A stretch of DNA of 64,000 nucleotides, from NCBI GenBank assembly GCA_036768485.1, contig JAVLUZ010000347.1, forward strand, positions 558,001-622,000, in the 5' to 3' direction. Of the stretch, positions 1 through 64,000 are shown one piece after another. Within the stretch, counting starts at the first letter, position 1; every line of letters starts with the position of its first letter. The notes under the pieces were generated by a model that did not search any database, was not told where the DNA came from, and saw nothing but the letters and a program-made list of their open reading frames with translations. The position numbers were made by a program, and so were the translations under genes. The stretch is from Mermis nigrescens (lineage: Eukaryota; Nematoda; Enoplea; Mermithida; Mermithidae).

Positions 1-403
1 TTTTTGGGACTGTCTTTGTAGATGTACGAAGATTTTTGGAGAGACAAAAATTACTAAAAAGGTCTAAAATTCGCAGAAATTTACGGCGCTTTGCGTCGAA
101 ATGACTGATTGTGTGCTCTATTTATCTTTATAATGACAGAAACTGCATTTCGAAAGGAAAAATGTCAAATTTTTAAACGCTTTGCGCCGCTTCAAGACGA
201 TTCTTAGTGATTTTTACCCTCAGAGACCCATAAATTAGCTGAAATACACTACCAAAAGTCGAACAACTCTGTTTTTACCACACTAAAATCGCTACTGTAT
301 CATATTATAGTACCCAAAAATGTGTGTGTACACAATGTACAAAGACTTTTGGGGGATCATCTTTGTACATGTCAAACGGACCTTGTACAAAAAAACTGCT
401 TCG
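1..403 (+). mobile_element. R3 element, truncated by the window edge
   Basis: Matches 13200-13606 throughout: GACTGTCTTTGTAGATGTAC, ACTACCAAAAGTCGAACAAC, ACTTTTGGGGGATCATCTTT, CTTGTACAAAAAAACTG. Contains TTTGCGCCGC-type hairpins. Confidence 0.7.
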
Positions 404-645
404 CGCCAGAATTCTGATAAAGTCAAAGAATTTTAGTGATTTTTAGCACAAAATTGTCGAAAATTTTAAAATTTTAAGAAAAAATATTGCATCAAAAGTG
501 GTTTAATGTAAAAGTATACATTGTAAAACCCCGAAAAAAACGCTGTTTCGCGTGTTAAGGGCAAATTTTTGGACCTATTTTCTACTGTTTTTGGAAAAGT
601 CGGGATACTACCCCCTTAGGAAAATCCTAGATCCGCCACTGGCTG
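404..645 (-). mobile_element. R4 hAT-type MITE, partial
   Basis: Matches the reverse complement of 42443-42690 and ends CTAGATCCGCCACTG. It starts where an R3 copy stops, so the rest has been displaced. Confidence 0.65.
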
Positions 646-924
646 CAAGATACTGCTTAGCTATAAACGCGAGAATCGGCAAATTCTTCGACTTCTCTTT
701 CCACCATGTCAGCAGATCTTTGTCATGAATTAAGCATTTTGATTTCGTATAAGCCTCTAATTAAGAAACAAATAGATAATATTCAGTGATTTATAAGTAA
801 ATTGTCAACTAGACATAAAACTTATTTGAACGTGCAGTTGCCAGATAGAAACGACTTCCTGAATAATTTATCTTACGATTACATCGTCACATGTTCCGGT
901 GATGTCAAGCTATCAAGAGCGTAC

Positions 925-1085
925 ATACTTCAACACAGAAACCGAGAACCGGAACCGACGGTTGTCTAGTTGAAGAACCGGAACCGATGGTTCCAACTTA
1001 CGCAAGAACCGAAACCGGAACCGAAATTCTTGTTTTCGAAGAACCGGAACCGATTTTTTTGAAAACCCGGAACCGGAACAGCCCT
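925..1085. repeat. GGAACCG-type tandem repeat
   Basis: Irregular repeats of GAACCGGAACCGA from about 940 to 1080, interspersed with TTCTTGTTTTCGAAGAACCG. Simple-sequence expansion, not coding. Confidence 0.7.
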
Positions 1086-1817
1086 ATTGGATATACGGAA
1101 CTTTCTTATGATAAAAGGCTAAAAGCCTCGAATTTAGAGAGGCTCGAACTGAGATAAAGCGCTATGTATTTTGAACTCTGTTCATTATATAGCTTATTGT
1201 TTAACTAAAAAATTTTTTCAAACGTGCGTAACTCTGGTAAAAGAGTATTCATTTTGTGTGCATTCGAACATTTTTATCAGTTATGAAAAATAGCAAGTAA
1301 TTGAGCTTTTGAAACTAATGCAGAAGCATGTGGTTCAAGCAGAGCTACATAAGCTACATTATGCTGAGAGGAAACCTTTGACAAGTTCAGTTTCCTCCAT
1401 CAGGAGGAATTAAGAAAGGAGGTTTGAGATTATGGCTCGAAAACTTAAAAAAACCGACTTGAAAATGATTCGTGAAACTGAAACCTTTTAGTACTCATGA
1501 AAAAATAATATTTTAAACCTGGCTATGATATCATGTTGAGATGAATGGTGGAAATAAGCGAATAATTAAGCAAGAAGATATGACTTTAGTGTGCACAAAT
1601 AACATTGAGAAAATAAAATAAAATGCACAGAAAAGGAATAACACGAGAGCGTGTGATTAAAAACAATATAATCTAATCTACAGATAGTTGGTCACTTGCT
1701 GCTAAGCTCATTCTAGTTCCTTTCAATTATGTTTTCTACATATTTTTAAATGAATTAATCTATCAGCAACAAAGCGCGCACAAGTATTCTAAAAAAAGCT
1801 AAATAGAATACTAATTC

Positions 1818-1905
1818 AGGCCCGGGCCAGGCCGCCTAAAGAAAGACCGAGCCCGGTTACCCGGTCGATCCCTGCCCCCCTGTCATCCCCGGATACGGGC
1901 CTGTG
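1818..1905. other. GC-rich island with CCCGGGCC/CCGG motifs
   Basis: A short stretch containing CCCGGGCCAGGCCGCC and CCCGGTTACCCGGTCG, very unlike the surrounding AT-rich DNA. Could be the end of an unrecognised transposon. Confidence 0.4.
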
Positions 1906-2297
1906 TATAGGTACCTACGTCTGCCTACTGTTTCACTTGTCGTATTTTGTGACTTCCAGCAATAAAATATTTGATTTGAGCTGATTTAATGTAGGTACTA
2001 TATGGAGCTTCAGCTTGATTATTTAGAATGAAGTAATTTCAATTCTAGTTCGATTTTAATTTCTACTGCTCCTCAACATAGGACGAATATTATATTTTTT
2101 GTTAACCTCATTAAACGAAAGCCGTATATTTATTACGTATATTCCATGCACTATTCTTCCACAATTACACTCGATCAGTAATTCAATAGTCGTACTTTTC
2201 AAATAAGACGCACACAGAAATCTGTGGTTTTCATTCCTTGACCGTGCATAGTCTAACTTTAAGTGAATTCAGCAATTTAGAATATTAATGTAAAATG

Positions 2298-2476
2298 CAT
2301 AGGTGGGCGTCACCAAAATTCTTAGGGGTGCAAGATTTTCCTTAGGTCAAAAAATGGCTTCAAGAATGGTGGTATGGCGAAAAACACAATTTTTCAACGT
2401 TTCTCATCGTGCACTATCCATTGGCATCAGAAAATTGCGAAAAAAACACAAAAATAACCCCCCGCGCCCAGGTGTG
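2298..2476 (+). mobile_element. R1 hAT-type MITE, upstream of GTF2E2
   Basis: R1 is a ~250-bp element with ends CATAGGTGGGCAGCACC and CACGCCCAGGTGTG (short imperfect inverted repeats). In many copies it has an 8-bp target duplication, the hAT hallmark. This copy is internally deleted and lies about 135 bases upstream of the GTF2E2 TATA box. Confidence 0.75.
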
Positions 2477-2612
2477 TTAAATGTAGGTGTATGTTGTTAT
2501 TCTCAAACATCCGTGTTTTTATGTAAGACCTCACGTTTCGGCATTGAAGCGTGATCATATTAGCAGCTTTCTACGTAGAGCGCCAATATTTTCTAAGTTC
2601 GTAAGAGCACAT

Positions 2613-2621
2613 TATATAAAA
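2613..2621 (+). promoter_or_regulatory. TATA box of GTF2E2
   Basis: TATATAAAA lies about 53-61 bases upstream of the GTF2E2 start codon. This would place transcription start near 2640-2650 and leave a short 5' UTR of about 25-35 bases. The element is called from sequence and position only. Confidence 0.55.
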
Positions 2622-2673
2622 CAGGCCGATCCCAAATTGCAGCCAATGTTATAGATTTGCATTACAATATACT

Positions 2674-2848
2674 ATGGATCCTGCGTTGCTAAAGCAACGA
2701 GAAGCATTTATTAAAAGAGCTGCCTCGACTCCGTCGATAATTAAAAAAGGCGAAAAGCGGCCAAATGACAGCGAAAAACAGAAATCGTCTAAAAAGCCGA
2801 AAGTTCCGTCATCGAAGTCTGGCAATGGGAATGCAGTCCCGAAATCTA
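2674..2848 (+). CDS. GTF2E2: GTF2E2 exon 1
   Basis: Codons 1-58 plus one base. The ATG opens the family N-terminus (MDPALLKQREAF). The donor is CTA|GTAAGT, a strong match to consensus. Reading on past the donor gives a short frame of 79 codons that is intronic. Confidence 0.92.
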
Positions 2849-5800
2849 GTAAGTCGACGGTTCGGTTATGCTATTGTCCAGACATGCGTCAGCATGAAAA
2901 TTCTGGGGATTGAGTGAAACCAAAGATGCGTTTTTGACTGTTCTATTTGTAGGTGCACAAGGTCAGGATCGGCAGGGGGTGAAATCCCAAAAATCCAAAA
3001 CTGTTAATTTAACATTCACGATTTTTTTGCTGTTTTAACGATCAAAATGGTCGAAATAGCTAATAAAACGTTTTTTCGTGGTAATGTCACATTTTAAAAG
3101 CATTTTTAGTCAATTTTGACTGCATTATATCACTTTTAACACTTAAAAATACAAAAATTTATCAATTTTGGGCGCTTTTTAATCAAAACGAAAATATTTT
3201 GACGTTTTTACTGCTTTTGACCTCGAAAATGATGCAAAAATCGTTCCATCAGCTCAAGATCGCCGGACCGTACCTGTCCGGCTGACCCTTCAGTAGGATA
3301 ATACCTTCCTCATCCCCTATGTGCATGTATGTTTCTGGAGCGTTAAAGCATTAAGAAAAATTTTAAAAAATGCAAAAAAATTGGGATAAATTGAGCAGAT
3401 TATGGTCGAAAATGTCAAATATGTACATATAGTTAAAAACCAGCATCTTCTTTACGAGTTTTTTCGGAAAATCATGAATTCTTGGGGTGGGAGGGGTAAC
3501 AAATTTAATCGGGTGCGTAAAAACCTTTCTGGGCGGGAGGGAAATGAAAATAAAACCCACAAACCCTTGAAAGTTCGTTTATGTTAACAGTCTCTACAAA
3601 GTTTTCGTACCTAACCTAAATGTACGCTTTGTGCATAATTAATCGTGAGATCTTTTGTACGAGTTTATTTTTTAAGAGCCCAATTTCGATTACAAAACAG
3701 CGCAAGCCAGCATGGTCGCTAGCTTTGGCAATTTGGCTAAAGTCGTGGATCACATGAAAGTATTAATTTCTATTTTTGTCAGACTTTGAAAGTGAACTAT
3801 GTACAAAAACTATAAATAGTTGTTTAAACTTAATCACTCCGAAAATCAGTCGGTCAGCTTAATCGTATAAATAGTTTGAATAAGTTGAAAATAACTTCAC
3901 TTTTTGTGTGTCATTAAGGTCTAATATAAATTAATTATATAATTATTTTTATAATTATATAAATTAATTTAAATAAAGGAAATGTCAATAAAATTTATTT
4001 GTTTTGTTTTTTGTTTGTTCAATCGTTTTGCAATAGTGTGTCTTCTAGTTTAGAAAATGATGCTTTTTCGCATGATGCATGTTCCGTGTCAATTAGCATG
4101 GAAATTGTTGGAGGTTCGGTCCCGAAAAATTTTTGTAAAGTGCCTTTTTGGGGTAAAATGATCGGTAATCGTTGGAAACACTGTTTTCTTACGTTTCCGA
4201 CAATATTCGTTTTCTATGACGTAATAGAACATTTAAAAAATTTAGGGAAAAATTAGGAATGAAGTAAAATTGAACAGAACATGGTCAAAAATCAACAATT
4301 TTGTGAGGTCTAAACTTTTTCCCAGAATTTATTTGCCTTGTGTATGTGAAAATAGCTGCTCAAAATTTTGTGAGCGGGTCATTTGACCATTTAGGGCTAA
4401 AGTTCTTATATTTTTGGCCGAAAATGGAAAAAACACTTAAAAATGACCAAAAAACGCAAGTTTTTAATAGAAATGGGAGGAGTAGGAAATTTCTGGTTTT
4501 GGGAGACGAGAGGAATGATCGGACTTTGGGTGGAACGAATTCCCTTGGTCAGACACGTAGAAGAGGGATGGGGATCTTCCCTCCGAAGTTGGTCGTACCC
4601 CCATCCCTCAAAGTCATAAATTTTTTGACCCAACTAGATTTTTGGAAAAAAACCAAAGTTTCTGGTCATTTTTAAGTGCTTTTTCGCTATTTTTCGACAA
4701 TGATTGGAGGTAATTTACTCCGCCGCCCTCCGCCTAAAAATGACCAGGCACCCCCACCCATAATTTCGAGCCGTTACATGTATGCCCTTTCCTATTCCTT
4801 ATGAAAATAGCCCGAAACTTCCTAATTCTCCGTTCATTATATTATTTTTGTGTATTTTTACGTTTTTATTCTACGTTCGAACAGAAAAGACACTTGGCTC
4901 AAACTGCCTGGAGTCTGACCTTCGACGAAATACTCGAAGAGGCGCATTTGTTTGATCTGAGCAATAGGACGAAACAGTGGCTACTTGAAGTAGAAATTCA
5001 CTTTTTTTTGTACGTCTGTGGTACTAAGATTTTATAACGGAGGTAAAATGAGTATACACTATGGGAAGTCTGATAGTTGTCATTTTAGCTAGCATTAATA
5101 TTTAAATTGTATGTGTGTGTAAATGTTCTAAACTTTTGGGCAAAAGCGGACTTGTATGTAAAAGCTCGAAACCTTGGCAGGGGATAGCCGGCTTTTTTAG
5201 AGGGATTTAACGACCTTAAATTTTTGCCAGAAAATAGCATAGAAAACTATGTACGTATAATTAGCCTAAAAACGTTAACTTTTTTTGTGCCAAAAATCAG
5301 GAATGGAGGAAAAATCTCAGTAACACATTCCCATGGGTGTGTGGGGGATATTACGACACGTGGGCGTGGGGGTTTTGGGGGTATGCACCCCCCAGTAAGT
5401 TGAAATACCCCCCAGAAATCAAAATACTCCCCCAGAATTCAAATCTTAAAATTTCGTTTTGCTTTTTTAGCGATTTTTTGATGCCATTGGATAGTGTTCG
5501 ATGAGAAACGTCGAAAAATGGTGTTTTTTGCGCCATACGACCACTTTTTAGATCATTTTTTGACCTTTGAAAATTTTTTCACCCCCCCCCCAGAATTTCG
5601 GTGCTGCCCTGCCTACCTATGGATATTACCCCTACTTCAGGGCCCTAAACTCGATTCAATGTCAGACGATATTGAAGTATCAAATATTTTCTGCATGATT
5701 TTTGGGGCGAATGTTGCAAAGGTGTTAAAAATTTTTTTCGATCCGCACCGACTAGTAAATTTCTGTTTTGTGTGCCCAGAAATGCCTAGAACGAAGTTGA

Positions 5801-8800
5801 AATGATCTGAAAAGTTTAAATTTTTGATGAATTATTAAAATTTTTATTGATAAAATTGACGAAACGAGTCGGGATTGGATGAAAAGTGCCCCCTCCCCGA
5901 AATCTAGCGTTTACTAGCTCAAAAGCTTATTACAATATGCAAGTTAATTTTTAAGGAATGCCGTTTTATTAACCAAATTTTAGAATAAAAACAGGAAGAT
6001 TGAAAAGTAGTCTAATTTGACTGGTTTTCGAGCTGTAATTCAGGAAAATTGAAAAATTCGTAATCTCAAGAGTTCAAAAAAACTGGATTTACATTTTTTA
6101 AATTTTTATCTAAAAGATTTTTGTTTTTGACTCAGGAAAGATTTTTGTAGTTTTTTGAAGTAATTTTGATAATGATTGCTAAATTGCACACAAGCGTGCA
6201 TGAATTATTCCGTTCTAATTTTGGGTGCTTGGCATAGGTGGGCAGCACCGAAATTCTGGGAGGGGGATTAAAAAATTTTCAAAGGTCAAAAAATGGTCTT
6301 AAAAATGGTCTTAAAAGTGGTCGTATGGCGAAAAAAACACCATTTTTCGATGTTTATCATCGAGCACTATCCAATGGCATCAGAAAATCGCTGAAAAAGC
6401 AAAAAAATTATAAAATTTGAATTCTGGGGGCGGGGTATTTCAACTTCTGGGGGTGCATACCCCCTACCTCCCACGCCTATGTGCGGTGCTTGGGCTATTG
6501 TTGGATGAGTGCGCCATCACATTTCCTAATCAATATTATCTTGTCAACCCCGAAAATTTTGGCACGTTGCCAAGAATTCTATTTAACGTTTTCGTTGTGA
6601 GTTAATTTTAATTTTTGCTAAGCTGCTCAGTTCAGAAATTTCCTGAAATTAAGCCTAAATATGTAGCCCGTATGTCTAGCGTTATTTTCAAGGTATAGAA
6701 GAACACGAGCTGTTTTGTAATTAGTTACTATTCATCGCGGTTGACTTTATAAAATAAAAATAATATTTATGCGACGATATTAAATCTGAGGTGTTTTCGC
6801 CCTTCTAAAAAAGTACTGATTTGAGCAGTTTTTAGACTGAAGGATCAAATCACATGTGTGTGTGGTAAAAATGATTTTTTGGGGGCTGCGGCTTACATGG
6901 CAAAAGAAAAAATATCGTTCTTACATCATGCACGTAAAGACTCGAAATTGAAATTTTGTTTTGGATGGGGGTCCCCGCCCCGGCCATTTTTTTGGGGAGG
7001 GGGAAATGACCTCCAATTTTGGGCAAAAAACGGTCAAAAAATACATAAAAATGGCTAAAAAACGCAACTTTTTCCAAAAAAAAATCGGAGAAGGGGGTCA
7101 AAAAAATTTTGACGAAATGAGGGATGGGGGGACATCCAACTTTGGGTGGGAAAACCTTTAAACCCTTCTTACAAGTATGTTTTACATAATGATTTAAAAT
7201 TTTTAAAAATAATCAAAATTTACATTTACGCCGATTACATGCAACGGCTCCAAATTTCGGGAGCGTGTTTTGGTTATTCTAGGGGGAAGGTAAATTATTT
7301 TTAAAATTTCGGCCAAAAATAGCGAAAACACTATGGTTAAAAATCGCAAGTTTTTGATAAGAATTGGGGGCGGTCAAAAATTGACTTTGTTTTTCATTTT
7401 ATTTCTATTTTTTGTCTTATTTTTTATTTTAAATTTCAAAATTCATCAGGCTTTGCCTCGGAATCCTCGAATTGCCGTAGATAAGGACGGTAAATTCATT
7501 TACAAGCCTCCCTATAAAATTAAAAGCAAACAGTCGTTGCTTCAAGTCCTCAAGCGACACGATTTAGAGGGCCGAGCTGGTATCTTAATGTCGGAATTGG
7601 CCGACTGTATCCCTAATTCGGAAAAGGCTATCAAAGTGATAATTAAGATTATTTGTAATTATTTAATTAGGCTTGTAAAATGGATGGAAACGCGCAAAAA
7701 ACAGAAAGATTTCCAAACAATTAAAAATAATACTAATAAAAATAATAAAAAGAAATCGCAATCGTAAAAAACTGTAAGAATAAAATTTGAAAAATTGGGG
7801 AAAGTCTGGAAAAACTGTTTTCTATTAGATTTACATATGTTGCCCGTTGACATTGTTTTGGACGTGTCATCTGCTGACATGCGCATTGCACAGCATATGG
7901 ATTCTGCAGGGGTGTCAAAATTGAAATTTTTTTCCAAAGTTGAAAGTGCCTTTTTTTGGCTCAAAAACGGTGGGTACCATACATGATTTTGGGGAGGGGG
8001 GGGGTCATTCCCTCCAGAAAAATGTTCACCCCTCGCAAACAGTTTTTCACCCCTATCCCCCAGAATCGGCGATTTTTTGAAAATTCCCTAAAATTTTCTA
8101 AAATTTGTACAAAAGATGATTTTTTGAAGCGTTTTCAGCTATTCATTAGCTCAAAAGTTCCAAATTTTCGACGCTTCGCGCTATTATACTCATGTTTTGA
8201 CGATATTTTCAATTTGTTCCGACTTTTTAATTTTTTTCTAAATTTGTTTATGCTTTTATGCTTTAAAAAGATAGAGCATTGTCAGAAATGCTGAAAAACG
8301 GTGTTTTTGACGCGTAACTACCATTTTCGGACCCGAAAAAGGCACTTTGCAATTTCACCCCCAGAATTCCTATGCTTTGCAATTTGCATGTGTGGTGGAT
8401 ACGCGTCAAAAACATCATTTTTCGACGTTTCTGACGGTGCTTTTTCTTTCTAGGACGTAAAAACAAAAAGATTTTAAAAAATACAAAAGAAATCGAGCAA
8501 GTTGAACAAAACAGACTAAGACAAAAAATAAGTATATGGCGCGAAGCGCCGACATTCTGACACTTTTGAGCCAAAAGGTCGCTAAAAACGCTGTAAACGG
8601 CACTTTTTCTACGATTTGTTTTAGAAAATCGCAAATTCTGAAGGTAGAAAACTTTTCAGGGGGCTTACATACGTATATGCATGTACCGGTATCCATTTTG
8701 GGACAGAGTTAAAACTTTTTCTTGGATTTTTGAAAAAAAACCCGATTTTTTCTAATTTTTTGGCGTTTTTAATATGCTCTATTCAGTGAAACCATAGAAT

Positions 8801-11800
8801 TCGATTTTTTAAATAATTTTTTCGTACGCAATAACCGTATTAGTTTTTAATTGTCTACTTATTTTCAGCAGACGTAGTTTGAAAATTTTGGAATCAGCTC
8901 CAAAAAAGTTTCGAAGTGTTTTTTGGCTTAAAATCGATGAGTTAATGTTAAAACAACATTTTTAGGTGTTTCTTAATACGTTTTTTTCTAAAACATTAAA
9001 ATGAGGAGAAATATTTTCTTTTTAAATTTCATGAAATCAAAAACGCATTTCGTTGCCCAAAAGTCGAAGGATTGAAATTTTTAAAATTTCTAGCTTATAT
9101 TCAAAATTTTAAAATTTAAAATCTGTGCCAATTAAAATTTTTTCCAATCATTTTCTCTTTTCCATATCTTCTTTAATTTTTCTTACAATATAAGTCTTTT
9201 AATTAAAATTACTTTTTTTCCAAAAAATAAACTGCGGTACTGAAAAGCTGGGAGAAGTAGGTAAAAATTGGCGAAATTCTAATTACAGTAGTTTTTGATG
9301 ATTTTCGCTTAAGCATTTTGTTGAATATAATATTTTCATAATAAAATATTGAGTTGCGTAATTTCATACGATTTTTATAATTTAACAATTTTTGTAATTA
9401 TTTATAATTTTTTCAATTACCGGCCTTTCAGGACCTAGGCGACGCCGTTACTATTATTAATACGAATTTGAACAAAAGGAAGGACAGAGTCCTATTTTAC
9501 AATGACGTGGAGTCGAATATACCGTTAGATGAAGGCAAGTCGTGAATTTTACTCCATTTTTATATTTTTTAAAGCTTATATTTTATATCTATATATTTTA
9601 ATATTTAAATATTTTTATTTTTGTATTTTTACATAGCTTTAAACTATTTGGAAGAGAGAAAAGTTTTGGTCACTACCTCTAATGTGCAGCGTTGGATTTT
9701 CAGATTTCATTAAGTGCAACGAATATTTGTAAACATTATAACTTTTTTGTGGAATACAAATGTAATAAAAGTGTAAAGTGGCAAACAGCTCACAAAATGG
9801 AACTAAAATAAAGTTTAAGATTGACTGTTTAGAATCCATGAGCCATAAACGGCACATTAAAGACGGTTGTTTTACTATTTTATCGAAAAATTCAGCACTT
9901 TTGGCTTTTATTTTGCCTCATTAGCCCCAGAAAATTTCCCATATTTCTATTCTGGGGCTCTAGACCACACATGGGCGTGAGGGGTATGCACCCCCAGAAG
10001 TTGGAATACCCCCCAGAAATCAAAATACCCCCCAGAATTCAAATTTCAAATTTTTTTTGCTTTTTTAGCGATTTTTTGATGCCATTGGATAGTGCTCGAT
10101 GAGAAACGTCGAAAAATGGTGTTTTTTCCACCATAAGACCGCTTTTAAGACAGACCATTTTTTGACGTTTGAAAATTTTTTTTACCCCTCCCCCAGAATT
10201 TCGATGCTGCCCACCTATGCTCTAGACCACTCAAGCCCGCCCAACCCCCACGTGCAAATGTAATCCCAACTACCCATACATGTAATAGGGGGTCTCCAAC
10301 CTAAAGTCGGTCGTCCCGCATCTCCCTAATGTCAGAAATTGTTAGGTCAAAAATTGAAATTCATTGACCCGCTTTCCTACCCCCCCCGAGAATTTCGAGC
10401 CAGCCGTTACTTGTCCATTTGGTATCTTTTTTTGGGCCACCCTGTATAAGGAATGGATTGCGATTTATTAACCACAGATTAACAGCCATGCGAGATTATG
10501 TTTGAACTTGATTCATGTTTACTGCACAATAGCGATGGTGTCCATACATGCACATAGGGGGTGAGTGGGCTATTACCCCCTGAAGGGTCAGCCGGACAGG
10601 TACTGTCCGGCGATTTTGAGCTGATGGAAGGTTTTTCCCCTCATTTTTGAGAGGTCAAAAGCAGTAAAAACGTCAAATTTTTCCGGCGCTTCGCGCCCGA
10701 TTAGTACTTTAAGTACTTTTTACTCGAGAAGCGCCCAAAATTGATATATTTTTGCATTGTTTAGTGTTGAAAGTGATATAATTAAGTCCAAATGGACTAA
10801 AAATGCTTTTAAAATGCGATATTACCGCGAAAAAATGTTTTATAGGATATTTTGACCATTTCGATCGTTAAAACAGCAAAAAAATCGTGAACGTGTACTT
10901 AACTGTTTCGGATTTTCGGGATTTCACCTCTCCTGCCGACCCTGACCTTGTGCACCTACATATGATGATGTCCAGGGGCGGATTTAGGGGGGGCGGCCGC
11001 CCCCATCATTGGCCCAAAATAGTGCGCAAAATTAAGGATTTTTGAGCGATTTTTAGCGATTTTCGGGTTAAAACGGCTAAGTTTTCCGCCCAAGTCGAGG
11101 TGTCGCCCCCCTTAGGGGTACCGCCCCTCTCTTAGGAAAATCCTGGATTCGTCACTGATGATGTATACAATTTCTAGCTCTTATCATGTTTTGTGTTTTG
11201 CAGTCGTCTTTAATTGCAACAGTTTTGCTCTGGATCAAAGATTTATACTTTTGCATTGCTTTTCCTTGCTATACTTACAAGATATTAGTTTTTATACGTT
11301 TCTGATCACTACATGTCATAAACTTTTATCAGTTCAGTATAATTACAAATAAACAGTGATTATAATGAAATATTAGTAAATTTGGCGAATTCAATTTTGA
11401 GGTTAATGTTTTGGGAAGTAGTCTAATGCATTAAACATTTAATCGAGTGCATTGAAATTTAAGTAGAACTTAAAGCGCTATATTTACGGATCGCAAGCTT
11501 CAGGCCTTTTTATATAATATAGAAAGTAATCTAAGATAATTTGACGAGAGTATTTTGTGATATTTTTTAAAAATAAAATTAATTTTCAACAAATTTCTCG
11601 AAACAAACCAGAAATATAAATTTCTTTTTTTACTTTTTCGTATTTAGATGCTAATCGTAACCATAAATGATCTCGGGAGGGGTCTCAGCCCCAGGCATCT
11701 AGCTGGCCGTCCTGTTCTTGGGGGGACCAACACAAATTTTTGGGGGGACTAAGCCCAAAAGGGCCAGAAATAGTACAAAATAACGTTTAAAAGTCTGATT

Positions 11801-14082
11801 TTTTTGAATTTAGGGGTGGGGTCCGGCCGGACCCCCCATTCGCGTCCCACAGAGATACGTGCCTGCTCACCCCCAAAAAAGCTTTCACCCCCTGCACCCC
11901 CAGAAAAGTTTTCACCCCTGCAAAAACTTCCCCCAGAATTGTCGATTTTTCGAATGTTTCCAAAAATTTATAGAAAAGATGTTTTTTAAGCGTTTTCTTT
12001 CAGATAAGTGCCAAATTTTCGGCTCTTTGCGCCATTATACTTATGTTTCGCGACTATATTCTGCTTTGATTTGTTCCGACTTTTTTTATTTTTTTCGAAA
12101 TTTTTTTGTTTTTATGCTCTAGAAAGATAGAGCATCGTTAGATTCGCTTAAAAACGATGTTTTTGACGCGTACCTACCATTTTTGGATAAAAAAGGCACA
12201 TTATAATTTCAACCCCTTCCATAGTTCCCATGCTACGCATATATGATCGTAACACTGTTTTTATTGCTTAGTTCAAGAATATTTTTTTATTCTTTGCATC
12301 TTGTCGGGGTTGATGGCATGAAAAGATAACGACCCGATTTGTTGCGGTGTCCGGTTTGGTTTGTAAAATTTCCAAAGGTGAACGTGGGTTGAAAAATTAA
12401 TGAGAGGGTCAATTAATGAGAAAAAATCGCGTAAAAAACCAAAACAATTTGAAAAATTTGATTCTATAGGGTCTTTAGAATTTTGGTTGTGGTCGTACGT
12501 GTACTGACCACACATGGGCGTGGGGGGTTTGGGAGTATGCACCTCCCAGAAGTTGAAATACCCCCCCACCAGAAATCAGAATACCTCCCAAAATTCAAAT
12601 TTTGAAATTTTTTTGCTTTTTCAGCGAGTTTTTGATGCCATTGGATAGTGCTCGATGAGAAACGTCGAAAAATGGTGTTTTTTGCCATACAACCACTTTT
12701 AGGACCATTTTTTGACCTTTGAAAATTTTTTCATCCCCCAGAATTTCGGTGCTGCCCACCTATGGTACTGACTCAAAGCGGTTTTCTGACCATATTTATG
12801 TGGTGTAAATGAGTCCAATTTTGGCCAACTGGCTGAATAAACGCCTGAAAATGGTAAAAAAATACTTGATTTTATCAAAAAATGGAGTTCAAACATTTTC
12901 AGACCTCTGAGTGATGGGGTACGGTTGACCCTGGGAGGAGGATCCCCCATTCCCACCTATCACATGTGTGGTTGTGTGACCCTTTGCACTCTGGGGTCCA
13001 CCTATACTTGTAACGGGGAGCTTTTGGGTTATCCACCGCCAAACTTTGAACTTCTCGCCCCTAAAGTCAGAAAGCTTTAGACCCTCACCTTCTATTTCTG
13101 GAAAAATTTGCGTTTTAGCCCTTTTACCTATTTTTTGACGGTTTTTGTTCAAAATTGGAGGTCATTTACCCACTGTTTTTTGTATTCGGCAAAGATTTTT
13201 CCCGATGTACAAAGACTTTTCGGGACCGTCTTTGTACATGTACAACGATTTTTGGGAAGACCAAAATTGCAAAAAGGTCTAAAATTCGGAAAAATTTCGG
13301 CTCTTCGCGCCGAAATGAATAATTGTTAATTGTGTGTTCTGGATATCTTTATAATAGCAGAAATTGCATTTCGAAAGGGAAAATGTCAAATCTTGTTTTA
13401 AGACCATTCTTAGTGATCTTTGCCTTTAAAGACCCAGAATTCAGCTAAAATACACTACCAAAAGTCGAACAACTCGGTTTTTACAACACGAAAATCGCTA
13501 CTGTATCATATTTTAGTACCCAAAAATTTGTGTGTACAAAATGTACAAAAACTTTTGGGGACCATCTTTGTACATGTACAAACGGAGCTTGTACAAAAAA
13601 CGCTGCATTTACCCCCCTTCCTCAATAGCCAGGACCCCCATGTAAGATTTTCAGCCGCTACATGTATGGTCAACAACACCCTGGATCCATGTGTGGTTAG
13701 CGGACCTACGCCTCGGAGTGGGATTTGAAACCCATGATCCAAAACTCCAATGGAATTGAAATTTTGGTATTTTTCCACGATTTTAGCGATTGTTTAAATC
13801 AAAACCCATAAAATTCAGTTTAAATTCTTTGGTTTCACACGTCGATATTTTTCTTCAGAATTTAAGGCCCTGTGGCGAAGCGTGGCAGTGGATCACTTGG
13901 ACGAAAAGAAAATCGACGAATATTTGCACAAGCACGGCATTGATTCGATGAAGGATCTGCCCCAAAAAAAGTCGGGTCCGGCCGGGCAAGCGCCTAAAAG
14001 AAAAAATATCCGAAAGCGCGCCATCGTTATGCACAACGAACATTTGAAAAATTCGGGCGTCCTCATGGATTTCGACGAATGA
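2674..14082 (+). CDS. GTF2E2: General transcription factor IIE subunit beta (TFIIE-beta), six exons, complete
   Basis: TFIIE-beta is the small subunit of TFIIE, which recruits and regulates TFIIH in the RNA polymerase II pre-initiation complex in the nucleus. Exons join in phase at 2674-2848, 3701-3759, 4885-4989, 7450-7635, 9432-9534 and 13859-14082, giving 283 aa (the human protein has 291). What is seen: an N-terminus starting MDPALLKQREAF like the family; a Lys/Ser-rich linker (about 20-58); FGNLAKVVDHMKKRH then LTFDEILEEA and TKQWLLEALPRNPRI (first winged helix, about 62-125); LLQVLKRHDLEGRAGILMSE, PNSEKAIK and RVLFYND (second winged helix, about 135-205); EEFKALWRSV; and a basic C-terminus with HNEHLKNSGVL. 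All introns are GT-AG except intron 5 (GC-AG). The introns hold R1, R2, R3, R4, R5 and R6 transposon copies. The short exon 2 was placed by homology and phase and is the least certain part. Confidence 0.93.
2949..3295 (+). mobile_element. R6 repeat, GTF2E2 intron 1
   Basis: Inverted match to 10578-10962. Ends GTGCACAAGGTCAGGATCGG and GTCCGGCTGACCCTTCAG. Shared core: TCACGATTTTTTTGCTGTTT and CAAAATGGTCGAAATA. Confidence 0.65.
3701..3759 (+). CDS. GTF2E2: GTF2E2 exon 2 (short)
   Basis: 59-base exon with acceptor AAACAG|CG and donor ATGAAA|GTATTA. It encodes QASMVASFGNLAKVVDHMK, which matches the family segment YKFGVLAKIVNYMK. It restores the phase needed between exons 1 and 3 (enters after one base, leaves in phase 0). 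It is too short for simple ORF detection. Confidence 0.8.
4340..4785 (+). repeat. R8-type repeat, GTF2E2 intron 2
   Basis: G-rich, AT-rich repeat ending GAGCCGTTACATGTATGCCC. Similar text (GCCGTTAC or GCCGCTACATGTATGG, with blocks like AAATGACCAAAAAACGCAAG) recurs near 10240-10430, 6840-7160, 12770-13150 and 13600-13672. Poorly bounded. Confidence 0.4.
4885..4989 (+). CDS. GTF2E2: GTF2E2 exon 3
   Basis: 35 codons with acceptor GAACAG|AAAAGA and donor CTTGAA|GTAGAA. It encodes KRHLAQTAWSLTFDEILEEA followed by HLFDLSNRTKQWLLE, part of the first winged-helix domain. Joining to exon 4 gives WLLEALPRNP, which aligns with the family. Confidence 0.9.
5355..5621 (-). mobile_element. R1 MITE in GTF2E2 intron 3
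   Basis: Flanked by GATATTAC on both sides (5347-5354 and 5622-5629), a perfect 8-bp target duplication. Confidence 0.85.
6233..6484 (+). mobile_element. R1 MITE in GTF2E2 intron 3
   Basis: Flanked by GGTGCTTGG on both sides (6224-6232 and 6485-6493); 8-9 bp target duplication. Confidence 0.85.
7450..7635 (+). CDS. GTF2E2: GTF2E2 exon 4
   Basis: 62 codons with acceptor CATCAG|GCTTTG and donor ATCAAA|GTGATA. It encodes the end of winged helix 1 and the start of winged helix 2, with RHDLEGRAGILMSELADCIP and PNSEKAIK as the recognisable motifs. The open frame extends upstream into the intron as a hydrophobic stretch from 7333; that part is not exonic. Confidence 0.92.
7980..8392 (-). mobile_element. 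R2 element, GTF2E2 intron 4
   Basis: R2 is a ~350-400 bp repeat with ends like CATGCGCAGCATGGGAATTC. Its core contains CGTCAAAAACATCATTTTTC, TTGAACAAAATATAGTC, GGCGCGAAGCGCC and AAAATCGCGAATTCTGG. No coding frame is conserved. Ends are approximate. Confidence 0.65.
8393..8680 (+). mobile_element. R2 element, inverted neighbour, GTF2E2 intron 4
   Basis: Head-to-head with the copy at 7980-8392. It lacks the left end and begins within GATACGCGTCAAAAACATCA. Confidence 0.62.
9432..9534 (+). CDS. GTF2E2: GTF2E2 exon 5, ending at a GC splice donor
   Basis: 103 bases with acceptor CTTTCAG|GACCTA. It encodes DLGDAVTIINTNLNKRKDRV then LFYNDVES. The exon must end GATGAAG because exon 6 starts AATTTAAGG, completing DEEFKALWRSV. 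The intron therefore starts GCAAGT, a good GC-AG donor. Confidence 0.88.
9966..10219 (-). mobile_element. R1 MITE in GTF2E2 intron 5
   Basis: Perfect 8-bp target duplication CTCTAGAC (9958-9965 and 10220-10227). Confidence 0.88.
10578..10962 (-). mobile_element. R6 repeat, GTF2E2 intron 5
   Basis: Partner of 2949-3295 in opposite orientation. Contains CCGGCGCTTCGCGCCCG, which the other copy has largely lost. Confidence 0.65.
10973..11157 (+). mobile_element. R4 hAT-type MITE, short form, GTF2E2 intron 5
   Basis: Ends CAGGGGCGGATTTAGG and TGGATTCGTCACTG. Flanked by ATGATGTC / ATGATGTA (7 of 8). Confidence 0.78.
11692..11865 (+). mobile_element. R5 hAT-type MITE inserted in R2, GTF2E2 intron 5
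   Basis: Starts CAGGCATCTAGCTGGCC and ends GATACGTGCCTG. Flanked by CTCAGCCC / CTCACCCC (7 of 8). R2 sequence continues to the right. Confidence 0.75.
11866..12242 (-). mobile_element. R2 element, GTF2E2 intron 5
   Basis: R2 core in minus orientation. Its right-hand end sequence is interrupted by R5 at 11692-11865. Confidence 0.62.
12509..12764 (-). mobile_element. R1 MITE in GTF2E2 intron 5
   Basis: Perfect 8-bp target duplication GTACTGAC (12501-12508 and 12765-12772). Confidence 0.88.
13171..13606 (+). mobile_element. R3 element, GTF2E2 intron 5
   Basis: About 435 bp, from ACTGTTTTTTGTATTCGG to CTTGTACAAAAAACGCTG; the short end repeats form an inverted pair (CTGTTTTTTG / CAAAAAACGCTG). 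Rich in GTACAAAGACTTTT and TTTGTACATGTACA, which is itself palindromic. Confidence 0.7.
13859..14082 (+). CDS. GTF2E2: GTF2E2 exon 6 with stop
   Basis: Acceptor TTCTTCAG|AATTT and stop TGA at 14080-14082. It encodes EFKALWRSVAVDHLDEKKID, then DEYLHKHGIDSMKDL, a basic stretch and HNEHLKNSGVLMDFDE, matching the TFIIE-beta C-terminus. Confidence 0.93.
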
Positions 14083-14229
14083 TTGATTTGGCGACCTCCC
14101 TTAATCCAGTGCGTAGGCTGAAACGCGAAAATATGGGTTTAAGCCATATCGGAGAACTGTCGTTTTTTTGATTTTTCAGTTGTTTATGTACATATTGTTT
14201 GCTGTACATATGTATGTATTATGATTCGG

Positions 14230-14235
14230 AATAAA
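14230..14235 (+). terminator. Poly(A) signal of GTF2E2
   Basis: AATAAA about 150 bases after the GTF2E2 stop codon, followed by a GT-rich stretch (TTACTGTTTGTTCTGTTTGT). Canonical motif in the expected place. Confidence 0.65.
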
Positions 14236-14353
14236 ACCGGGGTTTAGCACTTACTGTTTGTTCTGTTTGTCGTCAATTTATGGGTACAGTAGAGACATAG
14301 GCTTCTAATGGCAAATTTCCATTTTTTTAAAATCAAGTTCGACATGTCGTATT

Positions 14354-14594
14354 TATAGGCGGGCGGCACCAAAGTTCTCGGGGGTGCAAGATTTTTTCAA
14401 AGGTAAAAAATGGCCTTAAAAATGGTGGTTTGGCAAAAACACACCATTTTTCAACATCGGGCACTACCCATTGGCATCAAAAGATTGCGAAAAAACATCA
14501 ATTCAAAAATTGAATTCTGGTGGGTATTTCGGTTTCTGAGGGGTATTTTGGTATCTGGAGGGTGCATACCCCTAAGCCCCCACGCCTAGGTATG
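14354..14594 (+). mobile_element. R1 MITE 3' of GTF2E2
   Basis: Recognised by TATAGGCGGGCGGCACC and CCCCCACGCCTAGGTATG ends. The flanks GTCGTATT and GTCGTCTC are only a partial target duplication. Confidence 0.75.
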
Positions 14595-15169
14595 GTCGTC
14601 TCTATTTTTAGAAATCCGAAAAATACCTAAAATAGAAAGAGTGCGATCTGCGATTTATTCGGATAGTAATGGCTTAGGTTCAGGGTTCACTAGGGATTGA
14701 ATTGGGTGGGTGTAGCCGATTTCGAATTTTCAGGCAGTTCGCCTTCTTCTTTTACTATGTGACGCGATGCTTCATCCATTTTCGCTCCAATTAAGCCCTG
14801 CCTGATCCCAGCACCGACTACACTGCCCACTTATCTCACCAGGATAGCGTTTTAAACGTTAACGTTATTTAAATGTCGTTAATTTTTAAAACGTACATAT
14901 TTTTCAACATAGCATGCTTCATAAATTTTTGTACTTACATATGCTGGTTGAAAATTTCGTGCTAAAGCTAAAAATGCAATTTAAAATTCACTGGCTTTAA
15001 TATTACGATCGAAAAACAAAATTTAACGTTATTTTTGATGTTGTGTTTCGACGGGAAAAATCAAAACATTCTTTAACTGTGGAAAGTATTCCACCAAAGT
15101 TTCAAGATGAATGCTTCATTATCCAGAAACTAACATTATTATAACGATTAGCAGGCCTCTCGCCGACCT

Positions 15170-15456
15170 CTCCGCCAGAATTGTCGATTTTTCGAAAAAA
15201 TCGTAAAAAGTATACTGTTTTATCATTTTGCGCTAATTTTTGGCTCAAAATTATACTAACGTTTTGTTCAATTTAGGTAGTACTCATTTTAAAAGTTTTT
15301 TAACTGTTTCAGGTTTTTATGTCCTAGAAAGAAAGAGCATCGTCTGAAACGTTGGTAAACAATGTTTTTGACGTGTAGCTATGAGTTTTCAGCCCCAAAA
15401 GGCGCATTTTTAAAATATATTTTATGGCTAGAGAATTTTGGCCCCGAGAATCCCAT
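15170..15456 (-). mobile_element. R2 element, degenerate
   Basis: CAGAATTGTCGATTTTTCG, GTCCTAGAAAGAAAGAGCAT CGTCTGAAACG and TTTTTGACGTGTAGCTA of R2 are present. Ends unclear. Confidence 0.5.
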
Positions 15457-15499
15457 ACCTATACGTTTATGGTCCGCGCACATGTTTATAACTTGAATG

Positions 15500-15762
15500 C
15501 ATACGTGGGCAGCAAGAAAATTCTGGGGGGGTGCAAAAATTTTTTTGAAGGTCAAAAAAGGTCTTAAAAATGGTGGCATGGCGATAAAAACACCATTTTT
15601 CGACGTTTCTCATCAAGCACTATCCATTGGCATCAAAAAATTGCGAAACAAACGAAAAAAATTTTCGAAAATTGAATTCTGGGGGGTATTTTGATTTCTG
15701 GGGGGGTATTTTGGTTTCTGGGGGGTGGGTGCATACCCCCCAAACCCCCACGCCCAGGTGTG
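15500..15762 (+). mobile_element. R1 MITE, intergenic
   Basis: Perfect 8-bp target duplication CTTGAATG (15492-15499 and 15763-15770). Confidence 0.88.
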
Positions 15763-18373
15763 CTTGAATGCCGGTAAAATGTCCAGGACTTGCATTCATC
15801 ATTTCGCGCTCAGTCTTCTAATTTTTTCCTCCCTGTGGTGCGAAAAATATATTTAATTTTTTCAAATTATACTAAAGTCCATCAATCTAGCGTGCGCGTG
15901 CAGTTCAATTTTCTATTTTTCATGTTAAATTTTTTATGCTGCTTGTAGTTTTCTATTTCTCATGTTAAATTTCGTGATGCTGCTTCAATTTTCGTGCCCT
16001 GCATTTCAGAATAGTTAGTTTTATTCATTTTAGAACTTCTAACATCCGTTTCTTATTTTCTCTGTTTTGCACTCATACAATTAATGTGACAACAAAATTC
16101 TTATTTTGCAATTTCATTGGTCTTCAGTATTCCGAAGTTTTGAAAAATGACCGCAGATGCATAATTTTGGGTTAGCCGGGTAAGCAAAATTTTTTAACGT
16201 CAAAATGGTCTAATAGACGAAAACAAAATTTCTTCTCGTCGTCTAGTGAGTTTTAAGTTTGAATTTTTCTGACTTTTAGACTTTAAATTTTTTGACTCTT
16301 TTTTAAATTTTCTTTCGTGAAAAATTTGTCGTTCACTTATGGCCTTTAAGCTTCAATTTTCTCAAAGAACTTTCCATCTTAAGGTGGAACAATTTTTCTA
16401 ACTCTGTGTGCACACCTGCCCACCTGGTAATCATTGCGGAATGCGATTTTGTAGAAACGCGGACTGAGATTTTTGTATAGACTGTACAAATACGTAACCG
16501 TCGACCCTATGTTTCTTGTACTATTTATAAGAATGTAGGTACTTTAATTTGAGTCATTCGTTAATACCTTGCGCGTCCTTTTAAAAATGAGTTTAATATT
16601 GAATTCGTAAAACTTTGCTATAAAACAGGTTTTTTGGCAGTCGCCTACTCAATTTCTTTCCATCATTTCAAGTCTCAATGTCTATAATTGCCATATAAGG
16701 TTTTCGTCGTTTCTCGTTTGTTTGTCTAAACTGGTCCTAGCCTGAGCAGCACAACTTCGGTGTTCTAAAGTATGCGAATCCGTTTTGAGGCTGTCACATA
16801 AAAACATAATATTCAAAAAAGTAAAAAAGCCAAAAATTGTTTCTGACTAGGTAAATCGTCGGTGTTTTAGCATAATCTTTCCTGCGCCTTGTATTAAACA
16901 CCATTCGGACTCAGAGCAAGCGCTTAATTCACCAGTTTGCTGATTATTTTTTCCTTTTTTTGAATTTTTATTCGATGAGAATGTGCATTACGATAAATAC
17001 CGGAAATTCTAGTTTTCTCGTGTCCTCGGCGTTTTTTTAATCAAAAAGAGGATCGTTTGAGAAACAATTTTACATTTATCCTAAATCCGGATGCTGTCCA
17101 CTGATCTTTCCTATTTTGCCGAAATGATCAGTGATGTAAATAAATGGCTTGGGATTAGGGAAGATTGCTTACGCGTATTTAAGAAAAAACAATTTGTTTC
17201 GTTAAACTTTTCTGGGGCTCATCCGACTGCTGATCCTCGAAAAATTCAAGTTTTTTTAGAAAACTTAGAACACTGTTTATCAGTCTTATGCAAATTTATT
17301 GGGAAACAAAGCTTCTGAATTTCTGGGAAAGAAGATCAGGCACGCCCTTTGAGGTCCTGTCGCGTCAAAAACCTATAATCTACGACTTCTAGAGATTTGG
17401 GGCAATTGTGAAAAGTTTCGATTTTTACTTCGTTTTATATTTTTATTTTAATTTTATTTTTTTCGCTTCATTTTTTCAAGTTTTTATTTCATGAATGTTC
17501 CCTCATGTCACCCATAAAATTAAGTTTTCTGGTATCTCGGTCAAAGGTCCATAAGTGCGAAGCATGGCTGATGTAGAAGAAAGTCTGAAAGCTTATTTGG
17601 GGTGAAGTGGCCTCGAAAATACGTAAAACATCAAAATAGCGTAATAACTGATATAATGAACAATTATTATGGTCGATTTCAAATACTTGCAAGAAAGTTT
17701 GAATTTCATCCAGTTTTTGACCTTGATTTTGCCTTATTATTCCCAAAAAGTTTTTTGTTCATTTTTCTGAGGTGTACTAAACCCCGAAACGCCTTCACTA
17801 GCAGGTCTGCTTTTGACCAAAAAGTCCACATGCGCCTACGTATGTCTAATAAAAGCCCCATTCCATAATCTACAGCTGCTTAAGCAGATAATTTGCATAG
17901 GAAATAAATTGCTTATTGCGCGTCAAGAGAATAATTTCTGTAATTTATAGATTTTTGATTTTTATATTCCACGCGCTTTGTTAGATCATTTCAAACGATT
18001 CGCTCGCACAGAAGTTTCTGTAGTTAAACTATACATTCAAAGTCACGAGGCAAATACGCTTCAAAAATGTAAAAATATAAAAACGCTTTAAAAGTATAAA
18101 AGTTTAAAAAAGTGCACTTTTGTACATGTACTTTATTTGTACAAGCCCGTCTATCTTGAATATACATTTAGCGCGTATGCAGCTGATAATAATTAAGAAT
18201 GGCCCCTACTTCGCTTTATATTTCTCGTCGATGAAGGCTTCTTACTGCGCTAAATAGCTCTTTTATCTTCACTTTTAACACATGTGGCAATATCTACTTC
18301 ACCGCTTCTAAGGCAACTATTGTATTTTTTAATCGCTCGGAAATTTGCTTGGTGAATGACACGCCGTTAAATT

Positions 18374-18462
18374 CGGCTTAAAACAGGATTTTTGGCCTTT
18401 TAGTGATCAAACTACTTTTTTTCGCGTTTGCATCCGCGGGGCGTCTATGTTTGTTGTGTATA
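18374..18462 (+). promoter_or_regulatory. Conserved upstream block, paralogue A copy
   Basis: AAAACAGGATTTTT, then ATCAAAC, a T run, TTCG and GGGGCGTCTAT. The same order of short blocks occurs upstream of B and C, where the surrounding DNA is otherwise diverged. It lies 2.8 kb before exon 1 of A. It may be a promoter or enhancer; reading frames across it are not shared between copies. Confidence 0.45.
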
Positions 18463-19439
18463 CAAAATTTGGGCCGAACAATGCATCATCTCAACATTCA
18501 ATTGGTGGCCATTTTGGTAAATTTTTTCCGGTTATTGATGTTAGTGCAAACTTGTCAACATTATGTTATGCCACTGATGAATTTTTGTGCAGGATGTGCG
18601 CTGCTCCGGCGCTTAATCAATTTGCGTGACTTTTGTAAATTAGGTACATGTATACTTTATTAGTGTATTTTTCTTTGTTTTCCTTACGAACTTGTGCTTC
18701 GAAATGAAATCATTTCTGTACAATTATAATGAAAGTAAATGCTCGAAATTTCAATTTCATTGGCCACTCGTATTTAACGAAGCTTTTTTCTAAGTTTCGA
18801 TTTTAGACTCGGAAAACGTTCATTTTTAAATTGAAAATGCAAAAAAATTTATAGAAATTTGATAAATTTGACATATGTCATATATCGACAATGCTGATAA
18901 TGTATGTATGATAATGCAAGTGAACGGAAGGAATGCGTCCGCTCCAAAAAATGCATTAATCGATTGGAGTTTGCGCGGCTCGTTTGAATTAATTAATTCT
19001 ATTCACAATATTTCTTTCGTATTTTCATTATCAAAAATCGAGCCTATTTCTTTTGTAGCCTACATAATAGAAAATAGTAATTCGATTTTTAGGATAATGA
19101 TGCTTCAACAAAAGCTATTTTGGTGATTAGATTCATAGAGACAGCCTTGCTAATATTCTAACATCTCAAAATTAGGAAATTCAATCTGTCACGATTTCAT
19201 GACAAAGATATAAAACATGCGCATCGGAGGGCTTCCTGATTTCCATTATACTCTCCAAATGGAGTTTTGGGCTGAGGACCGATGGGTTGGAGTGAGTGTA
19301 GCATTTTTGACATTCCTTACTAGATAGCTTATTTAAAAACATAATAAAACAAGTTTTTAAAATATCTAATGAATAGGAGCAACATAACCAACTTGAAAAC
19401 CAAACAAATTGAATTCGCTAAATACGCTTCAATCGTCAA

Positions 19440-19670
19440 CACACGTTGGGGGAGGGTTTGGGGATATGCACCTCCCTCCAGAAGGCCGAATACTCTCCAC
19501 CAAAAAAAAACAAAATACCCCCAATTTTGTTGTTGTTTTTTCGCAATTTTTCAATGCCAATGGATATTGCTAGATGAGAAACGTTGAAAATGGTGTTTTT
19601 TCGCCATACCACTATTTTTAAGACCACCTTTTGATACTTAAAAAATCCCTTTCCCAGAACTTTGGTGACG
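19440..19670 (-). mobile_element. R1 MITE, intergenic
   Basis: Target duplication ATCGTCAA / ATCGTCAC (7 of 8). Confidence 0.8.
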
Positions 19671-20090
19671 ATCGTCACAATTTTGTTTTAATTTTAAGTT
19701 TTTGTGTTCAGGTGAAAAATCATCACCTTAATAACACAGATAACCATAAATATATAGTGCATCTACGTTATTTAGCTGATCATCTGATAAAACAGCAATT
19801 TTACTCATAAATAGCGAATTTTCAGACCTATTTTTGACTTTAAAGAAAAGTTGTAATACGACGGCCCCCTTGCGAAAATCCCCGATCCGCCACTGGCGCG
19901 AAGCGTCGAAAAATTGCGAGTTTTGAGCCACAAATTGCTAAAATGGTTCGAAGCACCATATTTTCTCAGATTCTCGGAATTCGAAAAATGCGAATGGCCA
20001 CCAACATTTTACAGAGATCACCGACAATTCTGGGGGTCAAAACTCCTCAAACTCCTAGGTGACATATGTAGAATTGTCCAAGTAGTCTAT

Positions 20091-20135
20091 ATTCAATATA
20101 GATTTCTATATTGGATATAGAAATCTATATTGAAT
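20091..20135. repeat. Perfect 45-bp hairpin
   Basis: Arms 20091-20111 and 20115-20135 are exact reverse complements of each other (21 bp each) around TGG. AT-rich (ATTCAATATAGATTTC...). Confidence 0.9.
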
Positions 20136-20170
20136 TTTGGTTGAATAGGACGAAAATTTAAAAATTTTAA

Positions 20171-20436
20171 AATTTTTGCTATAAAATGTCAAAGGCTGTC
20201 TGTTCTCTGCTCTCATTATTTGTCCTTCTTTGAAAAAAAATTTGGTCATTCCTGAAAAAACTAACAGTTGTCTTATTCTCAACATGACAACGGACATTTC
20301 TGTCGATATACAAATGCTTAATTAGGTAATTTAATTTTGTCTTACAAACTCATTAAGACTCGTCAGAATTATCGTTTAGTTTGATGCTGATATTTTATGT
20401 ACAGAATTATTAGCTATTATATATATTACGAAAATT
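20171..20436 (+). repeat. Local direct duplication, copy 1
   Basis: About 265 bp matching 20884-21147 with small indels: GCTGTCTGTTCTCTGCTCTC / GCTGTCTATTCTCTGCTCTT, AACTCATTAAGACTCGTCAG / AACTCATTGAGACTCGTCAG. It ends about 0.85 kb before exon 1 of FRRS1-like A. Confidence 0.82.
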
Positions 20437-20559
20437 AAAATTTGAAATATATATAGCCGCTATATCATCGATGTAACGGTTTTTTTCTGTTTCATTTATA
20501 CTTTTGCGCCTCATAAAACATGTAATCTCGCATAATGTAATTTTTTAGGTATACTTGTG

Positions 20560-20750
20560 CTATTTCACGCATCCTTTTTGTTTCTTTCTTACTATAGCAT
20601 GCTGCACTTCTATACCTGTCTTTCTTTCTTTTTTTGTTATTTTTCTTTTTTCTTTTTATTTGGTATTTGCTTTTTATTCATCTAATTATTTATTTACTTA
20701 TTTATTTTTCTCCTCATTTTCTCCTTTTTGCTTATTTCTCGTATTGATGA
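20560..20750 (+). repeat. Polypyrimidine tract
   Basis: Almost purine-free on the + strand for long stretches (TTTCTTTCTTTTTTTGTTAT, CTCCTCATTTTCTCC). Similar tracts occur at 37270-37590 and 56880-57000. Confidence 0.6.
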
Positions 20751-20883
20751 CTTCTTACTATATGGTGCTGATGATTACCTAATAGCTACCATAATTTAAT
20801 AAAAATGATCGTATTTGTTAGGGGATAAATACTATGCAAGTTTTAATAAGTCTAGAAAGTGATATTAGTGCGTTCTCGTTTGA

Positions 20884-21147
20884 AATTTTGCCATAAAAGT
20901 CAAACGCTGTCTATTCTCTGCTCTTATTATTTGTTTTTCGGTAAAAAAATTATGGTCATTCCTTAAAAAACTAACAGTGGTCTCATTCTCAAAATGACAA
21001 CGAACATTCCTGTCGATATGCTTAATTCGGCAATTTGATTTTGTCTCACAAACTCATTGAGACTCGTCAGAATTATCGATTACTTTGATGCCGATGTTTT
21101 ATTTACAGGATTATTAGCTATTATGTATATATTACGAAAATTCATTC
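20884..21147 (+). repeat. Local direct duplication, copy 2
   Basis: Partner of 20171-20436. It lies immediately upstream of exon 1 of FRRS1-like A (21291), so it could hold promoter sequence. Confidence 0.82.
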
Positions 21148-21290
21148 TGACAATATATTGAAGTGAGCCCAGATGAACTTGTCCATTTCCAGAATTGCTT
21201 AGCAACGTAAATTTTTACCGGTCTTATTCAGCTATCGGTTTTTACCGCTCAAACTAAGAGTTGAATCGACTTCCTTAGACGACTTTACGC

Positions 21291-21335
21291 ATGCATTTTC
21301 ATTATTGTTTGATTGCTTGGCTCGTCGGATTGAAG
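21291..21335 (+). CDS. FRRS1: FRRS1-like A exon 1 (signal peptide)
   Basis: 15 codons, MHFHYCLIAWLVGLK, then donor |GTAAAT. It was found by aligning to exon 1 of the downstream paralogues (MHFYSHLIIVSIGFK in B and the end of exon 1 in C), all leaving in phase 0 after a Lys codon. It is too short for ORF detection and lies 6.9 kb from exon 2. Confidence 0.78.
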
Positions 21336-24300
21336 GTAAATCTTGGACTAAGAATACATTTTAGCCATAAATGAATATTACTTATGATAACTCATGCATT
21401 ATCATGTTTTTTCAAATATGGAACGACAGTATGTACTTAGAAGTGCAATATGTAGAAGTCGTATGGATAATGCTAGTAATACTAGGATTATTAATAATAC
21501 AGACTCAAGCTACTTTATTCAGTCAAGCTTCAGCTTAGAGACTTAAGTTTCAACTTAGGTCAACATTTCAAAAATACCGGCTGCCCCAGGATACGGCCAA
21601 GGGGGAAAGGGGCGGGGCGCACAAGATAATTTCGTTCATATCTTCAAAACTTTGTTGGGTTAGCTTGCGAAAATCGCATTTTTTGACGTTTTTTCAACTT
21701 GCTCTATCCATTAGGATTATAAAATTCGAGCTTTTAAACAAAAAATTTTCTTCTTCTCGATTTTATGACAAGAAGATGCAAGTTTTTCATTTTCCTGTGT
21801 TTTAGCTTACATTTCAAAAATTTTCTCTCAAAGGGACGCCCCCTCGCACCCTCCTTCTTATGAATACGGCCCTGGCTCAAAGTATTATTTTATTGCCACA
21901 TAACTGTTTTCGACCGTGATCCTTTATTTTGAAAAATGCTGAAAATTGTCCCATATTAATGAGTTAAATTTTTGTCGATATAAGGTAGACCGGCTGACCC
22001 CCTTTTCTTCAGATTGGCCATGCTTTGCAGTGCAGATGAAAAATTCCTAACGTGCAGACATATTGCTGGCCTTCTGAATCTAGGGGCGCGAACGATTTGA
22101 AGTCAAATATTACAACAACTGTGTATCAGGAGATAGGGAAAAATAATGCTATTTTTCTACGTCCCTTGCGTGCTCTACACACTGAAGGAGGCAAAATCGG
22201 AACAAAAAATATATCTTAGAGTCAGAAATGTGATAAAATGTGGCCATCATTCATATTCGTTCCAGGTTGCCTTTAAGAATCCTTGTGGAAAATAATCGTA
22301 CTTCCGAAATTTTGATCGACTGCCCCTATCCCGTAATCTCTTCAGCGGCGTGCCTGCTCACGTGCACGTCTGATCGAGACTTCAAGCCCCTTGCTATCGT
22401 TTCAATATTTAATTCTCACCTTTAAAATTTATTACGCATCATTATTATACGTACAAAGCCAGGGGAGGATTTGAGGGGAGGGGTGGGGGCGGCCACTCCC
22501 CATTGGCCAAAAATAGTTGGCGAGATAAAAAATGGATATGTAATTTGCAATGATTTTTGGCCGTCATTGATTACAGATTCTCAAATTTATCCGGCGCTTC
22601 GCGCCGGATAATATCTATCAATAACGTTTATTTACTTTTTTGGCGACCTAAAAGTCTTTTTTTGCTTTTGGATTATATTTAAAACAATTTCAAGTGCACA
22701 AACAGCTATTTAAGCATAGTTTTATTCTATTTTGAAGCATAACTTTTCAAAATTTTCAATGTTTCGAGTCAAATGCGGCAAATACAGCAAATTGAGCAGT
22801 GAATGCAGCTTCTGAACGTCTTTTTGCCTAAATTTATAAAAAATTTTCCGGTGCTTCGAAGAAACTTAACAATTTTTTAGCACAAAATTGTCGGAAATTT
22901 CAAAATATTTTCGAAAAAATGTTCGTCACAAGTAATTTTAAATAAAAGTAGGTAACGTAAGACGCCGAACAAACGTTATTTCGCACGTGCAGGGCACATT
23001 GTTGGACCCATTTTGACTGTTTGAGGAAAACTGGGGTTACCCCAGTAGTAAAGCCGGACCTTCTGGCTATACAATGGTTAAGCATAGCACATGGTTAAGC
23101 ATATAGCAGTGCTTAAGCATATAGCACACGCTTAAACATAGAGACTCTGTCTAGAAGGCGCTTTCGAGCCTTCATAGGCCCGTACTACGCATAACCTAAA
23201 ACATATAGCCCCATAGAGCCGAACGAGAAGGCCAACCCGTGAATCATAAGCACAAAACGCCACACTACTAGAGATCAACTCGATAAAAATTCCTACACCA
23301 CAATCCATTAGTACGACGCATATAACATCATAAAACGGGTTAAACGCTTAAACATCGAAACTCTGCCCTTGTAGGCACGAAGCACCAAATTTCGGTAAAA
23401 ATTCTTTAGAATAGTGTACTGATTATATTCTTAGCATTTTTATTCGATTTGGATAGTCTAGCAGAGCACTGCTGCCGGCTCTTCAACAGATGTGACAACT
23501 TCATTATTGTCTTCTCGTTTTCATCTGCTCATCCTCAAATAGATCGGCATTTTTGCGAATCAATTTTTTAAACATGTATTTTCGACTGGCCCAAGCTGTC
23601 TCATTAGCTTCCTTTTTTCCAAATTTTAATTCATACCGGTAAAAATTATTAGCGTTTTCTATTTCTTCCCTTAATTCGCTTTCATTTAGAGCATCTAGGA
23701 GTGAGTCATAAAAATCATAGAGAATATGGATTTTATCAACAAAACTGCTGTAAAATGGCTCGGTTTGGAGGTCTTGTATACTGTTCGGAAAATCTTCAAA
23801 ATCTGAAAGCACGGATGTTACTAAAAAGCGCCAAAACGGGCTAGTCCAACCACTTTCGATTACAGTCTCATTTGAGCTGCTTTCAGAATCTGAAGAATTT
23901 CCATTGTTACTGCCTTCACTACTATCATCATCTGTCATTTGTTCAGACTCTGATGTATCATTCCTCTTTTGTGATATCCCATGCATGAGGTATTTGTGTC
24001 TTTTTAAAGTAAAATTATTTAGTAATTGCTTACCGCAGATTTCACAGATTTTATTCATTTTGTCAACTATTCAAGATGTGGCATTCCTTAAATAAACTTT
24101 ATTGCACATGTGATTCGCGTTTACATCACATTCTTGACGAAGAAGCTCACATTCTTCACAATAATGGTCACTACCGTCATTTCATTTAATTCTATAGCCT
24201 AGCATGCATTTTCTTCATATGCATAACGTTAAGCATGGTTCTGAAGTGAAAATTATCGCTGACAAAGTGCTCCAATTTTCGACAATATCTCCAAGAATCG

Positions 24301-27300
24301 CAATTTTGTCGGTAATATCGTCAATACAACCTCACACAGAAAGGTGGTTTGCTAGTCAGTTGTTAGCTGATGCAACTACAAATAGGTGATTTTTATGAAA
24401 CGCGCCCAATTTTCAGAGGAATGTGACGATGTGATGGTTTTTGTGCAGAATGTGAGGTGCACAATTTGGAATGTGAGATTTTTCTGCAAAATGTGAGGTG
24501 CACAAAATCCTCACATTCTGCACAAAAACCATCACATCGTCACATTCCTCTGAAAATGTATACCAGGAGGTTCATACCTTCTCGCCCTTGGCGACTGATA
24601 AGCTAGAAGCAAACGCGCCCGATTTTCAGAGGAATGTGACGATGTGATGCTTTTTGTGCAGAATGTGAGGTGCACAATTTGGAATGTGAGATTTTTCTGC
24701 AAAATGTGAGGTGCACAAAATCCTCACATTCTGCACAAAAACCATCACATCGTCACATTCCTCTGAAAATTGGGCGCGTTTCATAAAAATCACCTATTTG
24801 TAGTTGCATCAGCTAACAACTGACTAGCAAACCACCTTTCTGTGTGAGGTTGTATTGACGATATTACCGACAAAATTGCGATTCTTGGAGATATTGTCGA
24901 AAATTGGAGCACTTTGTCAGCGATAATTTTCACTTCAGAACCAGGCTTAACGTTATGCATATGAAGAAAATGCATGCTAGGCTATAGAAATAAATGAAAT
25001 GACGGTAGTGACCATTATTGTGAAGAATGTGAGCTTCTTCGTCAAGAATGTGATGTAAACGCGAATCACATGTGCAATAAAGTTTATTTAAGGAATGCCA
25101 CATCTTGAATAGTTGACAAAATGAATAAAATCTGTGAAATCTGCGGTAAGCAATTACTAAATAATTTTACTTTAAAAAGACACAAATACCTCATGCATGG
25201 GATATCACAAAAGAGGAATGATACATCAGAGTCTGAACAAATGACAGATGATGATAGTAGTGAAGGCAGTAACAATGGAAATTCTTCAGATTCTGAAAGC
25301 AGCTCAAATGAGACTGTAATCGAAAGTGGTTGGACTAGCCCGTTTTGGCGCTTTTTAGTAACATCCGTGCTTTCAGATTTTGAAGATTTTCCGAACAGTA
25401 TACAAGACCTCCAAACCGAGCCATTTTACAGCAGTTTTGTTGATAAAAACTCACTCCTAGATGCTCTAAATGAAAGCGAATTAAGGGAAGAAATAGAAAC
25501 CGCTAATAATTTTTACCGGTATGAATTAAAATTTGGAAAAAAGGAAGCTAATGAGACAGCTTGGGCCAGTCGAAAATACATGTTTAAAAAATTGATTCGC
25601 AAAAATGCCGATCTATTTGAGGATGAGCAGATGAAACGAGAAGACAATAATGAAGTTGTCACATCTGTTGAAGAGCCTGGCAGCAGTGCTCTGCTAGACT
25701 ATCCAAATCGAATAAAAATGCTAAGAATATAATCAGTACACTATTCTAAAGAATTTTTACCCGAAATTTGGTGCTTCGTGCCTACAAGGGCAGAGTTTCG
25801 ATGTTTAAGCGTTTAACCCGTTTTATGATGTTTTATGCGTCGTACTAATGGATTGTGGTGTAGGAATTTTTATCGGTTGATCTCTAGTAGTGTGGCGTTT
25901 TGTGCTTATGATTCACGGGTTGGCCTTCTCGTTCGGCTCTATGGGGCTATATGTTTTAGGGTTATGCTTAGTACGGGCCTATGAAAGGCTCGAAGCGCCT
26001 TCTAGACAGAGTCTCTATGTTTAAGCGTGTGCTATATGCTTAAGCACTGCTATATGCTTAACCATGTGCTATGCTTAACCATTGTATAGCCAGAAGGTCC
26101 GGCTTTACTACTTACCCCCTTTGGAAAATCCTAGATCCGCCACTTTATAAACTGTAAGTATTTTAGTCGCGCGATTGTTTTCAGATATTTCAGATTATTT
26201 TGAATATCAGATAATTAAAAAGAAACTTAGTCCAGCCGCGTGATGATCGAGTTTAACGACTAAAACATTCTTGTACATATAAGAAAAAAGGTGGTCAAGT
26301 ATATCATAGGTAGCGCTATCGCGCTACCTATGATAAGAATTCAGATGCTGTTTGATTACGGGATAAATTTTGAAAACTGACATATCTGTTTTTGTCAGTA
26401 ATTTCGCGCCGAATACAGTGATTTTTTATTTAAAATAAGGGCTCACTTCAAAACGCTTCAAAGAAAAAATAAATAAATAATAAACGAATAAACTCACTTG
26501 TTCACTGAAATTTATTCGGGAACTAGCTCATTTTAGAGCAGCATGAAGAATAAACTTATCTTTTGTAGAGGATGCTCTTTCTCGAATTCAGGTGTCTCTC
26601 TCTCCTTAAATTTTCGATTCTAGACTGCCCAAATTTGTGATTTTTTCAAATTTTTCAAAATTTCAATTTTTGACTTTTTTAAATTTTGTCCTCTTCCTAT
26701 TGAAAAATTACTTCTTTCGACAACGTCTACATTAGGTAAAATTACTTTTTTTAAATTCTCTGAAGCGTCAGCTTTTTATGAGCAGAAAAATGGGTCAGCT
26801 TCGTTAATCCTAATAATAGTGCGGACTGGTATCAAATGGAAGTTTTCATGAATGAATAGAGACTTTTTTGTGAATGTTATTACACAAAATAGAAATAATT
26901 AATAATGCATTAGGTGGAAACGAAGAGGGTGAAAAATTGGAAAAAAAGATTCGTTCAGCCGGAATTGACGTAGCCGAAACAACTAATCAAGCATACATTT
27001 ATAAAAGCAATAGCAATCAACCTCCTGCCAATCAGCATGTGTACTAAATGACTAATCAGACAATTATATAAAAATCCATATCAGTTAAAAAGTTGATAAC
27101 TATGAAATAAACGAATCTATGTAATGCACGACCTTCATAAATGCACAGCATTGAATGTCTAGAGGGTTGAGCAGAATTTTTTAATGTCAAAACTACCTCG
27201 AATACTTTTATAAATGTTAAAAAATAATTTTGAAAAGTTATCTTGATTTACGGTTTCCGTGAATTTAAATCCATTTTTGCAGAAAATTTTTTGATTTTCA

Positions 27301-30300
27301 TTCACTTTTGACTTTCCAGAAAATTTTTCTTTTTGAAATCTATGGTCTTGTGCAATATTTTTTCGTTAATTTTTTGGCTTCTGCATTATTTTAAGGCTTT
27401 CGAAAATGCATAGAATAAATATAATAGTCCAAGCATATTTAGACATTTTTATTATAAAATTATCCAGCTTGATAACAACCTGATTTGGAATAATTTTTGT
27501 TTATTGTTATATCCTTACGCTTGAAAAGATGTATTTTTGATCTAGCGCTTTTAATATCGAAGTAGCTGCAGAAATTTCCGTTCATTAAGGATTCTGCTTT
27601 CTACAGGCACATAGCTGGCCGTCCTTTTTTGGGGGGACCGACATCAATTCTGGGGGGACTAAGCCCAAAAAAGCCAAAAATAGCACAAAAATAACGTTTA
27701 AAAAGGCATATTTTTCCAATTTTTTCAATTTTGGGGGGTCCGAACCCCCTCATTCCCTACAGAGATACGTGCCTGGCTTTCTAGACGAAATGTCTTCAAG
27801 TTTAGATTCGATTCTACCCAGCTTTAGTTACATGCAATATGCTCTGATCGTTCGAGTAATTTTATCTATGAAATATTTCAAAAATCGAATATTGATAATC
27901 CAGCGGAACCACTGACTTAAGGCGAAAAATTCATCGGAAAAAAAGAAAACAAGTAATCTTTAGATTCTTATATTGCATTCGACCAAGAGTATCTTGCTTA
28001 ATTTAGCTCACAGTAAATCGCGATTCGTTCGTGTTGTTCTTGTGTCTAAAATTCAGAGTTGAGGTATCCGTTTAGATAACCGACTATTTAATTCAAAATA
28101 AATCTTATTTCAAAATATGAATCATTTTATACTTTTTGATATATCGGTGCGAAATCAGGAAATCAACTTCTGAATGAAATATTTCAAACCTACCGGCCAC
28201 ATCATGGAAATTGATTGTTTTTTATTTTATTATTTTTTGATTGTTGTTTTTAGATTAGTCACGCCGCCGACACTGATATCAAGCAAGATTGTGGTAGAAC
28301 GAAAGGATGCTTATACAAGCCGGACGGCTGCACTCCATTCGTCGATTGCTCTTATTTCTTTAGCTACTCGACGAAATCCGAGAAAAATGACACTGTAGTC
28401 ATGGAACTTTTAGCTAAGCTGAAAGGACCCGAAATTCAATACGTGGCCGTTGGCTTCTCTCATGATACTTCGATGGTCAGCTATAAAAGCGGTCTTAGAA
28501 TTGATTAGCTTAATCTTAAAAATCGCTTAATATAATATAATGCTTTAAATCGGCACCAAATTTTCCTTTATCAGATTTCGGTAAATTATATACAACTGGA
28601 ATTATTGAACATGTAGATTATATTGCGAATGAAGCCCATAGTGAATGGATAATTGCGAATGCGGCTCGGTGATTAATGATGGGAAATGTTTCAAAAAGAC
28701 CACTTCTAGTCTATGCGTTTTTCAGAAAATTTTTGATTTTTTTATTCACTCAAATTTAATTAGTACTTGTATCAGGATGAATTGGATAATTAAATATAGA
28801 CTCTCAGATTGCAGGATAATTAGATGTGCTTCTTAATTTACGTCTCTTCCAATATAATTTGCATTTTTCAACTTCTAATCCATTTTTATTATTTATTTTA
28901 TACATTTTTATCGTTTTTTATTATTTATCTTTGGTATTCAACTCAGTTAGAAGGACGCAGATGTATTTTAGATAATTAGAGTGAATGAACAGCAGCGGCT
29001 GATAAAGTTTGATAGAATGATTGATTAATTGATTAAATTTTCTAGCTAATTAACGTATTCGCGAAAATTAATCGAATGATTTCAATAAACGAGATTTTTC
29101 GAAAATTTTAGGGCGATGATGCCGTCACGTATTGCATATATGATCCGGAAAAGTCAAAGCACGCAGCTGGGCTCAGTTTCAATGTTCCTAACGGAAAGGA
29201 CAATCGTGTTGTGTCGGATCCGGCAGCATTAATTGTTTTTCATTCTTTGATAACTTTTGACGAAAATATCAGAATTAGCTGTAAAATTAATTGATTAACC
29301 GAATTATTGATTACTTTGTTTTATTTATTAATTCATTTCATATTCACAGAATCGTTAATTTGTTATTACTCTACTCAAGTTGAAAAATGTTTAAAAAGAA
29401 TCGAAAAAATTATTGTTATTATTATTATTATTATTATTTTTTAAATTATCATTATTAATAATATTATCATTTTTATTGTTATTATTAATTTTATATACAA
29501 TCAGAATAGGATCGCTGTAACGATGAAAATTCTTAGACTGTAGGAGCTTAATAATTATAAGTTCAAAATTTGTTTATTTTTTATTTGTTTTATTTATTTG
29601 CTGTTCATTTGCTCATTGCTCTGATATAATTTATTCACTTATCCATTTAGTCAATTATGTAATTACTTACTAATTTCGCCTAATTTATTTATTTAGTTAT
29701 TTGTTTAATTATTCATGTATCTGTTTAGTAATTTTTCACTTTATCGTTTTAATTCTATTTTACACCAGAGATAAACAGAATCGCAAAAACGTAGGTACGT
29801 ATTATTGATTTTATGACGTAGCTCGTATCAATTGTGTAAAGCCGAATGCAGTCGTTTTTAATTTTAGCTAAAGCCGACGTGACCTATCATATGTGATAGA
29901 AAAAAATTCAAAAAATATAGGGGTCAGTTGGATAGTGCAGGTTGGGTCTGTTGTATTCTATCTCTGCAAATGACTCTTTTCTGCTTATTGTACATAAAGT
30001 TTTGACTGACTTCAAAAGTGCATCATAAGGCACAATTCTAATGCGAATTTTTTAATAATTAAATAATTTTAAAAATAATTTTATTTCAATTTAATAATTC
30101 TCTATTTCAATTGGATACAGTAATCAATTGTATTTAATTTAATTTTTCTATCATTTTTTAGCCTGTAAAATTTTGTAGGCGCCTTGCAGGTTTGTATGTA
30201 TCATTTTTCTAGTCCATTTCACAATAAAAATTTGCGAAAAAAGATGCTTAAACGAACCTATCTAAGAGCCTGTTTCCGCTAATTTGTCTAAATCCGTCGT

Positions 30301-33300
30301 GCATGCATAATTTCCGGCGGTAATTTCATATTGCATGCTTTCACTTCCAAACATCATTGTACTTTGGCATCCCATAAATACTTTCTACATGCAATCTTAT
30401 AACATTAGTAGAGAAGTCAAAATTTTGTGCAAAAAATCACTGATTTGGAGCAAAATTTATTGTGGAATTTTCCGCGATTTGGTGCAAAATTTTGTGCTTT
30501 TTTGGGAATTTGATATATAAATAGTAGGCTGTACCAGACATGCGCAACATGGGAATTCTAAGAAGGCGGGTGTAATTTTAAAGTGCTTTTTGGACCAAAA
30601 ATGATGGGTACACGTCAAAAACATCATTTTTCGGCGTTTCTGACGATGTTCTATTTTTCTAGAGCATAAGAACAACAAAATTTTAAAATAAATTGAAAAG
30701 TTATATTGATTGAACAAAATATAGTCGAAACATGAGTATGTGGCGTAAAACGCCGTAAATTTGGCACGTTTGAGCAGTCAGTGTTTTTTGTACAAGGTTT
30801 ATTTGTACAGGTACAAAGATGTTCCCGAAAACTGTTTGGACATTTTGTACATGCAAGTTTTTGTGTACTAAAATATGATACTGTCTCGCTTTTAGTTCGG
30901 TGTTTTTTTTAAGTTAATTTCGGTGTTGCTGCCGAGAAAAATGCTAAAAATCGTCTAAAAACGGCGCAAAGCGCCGAAAAATTCGGTATTTTTCCTTTTT
31001 AAATGCAATCTCTGCCATTATAAAGATATATAGAACACACATTTATTCATTCCGGCGCGAAGTGCCGGAAATTTTTAAGAAGTTTAGGGTTTTTTTACAG
31101 TTTTTGCCTTCTCAAAAATTTTTGTACATCTATATACAAAGAAGGTCCCAAAAAGTCTTTGTACATCGGGAAAAAGCTTGGCCGAATACCAAAAAAACAG
31201 TGGCCAATATATATCTAAACGCTTAAGAAAGCACTTTTCCTACTATTGTAAAGCAAATTTTTGGAAACTCTCGAAAAATCGCGAATTCTGGAGGTAGGAG
31301 GGTGAAACCCCCAACCCCCTCCTCAAGATAATGTTTGGGCTTTACTCAAATAAACATTTGTTTAATGCTATTACACTGTATATTTTGATGTTTTGGAACT
31401 AAAATCAATCTCTACGATCGATTAATAGCTTTAAGAGCAATTTGTACAGCGAAAACAAATGTTCCACGTCCACTGGAACTAAATGAGCATTTAATGTCTT
31501 AAGTCGAATTTCCGGATTTATTTCCGCGGGAAAAACGCTAATTTTTCGCAATAAATTATGAGTTTGAACTTGATTTTTCCTTCACTTGATGCTAATTTTG
31601 GCGAATGTGCGAATTTGGTGCATTTGGTGCGAAACAGTGAAATTAGTTGCAATTCGGTGCAGAAAATAATGCTAGTCGAGTGCTGAAAATGTTTTTTGAT
31701 GTTTCTCGATATTCCGAATCTCAAAGAAAGTTGTAAAAAAATTGGTGCGGCACCGAATTTTGACTTCCCTAACATAATATATCTTACAACATTGCAACTT
31801 TATAAGATGCCCTTTAGGTTTAGATGAAACGAAGGATGGAAAATCCAAATTTCGCCTCAGTTTCGACTGTTAAACGTTAATTTTAATTCTTAATGACCAC
31901 TAAGTGACCAATGGTCAGCAATAAGTTTTTTATTAAAGAAAATATGTTTATGGGACAATCTGATGACAGAAATTTTGAATGTTACGTTTGTTTTTGTTCG
32001 CGGTCATCGGTTTCTTTACTAATTGCCCATAAAGTGACCAACCGTACGACAAATTGGATTTGTATGACCATTGGTGATTCTGAGGTACATTTGCGAAGAA
32101 ACCGAAGAACCGCAGACCATACATGTACAGCATGGGAATTCCAAGGAGGGTGGGGCAGGCCCAAAAATTTTTCAAAAAGTCCTTTTTTGGGCTTAAAACA
32201 CGATGGGTACACGTCAAAAACACTGTTTTTTGACATTTCAGACAATGCTCGCTCTTTCTAGATCATAATGACGTAAAGGAAATATCAAAAAATTTAGTAA
32301 ATTGAACAAAATATAGTCAAAAAATGTACATATGGCGCGAAGCGCCGAAAATTTGAGATTTTTGGCAAAAAATGAGCTAAAAACGCCTAAAAAGGCACAA
32401 TTTTTACAATTTTTTCCAAGTTTCACAAAAAATCGACTATTCCGGGGGGGGGTCGTAGCCATTTTGCAGAGGGTCAGTTGCTATTCTGGGGGGTCAACCC
32501 CCAATTCCACCCAAGAACGCTAATGCCGCAGACCAAAATAAGCTTAGACTTTTAAATTCCCGTCATCGATTTGATCCTGAAACATATTTTGTTTCGATAG
32601 AAGATCTTTTTCTGATTACTGGTCAAACGGAGGCGAATGCGGAATATCGGCCTGCCCCTTGTTTCATTTAAAAACTGAAGGATATCTTATAACGTTACAA
32701 TTTTATAAGCAGACATGCGCAACCTGGAAATTCTGAGAGGGGCTTGAAATTGTAAAAAGCCTTTTTTGGGTTCGAAGATGGTGGATTCGCGTCAAAAACA
32801 TCATTTTTTGGCGTTTCTGACAATTCTCTATCTATTCAGAGCGTAAGAACAAAAGAAAATTCCAAAAAATATAAGAAAAAAATCGAATAAATTGAACAAC
32901 ATAAAGGCAAAAAATGGGATAGTGGCACGAAGCGTCGAAAATTTAGCATTTTTGAGCAATCAGATTGGTAAAAACGCTTAAAACGGCAACATTCCTGCGA
33001 ACTTTGCAGAAGTTTTAGGTAAATCGCGAATTCTGGAGGGGGTGGGGTTTAAAAATTTCTGAGGGGCTTGAAAACTTCCGCGGAATCGAATACCCGCTGA
33101 ACTCCCCTCCCCCTAGAGATCATGTGTGGTTACAAGATATCATACGTATATAACATTATATGAAGAAAGTGCGGGTGCGCTAAACTTCAATTACGCCCAC
33201 TTTTGTGCTTTTCAAACCATATTTAGGCATTGGGTCACGTTGTTCTTGAAAGTAGTACCGTTCTCGATGGAAATTTTTTATGCCGAATTTCCCAAAAACT

Positions 33301-36300
33301 TCGACCGGACTTTAAATCCGATCAAGTTCGAAATTTGGACAGCGGCGATTATATTCTCCTTGCCAGCGGTCCCGCTACTCTGCTACGTCAGTTGTTCTGC
33401 TCTTTTCGACGCGAATTCATGAAATTAAATAAATAAAATTTAATTAAATGAATCAAATAAATAATAAAGTGATAATCGATAATTAATAAAATTGATAAAT
33501 TAATAAAAATTTCTAAGCAGAACAAGGTCACACGCAGGCCGGCTCTTAATTCTGATCCTGAATCAAAAAAATTGGTGAAAACCTGGTCTTAAACGTTATT
33601 TATCAAATACAATCCAACATTCATCCTATTATAAAAATGTAGAGGGAAAATTGAAAATTTTCGGAAAATTTGCTGAATAGGTATGACAAAAGTTATTAAT
33701 TAGAAGGAGCCTGACAAAGAACAAATTTAAGCGACTTAAAAATTTTTAATTTTAATCAAAATGAATAAAAAATAATTAAATAAGATTACAATAACAAACG
33801 CCGATTGTGACACGAATTTCGTCGCAAATACAATATCCGACAAAACCAAAAATATGATACAGGAAAAAATTAATAACCATTTAGCCTTTTTTACATCATG
33901 CAAGGAATCGTATTAGTTATATTGTATCAGTTTCGGCTCTTTGATATGTAAATTCTTTTTTCAGCTAATTCTCGTAGAGTCCTCTGAAAATTAAATCGCG
34001 AAAAAACCGAGGAAAAAATATTTAAAAACGATTTAGAGCCATTCACCATTGAATTCCTGATTTTGTAAATTCATACTTGGATAATTACTATAACTTAACT
34101 TTTTAGATTTTTGACCTTTCATCTCTACTCGTAGTATCCATATTGAATCGAAATGTACTTCCATGTTTCGGCTAATAATCTCAGAATGAGCCTTTTAGAA
34201 AAGCTGAACAGCCCAGAAAGATAGGAAAAATGCTTATTTGAGATTTGGAAATAGTTTGTGCTTTTCTCCCTAAAAATCATTGATCTTTGGTGTACTGAAT
34301 GCAAGTAATGAGGCTTATCTTAATTATTTATTTCTTCTTCATTATTGATGAATAAATTATTTTTAATTTATTGATTATTTATTATTTAATTTTTTGAAAA
34401 TTATTATAAATTATTTCTAGCTAACAAGCTCAGAGCCCACGTGTTCAATCAAGGGGATCCAAGATTTCCTTTTATCAGCGGAAGTCAAATCAACGTAGCT
34501 CAATTCACGCCTAATATAACAGTGGCCTCCGTTGTAAAACCAACTCGATGCGTCAGTCAAAGCACCGGATTCAATTTAGTTAAAGCTCACGGTGATTTGG
34601 GGCTCTGTAAAAATCATTTAAGAAAATATTCAAAAAAATTAATAAATAATGTATTTAAAAAATATGAAAAAATGTACTGAAAAGCTGATAAATATTTCTA
34701 AAATTTATAATTTGATATATTTTTTATTTTTATATTTATCAAGTTATAGTTCAGAGCCAACAGCAATGCGTATACAATTACCTAAACTCAAATACGTTTA
34801 GCCCGCTAAACAGTTATTTTATAATACATAAAGAATGATGTTGAATTAAAATTTAAAATTTATATTTTATTCAGCATTTAGCACGCTAAAATTTTTGTCA
34901 ATAGTTGCTTAATCTAAATCGAAAAAGTAAGGTCAATAAAGCTATTGTTTTTCAGACACTATAATCGATTTTTGGATCAATGTCATAGATTTTCCAGTGA
35001 AAGTGTTACAGTAGAAGTATTAGAATATTAATTGTAATATTATAATTAAGTAATTTAGTAATATTAATATTACAGTAGAACTCGATGTACCTATTTACTT
35101 TAAAATATTCCTCCCACCCCATCAAACAAGCTCGAAAGTCTTTTTATATTAATTTAAATTTTTAGGTAAGAAATAGCAGAATTAGCAAAGGGTGAGTAAA
35201 TTTATCACAATTTTACAGGAATTCTTATGATATTCGGTTGGTTGCTTTTCGTAGCGATGGCTGTGCTCATAGCCCGATATTTCAGGACGTTGCTAGCTGA
35301 AAAAGAACTCTTCGGTTCTGCCATTTGGTTCAATGTAATTAATTTCTGGCATCGCACTCATGCATATTCTTAGGGGCTTTACTGGGTTCTGACCACACGT
35401 GGGCGTGGGGGGTTTGGGGAGTATGCACCCGCCCAGAAGTTAAAATTCCCCCCCCCAGAATTCAAATTTTGAAATTTTTCCTTCCTTTTTTAGCGATTTT
35501 TTGATGCCTTTGGATAATACTCAATGAGAAACGATGAAAAATGGTGTTTTTTTCGCCATACGACCACTTTTAAGACCATTTTTTGACCTTCCAGAATTTC
35601 GGTGCTGCCACCTATGGTTCTGACCCCCAGAATGGCTATTTCCCTCGCAAAATGGCAGCGACACCTGAATTGTCAATTTTTCGTAAAAGTTGTAAAAATA
35701 TGCTTTTTAAACGTTTTAAGATCCTATTCAACCCGAAAATCTCAATTGATTTTGTAGTTTTGCAAATTTTTTGATTCTAATTTTTTCATTCCGATTTTGA
35801 TCTTGATTTAATTTTTGTTTTGTATTCTTTAAATTTTTAATTTCGATCACAATTTGAATATTTCATTTTGATTTCAATTTTTTAATTTTCATTTCAATTT
35901 CGATTTTTAATTTTATTTTGATTTTAATTTTGATTTCGATTTTATTGTATTTAATTTTTCAGCTGCATCGAGCGTTAAATATTTGCGGTGTATTGCTGAT
36001 TGTCGCCGCCTTCATTTGCATATTTGTAAAGACGTGCGGTGTTTGGTCTGGCGGGGTAATGAGATTTTTCTTAAGATTTTAATAATATTAATAAGTTTTT
36101 AGTTTTTAGTTGATTGATATTAATTTTCCAATAAAATTTTTAAATTTAATTATCAGATTTTTTCGCCACTTCTCGATTTTAAATTTACCAATTATTCAAT
36201 TTGTAAGGACCGCACTTACAATCATGCCGTATTGGGAATGACGGCCTCCATATGCGCTTTCGCTCAGCCAATCATTGCCTTCCTTCGATGCCATCCGGGT

Positions 36301-39300
36301 GAATCGGGAAGATGGATTTTCAACTGGATTCATCGAACGATAGGCGTTTCAGCACTGGGATGTGCATGTGAGCAATCAATGCTTGTTCTTGAGGGGGCGT
36401 TTTACCCCAAACTTTAAAAATATAAAATTTAAAAGCCAAAATTCGTAACTCCATGACCCTAATCCTAACCCTAAGCTGACCTAACACCCTTATCGTGGCC
36501 CTGCTCAGTGGCGGATCCAGGAATTTCCTAAGGGGGGCGGAACCCTGACTTGGGCGGAAAATTTAGTCGTTTTAAGCCGAAAATCGCTAAAAATCGCTCA
36601 AAAATCCTTAATTTTGCACACTATCTTGGGCCAATGGGTGTGGCGGTCGCCCCCCCCCCGCCACCCCCTAAATCCGCTCCTACCCTGCTGCTAGATCTCG
36701 GAATTTTTGATTTTCCTAAACGCTTGATGAAATTTGCTGCTTTAGGCTTTTTTATTGGGTATCTTTTTTTCTCAAAGGTATCGACTTTTTCGCTAAATAC
36801 TTAATTTTTAGTCACATTCTGTATAATTTACTTGAATTTTGACCTCCGAAAATTCTTAGGGCGGACCCCTAGACTTTACGTATCGCTTCAATCCCCTGGA
36901 GAATAGGTGAAGATAAATAGATCGCCCCTTGTGCCTTTTATTCACTTGTTTGGGACAAAACCTAAAGCTAACAAGGAATTCGTGGAATTTATGAAATAAT
37001 TCAATGATTGAAATTTTCGGCCTGGTTACTGCGGAAATACATCGAAAACATTTTAAAATGTTTCCGTTCGAGAAGTAGAAAAGGTTTAAAATTAACTCTT
37101 CCTTGAAATTAAAATTAATTAAAACTAAAATTAACTCTGACCATATCGTTCTGAATCCTCATCACATTCTTACGTAAAGATATCGTATACCGCCAGAAGG
37201 TTCAGCGAATAGGTCAGGAAACTCAACTTGAAGGATCAATATTTTTCGATTTTAGTTTTTCATGATGCTTTTTGCATAATTTTTGTGTTATTTTTTCTTT
37301 TGCTTTAGTTTTTCCATTTGTTCTTACAGTTTTTTCCACTTTATATTTTTTCTTTTTGTACGCATTTTTTCCCTAGAAATTTTTTTTATTTTCTCTCTTT
37401 TTCTATTTTATTTTTCTCTTCAGTTTTTTATTTCACTCATTTTAAAATTTTTTCCGGGCTATCATTCCTCTAGTACGTTTTTTATAAAATGTTTTTTTGT
37501 CCTTAAAAATCATATAATGAACGTTTTTTTTTGCTTTAAAATTTTTTTCAATTTTTTAGATATATTTTTTTAATTTTTCTAAACGATGGATAAACGCAAT
37601 TTTTCCATGATTCTGTAATATTTTTTTAAAATTTATATTCTCTATTTTTTGGATATATGTCAGTTTTCTAAGGCGCCGCGATATGGTTCGCTTCGAATTT
37701 CAATGGTTTGGGCCTAAATCCGAATGATATCGATGGGAATGGCTCTGCTGGCAAGGGCATGATCATTTTTTACTTCGTTTCGATCATTTGTCTAATCCTT
37801 GCCTTGGAACTGCTGATAACTCTGGCCGAAAGATTAAAATCTAACAGAGTCTCGGAGGGAGAGGGCGCGAATCATTTTCGAGTCGAACCCCTTAAAACGA
37901 CGAATCAGGGCATCCTAAATTATAACGTGGTACGGTTAAGTGGAATTTCTTAAAATATTGTTTAATTAAATGGAAAAATTATACTTCGAATGTGTCATTT
38001 AAAAATAAATTATAAAAGTGTTTCCTTAGTTAAAAAAATCTTGAAACGCTTATATGTGTTAGCTTAAATTAGATTATATTCAGTCATAATTAGATTATAC
38101 AGGGTGATTAAAAAAACAACCACCTAGTTTTTTCTAAATATTTATCTAAATACTGAACGCAGAAGAAAATGCAATACAGCAACAAAAAGAAAATTTAATT
38201 GCGCATCAAGTGCCATATATATCATATAGATTCGATTAAAAGTTGGTTCAAAGAAAAATTTTTCGCAATGTCCTCCGGAGGTCATTACGACAAAACGTAA
38301 ACGTCTACGACATTCGTCTATCGATCCGATCCTGCGATAATTTGCCCCAGCAAAATTGAATTCGTCGGTTCAGGGCTTCTAAACTGTTTATTGTATTTCT
38401 CATAAACCATTTGCTGAAGTGCGCCCCAGACATAATAGTCCATGACATTAAGATCGGGAGAACATGGTGGCCATTCATTTGGTTTCAAAAAGTTTGGATA
38501 ATTTTCCTTCAACCACGAAACCGAGAGCCTTGATGTGGGCGAAATTGCACCATCCTGCTGCAAGATGAAATCACCGTCGGGATTCAACTTCATCGTGTCT
38601 TTTTTGGCCGATTTCAAAATTGAAATGTATCGTTGGCTATTGAGTTTTGAATTTTGATCGATGGAGTAAATTTTCGATTTTCCGCGTACGGATACTGCTG
38701 CCCAAACCATTATTTTTCTCGGAAAATGTTGTCTTTCGATGATTAAATTTGCTGCAGGAATATTTCGTTTTAACGTTTCCTTGCTATATATACACCTTAT
38801 TGTTTTGCGTACACACGGGAGATGAATCTATGAGAAAATCCTTTTCGTCGGAAAAAACAAGTTTGTCCAAAGTCGACAATGTGATTTTTCGGATCAAACG
38901 TTTAGACCTATCCAATCGCCTGTCTTTCGTTTTTGCGTTGATTTCTTGAAGCGGAACCCGCTTAAAAACGTTGATTCTGCTATCTTTCAAGATTCGACAG
39001 ACGGATGGCTGAGTTATTCCAAGTTTTCGGCTAATTTTACGCTGCGACAGGTGAACGCCTATCTTGTCCTGCGGGCTGATTGCCAGTTTTTCCACCTTAC
39101 AAAAATTGCTTACAGTTACAATTCGTGCCGAACGAGGTCGGCCACTGCCCTTTGTTCGTTCGACAGATCCAGTTCTCCTGATCTTATTTACCAACGTTTT
39201 AATACCGCCAAGTGTCCTATTGGGTTGCCAGAAACTTTTGAAAATGCGGTTGGCTCCGTAACCGTGGTTGGTCGCTAGCTTGAATATAAGGCTCCGGGAG

Positions 39301-40476
39301 TTCGGCGAGATTTTGCCCATTTTCAGAGCAAATGATACGCAACTACACAAGACTATAGAGGAATAATTTCTCTATCCAGCAGTGTAAACTTCGTATCACA
39401 AGCGCGTTTTAAACGGACGTTATTGCAAAATATAAAGTGGATGTTTTTTTGAATCACCCTGTATAATAAGATCGTGTAATTTGATACTAATAAATTGTAT
39501 AACTTAGTTATTTAACAATAAATTATTTATGCATGATTTGTTTATTTTAAGATATGCACTTAACTTTTTATAATGTTGCTGAGTAATTTATTGACATACT
39601 GTTGGATATCATTTTTTGCTTCTGAATAAATAAAATTTTTTTTGGCCTGTTTTAACTTTTTTCAAAAAGGGTATTTTGTGGAGAATATGTGCGAAAATTG
39701 AAACGTCGATGTTTTTGTCGCATTTTTTACCCATTACTTTGACTTTTTTCGCAGAAAAATATTTTTTCTGAATTTACGCAAATTGAAAATTACGCTTAAG
39801 AATTGAATATTGTTTTACTCCCCTGAAAATTTTATATAAAGTCATTTTTAGTAATGCGCCTTGATTAATATTCTTTTGTATAGCGGTTTACCATATTTTT
39901 CGGGGAATTATCGTTATTGTATCGAACGTTTAAGAGAGGCTTTTTTTGTGGCCTCAATTTCCTTTAGTTTAATGTCAGTAAAAACCGTAGTTTTTCTAAA
40001 ATCGCAGATAGGCTCTGACGGTGCAAGTAAAAAAACGTTCTTAACCATTCTAAATTTTTGGCAATTATAGCATATGCTTATTTTTTATGAGTGAGATCGC
40101 TTCCGTGATCTCAATTTTGATACATGTTCAAAAAATTCATCTTTTTTTCCTTAAAACTTTGCGTGAAATTCATGCGTATCTATGCACGAAATCTAAGTTT
40201 TATTCGCGCATTAATTTTCCTGACTCGAAGTTTAAGATTTGCTAAACGTAAGTTTTCCTGATTTAAAATTTCAGCGCTCATTCTGCAAATCAGTCAATTG
40301 ATGACGTAAGAACGAAAAATCAATATTTTTTCTTTTGATTTGCAGCGATTATAATTATTCGAACTCAATCGAGTTTTTTTCAGTGGAACCTGTCACGCAT
40401 CGCACTATTGACTGTGTTTTTCGTCATTGCTATCGCCGTATGTGTCACTTTAGCGTGCTTCATTGGTCTGGCTTGA
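21291..40476 (+). CDS. FRRS1: FRRS1-like ferric-chelate reductase (DOMON + cytochrome b561), ten exons, paralogue A
   Basis: Proteins of this family are membrane oxidoreductases proposed to move electrons across a membrane to ferric chelates. Exons: 21291-21335, 28254-28475, 29112-29225, 33227-33386, 34421-34591, 35219-35334, 35963-36055, 36208-36367, 37673-37929, 40384-40476; all join in phase to about 476 aa. Seen: signal peptide (1-15 or beyond); DOMON domain (about 27-200) with DCGRTKGC, YVAVGFSHDTSM and GDDAVTYCIYD; b561 core (about 235-430) with four candidate haem histidines in KAHG (H237), LHRAL (H278), NHAVLG (H313) and WIHRTIG (H349); five helices plus an extra C-terminal helix (about 450-475). 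There is no N-terminal reeler domain, unlike vertebrate FRRS1. Intron 1 holds the 3-kb palindromic element and intron 9 a mariner element. The exon 3 donor is abnormal, so a defect in splicing is possible. FRRS1-type identity is firm; the electron donor and true substrate are not known from sequence. Confidence 0.88.
21583..21893. mobile_element. Possible hAT-like MITE, FRRS1-like A intron 1
   Basis: A G/C-rich left end (CCAGGATACGGCCAAGGGGG) and right end (CTTATGAATACGGCCCTGG) look like decayed inverted ends around an AT-rich core. Single copy in the window, so the family is not confirmed. Confidence 0.4.
23038..23043. repeat. Target-site duplication, left (TACCCC)
   Basis: Six bases directly repeated at 26113-26118. 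The R4 sequence reads GGGGT-TACCCC-CTTTGGAAAATCC when the element and one copy are removed mentally. Confidence 0.85.
23076..23143. repeat. Subterminal tandem repeat in the palindromic element, left arm
   Basis: Four imperfect 17-19 bp units built on GNTTAAGCATATAGCA, starting near 23076, 23093, 23111 and 23130. The mirror set is at about 26013-26080 in the right arm. Subterminal repeats of this kind often serve as transposase or integrase binding sites. Confidence 0.6.
23504..24058 (-). pseudogene. C2H2 zinc-finger protein of the palindromic element, left-arm copy, frameshifted
   Basis: 184-codon frame reading outward from the centre. Residues 3-26 form one C2H2 finger (CEICG, then H-x4-H spaced as C-x2-C-x12-H-x4-H). 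An acidic Ser/Asp/Glu/Asn-rich linker (about 33-67) follows, then a globular part with WTSPFWRFLVTSVL and a basic ETAWASRKYMFKKLIRKN. One extra A in a run near 23517 shifts the frame after EDEQMK, so the C-terminus is lost compared with the right-arm copy. This copy keeps a nine-residue segment (IHILYDFYD) that the right copy lacks. The family is not recognised; DNA binding is inferred from the finger. Confidence 0.72.
24410..24557. repeat. Central hairpin unit 1 of the palindromic element (148 bp)
   Basis: An inverted repeat with arms of about 48 bp: it starts TTTTCAGAGGAATGTGACG and ends CGTCACATTCCTCTGAAAAT. The loop of about 50 bases itself contains GGAATGTGAGA and AAAATGTGAGGTGCAC. The motif AATGTGA, or its complement, occurs six times. 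Confidence 0.8.
24623..24770. repeat. Central hairpin unit 2 of the palindromic element (148 bp)
   Basis: A direct repeat of unit 1 with the same length and very few changes (GATGTGATGC for GATGTGATGG). The 65-bp spacer between the units (24558-24622) is the only clearly non-repeated DNA in the element and marks its centre. Confidence 0.8.
25121..25732 (+). CDS. C2H2 zinc-finger protein of the palindromic element, right-arm copy
   Basis: 203 codons, the longer of the two arm copies, reading outward. Same finger, acidic linker and globular part as the left copy, with an intact C-terminus that adds EDNNEVVTSVEEPGSSALLD and a short tail. It carries an in-frame 27-base deletion near residue 109. 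An upstream stretch of 36 codons in the same frame (24998-25105), with CEEC and HMC, is cut off by one TGA at 25106-25108, present in both arms. No family is recognised. A transcriptional or transposition accessory role is inference. Confidence 0.65.
   Translation: MNKICEICGKQLLNNFTLKRHKYLMHGISQKRNDTSESEQMTDDDSSEGSNNGNSSDSESSSNETVIESGWTSPFWRFLVTSVLSDFEDFPNSIQDLQTEPFYSSFVDKNSLLDALNESELREEIETANNFYRYELKFGKKEANETAWASRKYMFKKLIRKNADLFEDEQMKREDNNEVVTSVEEPGSSALLDYPNRIKMLRI
26113..26118. repeat. Target-site duplication, right (TACCCC)
   Basis: Partner of 23038-23043. Confidence 0.85.
27604..27775 (+). mobile_element. R5 hAT-type MITE, FRRS1-like A intron 1
   Basis: Starts CAGGCACATAGCTGGCC and ends GATACGTGCCTG. 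Perfect 8-bp target duplication GCTTTCTA (27596-27603 and 27776-27783). Confidence 0.87.
28254..28475 (+). CDS. FRRS1: FRRS1-like A exon 2 (DOMON part 1)
   Basis: 74 codons with acceptor GTTTTTAG|ATTAGT and donor TCGATG|GTCAGC. It carries DCGRTKGCLYKPDGC and YVAVGFSHDTSM. The exon ends on the Met of the DOMON M-GDD motif. In the family this Met is a candidate haem ligand. Phase 0 on both sides, as in B and C. Confidence 0.9.
29112..29225 (+). CDS. FRRS1: FRRS1-like A exon 3 (DOMON part 2), abnormal donor
   Basis: 38 codons from acceptor TTTTAG|GGCGATGAT: GDDAVTYCIYDPEKSKHAAG onward. B and C end this exon at a GT donor (GCG|GTAATT, GTG|GTAATG). A has GCA|GCATTA at the homologous place, that is GC instead of GT in a poor context. 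A weak in-frame GT donor at 29211 (CGTGTT|GTGTCG) would instead give 29112-29210, five codons shorter. Confidence 0.75.
29410..29438 (+). repeat. (TTA)n microsatellite
   Basis: About nine TTA units, in FRRS1-like A intron 3. Confidence 0.85.
30538..31322 (+). mobile_element. R2 element interrupted by R3, FRRS1-like A intron 3
   Basis: The R2 left part is 30538-30778 and the right part about 31206-31322. An R3 copy sits between, within GAGCAGTCAG. Confidence 0.68.
30779..31205 (-). mobile_element. R3 element nested in R2, FRRS1-like A intron 3
   Basis: Starts CAGTGTTTTTTGTACAAGG and ends CCAAAAAAACAGTGG, giving a terminal inverted repeat of about 12 bp. R2 sequence continues on both sides. 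Confidence 0.72.
32119..32519 (+). mobile_element. R2 element, FRRS1-like A intron 3
   Basis: Near full length, from CATGTACAGCATGGGAATTC to a G-rich end with GGGGTCAACCCCC. Contains GGCGCGAAGCGCCG. Confidence 0.65.
32713..33125 (+). mobile_element. R2 element, FRRS1-like A intron 3
   Basis: From CAGACATGCGCAACC to GATCATGTGTG. Flanks TTTATAAG / GTTACAAG are a weak possible 8-bp duplication. Confidence 0.6.
33227..33386 (+). CDS. FRRS1: FRRS1-like A exon 4 (DOMON part 3)
   Basis: 160 bases with acceptor ATATTTAG|GCATTG and donor CTGCTAC|GTCAGT. It encodes ALGHVVLESSTVLDGNFLCR then ISQKLRPDFKSDQVRNLDSG and the end of the domain. It has the same length and phase (0 to 1) as exon 4 of B and C. 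Confidence 0.9.
34421..34591 (+). CDS. FRRS1: FRRS1-like A exon 5 (DOMON to b561 linker)
   Basis: 171 bases with acceptor TTTCTAG|CTAACA and donor GCTCACG|GTGATT. It encodes KLRAHVFNQGDPRFPFISGS through FNLVKAHG. KAHG opens the b561 core and supplies the first candidate haem His (H237). Confidence 0.9.
35219..35334 (+). CDS. FRRS1: FRRS1-like A exon 6 (b561 helix 1)
   Basis: 116 bases with acceptor TTTACAG|GAATTC and donor TTCAAT|GTAATT. It encodes GILMIFGWLLFVAMAVLIAR YF and a short loop. The helix followed by ARYF is typical of the first b561 membrane segment. Confidence 0.92.
35394..35616 (-). mobile_element. R1 MITE in FRRS1-like A intron 6
   Basis: Perfect 8-bp target duplication GTTCTGAC (35386-35393 and 35617-35624). 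Confidence 0.88.
35963..36055 (+). CDS. FRRS1: FRRS1-like A exon 7 (b561 helix 2)
   Basis: 31 codons with acceptor TTTTTCAG|CTGCAT and donor GGCGGG|GTAATG. It encodes LHRALNICGVLLIVAAFICI and the helix end. H278 in LHR is a candidate haem ligand. Confidence 0.9.
36208..36367 (+). CDS. FRRS1: FRRS1-like A exon 8 (b561 helices 3 and 4)
   Basis: 160 bases with acceptor TTTGTAAG|GACCGC and donor TGTGCAT|GTGAGC. It contains YNHAVLGMTASICAFAQPII, RCHPGESGRWIFNWIHRTIG and SALGCA. H313 and H349 are candidate haem ligands. Confidence 0.92.
36506..36681 (+). mobile_element. R4 hAT-type MITE, short form, FRRS1-like A intron 8
   Basis: Begins CAGTGGCGGATCCAGG and ends AAATCCGCTCCTA. Flanked by GCCCTGCT / ACCCTGCT (7 of 8). 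Confidence 0.78.
37270..37590 (+). repeat. Long T-rich tract in FRRS1-like A intron 8
   Basis: Strongly pyrimidine-biased; gives a spurious 96-codon Phe-rich frame. It precedes exon 9 and may act as an extended polypyrimidine tract. Confidence 0.6.
37673..37929 (+). CDS. FRRS1: FRRS1-like A exon 9 (b561 helices 4 and 5, cytoplasmic tail)
   Basis: 257 bases with acceptor TTTTCTAAG|GCGCCG and donor AACGTG|GTACGG. It completes helix 4 and adds FYFVSIICLILALELLITLA. Without splicing the frame runs 8 codons further to TAA at 37951-37953, so intron retention would still give a complete core lacking the last helix. Confidence 0.87.
38100..39461 (-). mobile_element. Tc1/mariner-type transposon in the last intron of FRRS1-like A
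   Basis: 1,362 bp between TA dinucleotides. Ends are CAGGGTGATTAAAAAAACA and, as reverse complement on the right, CAGGGTGATTCAAAAAAACA. It carries a transposase on the minus strand. The element lies between exons 9 and 10, antisense to the host gene. Confidence 0.9.
38318..39350 (-). pseudogene. Mariner transposase, DD37D spacing, frameshifted
   Basis: Two minus-strand frames cover one transposase. 39350-38784 has paired helix-turn-helix regions (SRSLIFKLATNHGYGANRIF, KISRKLGITQPSVCRILKDS) and the first catalytic Asp in VFSDEKDF. 38710-38318 has the second Asp in ILQQDGA and the third in CSPDLNVMDYYVWG. From the second to the third Asp there are 37 residues, as in maT-type (DD37D) elements. 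The two frames are separated by one frameshift near a TATATATA run at about 38785-38795, after which the reading continues in the other frame. The copy is therefore inactive but young. Confidence 0.85.
40384..40476 (+). CDS. FRRS1: FRRS1-like A exon 10 (C-terminal membrane helix, stop)
   Basis: 30 codons plus TGA, with acceptor TTTTTTTCAG|TGGAAC. It encodes WNLSRIALLTVFFVIAIAVC then VTLACFIGLA, a single hydrophobic helix. A related frame at 54126-54221 after paralogue B supports this being a real terminal exon. Confidence 0.78.
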   Translation, partial: WNLSRIALLTVFFVIAIAVCVTLACFIGLA

Positions 40477-40589
40477 TCGTCGACTAAGTCATGTAAGAGA
40501 AAAAAATAAGTGTTGTCATCACATATGGACGACAGCCGTATTCTGGGGGCCTAATGATTTAAAACTGGCAAAAATCCTAGAAAATTAGC

Positions 40590-40910
40590 CGAAAATTCAA
40601 TTCTGGGGTTTATCGATTTAGGGAAATCAGTTGGATACTCGGGGGTGGGTCTAAAACCCCATCCCCGCGCTGTATGTAGCTGTCATTACCAGTAATGCAA
40701 AAGAGGGTTTGGAGAAATGAGAAACTTTTTAAAATATAAGGCAAAATGAAGGCCGAAAATGGACGAAAATTAGCATTTTCCAGCAAAAAAATGCTTAACA
40801 TTGACTTAAAACTATGGATTTTGATAGTTTATACGCTATTCTTGCCTTTATATGAGTTTTGATCCCATTTTAGCTCAAAAGGGCTTCCCCTTAGACCGGA
40901 AATTTGTTCA
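40590..40910 (+). mobile_element. R7 repeat, 3' of FRRS1-like A
   Basis: Shares GGCAAAATGAAGGCCGAAAATGG-type sequence and TATACGCTATTCTTGCCTTTA with 63070-63340. Ends are not defined. Confidence 0.5.
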
Positions 40911-42442
40911 TCTACGGTTTACACTTGGGCGTGGGGTGTTGAAATTACTGAATGTAAAACGCCACTAAAGACCCCCAAAATAAAATTTTGCAGTTTTCCA
41001 AAAACGAAATTTTGTATTTTTTTCGTGATTTCGGTTCCGCAAGACTCCCAGGTTTTGGGAGCTGACCATGTATGGTGGTCATACGTAACACGTTTATATG
41101 GTTTACACCTTCGAGCAGACCTCGAGTTATGTGCTTTTGACCCAGCAATTCCTGAAGCATGATCAAATTAGGATGAAAATTGATTAGTATATTTTATTTC
41201 ATCATCCTTTTCTTCAGTACTTCTACTAGAGTTTAATTAAGGAATTTAGAAATAATGTACAAAAAATACTTTGAAAATCGTGAAACCTAAAGAATGACAT
41301 TAAAAATAAATCGTCGGCTGACTATAACTTCTGTAAACTTTTTTATGAAATAATTGCAATCACTTTACTTTGTAAATTATTCAGTTATTCTTGGTTGGAG
41401 CCAAGAAATAGACAACGATGTTTTAGTCAATAAGCTTGTGCAGATAGCAGAAAATTAACTTGGCTTCAAACCTTACAAATTTCATGCTACTTCTTTACAA
41501 TGTGCGGTGTAAAGTGATGTAAAGTATGATTTATTATTTTTAATCACGATCGGTCACGGTGTACCTGAATTTTCTTGTCATTTTGCTAATAGTTGTCTAT
41601 TTCTATCAGATGTCATCAATGGCGTTTTTTCCAATCGAGCGAGTTGTGTATAAGAATGAGGATTTTTATTTAATTTTATTTTTTATTTTTTACTCTAATT
41701 CCCCGTTCCCGTGAACTTTCGATCAGATTTAATAGTAGCTTGTTTATGTAGAACGCTAAAAAACATTTTAATATAAGCTGCTCGCTTATAAGCAAATTTT
41801 TATGGCATCCTAAGTAAATTTCTACATTTTTCACAACGCATTGATTCAGCGTTATGCCGCATGAATAGTGAATTCCTCTATACATTGCTTTGAACAAGTT
41901 TCCTAAATTATTATAAAAATTGTGAGAAATCGAAGTTGGGTCGCCTTTTTGACCATTTTCAGAAAATCATGTTCATTTTGTTTCCCAGGCAAGTACTGAA
42001 ACTAAGATCGAAAATAATATGCCTAAGTTTAAACCACTTTACACTGCAGTGAAGTTAGAAAACGAAATGCTATCCTTTACTCTTAAGGTCGACTAGTTTT
42101 TCTACCACTGCAAAAATAGCATTCATTTCGTTCAATTGCGAACAAAGTTAAAGCCGTAAATACCGTTGTTTTACCGTTGTTTTTTCTGCCCGCACTGAGT
42201 GTATACAATATTATTGTATTTCACAGACTGGCGTGAATAGCTTAAATCGGCTGGTTGCTTTGAGATTTTGTTGTCTTGTATTATAATTATGTTTGTCAAT
42301 CTATTCATTATTATTCAACAATTATTCGTTAACTTGTCTGGTTTAAATTAGTAAAAATTTATCTGTTTAACTAATTTGTGTTATGCTTCATGATTTGAAA
42401 TTTCGAATTTTTCTCACGATGGGTATTGCGGTCATGCAGGAT

Positions 42443-43022
42443 AGTGGCGGATCTAGGATTTTCCTAAGGGGGGGTATCCCAACTTTTCCAAAAACAGTCA
42501 AAAATAGGTCCGAAAAATTGCCCTTAATGCGCGAAATAGCGTTTTTTCGGTGTTTTAGATTGTATACTTTTAAATAAAATCACTTTTGACGCAATATTTT
42601 TTCTTAAAATTTTAAAATTTTCGACAATTTTGTGCGGAAAATCATTAAATTTCTTCAACTTTTACAAAACTCTGGCGCGTAGCGCCGGAAAATTTGTGAA
42701 ATTAAGACAGATAGACGTCTAGAAGCATGATTTACTGTATGATTTCCTGTTGTTATAGCATTTGATGCGAAATATCGAAATTTTCGATTAAAAATAGAAG
42801 AAACTATGCAAAAATAGAACAGAAAATGGCTTCCAGGTCCCCTAGAAAGTTAATAAATGTCAATAATAGATATCATCCGGCGCGTAGCGCCGGAAAATTT
42901 CGAGAATTTTCGGTCACTGACGGCCAAAAATCATTGCAAATTGCATATCCATTCTTTACCTCGCCAAATATTTTTGGCCAAGGGGGGCTTCCGCCCCCGC
43001 CCCCTCCTTAAATCCGCGCCTG
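42443..43022 (+). mobile_element. R4 hAT-type MITE, full length, intergenic A-B
   Basis: 580 bp, AGTGGCGGATCTAGG to AAATCCGCGCCTG. Flanked by a perfect TGCAGGAT duplication (42435-42442 and 43023-43030). It carries two CCGGCGCGTAGCGCCGG-type hairpins. Confidence 0.85.
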
Positions 43023-43039
43023 TGCAGGATAGTTGGCGG

Positions 43040-43345
43040 GTTGGATGTGCCCCTAAATTCTTCAGGAAAACTCGTGGTCTGTTTTAAGTATTTAAGCGAT
43101 CTGTTAGAAAAGGTACCAGCGTTTTCGTTTTTTTGCGCCAAATAGCTATTTTTTTACTATATTTTGTTCAATTTTATTCGGGTATTCTTTAATTTTTTTA
43201 ATTATTATCGTTTCAAATGTAAGAACGACATTAAAAACGCCGAAAATGGTGTTTATCGTTTTCTATTGTTTTCGAGCCCAGGAAAGACATTTTAAAAAAT
43301 TTCAGTTTCACCACCCACCCCTCCCAGAATTATCATGCTGCGCAG
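43040..43345 (-). mobile_element. R2-like element, degenerate
   Basis: TATATTTTGTTCAATTTTAT, AAAAACGCCGAAAATGGTGT and CCAGAATTATCATGCTGCGC are R2 parts in minus order. Confidence 0.45.
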
Positions 43346-43503
43346 CGAATGTATGATTGCAATCAGACGTTATTGACTCTGACGATTAGTTGTGTATGTA
43401 TAGCAATTACAAATTTTCATTATGCCTATCAGTTATACTTTTTACTTTTTTTAGGGCCTTAGCACATGCCATTTCGCAGAAATTGATTTGTTGGACTGGT
43501 GTC

Positions 43504-43751
43504 CATAGGCGGGCAGCACTGAAATTCTGAGGGTAAGGTCAAAAAATGGTCTTAAAAATGTCGGTATGACAGATAAACACCATCTTTCAACGTTTCTCAT
43601 CGAGCACTATCCATTGGCATCAAAAATTTGCGAAAAATACAAAAAATTTCAAAAATTGAATCATTGGGCGTGGGCTTATTCTGGTTTTTGGGGGTGTATT
43701 CGGCCTTCTGGGGTGCATACCCCCAAACTCCCCCCTCCCCGCCTACGTGTG
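43504..43751 (+). mobile_element. R1 MITE, intergenic A-B
   Basis: Target duplication CTGGTGTC / CTGGCGTC (7 of 8). Confidence 0.82.
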
Positions 43752-44447
43752 CTGGCGTCTTTATAGAGTCTCCGGATGTGATACATTAATGTAGCATTTA
43801 TTTGCATTTCGTGCTTCGCCTGTTTCGCCATGTTGGCAGACCAGACGATCAATTGGTTGTGTTAAATTCAATTGACGTGTTCCAAATATTTATAATTATT
43901 ACGATTTAGCTGATGCTGTTGAAACACGTGATGAAATCAATTACTCTAATTATGTAATTGATTAACAATCAATTAATTACTTACTTAATTAATTGATCAG
44001 TTAATTAATAGCAATTAATCAATTAATTGACAAGAACATAAATACGCTGAAGCTTGCCTAATCTTGTGCTAATGGAAATTGATCGCTCAGAAAATGCATT
44101 TCGAAATTTGGAGAAGCTGAAGTTTTATTCGGAATAATAACGCTAACATCTTGTGATAAAATTGATTTGATCATTAGAAAAAATATTCATAAATTTTCGC
44201 AGTCGGATGACGTGAAAAAAATTAAAAATTCAACTATATAATTTTATTGGTCACTTTTATTTGACATACCGGTTTCGAATTTTGGTTGGGCGTAGACGGT
44301 CATTTATTGAAAGTCAAGTTTTGGTCGCAAACGGCGAAAAACACATAAAAATACTTAGAAATATGTTTTTGCCCAAAATACGGGAGAAGACATCTCAGCT
44401 TTTGAGAATCGGGGATGTCTGACGTCACCCTAACCGCACACATGGGC

Positions 44448-44645
44448 AGGGCCTAAATTCTGAGGATTTGGGAGGTCTAAAAAGTTTTAAAGGTTTGAAA
44501 CATGTTCAAGCATTTATAGTAGGACCTATCTACGTTTATCATCGAGCTTTATCTGCTGGTATCTAAAAATCGCGAGAAAACGTAAAATTTTTGAAAATTT
44601 AATTTCTAGAGACACAAAAATAAAAGACGTCTGGAATACCCTTAA
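44448..44645 (+). mobile_element. Degenerate R1-like MITE
   Basis: CACATGGGCAGGGCCTAAAT and the R1 middle (CATCGAGCTTTATCTGCTGG, AAAATCGCGA) are recognisable, but the ends have decayed and no target duplication is visible. Confidence 0.5.
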
Positions 44646-44676
44646 TTCTTCTCTTTGCTTTTTATATCATTGGTAC

Positions 44677-44933
44677 CATACATGGGCAGCACCGAAATTC
44701 TGGGGGTGCAAGATTTTTCAAAGGTCACAAAATGGTCTTAAAAATAGTGGTTAGGCGGAAAAAACACAACTTTTCAACGTTTCTCATCAAGCACTATCCA
44801 TTGGCATAAAAAATTTGAAAAAAATTCTAAAAATTGAATTCTGGGAGGGGGGTCTTTTGGTTTCTAAGTGGGGGCAATCGGCCTTCTGGGGGTGCATATT
44901 TCCCCAAACACCCCTCCACCAAGCCCATGTGTG
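44677..44933 (+). mobile_element. R1 MITE, intergenic A-B
   Basis: Perfect 8-bp target duplication ATTGGTAC (44669-44676 and 44934-44941). Confidence 0.88.
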
Positions 44934-45443
44934 ATTGGTACTGCATGTCTTCATTTTTGTAGATTCGATTTTTGCGCATATTGTATTTTTTCGCTTGTTT
45001 TTTACTTCTAATCGCGCTTGTTTTATATTCGCGCCTTAATTATGTTTGACAAATTTTTCAGAATCCAATAAAGCGTAGCCGTTTGCTAAGCTTAAATTTA
45101 TATTCGTTATGAGTCACTTACCATAGGTAAAGGTAGCGATCTTTGTGAATCAAGCTAAAGCACATATAAACTAAAGTCATACCTGTAAAATTCCATGCGA
45201 TTTTTGTAAACGACTGCCTCGTTTTTCGCCACTTTGGAAGTCATCCAATTTGTGTTATTATTGTTATTGACTATGCAAGTAAAGTACCCTAATATCGACA
45301 GTCGACTGTTGGCGTGGATTTTTTTTCAAAAAATTGTGGCCTAAAATTATTTTGTTCTAAAATATCTAAAACTTTTCTTGTTGACAGAAGTTCAAATATG
45401 CAGCACAATCCCTCCGTTTAGCAAGCTAGAACGGCGTTCTATC

Positions 45444-45711
45444 CATAGGTGGGCAGCACCAAATTTTGGGAGTGCAAGATTTTTCAAAGATCAAAAAATG
45501 GTCTTATGGTGGTATGGCGAAAAAACGCCTTCAACGTTTCTCATCGAGCACTATCCATTGGCATCAAAAAATTGCGAAAAAACAAAAAATGCTTTCAAAA
45601 ATTGAATTCTGGGGGTATTTTGGTTTCTAGGAGGGAGAATATTCAGCCTTCCGGGGTTGCATACCCCAAACCTCCCAACCCTCCCCTAACGCCCACATGT
45701 GGTTCTAGCCG
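45444..45711 (+). mobile_element. R1 MITE, intergenic A-B
   Basis: Target duplication GTTCTATC / GTTCTAGC (7 of 8). Confidence 0.83.
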
Positions 45712-46287
45712 ATCAGTTTATCAAAATTTTTTTAATCTCTTTCAAGTGTAGAACTTTGTCTAGCCTCGTTTTAGATCCATTCAGTTACTTCATAGCTTTT
45801 ATATTGCTTTAGCTCTATGAGAAGTTATATAGCAGTAATGAGCATTTTTGTATATTTACACTGATAAAGCAAAAGGTTTATGATGAGAAAATATATGTAG
45901 GGTTCTATTAAAAGGCTCAGTGGTATATTCCTTTTTAGATGTATGTATATTAGCATACCGTGATTTGAGTTCCACAATATATAAATCTACGTTTTCTTCT
46001 TGTTTTTGCATGGATGTCTATTAAGTGTCTATGCTTATGCATCAATTTAGTTTTTCAATGAAAAATTGTAAAGAAATGATTCAATAATAAAATAATTATT
46101 CAATGAAATAATTTTTAAAATTCAAGAATTAATTTTCGGAAGAAAATAACGTATATTTAGTAAGAGCATGAAAAATCCGGAAAAATTAAACTATTAATCG
46201 TAGAGTGTGTAAATCAGGTGTAGTCTAACATTTGGGCTGATTCAGCGGTACGGAGTGATATAGCTAGGTAACGACTTGTTTGCATAT

Positions 46288-46655
46288 ATGTAAGTACAGA
46301 TAGGGATTCTGGGCGGGGGAAGGGGGTGGTCTAAAAAGTTTTTTGGATTAAAAAGCGATGGGTACTCGTTAAAAGCACTGTTTTTTTGGCCGTTCGGAAA
46401 ATGCTCATTCTTTTATAAAACAAAAAAATAACTTTAAAAAATTTGAAAAAATTCGATTAAATGAACAAAATATAGTCACAAAATGAATTGAAAATTTGGC
46501 ACTTTTGATTTAAAAATGAGCAAGAAACGCTTAAAAGGCACACTTCTTTCAATTTTTACGAAAAATCGACTATTCTGTGGGATCGCTGCCATTTTGCGGG
46601 GGTCAATAGCCCTTCTTGGGGTCAAAACCCACGAACCACTCCCCCAAAAGAACAG
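46288..46655 (+). mobile_element. R2 element, intergenic A-B
   Basis: GGTACTCGTTAAAAGCACTG, ATGAACAAAATATAGTCAC and AAAAATCGACTATTCTG match the R2 core. The GC hairpin has been lost here. Confidence 0.55.
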
Positions 46656-47603
46656 GTATGCTTGTAAGCTGATTAAAACGAGTTGTAGAGATAAAGACTA
46701 AGATAATGGGACCTGCAAAGTTCATTGGCCTATTTTATTAGTCCTGCTGTAATATGTAGCTCGAATTGTATATTGAAGAGTGTGAAGGGAGGAACTATGT
46801 GAGACTTCGCAGAATAGGTGGCAAAATCATGTAGATTGGGTAGATTTGAAGATTTGATTTGAAGCACATGAATTTTGTGGAAGATTATCAAACTACAGAT
46901 AACGGGACAACTGGAAAACTACATACGGATAAAAAGGCATAGTCAAATACAAAACGAAAATCGAAACTCGTTTTTACAATAGATTCTTATGTAGACTTAC
47001 AATCTAGGCAATAAATTTAGAAATAAATATACAAAAAATAAATTCAATGACTTACAGTTAATTCAAATCCCTGCCTAGTTTGTGTACTATATCCTGTTTC
47101 ATTGCTGTTTTACTAAATTAAATACGCTCGGCAATTGGATATCACTCCTGATATTATAGGATATCACTCCTGTCATTTTACTTAGAACACTGAGCGCTTT
47201 CCTTTTTTGAAAAGCTCTCAAATAAAGAAAACAGAAGGCTTTGCACCAGTTTTCAGTACAATTTTAAGGCCATTTCTTTCATTACCGCAAAGTCTGATTT
47301 ACTACGGTCTACAAAAATTTGGTTAGAAAGCTTTTTTATCTAAAATGGTCGAAAAAATTCGCACAAATAGATTAATTTCTTATCAAATAAATGGCAAAAC
47401 AGTTTCGATTTCCATCCAGGTAATCTAGATTTTCGTGTTTATTATTTTGGCCAGAAAAGCTCAGTAGGTCCTCGGCACATTTCCAGATAAGTATAACGTT
47501 TTCCACGCTTTTTTTACTCCAGTATTTCTGACCCGGCAGAGAAATTTAGCACCCGTACCGTATGAGTGAATATTTCGTAGCACAAGGATTAATGACAAAG
47601 AAC

Positions 47604-47633
47604 AATTAATTAATTAATTAATTAATTAATTAA
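47604..47633. repeat. (TTAA)n microsatellite
   Basis: About seven AATT/TTAA units. Confidence 0.85.
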
Positions 47634-48052
47634 CCTAAAGATCAACAAAGGTTGATAAGAAGATAATTTCGGAGATCGATTTCTGAGCACAAAGTTTCTT
47701 GAAATAGATTAAAAGTTTCTTTTCATTTGGCATACGCATTACCTTTCACGTGTTTAATTTTATATCTGACTCGAATAAGTTTAGACAAGTTTTGAAACTT
47801 AAGTGTCTCGTTTTCTTTTTCTATTTTTTATTCTTGCTGTTTTGCTCATACGCCAAAACCTATGAGCTTTGATTTGTCCAGTTCTTAAACCGTCGATTCG
47901 AAGTAATATTTTCTCGACACATTAGTACTTTCATCTTCCACCCAATTCATGTTGACAATCTTTGCTATTAAGTCATATATTTCGTTATTTTTTCTGATGA
48001 TATAATGCAGTGCGTTTTATGGAAAAACTAGCAAAACATTGAATGGTGCTAG

Positions 48053-48130
48053 AAAACAGGATTTTTCCAAGCGCCAAACTCATCAAACCATTTTTTTCTT
48101 CGTGAGGGGCGTCTATTTGCATATGCTTTT
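48053..48130 (+). promoter_or_regulatory. Conserved upstream block, paralogue B copy
   Basis: Same block order as at 18374: AAAACAGGATTTTT, CATCAAACCA, T run with TTCG, GGGGCGTCTATTTGCATAT. It lies about 1.1 kb before exon 1 of B. Confidence 0.5.
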
Positions 48131-49148
48131 TGGGCAATGGTTGTACGCAAACCGCAATGTTTAATTAGTAAAAATTTCGTAACTTTGCATGTATGTATAG
48201 TTCATGCGTGTAACGTAGGTACCTCGAATATTACGCAACCTATATGTGGACTTTTGCATGAAATTTGTGTAAATCTAAATTATAAATAATATAAAAATTC
48301 ATAAATACATTTACGATTAATTATGAATAATTGGTATACATAATAATAAAAATAAAAATATATAATGAGCAGGTGCTTCTGTGATATTTCTCCGAAAAGA
48401 TAAACTGAAGTTTGACACTAGAAAAGAACTTCATTCAGATTCACTTTATCTCTCTTTATTTGGTTAGAAAAGCTAGGCCGCAAACACCTGAGATTATTTT
48501 CTTTCCTATTCACTTCCCTATTTTCCAGATCTGATGAGAACACCGTAAATAAGCTTTTTTTGTTATGTACCGTCGATTTCTTGCCCATTTTGCAGATTTA
48601 TTCGTTCTTATTCCATGCTTAACTAACAACAGGTTTCAATTTTAACCTGCTTTCTTGCAAACTTTGTTTGATGTTTTGACTTTAAAGAATAAATATTCAA
48701 AAAATGTGTGCTGTAATAATAAATTAGGTGCCTTCTACACGTAGCAGTTTGATTTTAGGAAGTCAATTTTTAGAAATTTTTTTGAATTTTTTGTTACGAA
48801 ATTTAAGTTTTTATCAAAAAAAGTGTTTAACATTAATAGCTTAAATTCAGTCGATAATCTGCGTTCAAAAGCTGTTGCGGCTTAAAATCACTAAAGATCC
48901 ATGTTAATTTCACTTGAAAAAGTTTCATTCTGAGTTTGCGATATTCTGAATAATCTCATCTAATCAATCTCTCCCGATTAGGAATGGAACTTCGACACTA
49001 ATTCACAAAGAATAATTAACATAAGAAGAAAGACTAAATTGAAGAAATCTTTCTCGGCAAACACTTGCTTACGCAAAAGATTAGTGCGAATAAAAATCTA
49101 ATGATTTGACTTTTTTACTAGGGACTTCAAATGGACAACCAATAGCTA

Positions 49149-49193
49149 ATGCATTTTTATAGTCATTTGATAATTGTGTCCATTGGCTTCAAG
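49149..49193 (+). CDS. Paralogue B exon 1 (signal peptide)
   Basis: 15 codons, MHFYSHLIIVSIGFK, donor AAG|GTAAGC. It aligns base for base with exon 1 of C (HFYSHLLLWLLGLK). An in-frame stop upstream fixes this ATG as the start. Confidence 0.8.
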
Positions 49194-52100
49194 GTAAGCT
49201 ATACATATCAAGCCTACAAAAATAACGAGGCAAATCTTTATTTTATGTGCTTAATTCGTCATTTCGATTAATCATATTTGGCTTAGCCCAATTACTTATT
49301 CTACTTCATGGCGCAAAGTTTCCTAAATGAATTTCAATCCATAAAATTTCTGATAAAATTTAGTTAATGAATTTTCAACAGATTAATCTGTTTATCGAGA
49401 AAATGTGAACATTCATATCAGAGGCATCCTGCTCAATTCAACGAAAATTCTACTGGATGTCAAGCTTTTGAAATTCTTGCAAAAATATTCAAGAAAATTC
49501 TCCGCAGAGGAACTGAATTTTACATTTTATAAAAATTTGATTTTTGCACGAACAATATTTTTAGCGTTTTTCTGAAAAATTCAAAAATGAATAAAGATAT
49601 CTGTAACAGCGTTTAGAAAGCGTAGTAGACTTGTTGATGAAAATTTGAGGTACAATATATAGCTAGATTATTGATGAATCTTTTCACTTTTGTGATAAAA
49701 ATGCTTTGAGTAACAGCTTCATTAAGGCCATACTCGTACATACCCATGACTCCGAGTAAAAATTCAAAACTTATTGAAAAAATCAATTTAAGTGGAGATG
49801 GGATAAGATTTGTCATTTGTCGCTCGTCTTCTCGGCAAATGTTTACACTTCAGGCTATTTCTATGCACTTTTCTTCATATGTTAGCCAAAAATAGTGGGT
49901 GATTTACCCCTCCTCCTCCGTGGCCGACTACCCCACTCGCAAAATTTTAAATTATACATGCGATAATACCAATAATTAATATTAATTAGAGGAAAAAAAA
50001 TTGTATTTCGGAAATCTAGGAAGAATTTATGCTATAATTAGAAGAGGAATTCATATAATAAGACAAATTTATTCAATAAATTTAGATATATTTGCTCAAT
50101 AAAATTGTTGAAACTAAGTTTTAAACTGAATAAATTTCTAAAAAATGAGTTTAATAATTAAGATTGAGACATTTTTATTACCTTATGAAATTTAATTCTT
50201 TAAATCGTTTTAGGAAGTACGGGAAACAAATCTAAATTTTAGATTCTGAATGATACTTTTTAAAAAGCTGACGAAAGTTGAATATTTGATTGCGTACGTA
50301 TTCGGTTCCTAGCTCCTTATTTTAATTTATTCGAATTCTAATGCACATTGAATGTCATTTTTCTAATATTTCTGAATAGTCTAAGAATTACATTCCTCAA
50401 TTCGATAAGCGTGCGCTTATGATTTCGAAAATACAATTCCATACATAATTTTAAACTTTGTTTTCCAGCTTTATATGCTTATATTTCTATTTATTTATTC
50501 ATTGTTATAATTTTTATTTTTCCTTTACTTGTTCATTGTTTTTCTCTTTTACTGTATTTAATCAGTTAGCTTTGCTATTAAGCCGAATCTCGCAGTCAAA
50601 GTTAGCGTATTTTTCAAGAAAGAATGCGTGATTTTTCTAGTTTCTGCATAATTTCAGTTGTGCCATTGTGCAACTGAATCCAATATAACTCAAGATTGTG
50701 GAAAAACGAAAGGTTGTTTGTTCAAACCCACAAATTGTAAGCCATTTCATAGTTGCACTTACTTCATGAGTTATTCGATCAACGCCACGAAAAATGGCAC
50801 TGTAGTCATGCAACTTTTTGCTAAGTTGACTGGTCGTGAAAGCCAATACGTAGCCGTTGCATTTTCTAATGATACTGTGATGGTAAGCGTCAACTAAAAA
50901 AATAATAAGCCCGCACGGGCAACGCTAAAATGATGGGTTCCTCCAGAAATTCTCAGATGTCGAAAGAAGGCATCAAATTGGTGATAGAAACCTCACCTGG
51001 TCATTGCGGGTTAGAGAGGTTTAGAACCCCTTCCCCCCCCTTCGCGAGAATTCGACCAAGCCCCCCAAAATCGAATTTGTGGTACTTTTTATCATTTTTT
51101 CACAGCACCCAGACCCTCCGGAATTTGGTTGTTGCTTATGCATTCAGGGATCACACGTAGACGCTTAGCGGGGAAGTTTGGATGCCTTGACCTATCTGAG
51201 AATCCGGTACAACCCCCAAAGATATGGCATGTTTTTTGAATTTTTTCCCAGATCTACACTATCCAGACCATAAGTGGGCGTGAGGGGGTTTGAGGGTATG
51301 CAACCCCCCCCCCCCGAAGGCCGAATACCCGCCCAAAAGGCCGGATACCCCCAGAATTCAATTTTTGAAATTTTTTGTTTCTTTCGCAATTTTTTTATGC
51401 CAGTGCTCGATGAGAAACGTTGAAAAATGGTGTTTTTCGCCATACCACCATTTTTAAGACTATTTTTTTAACCTTTACAAAATTTTGCAACCCCCAGAAT
51501 TTTGGTGCTGCCCACCTATCATCCAGACCCATAGAATTCCGCTACTACCCATGTATGGTACGATAAACAAGAAGTCGACATTTTTGACGTTTATTTTCAA
51601 TGATCTATTCGGAGATAAAAAATGCGAGGAGGAAAAAATTTCAAAACAATGCATTTTTTCCCTTATCTGATTTATTGAGGTCTTAACTTTATTTAATTCT
51701 TTTAATCCTACATGTTTTTATGCTTTAGAAATCGCCGGTAAGATCGAGAAAATATGTCTTCGACTTTATGAATTTACGAGTATCTAGTGAATTATTCTAT
51801 TTTCCTAGCGAATTTATTCATTTTTAATGATTTATTTTTTATTAATTCATTTATTTAGTGAACCGAGCCTAAAAGCTCGCTTAAAAAACTTGCTGGACTG
51901 ACCAGCAGGCTTTTCTTGCTGTACTATAGTTTACACTATATTTATTGTTATACTTATTTATTTTTTATTAATTATTTTCATTTATAGCCATTTATTTTTT
52001 TATGTTATACTTACGTTTAGGGCGACGACTCGGTCACTCACTGTATTTACGATGCAGAGCACTCAAAACATTCGGCGGGACTCAGTTATAATAGTCCCGA

Positions 52101-53949
52101 TAACAATTCCGTCGTAACGGAACCAGCGGTAATTTAACAAAGTCAGTATTAGGAGACGTAAGGAAGTGCATCTCTCATCTTAGACGTAAAATTAAAGCGT
52201 GACGTCAGGTTAATGGCTAGCGCACTCCGTGCTTTGATGTTTTTTTACAGTTTTTGATCGGAATACTATCCTGCAAAAGGAAATTAAGGCCGGATAGCCA
52301 AAAAAATTTATACTAGTAGAGAGAGAAGATTTTTCTTTTACATATGCAACCTTTTGTTTTTTATAAAATTTAGTAGTAAGAAAATTATTCAGCTTTAAAA
52401 AATTATTTAATGGCACTCCATAAAATGTAGCCTTCTGACATTGGACTGTAGACGTGATAGAGGCTGATTTAAGCAGTACTGATCACACGTGGGCATGGGG
52501 GAGTTTGGGGGTATACGCCCTCCAGAGAGCCGAATACTCCCTCTTCCTCGAAACTAAAATACCCCCTTCCCCCTCAGAAATCAAAATTTTTTCCGTTTTC
52601 TCGCAATTTTTTGATGCCAATGGATAGTGCTCGATGGAAAACGTTAAAATTTTGTTTTTTCGCCATATCCTCATTTTTAAGACTATTTTTGATGTTTTGA
52701 AAATCTTGAACCACCCGCCCCCCAACATTTTGGTGCTCCCCACCTATGTAGGCAACCAATGGTTTGCCTCAGATTGTCCAGATATTTCGTGACATGACAT
52801 CTTCATTTTCAGGCTTCCAGTCATGTGGTTCTAGAAAGCATTGCAGTATTGAATGCACATCTTTTGTGCCGAATTTCACAGAGAGTAAAGCCAAATTTCA
52901 AATCTAATCAAGTTCGGAATTTGGATAGAGACTATTATTTATTTCTTGTCAGTGGCCCTGCTGACGTAAAACGTAAGTAAACTCTCTAAGGCTTTTTCGG
53001 ACATAAGAAATTTTCAGTTATTCTTTTTTAAATAAATGATTCTTCAAAAGAAATCGCAACTCTTGCTATATCTATAATTGTTTTCATACAAAAATACTCC
53101 AAAAAAAACCGTAGTATATTAAAAAATCATGTCAGCAGTGTTTGACCTTACAATCGCATCAAAAACTTAAAACAATAGTCTGTTTTGTATTATGCGTGAA
53201 AAATTGTCATAAATTATAAAAATTAAATTTAAATACTAAAAATTATTAGAAATCAAATTATTAAAAGTTAAATTGAAAGAATTAAAAAATTATGATGATA
53301 CTTCGAAGAAAATTATAATATGCACGATACATTTAGAAGTTTGATAGTAGCATTGGACATACGGCTAACATTGTTAATTTCCAACCATGGCGCTGAGGTT
53401 CTTAGTCTATTTTAGCAATTCAAACTGAAATTTGGATAAAATATACATTTTTTGCAAGTTCTACATCTGTTATGGTTTTCGGAAAATTTATTTATCACCA
53501 AAATCTTTTTCTTATTTTTTTGTTAAATGACACGAACAGATTCATATACTATTTGTTTTGGGTGAATGCTTGATTTTGGACTTTCAGAATCTGACAGACA
53601 TTATCTGAAATCAATTATGCATCTGAAATTCTATTTAGAAATTACTTAATTCTTTTAGAATTTTTGATACCATTAGTTAAAATTTGATATTGGCAAAAAA
53701 CAGTATTCTTACCCCTACAATCAATTCGATGACCTTTTTTACTCTTGAAAATTGTTCGACTACAAAATTCTAGCATTAATTTTGCGCTCTGATTACTCCA
53801 TCACTAAATCACTGCCAAAGCTCTAATTTTTTTCAGCATATCGTCTCAAGCCTCACGTCTTAAATGAAAGTGACACCAGATATCCATTTATTAGCAAAAA
53901 TCGAATCAACGTTGCCAGATTTAAGCCAAATAAGGCGTCGAATAATTAA
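49149..53949 (+). CDS. DOMON-only FRRS1-like protein, five exons, paralogue B (b561 core lost)
   Basis: Exons 49149-49193, 50658-50882, 52021-52128, 52813-52972 and 53837-53949 join in the same phases as paralogues A and C, giving 216 aa. Seen: signal peptide MHFYSHLIIVSIGFK; DOMON motifs DCGKTKGCLFKPTNC, YVAVAFSNDTVM and GDDSVTHCIYD; HVVLESIAVL; RLKPHVLNESDTRYPFIS. A TAA at 53947-53949 ends the frame before the KAHG motif that starts the b561 core. The core exons are absent from the following DNA and only a relic of the last membrane exon remains 180 bases on. If expressed, the product would be a secreted DOMON protein unable to carry electrons across a membrane; the exons are otherwise intact. 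It could be a functional truncated paralogue or a young pseudogene. Confidence 0.78.
50658..50882 (+). CDS. Paralogue B exon 2 (DOMON part 1)
   Basis: 75 codons with acceptor ATTTCAG|TTGTGC and donor GTGATG|GTAAGC. Contains DCGKTKGCLFKPTNC and YVAVAFSNDTVM. Confidence 0.9.
51269..51520 (-). mobile_element. R1 MITE in paralogue B intron 2
   Basis: Perfect 8-bp target duplication ATCCAGAC (51261-51268 and 51521-51528). Confidence 0.87.
52021..52128 (+). CDS. Paralogue B exon 3 (DOMON part 2)
   Basis: 36 codons with acceptor CGTTTAG|GGCGAC and donor CCAGCG|GTAATT. Encodes GDDSVTHCIYDAEHSKHSAG onward. Confidence 0.9.
52484..52748 (-). mobile_element. R1 MITE in paralogue B intron 3
   Basis: Both R1 ends are present (CACACGTGGGCATGG and CCCCACCTATG). 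The flanks do not match, so the target duplication is lost. Confidence 0.8.
52813..52972 (+). CDS. Paralogue B exon 4 (DOMON part 3)
   Basis: 160 bases with acceptor TTTTCAG|GCTTCC and donor GTAAAAC|GTAAGT. Contains SHVVLESIAVLNAHLLCRIS and FLVSGPADVK. Confidence 0.9.
53837..53949 (+). CDS. Paralogue B exon 5, premature stop
   Basis: Acceptor TTTTTTTCAG|CATATC. Encodes YRLKPHVLNESDTRYPFISK and continues to a TAA. Paralogue C reads through at the same place (AATAATTCAA in C, AATAATTAAG in B) and goes on for about 18 more codons to KAHG. Confidence 0.82.
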
Positions 53950-54125
53950 GCGCTATGAAGCATTATGATGTGTATTATTTGACTTATTACTATTATTTCA
54001 AATATTTGGTTGTCTTTGAACAATTCATGAATTATGTAGAAAATTGCTCATTACCAAAAGTGTATTTTATCATGGTTTTTTCAAATATAATTTTTGCGTA
54101 ATATTCATTCCAAATTAATTTTTTT

Positions 54126-54221
54126 ATTCGAATTGGCTGCGCGTTTATTTTGGCTATATTTTTCATTATCTCAATCGCCATTTGCGCCACATTATTCTAC
54201 TTCGTAAGCCTAGCTAGCTAA
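54126..54221 (+). pseudogene. Relic of the FRRS1-like terminal membrane-helix exon of paralogue B
   Basis: The frame RIGCAFILAIFFIISIAICA then TLFYFVSLAS and TAA resembles exon 10 of paralogue A (RIALLTVFFVIAIAVCVTLA). The matching position upstream has lost the acceptor: TTTTTTTCAG in A against TTTTTATTCG here. It is only about 180 bases from the stop of B exon 5, so the four b561 exons between them have been deleted. I judge it non-functional. Confidence 0.62.
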
Positions 54222-54600
54222 ATAATGTGAGATACGGAATTTGATGTTTCTCTGACCGTCTTGATTCTCCGACCATCTCAATTCTCAGACCTGTGCCATG
54301 AAAACTATTTTTAAGCACAGAAAATATTTGATTCACCGACCATTTTGGAGGTTGATGAGCTTGGACAACAATTCATTCGTAATGCATTGGGAGATGCTGC
54401 TCAGCACGTGTGCACATTGGCGTTTCTAGAATTTAATATGAAAGGAGACTTGATAAATACAAAAAATTAATCATCCTTTCTGCATGTTATGTACATACAT
54501 TTATACATAAAATGCATTAACGACTAATGTAGCATAATGTAATTTATAATTTTACTTGCATACACTTAATTCCACATAAACTTAAGAAAACCGTTATATA

Positions 54601-54864
54601 CATACGTGGGCAGCATCAAAATTCTGGGGGTGCAAGATTTTTCAAAGGTCAAAAAATGGCCTTAAAAATGGTGGTATGGTGGAAAAACACCATTTTTCAA
54701 CGTTTCTCATCGAGCACTATCCATTGGCATCAAAAAATTGCGAAAAACACTAAAAAAAATTTAAAAATTGAATTCTGGGGGAGGGGAGGGGTATTTTGAT
54801 TTCTTGGAAAGGTATTTTGGTTTCTGGGGGTGCATACCCCCAAAACCCCCCACGCCCAGGTGTG
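54601..54864 (+). mobile_element. R1 MITE 3' of paralogue B
   Basis: Perfect 8-bp target duplication GTTATATA (54593-54600 and 54865-54872). Confidence 0.88.
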
Positions 54865-55019
54865 GTTATATAGTGCATAAAACCTGGCTTGACCACTATT
54901 GAGCTATCTTCCACGAAAACGATTACCAGTCAGTGCTTTTGTTTATCAATTATGTACCTGGGGTGACATGTGTAGTTGCACAGCATGGACGATATGGGAA
55001 GGTTTGTCAGCCGGTCTTA

Positions 55020-55262
55020 AGAGGAGGAGGTTAAAAATTAAGCTTATCTGGACCAAAATTACCTCAAAAACTGGTATAAGTACTAAAATATCTTAAAACT
55101 ATGTTATTACACAGTTTCTGGTAAATTTGAAGCACATTTGAAGATGATTTACTTTTCATACGTTTTTGGCCTCCATTTTGCCTCATTTTCTTTACAAAAT
55201 TATCCGTTTCTTCATTCTGTGGGTCTTGACCTTCCGAAACCCTCCCCACGTGCATTTCTGGT
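55020..55262 (-). mobile_element. R7 repeat, 3' of paralogue B
   Basis: In reverse order: TATGTTATTACACAGTTTCTGG, GCCTCCATTTTGCCTCATTTTC, CCCCACGTGCATTTC. Matches 63070-63340. Confidence 0.5.
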
Positions 55263-55507
55263 CACAGGCATACCTCCATGTTTTAATGTAAAGCCCATCA
55301 AAAACGAAACTTATTCACACTGAATCAAATTATTTATGACCACTATTTGCCTTGATAACTGGCTTTCAAATGACGAGGGTTAGTACATATATAACAAATC
55401 AATAAAAAAGATGCATTTTTTCGACACTTTCCAAGAAAACGTTTGCGAATTCTGACTTGGGTCTCTGTCAAAAAATGTTAGCGCGATAATTAAGGATGTA
55501 GTTAAAA

Positions 55508-55670
55508 ACAACATGGGCGGGGATTTTTAAATACAGGTTTAGAACTCTATAATTCGTAGGGACCACATCAAGATACCCGTAATTGAAATTGTTGGCGTTT
55601 CTTTGCGATTTTCCGCAACTTTCGACTCATCAAAACCTTCTGAAAATTCGGATGCTACCCATGCCCGAGG
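55508..55670 (-). mobile_element. Degenerate R1-like MITE
   Basis: ACATGGGCGGGGATTT at the left and AATTCGGATGCTACCCATGC at the right resemble R1 ends. The middle has decayed. Confidence 0.45.
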
Positions 55671-57548
55671 AGGGCTCTGTTGTTGGCTGAGCAAGGCCTA
55701 AAGCACTACTTGAGCGATTTAATAAAGCAGAATTAGCAAGTTGTCTTGATAAGTTTAAAAAATAGACCTTTTATCTATTTTTCTGTTCTTAACCTTGTCG
55801 TTTGTAAGCCTTTTAAAAAGACAAAAATTGATCAGATAGAATTTGTATCGTCTGTGAATTAATTCATTTTAAGCTTGTGATCCTTAGCAAAAATTACGTA
55901 ACACCCTTTCCATTGAGAATTTTTCACCAATTAGCGCGATATTAAAATATCTCGCAAGTGATATCGGATATAGACCGTTTCCGCTCCATTCGTTATTTTT
56001 ATCGGCATGCTTTTGTCACGATAATTTTGTGATACGCAGTTGTTTTATTACTAGTTCCTACGCACTGATTTTCAAATCGATTTTATCAAAGGTTTTTTTT
56101 AACTTTATAATTTTGAACCACCTTGCACCGAATATATGCCTATACAGAATATTAAAAAAATTTAGACGTTCATGGATGAAGATATTCGACAGTATCAGGA
56201 AGGTGCTACTCATAAAAAGACTAAGTTTTGAAGTTTTTAAAAGCCACTACATTTTTGTAGACGCTTAACACTTTTTCAAAATACCCTTGAAAAAATACAA
56301 CAGACTATAGGCATTTTTTTCAGTTTTCATCCATTTTGAAAGGTATTTTGTTGCGTAAAGTTCTCCGATTTACTCTGATTTATTGTTTTGCTTTAATGTT
56401 CTTTTATCCGTATTTTACTTTCTAAGCGACTGTGTATACCTGTGTAAATATTACATATACATATTTTGTCAAGTTTCAGACAGCTTATTTGATCTACTAC
56501 GGTTGAAAAAATTCGTTCCAGTGTCAGATATTATAAAAAGTACATATGCTGCATTCTTATTTTTTTGAGTGGTTTCCGAATATTGATTCCGATTTTCATC
56601 AATTTATGATCTTGATTTTGCCTGATTTTGCCAGGAAATTTTCGCCTTTGGCCATGGGAAGTTTAAATTAGTTACAACCTCCCAGCGCGTCTTTTGTTCT
56701 GAATTCAATTTCCGCATGAGACTCCCAGAAGTAGGAAATCGCAAATTTTTCGCGAAAAATAAAGGCTAAATTGGGGCTGAAAAACGGACATGTCAAACCT
56801 AATTTTGTGGAAGAATCACGATAAACTTTGAACAAAAGTTGTCAGCTTACGCTTAAATGTGCATGTCAGTTCAATACTAATTTTCTATTTTTAATAACTA
56901 ATTTTTATTCTTTTATTATTTATTATTTATTTTTTTCTTCAAACAAATTATTTATCGTTTATTTATTTTCTATTTTTATTTTTCTTCCGTTTTCCACTCT
57001 ATGTTTGTGCGTTTATGTCTCATCAGGCACAGAAATTTCGCACTGCATCACTGAATGTTTCATAGACAGCTTCTTAAAAGAAGAAAATCAATGCCGAAGC
57101 ACAAAGCGGTTTGAAATAAATTAAAAGTCTCTTTAGCTGACGTCCGCATTTTAAAGATATCCTCGCTTCTTTAATTTTATATTCTGACTCGAGTAACTTT
57201 GGTAAGTAAGTATTAAAACTTAAGAGGTTCGTTTCCTATTTTCAATTTTTTTTGTTTTATTCATTTGATCGGATGCCAAACTATAAACTTTCGTGTGTCC
57301 AGTTTTGGCCGTTGATTCCAACTTATATCTTTCAACACAAAAGATTATGTTAATCCTTTAATTTTCTTCTTAAAACTGAAAATATGCAATTAAGAATAGT
57401 TCATAACGACAATCACAATAGCAATTTCATCACATCTTCATCTTGACTTTAAATGCCATCAAGACAATCCTTCATTATTTTTTCGAGACGACATAATACA
57501 ATAATATGCTTTTTTAAGTAAAAAACTAACGGAACGTAGAATAGCGTT

Positions 57549-57632
57549 CGGAAAACAGGATTTTTCCAATCCTGTCTCCAAACCCGAACCAATCAAACCA
57601 TTTTTCTTCGCAGGGGCGTTTATTTGCATATT
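57549..57632 (+). promoter_or_regulatory. Conserved upstream block, paralogue C copy
   Basis: Same block order: AAAACAGGATTTTTCC, ATCAAACCATTTTTCTTCG, GGGGCGTTTATTTGCATAT. It lies about 1.3 kb before exon 1 of C. B and C match well beyond the block, as expected of a segmental duplication. Confidence 0.5.
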
Positions 57633-58834
57633 ATGTTTATTGTGTAGGTAATAGTTGTATGCGGATCGCAATATTTAATCAGTGAAAATTTCATAAGTTT
57701 GCAGTATAATTTGTGAGTGTAACTATTGCATCGACTGGGCTACGTTATATGAATTTGAATGCTATGCATGTGCTTTGTGGGTGCTTCTGTGGCATTTGCC
57801 AAACACAAACAGATGTTTAACTTTTTATCAAAAGTGGGCAGAGGGCCCATCCGGAATTTGGGAAGCAAGCCAAATTAATTAGTCCACTCCTGCACTTCAT
57901 TAATTATTTATTTCGTCGCTTGAAAATGGCTCAACACTGAGATTTATAGGAGAGAAGCCCGTTCGGATATTTCACAGCGCTATCTTATTATTATCTCTCA
58001 TCTTAATTCAAACATTTATTATTATCTCACATCATTTGTCTCATTTTGTTTTATTCATTATCTTATCTTAGCATTATCTCACATTTTATTAACTTTTTAT
58101 TATTTCACAGTTCACTTTGACGGATTTGACTTTCGGAATTAATTAATTGTCCTAATTTTACCAATAAGACAGACTGCAAAGATTAAGTAAAATTATTCTC
58201 TCCTTTATGTATTTTATCCACATTTTTTCCTTTTTACTAAACCAAATAATACTTATGGGTAGATTTTGTTTGAAAATTTTGAGTTGACAATAAACATATA
58301 AAAAGAAACATGCTGATAATGCAATCGCCGATTCTTTTAGGAATGATTAAATGGCACATTCCTCTATTATTTACCTTGGTTAAAATATAATTCAGAAAAT
58401 ACGAATAAGAATTTCTTTTTATTAATTGAAATCTCTAAGTATTTAAGCGCAAAATTTTTTCCAAATTTCAGATTAATTTTTAAGGTAATGCAAATGGTAT
58501 AAGCATGTATTTTTTCGGGTTTTTTTTATTCGGAAATCATAAGTGCCGCGCATGTAAATTTCTATTTTAAATGTTATAGCCCTTTTCTGCCCACTTATTA
58601 AATAAATTAGGTCAAAAGGTTTCTTATCGCATGCTATACAGTATAATATGTAAAATTTTACAGTCTATTTTTAGAAAATTTCAGTTGAATTGAGTTTTAT
58701 TTAGAGATTGTGATATTCAGAATAATCTGATGTTATTACTTAATTAATTATAATTGGAAGCGGGACTTTGGCAAAGGATTGCTTGCACAGTTTATTCACA
58801 ATCAAAATTATTAATTGTTTTTTTCTGGCTGGAC

Positions 58835-58903
58835 ATGACTCGCGTAATTTGGCCACTAATACATTTTTATAGCCATTTGTTGCTTTGGCTCCTTGGCCTC
58901 AAG
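58835..58903 (+). CDS. Paralogue C exon 1 (signal peptide)
   Basis: 23 codons ending LLLWLLGLK with donor AAG|GTAAGT. Hydrophobic signal sequence, phase 0. Confidence 0.8.
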
Positions 58904-61900
58904 GTAAGTATGCATATCAAGCACACACACAAATAAAATCAAATATTTATTTTTGATGATCGGCTGCTTGGTTATGGCAAATCAAACAATAAATAAATCA
59001 ATTAATTCAATGAATTCATAATGCATTAGTTATCCTAATTTACTGTGCAAAGATCACTGAATTAATTCAAATCCATTACAGCTCAGATAATGATTTTATT
59101 TATTCTTCGCATGTTGAATTTTACATTTCATGAAAAATTGTTCTTCAGTATTTCCCTTTTTTTATCATTTCTGTGAAAAATCCTAAAATTTAGAAAGATA
59201 CGAGTAATAGCGTTAAGAAGCATTGTAGGTATAATTAATTGCTTATAAAAATTTGAGCTTTCATATCCAGCGACATTTTTCAGAAATGTTGCCAGTTTTG
59301 TATCACCAAACCCTACGTATCGGGCTTTATTAATGACAACATCAACAAGCCAGTAAATATGTGCAACTAGTGGTTAAAATTCAAAATATATTGTTAATTG
59401 TACATGTTTTTATAATTAAAAAATGGCTGCAATGCAACCCCCAAAATCGTCGATTTTTAGCAAAAATCGTAGAAAATTAGTTTTTTCAGTGTTTTTAGCT
59501 ACCTTTTGGCTTAAAAGTGTCAGAGTTTCGGTGCTACTGATTTTTATTACTCTATTTCGTTCAATTTACTCGAACATTTTTTCCGAATTTTCCCTTGAAT
59601 TTTTTAAAGTCATGTTCTAGACACAATGATAATTGACTGCAATAACGTTTAAAAAGAATATTTTTGACGTAATATCCATCGTTTTTAGCTCAAAACGCAT
59701 TTTAAAAAAATATGCTTTAGGGTTGACTCCCAGTAATCCTATAATGTACAAGTGTGTGTATAATATGTAGTTTAAAAAAAGTTTACCATCGTTGAATGCT
59801 TGACTGCGTACGAATTTGGTTTCTAGATCCTTAATCTGCGTGATCCGAATTCTAAAGCACGATTAACTCTGGTACCTTTCTTTCAAATATTTCGGAATAT
59901 TCTAACACTAATTTAATGTTAAACGGTATTTTCGAGCGCTCTATGTTTGCTATAATTTTTATTGTTTCCTTGGTTTTTTATCACAATTAATCGGCTATTT
60001 GTGCTATTAACCCGAATCTTGCTCAATTTATTAAATAATTGAATGAATTTCTGCGTACTTCAGTTGTATCGAAGTGGGACTGATGCGACTTTAACGCAAG
60101 ATTGTGGTAAAACGAAGGGTTGCTTCTTCAAACCCCCGAATTGTAAGCCGTTTCTTAGTTGCACTTATTTCATGAGTTATTCGACGAATGTCACGAAAAA
60201 TGGTACAGTAGTCATGGAACTTTTTGCGAAATCGACTGGTCCTGAAAGCCAGTATGTGGCCGTTGGTTTCTCTAACGATACTATGATGGTAAGCTCTGAA
60301 TTGATGTTTGCAAAAGTTGATTCACCAGCAAAAATGATCTTTGAGGAGGTTTGAAACCCCTTCCCCACCAGAAAATTTTCACGCTTCTGCAGAAATTTTT
60401 TTACTTCTCCCCGAGAATTAGCGATTTTCCAGAAAATCGCAACAAGGATACTTTTTGAATATTTTAGCTATGTGCTTGCTCAAAAGTGTCTTCCACTATA
60501 CATTCATGTTTTGGCTATATTTTGTTCGATTCATTCGACTTTTTGATTTTCTCTCGAAATCTCTTTGTTTTTATGTTCCACGAAGATAGAGCATCGTCAG
60601 AAACGCCGAAAAACGATGTTTTAGACGCTTACTCATTATTTTAACCACCCCCTCCTCCACGCGAATTTTTTTCCCTGAAGGTAGGATTTATTTTACCATC
60701 CCTGAATTTGCGATTTCCCTAAAAAAAATCGAAAAAAGGGTACTTTTAGTATCGTTTTTAGCTATCTGCTGGCTCAAAGTGTCAAATTTTCTGCACTTCG
60801 CGCCATTAGCTCATTTTTGACCATATTTTGTTCAATTTATTAGATTTTTTAATTTTTTAAAATTTTATTCATGTTTTGCGTTCCAGAATGAGATAAAGCA
60901 TTGTCAGATAAGCCAAGAAATGAGGTATTTGACGCGAATCCACAATTTTTAGCTCAAAAGAGGCACATTTAAAATTCCACAGCCCAGAATTCTCATGCTA
61001 TTCACCAGGCACGTAGCTGGCCCTCCTATTTTGGGGGGACTAACACCAATTTTAGGGGGTCTAAGCCAAAAATAGCGCAAAATAATGTGTAAAAAGTCCT
61101 ATTATTCCGGTTTTTCCAGAATTTTGGGGGGTCTGGACCCCCTATTCCCCCCACAGCTACGTGCCTGCAGTTCACAAGCACGCTTGAACGAAACCTAAAT
61201 TTGGGGGGGGATCTAAAAAATTTAAAAGCCAAAAAAGTAAAGAACTGATGTTAGGGGTGCAGAAATTGTTTTTAGGGTTTCATGAAATTCTATTCACTTA
61301 CGTAAAAAATTGAGAAGGAAGGGAAAAAACCATAAAGTTGTTTATTAAGGCTCTGTAAAATATCGCGGTTTTATGCATTTTATCAAAATTTTCAATTTAT
61401 TATGTTTTTATGCTTTAAATTGTCAGAAAGACTTTGAAAAGGTATTTATTATGCTTGAGCGTTTTGAAGCCAGAAGCGCATGTAAAAAAATCTTTTAGGA
61501 CTGAACTTCCAGATCTTTTAGTTGTAAAAGGGTTGTTTGGTAATTAATTTTATTTTATTAAATTTTTTAGCTTCCCAATTTATACTTCCTAGCATTCTAG
61601 ATTTTATTTTAATAAATAAATTTATTTGAGGGCAATGATCCGGTCACTTATTGTATTTACGATGCTGAGCACTACAAGCACGCGGCAGGTCTCAGTTTTA
61701 ATACTCCAGATAACAATCACGTCGTAACAGATCCAGTGGTAATGTTATTTAAATTTCTCTATGAATTTCATTGGATTTTATTATAAGGTCGATTTTTGCC
61801 TAGTGCCAAAAAATTAATACAGACTATAATAGAAAAACGGCTAAAACTATAAAATTCCTGTTATTTCTATAAACTGAACAGCTGATTTGACGCTTAATTA

Positions 61901-63058
61901 ATTTTGATTTTTTAATAATAATATTCCATGCTTTTAAATATTTTTTCTTACAAAGTTTTTATCCATATTTGAAGTTATTATACTCTTACTTTTTATATCA
62001 AATGGCTTACGCTTCCTAAAAAGTGCTTCATAAATAATTTGAGGTAATTTCGAATCTGGTCAATTTACAATTTTAGTGTAATTTTTACATTGATTATGTT
62101 TATAAAGGATAAGATAATAAAATGTATATGCTTTTAAATATTTCTAGATCTTCTGAATCTTCTAAATTGACATCTTTTAAAATTTTATTTTGTTACGATT
62201 TAAAAACCAGTGGTTCGCTTAAAATCGTAATATGATAAAAATGATTGATAGAATAAAATGAAAAAATGGAAAAAATAAAATAACTTTGTTGTAGCTGAAA
62301 TCTAAAGTTTACATTTCGTTTTATTTTTTAGACTTCTGGTCACGTGGTTTTAGAAAGTATTGAGGTTTTAGACGGACATATTTTGTGCCTAATTTCGCAG
62401 AAGGTCGTGCCAAGCTTCAAATCTCACCAAGTTTGGAATTTGGATTTCGGCTATCATTTATTCCTTGTCAGTGGCCCTGCTGATGTTACGCGTAAGTAAA
62501 TCGCTATCAGTTGCTTCTATTTGACGTGAAAAATTACGCGGATCACGAAAATTTTTATCTCATTTTTTATATAAAAGATCAAAAAAATAATAAATTATCA
62601 TTTTTTAGGTTTATACGTTGGCATAAAGGAGATCGCAAGATTTCGGAGACCGCAGAAACTAGTAGACCTTAGCCGAAATCAATTTCACGTCCAAAAGTTT
62701 ATTCGAAAATTATTTAACTTTATCAGTGCAAAAAACTTGGTGTGAGAATCATCAAAAAATGGTGATTACAACTTTAAGAATTAATTACTTGGTCCTTTTA
62801 AGCCTTAAAAATTTTTGGACTTCAGAATTCCGGCTTTGCAGTTATTACTCCTTACTGAATCACTATGAACCTTCCCTAATCGCCATTTAGCAAATCGTCT
62901 TAAGCCTCATGTGTTCAATGAAAGCGATACAAGATATCCATTTATTAGCGAAAATCCAATCAACGTTGCACAATTTAAGCGAAATACGACGTCGAATAAT
63001 TCAATATATGAACGATGCGTTGGAGATAAGGCCGAAATAGCCTTAGTTAAAGCACATG
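58835..63058 (+). CDS. FRRS1-like paralogue C, exons 1-5, runs off the window
   Basis: Exons 58835-58903, 60064-60288, 61631-61738, 62332-62491 and 62891-63058 join in phase to about 243 codons. Seen: signal peptide (MTRVIWPLIHFYSHLLLWLL); DOMON motifs DCGKTKGCFFKPPNC, YVAVGFSNDTMM and GNDPVTYCIYD; HVVLESIEVL; and ALVKAHG at the end, exactly where paralogue A enters its b561 core. The last donor is CACATG|GTAATA in phase 1. No b561 exon is seen between 63059 and 64000, so the core, if present, is beyond the window. B and C share flanking non-coding DNA, which points to a tandem duplication. An earlier in-frame ATG at 58754 would add 27 residues but spoils the signal peptide, so 58835 is preferred. 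Confidence 0.85.
59425..59745 (-). mobile_element. R2 element, paralogue C intron 1
   Basis: CCAAAATCGTCGATTTTTAG, TTCGTTCAATTTACTCG and TTTTTGACGTAATATCCATC in minus order. Confidence 0.55.
60064..60288 (+). CDS. Paralogue C exon 2 (DOMON part 1)
   Basis: 75 codons with acceptor TACTTCAG|TTGTAT and donor ATGATG|GTAAGC. Contains DCGKTKGCFFKPPNC and YVAVGFSNDTMM. Confidence 0.9.
60345..60660 (-). mobile_element. R2 element, paralogue C intron 2, first of a tandem pair
   Basis: CACTATACATTCATGTTTTGG, ATTTTGTTCGATTCATTCG and AGATAGAGCATCGTCAG in minus order. Confidence 0.58.
60661..61005 (-). mobile_element. R2 element, paralogue C intron 2, second of a tandem pair
   Basis: Directly follows the previous copy in the same orientation. 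Contains GCACTTCGCGCC and ends CAGAATTCTCATGCTATTCA, next to R5. Confidence 0.58.
61006..61168 (+). mobile_element. R5 hAT-type MITE, paralogue C intron 2
   Basis: Starts CAGGCACGTAGCTGG and ends CAGCTACGTGCCTG, a 13-14 bp inverted repeat. Flanks CTATTCAC / CAGTTCAC match 6 of 8. Confidence 0.82.
61631..61738 (+). CDS. Paralogue C exon 3 (DOMON part 2)
   Basis: 36 codons with acceptor TTTGAG|GGCAAT and donor CCAGTG|GTAATG. Encodes GNDPVTYCIYDAEHYKHAAG onward. Confidence 0.9.
62332..62491 (+). CDS. Paralogue C exon 4 (DOMON part 3)
   Basis: 160 bases with acceptor TTTTTTAG|ACTTCT and donor GTTACGC|GTAAGT. Contains GHVVLESIEVLDGHILCLIS and FLVSGPADVT. Confidence 0.9.
62891..63058 (+). CDS. 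Paralogue C exon 5 (DOMON to b561 linker)
   Basis: 168 bases with acceptor CATTTAG|CAAATC and donor GCACATG|GTAATA. Encodes NRLKPHVFNESDTRYPFISE through IALVKAHG, with the first b561 haem His. Confidence 0.88.
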
Positions 63059-64000
63059 GTAATAAGTTAAGGAGAGCAGACATGCACGTAAGGGAGGAGC
63101 GGTTGGGGGTCTAGAGACCCCCTCAGAATGAAAAAATGGAGAATTTTATGGGGAAAATGAGGCAAGATGAAGCCCAAAAACGGATGAAGATTTAAAATTT
63201 TCTCCGAACGTGCTTCAAATTGACCTGAAACTGTGTAATAACGTAGTTTAAACGCTATTTTAGCGCTTATCTTAGTTTTTGAGGTCATTTCGGTCCAAAA
63301 AAGCTCAATTTTCGATCGCCCTCCATATCGGCCATGCTGTGCACCTATAGTTGAAAGGCTCGACTCAATGCATGAATACTAATAAATTATTCAATTAAAA
63401 AATATGCATTTTAATCATGAAATATGTCTCGCCAATAAATTATTGTTTTATGAGTAATTAATCTTTTTTTAATTTCGCGAAATACAGAAAATATAAGTCT
63501 GGATTGAGGTCATATTTTTTTCAAATTTTTCCGGAAATAAGGTAAAAGGAAAAATGGAAAAATATTTTGGAAAAATTAGCGTATATCGCATTACAATAGG
63601 TTTTGTACGAGGACGACCACAAAGAGTCAGCGCCCAAATTCTATAGTCATCATAAAAATTCTAATATTCAGAATTGCCGGAGAACTTAAAGAAGGCAAAA
63701 AAGCAATTTTTATATGTTTCTCATCATTTTAGATTAATATTGCATTAAAAAATGGCTAAAAACGGAAAATTTTTGGAATATTTGATTATTTTATTGATAT
63801 TTATAATCTATAATTATAAATTTGAAAATCTGATATTCATTACCATAAATTGTAAATATCAAAAAATAATGAAATGATTATAAAACAAATAATTATAATA
63901 CAATTATGATATAAAATATAAAAACATAATAGAACTCTGGTGAGGGAGGTCTTCCGGGTTCTGGGGTCCACCACAACTTGCAGAACCACACTTACACGTG
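63059..64000. other. Intron 5 of paralogue C (to window end)
   Basis: R7 copy followed by AT-rich DNA. The homologous intron in A is about 630 bases, so the next exon (b561 helix 1) might have been expected here; none is visible. Confidence 0.5.
63068..63345 (+). mobile_element. R7 repeat, paralogue C intron 5
   Basis: ACATGCACGTAAGGGAGG, GGCAAGATGAAGCCCAAAAA, CTGAAACTGTGTAATAACG. It begins 10 bases after the splice donor of C exon 5. Confidence 0.5.

Follow-up and report, generated by a model that had tools for sequence, protein, structure and literature searches.

The end duplications of adenoviruses are symmetric defective genomes of a protein-primed virus, in which one end of the linear DNA is duplicated and inverted and the rest is lost. 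Autonomous Mavericks (Polintons) carry genes for a protein-primed DNA polymerase (pPolB), an integrase, an ATPase, a protease and a capsid, and measure 12.7-24.6 kb in vertebrates. The passages concerned in one study of vertebrate elements (PMC8097293) describe Mavericks as thought to be integrated viruses, virus particles of which had not been observed, and give terminal repeats of 46-1,447 bp, with AGTAGT//ACTACT as the commonest end motif published for vertebrates. Long inverted repeats that fill much of the element, together with non-autonomous copies, also characterize Tm1 of root-knot nematodes (MULE type, 9-bp duplications; PMC3169594) and Galileo of Drosophila (P type, 7-bp duplications; PMC3573991); these have other termini and other transposases, and the passages concerned report no gene inside their inverted repeats. 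According to the corresponding passages, Dada makes a 6-7-bp duplication in small-RNA genes and has no terminal inverted repeats (PMC3706591), and Ginger has TGTNR ends and 4-5-bp duplications (PMC2836005).

The window (the whole stretch of DNA that was analysed, 64,000 nucleotides) contains a palindromic element of 3,069 bp at 23044..26112, nearly all of which consists of two mirror-image halves with the same small gene in each. Its limits are exactly those given in the preliminary description, which had put the arms at ~1.35 kb; they measure about 1.4 kb. The features, in window positions, are as follows.

23038..23043, no strand: left target-site duplication TACCCC, perfect, 6 bp
23044..24457, + strand: left arm, 1,414 bp
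23044..23049, + strand: end motif (AGT)2, AGTAGT
23044..23287, + strand: terminal part that recurs, at 95.9-98.6% identity over 218-241 aligned bp, at five ends belonging to four longer elements
23076..23140, + strand: subterminal tandem repeats of the TTAAGCATA/TTAAACATA type
23504..24058, - strand: left copy of the C2H2-finger gene, 184 aa, frame-shifted near its end
24126..24153, - strand: pair of AATGTGA motifs spaced 21 bp apart within the left gene's leader
24398..24557, + strand: hairpin module P1 (arms 24409-24457 and 24509-24557, 51-nt loop, AATGTGA motifs)
24558..24610, + strand: spacer S, 53 bp, between the hairpin modules
24611..24781, + strand: hairpin module P2
24722..26112, - strand: right arm (1,391 bp), which repeats the left arm in inverted orientation
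25026..25053, + strand: pair of AATGTGA motifs spaced 21 bp apart within the right gene's leader
25121..25732, + strand: right copy of the C2H2-finger gene, 203 aa
25888..26112, - strand: right-end copy of the shared terminal part
26016..26080, - strand: mirror copy of the subterminal repeats
26107..26112, + strand: end motif (ACT)2, ACTACT
26113..26118, no strand: right target-site duplication TACCCC, perfect, 6 bp

Over 1,387 aligned bases the two arms show 1,382 identities and five substitutions, and they are further set apart by an indel of 24 bp and seven of 1 bp. The perfect TACCCC duplication claimed earlier is indeed present, and the empty site is seen in two paralogues of the interrupted host repeat (506-665 on the + strand and 42420-42580 on the - strand), both of which run continuously across the insertion point without the element. 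Ten AGTAGT and five ACTACT motifs occur in the window, and at spacings of 100 to 30,000 bp only the element's pair is flanked by identical 6-bp sequences. The subterminal tandem repeats are possible binding sites for a transposase or a replication origin, as far as their arrangement indicates.

By descent and movement, the element appears to be a Maverick derivative, as had been proposed. It has a 6-bp duplication, (AGT)2//(ACT)2 ends (the alternative being (AG)3//(CT)3) and terminal inverted repeats of about 1.4 kb, and its outer 218-241 bp are nearly identical to the ends of gene-bearing elements of the same genome, among them elements with pPolB and one with a chromodomain and an ATPase-like open reading frame (ORF), which places it with non-autonomous derivatives. 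In contrast to autonomous Mavericks, members of this family measure about 3-5 kb, almost the whole element is inverted repeat, and the gene lies in both arms; a Pfam search of the element returned no pPolB, integrase, ATPase, protease or capsid domain. Unlike symmetric defective viral genomes, it is integrated, has multiplied as a genomic family and carries a gene with many intact copies. In the literature on palindromic, fold-back or non-autonomous Mavericks/Polintons, no such element is named in the titles and abstract openings of the papers listed.

Rather than the lone remnant supposed earlier, the element is one of a large family of palindromic copies in the 524-Mb assembly to which the window belongs, which bears out the suggestion of a fold-back family. 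Its first 357 bp give 58 DNA matches, and the gene gives at least 150 scored protein matches from roughly 1200 candidate loci. Perfect 6-bp duplications flank 18 of the 20 palindromic pairs for which both arms were available; 14 were found by an automatic pick and one (C68) was its second pick, whereas C612 and two C81 copies fell below the pick threshold. The automatic pick landed on an internal site for C68 and for C58. As the C81 copies have identical flanks (1300/1300 bases) and were counted once, 17 of these duplications are independent, and all 17 differ in sequence. In a control, none of 272 combinations of left and right flanks from different rows matched, the 17 control rows including C422 and two internal picks. 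The ends are AGTAGT//ACTACT in all 18 pairs, save for a single change in one end of C582. The other two pairs are C58, which retains no Maverick end, and C101 (at 1.47 Mb), whose ends lie beyond the stretch taken. In one of the 17, C447, the duplication TATATA sits in a TA run and could be chance.

Among the 150 scored gene copies, all 37 pairs lying within 7 kb of each other are divergent. An inverted mate is present at 27 of 30 loci examined around the gene (several of these being the two arms of one element); two of the other three are arms of one wider-centred element, and the third is a truncated element. These 30 loci, which take in a minority of the 76 hits that lack a scored neighbour, include no free-standing single unit with its own ends. 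The pair C821, whose copies are 19.5 kb apart, resembled a Maverick bearing the gene at each end, a reading that was rejected: the 8 kb examined behind the left copy contain element centre followed by short repeat-type ORFs, with no Maverick gene recognizable by eye. Another gene copy, seemingly within an exceptionally long open frame next to a masked run, was an artefact.

Four longer elements supply the five matching ends. One, on C68, is a 9,963-bp element (12815454-12825416) with AGTAGT//ACTACT ends and its own TTTACA duplication on both sides, and it contains pieces of pPolB (DNA_pol_B_2, E 6e-16). C178 shares the terminal part and is 92.8% identical to C68 over 1.6 kb. C422 shares it at both ends, which enclose a chromodomain and the ATPase-like ORF; its terminal repeat spans about 870 aligned bp, it is not a palindrome, and its flanks (GTAGAT/GTAAGC) show no matching duplication. 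The sole ground for identifying C74 is its 98.9% likeness to one of the C422 ends. A further end, on C180, matches at about 89%, with a pPolB match 2 kb inward. The assembly is rich in pPolB: scoring 80 of the 1063 candidates gave 168 matches, many of which lie in open frames longer than 1000 aa, and this makes helper elements plausible.

The centre of the element is a modular array of hairpins. The right arm of P2 is the exact complement of the left arm of P1 (60/60), as against 58/60 for its own left arm; at the divergence of the arms, two private changes would arise by chance with P of about 0.005. The axis of symmetry varies among family members, lying in the spacer (a 64-nt loop) in some and in the loop of the central hairpin (about 51 nt) in others; the map of centres left out four loci (L044, L045, L049 and L050) at which the start of the mate was not found in range.

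Comparison of seven subfamily representatives, with C508 left out for an incomplete arm, gives a mean difference between the arms of one element of 1.34% (maximum 2.88), against 4.43% (minimum 1.84) for the nearest arms of different representatives in 21 comparisons. Among the variable columns, 83 agree between the arms in every representative and 85 differ between left and right in at least one, only 5 of them in two or more. Likeness of the arms can, however, also stem from recent origin or from gene conversion, and in young subfamilies the difference between elements is no larger than that between the arms of a single element.

Taken together, the element is probably a gene-bearing, non-autonomous satellite of Mavericks, made and kept palindromic by fold-back copying and mobilized in trans. 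The starting point would be one end of a Maverick-type linear DNA, comprising the terminal repeat, the small outward-reading gene, its leader and the hairpin modules. The 3' end of a strand, lying in one hairpin, would pair with the complementary arm of the next hairpin and from there copy the whole end a second time; the product would have an identical Maverick end at either side and hardly anything more. A similar fold-back gives rise to defective genomes in adenoviruses. With a protein-primed origin and an integrase recognition site retained at both ends, the satellite could be replicated in trans by the polymerase of resident Mavericks of the same genome and inserted by their integrase, producing the usual 6-bp duplication. 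Since each strand is self-complementary, copying would keep the arms alike and allow the axis to shift between hairpins. A bolder and so far tentative version holds that the satellite parasitizes Mavericks as a hairpin genome. The unit of inheritance would then be a half-element that is protein-primed at one end and closed by a hairpin at the other, and each integrated palindrome would be an inverted dimer arising in replication, which homogenizes the arms in every cycle; the C2H2 protein might bind the AATGTGA repeats of the hairpins and steer Maverick replication or expression in the satellite's favour.

Numerous palindromes with Maverick ends would constitute a fossil record of free Maverick DNA, and the family suggests both that Mavericks produce linear, protein-primed DNA and that this DNA folds back. 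It is suggested that fold-back by-products could become satellites with a gene of their own. The family offers a system for studying how Maverick ends are recognized in trans and whether satellites restrain their helpers.

An unlikely but still serious alternative is that an ancestral Maverick carried the gene in both of its ~1.4-kb terminal repeats, lost its interior by deletion and moved in trans with no fold-back. Terminal repeats of up to 1,447 bp are on record in vertebrates (PMC8097293), and that of C422 reaches about 870 aligned bp; however, what the five longer-element ends have in common with the arm is limited to 218-241 bp. The C68 Maverick contains a single relative (251 bp, 85%) of the gene leader through the first codons, which points to the end away from pPolB, and the polymerase end shares only the terminal repeat with the arm. 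Against the fold-back reading, the coding part of this copy is unrecognizable beyond the start codon and a host repeat borders the leader, so that it may be a later fragment, and none of the longer elements examined is a Maverick with a single intact C2H2 gene. Internal deletion is further opposed by an axis that differs among members, falling at the hairpin modules or the spacer between them, and by arms that keep evolving together across subfamilies.

It is rather improbable that the gene and hairpin array form a separate hyperparasitic unit within Mavericks, one that borrows the adjoining terminal repeat, the palindrome being a pair of such units between two Maverick ends. The same core, inward of element positions about 236-262, does occur with different outer ends, and on C693 one arm unit occurs by itself, with a piece of a pPolB gene on either side, so that the arm unit may have come from elsewhere and then entered Mavericks. 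The uniformly divergent gene pairs, the inverted mates at 27 of the 30 loci and the lack among them of a single unit with its own ends nevertheless argue against independent units.

It is highly improbable that the element is a conventional fold-back transposon that moves by cut and paste and belongs to a different superfamily (P/Galileo, MULE/Tm1, Dada or Ginger): long inverted repeats and non-autonomous copies are known there, but the duplications are of 6 bp and not 7 (Galileo), 9 (Tm1) or 4-5 (Ginger), the ends are AGTAGT where Ginger has TGTNR, the long inverted repeats set the element apart from Dada, and the window has no Rfam match. The element has no transposase ORF, and it is mainly the ends held in common with pPolB elements that refute this origin. 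Palindromes are prone to read artefacts and the C81 copies do lie in an identical inverted duplication, but an assembly artefact or chromosomal inverted duplication is scarcely credible given flanks that are unlike on the two sides, exact short duplications bracketing the element, uninterrupted paralogues, arms with differences of their own and 17 independent copies of the same build.

On the preferred reading, that of a fold-back satellite, the small gene would be the satellite's own. An outward-reading C2H2 gene had been reported in each arm; the two divergent copies do read outward and are the only ORFs above 120 aa in the element, but the left one is frame-shifted, and the name refers to one finger that Pfam scores below its cut-off (E 0.028). 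This finger fits the C2H2 spacing C-X2-C-X12-H-X4-H, and the assignment, based on that one finger, is putative. The protein had no homologue in the protein collection searched; a DOMON exon likewise found none there, which suggests that this collection contains few eukaryotes, so that the empty search says little. Viral contigs yielded no relatives by peptides or by end, hairpin or subterminal-repeat patterns, and a pair of 17-nt matches from bacterial bins is attributed to chance. A structure predicted from the single sequence has a mean pLDDT of 42.5, too low to be of use. Residues 110-178 gave a weak sequence match (E 8e-4) to a chain called GINLFY; for a full-length copy from the family the E value rose to 4e-3, and the match was dropped. 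The AATGTGA repeats in leaders and hairpins are candidate sites for a regulatory role of the gene. The right copy lacks 24 bp (8 codons) present in the left copy and in the usual family ORF, and none of 2000 first-order Markov sequences of the arm reaches its 203 aa (maximum 193). Purifying selection on the gene is weakly seen, with a pooled pN/pS of 0.63 (4 of 20 distinct intact sequences).

The palindromic element consists of two inverted arms, which align with 1,382 identical bases and 5 substitutions; eight indels separate them as well, seven of 1 bp and one of 24 bp. The element starts with AGTAGTAAAGCC and closes with the exact reverse complement of that sequence, and TACCCC stands directly on either side. 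The element is inserted in a host repeat, 32 bp short of the end of that repeat, and since the window has two further host-repeat copies, at 506-665 and 42420-42580, which are unbroken at the matching point, the insertion is seen directly. The terminus of the interrupted repeat, CAGTGGCGGATC, resembles hAT ends. The features concerned are as follows:

23044-26112, whole palindromic element, 3,069 bp
23044-24457, left arm, inverted copy of the right arm
24722-26112, right arm, inverted copy of the left arm
22460-23043 and 26113-26145, host repeat around the element
398-640 and 42443-43022, relatives of the interrupted host repeat
641, 19895, 36506 and 42442, ends related to the terminus CAGTGGCGGATC

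This element is best read as a member of a family of non-autonomous, palindromic, gene-bearing Maverick satellites. The window corresponds to C274:558001-622000 in a 524-Mb assembly with 860 contigs. There, the element's first 357 bp have at least 58 matches with 40 of 639 candidates scored, and the gene product of the element has at least 150 matches on at least 84 contigs with 150 of 1208 candidates scored. All 37 gene pairs lying no more than 7 kb apart among these 150 matches are divergent and take in 74 of them, the other 76 being without a scored neighbour. Of 30 loci retrieved with the gene at their centre, several being paired arms of a single element, 27 include the inverted mate, and the measured members span ~3.0-4.9 kb. 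Perfect 6-bp duplications adjoin AGTAGT-type ends in 18 of 20 palindromic pairs for which both arms were available (14 by automatic pick, contig C68 as a second pick, plus C612 and two C81 copies); the C81 copies have identical flanks, leaving 17 independent duplications, which all differ from one another. One of these, TATATA on C447, falls within a run of TA and may be a chance match. The two pairs without a duplication are C58, which has lost the ends, and the C101 element at 1.47 Mb, the ends of which lie beyond the stretch compared. As a control, the left flank of one row of the duplication table was set against the right flank of another, with agreement in 0 of 272 combinations (17 rows, C422 and two internal picks among them). 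The C81 palindromes (2246611-2249907 and 2350610-2353906), with flanks identical in opposite orientation over 1300/1300 bases, belong to an inverted duplication, either of the region itself or of the assembly. Additionally, the member at L010/L012 (C612:255300-260229) has a second terminal-repeat copy external to the normal arm, as though such repeats had been stacked.

Each arm of the window element carries one outward-reading gene, encoding 203 aa in the right arm and a frame-shifted 184 aa in the left. A 203-aa ORF was reached in 0 of 2000 simulated arms, so that a chance ORF of such length is not expected. One finger of the product fits the C2H2 spacing C-X2-C-X12-H-X4-H; its zf-C2H2_4 match (E 0.028) is under Pfam's own cut-off, and no homologue was found in a protein collection apparently poor in eukaryotes. 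The best-scoring copies of the assembly are mostly frames of 214-215 residues, compared with 207 in the right window copy, where the 24-bp indel takes its shorter form, and by manual count the 47 best of the 150 scored copies are free of in-frame stops. The pooled pN/pS is 0.63 for those 4 of 20 distinct intact sequences that differ by 1.5% or more, which hints weakly at constraint. The function of the gene is putative. Between the two gene copies lie the hairpin modules P1 (24398-24557) and P2 (24611-24781) with a 53-bp spacer, S. The motif AATGTGA occurs 26 times in the window, 16 of them inside the element, several ~20-21 bp apart.

Vertebrate Mavericks most frequently end in 5'-(AGT)2//(ACT)2-3' and have 6-bp duplications; their terminal repeats span 46-1,447 bp, and they are 12,723-24,620 bp long when intact (PMC8097293); this vertebrate end motif and this duplication length are both present in the window element. 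The element is not itself a Maverick, since the defining Maverick genes were tested for in it and are absent. The family very probably uses Maverick machinery, and we infer mobilisation in trans. The window element shares its outer 218-241 bp, at 95.9-98.6% identity, with five ends of four longer elements, the candidate helpers. Behind the shared end at C68:12815454 lie pieces of a broken gene for protein-primed DNA polymerase B (pPolB); three ORFs were scanned, and one of them matched DNA_pol_B_2 at E 6e-16. This element has ACTACT at its end (12825416) and TTTACA at either side, and over 1.6 kb the C178 element shows 92.8% identity with it. On C180, a shared end at about 89% has a pPolB match 2 kb inward. 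The C422 element contains a chromodomain ORF (Chromo E 1.6e-10) resembling by eye a Maverick integrase tail, an ATPase-like ORF, for which Adeno_IVa2, AAA_14, Pox_A32 and other models score below threshold, and an F-box-like ORF; its left and right flanks differ, with no matching duplication. On C74, 98.9% identical to one C422 end, an F-box-like ORF alone was seen. Among the ORFs seen, none is an intact integrase gene. A 148-aa ORF with a YQRGAGLGSFFRSLFR-type stretch at L066 (C422:158058-161000) resembles by eye Maverick/adenovirus minor virion proteins and has no Pfam match. DNA_pol_B_2 has at least 168 matches in the assembly (80 of 1063 candidates scored), many in open frames >1000 aa, and none in 14 control genomes. 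Identically scoring pPolB matches in frames >1000 aa occur on C29, C77, C187, C348, C542, C47 and others, which suggests recent Maverick bursts in this genome.

Regarding the source of the arm, sequence comparison favours duplication of one Maverick end. The C68 Maverick contains a single 251-bp stretch, 85% identical to the C2H2-gene leader up to ATGAATAAAATC, that points to the end without pPolB. In that copy the coding part of the gene cannot be recognised and the stretch borders on a host repeat, so this origin is not proven. Locus L081 (C693:334300-337300) has one lone arm unit at 479-1843, which bears the C2H2 gene and covers element positions 262-1672; on one side of it is a pPolB leader, recognised by eye, and on the other a C-terminal pPolB part (best E 1e-47, tblastn against other pPolB loci). 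This half-palindrome inside a Maverick remnant leaves room for entry of the arm unit into Mavericks from elsewhere. Formation of the palindrome by deletion inside long terminal repeats is less favoured than one-end duplication, since the leader relative occurs once, at one C68 end, and the pPolB end has the terminal repeat alone in common with the arm. Published descriptions of Dada, Ginger, Galileo and Tm1 do not fit the window element. Among the titles and abstract openings listed by a search lying mostly outside the subscription literature, none describes such elements.

Three observations point to fold-back copying, which would form the palindrome and also maintain it. Firstly, the symmetry axis varies among the 26 of 30 loci that could be mapped (4 could not): it lies in S, with a 64-nt loop, in members with one spacer (L039, L048/L054, L056/L057), and in a central hairpin loop in members with two, of 49-51 nt (C48, C101, C447, C194, others) or 36 nt (L055). 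In C553 both arm alignments run up to the centre and meet, and longer unsymmetric centres occur in the window element (264), C508 (238) and C230 (589). Secondly, arms within an element differ by 1.34% on average in seven subfamily representatives, the nearest arms of different representatives being 4.43% apart; left equals right in each of the seven at 83 variable columns, and left/right differences affect 85 columns in at least one representative, just 5 in at least two. Arms of some elements are as far as 2.88% apart, indicating drift after insertion, so that their likeness has to be restored no later than mobilisation. In young subfamilies, separate elements match each other as closely as the arms of one element, and such subfamilies therefore say nothing on arm homogenisation. 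Thirdly, the right arm of P2 in the window is the exact complement of the left arm of P1 (60/60) and matches its own left arm at 58/60, as expected if it were copied from P1; two private changes by chance have a probability of about 0.005.

The window also contains a broken Tc1/mariner-like transposase at 38318-39320 (minus strand), assigned to its family by eye, with two ORFs of 178 and 130 aa that gave sub-threshold DDE_3 and HTH matches and nothing stronger. Two copies of one stretch (50686-50888 and 60092-60294), 86% identical and overlapping a DOMON-type ORF (E 8e-6, under cut-off), are perhaps duplicated host genes. An abundant ~250-bp repeat family with C-rich ACCCCCCAGAAATCAAAAT-type units has copies at 5353-5609, 9981-10219, 12507-12764, 15497-15762, 54598-54864 and others.
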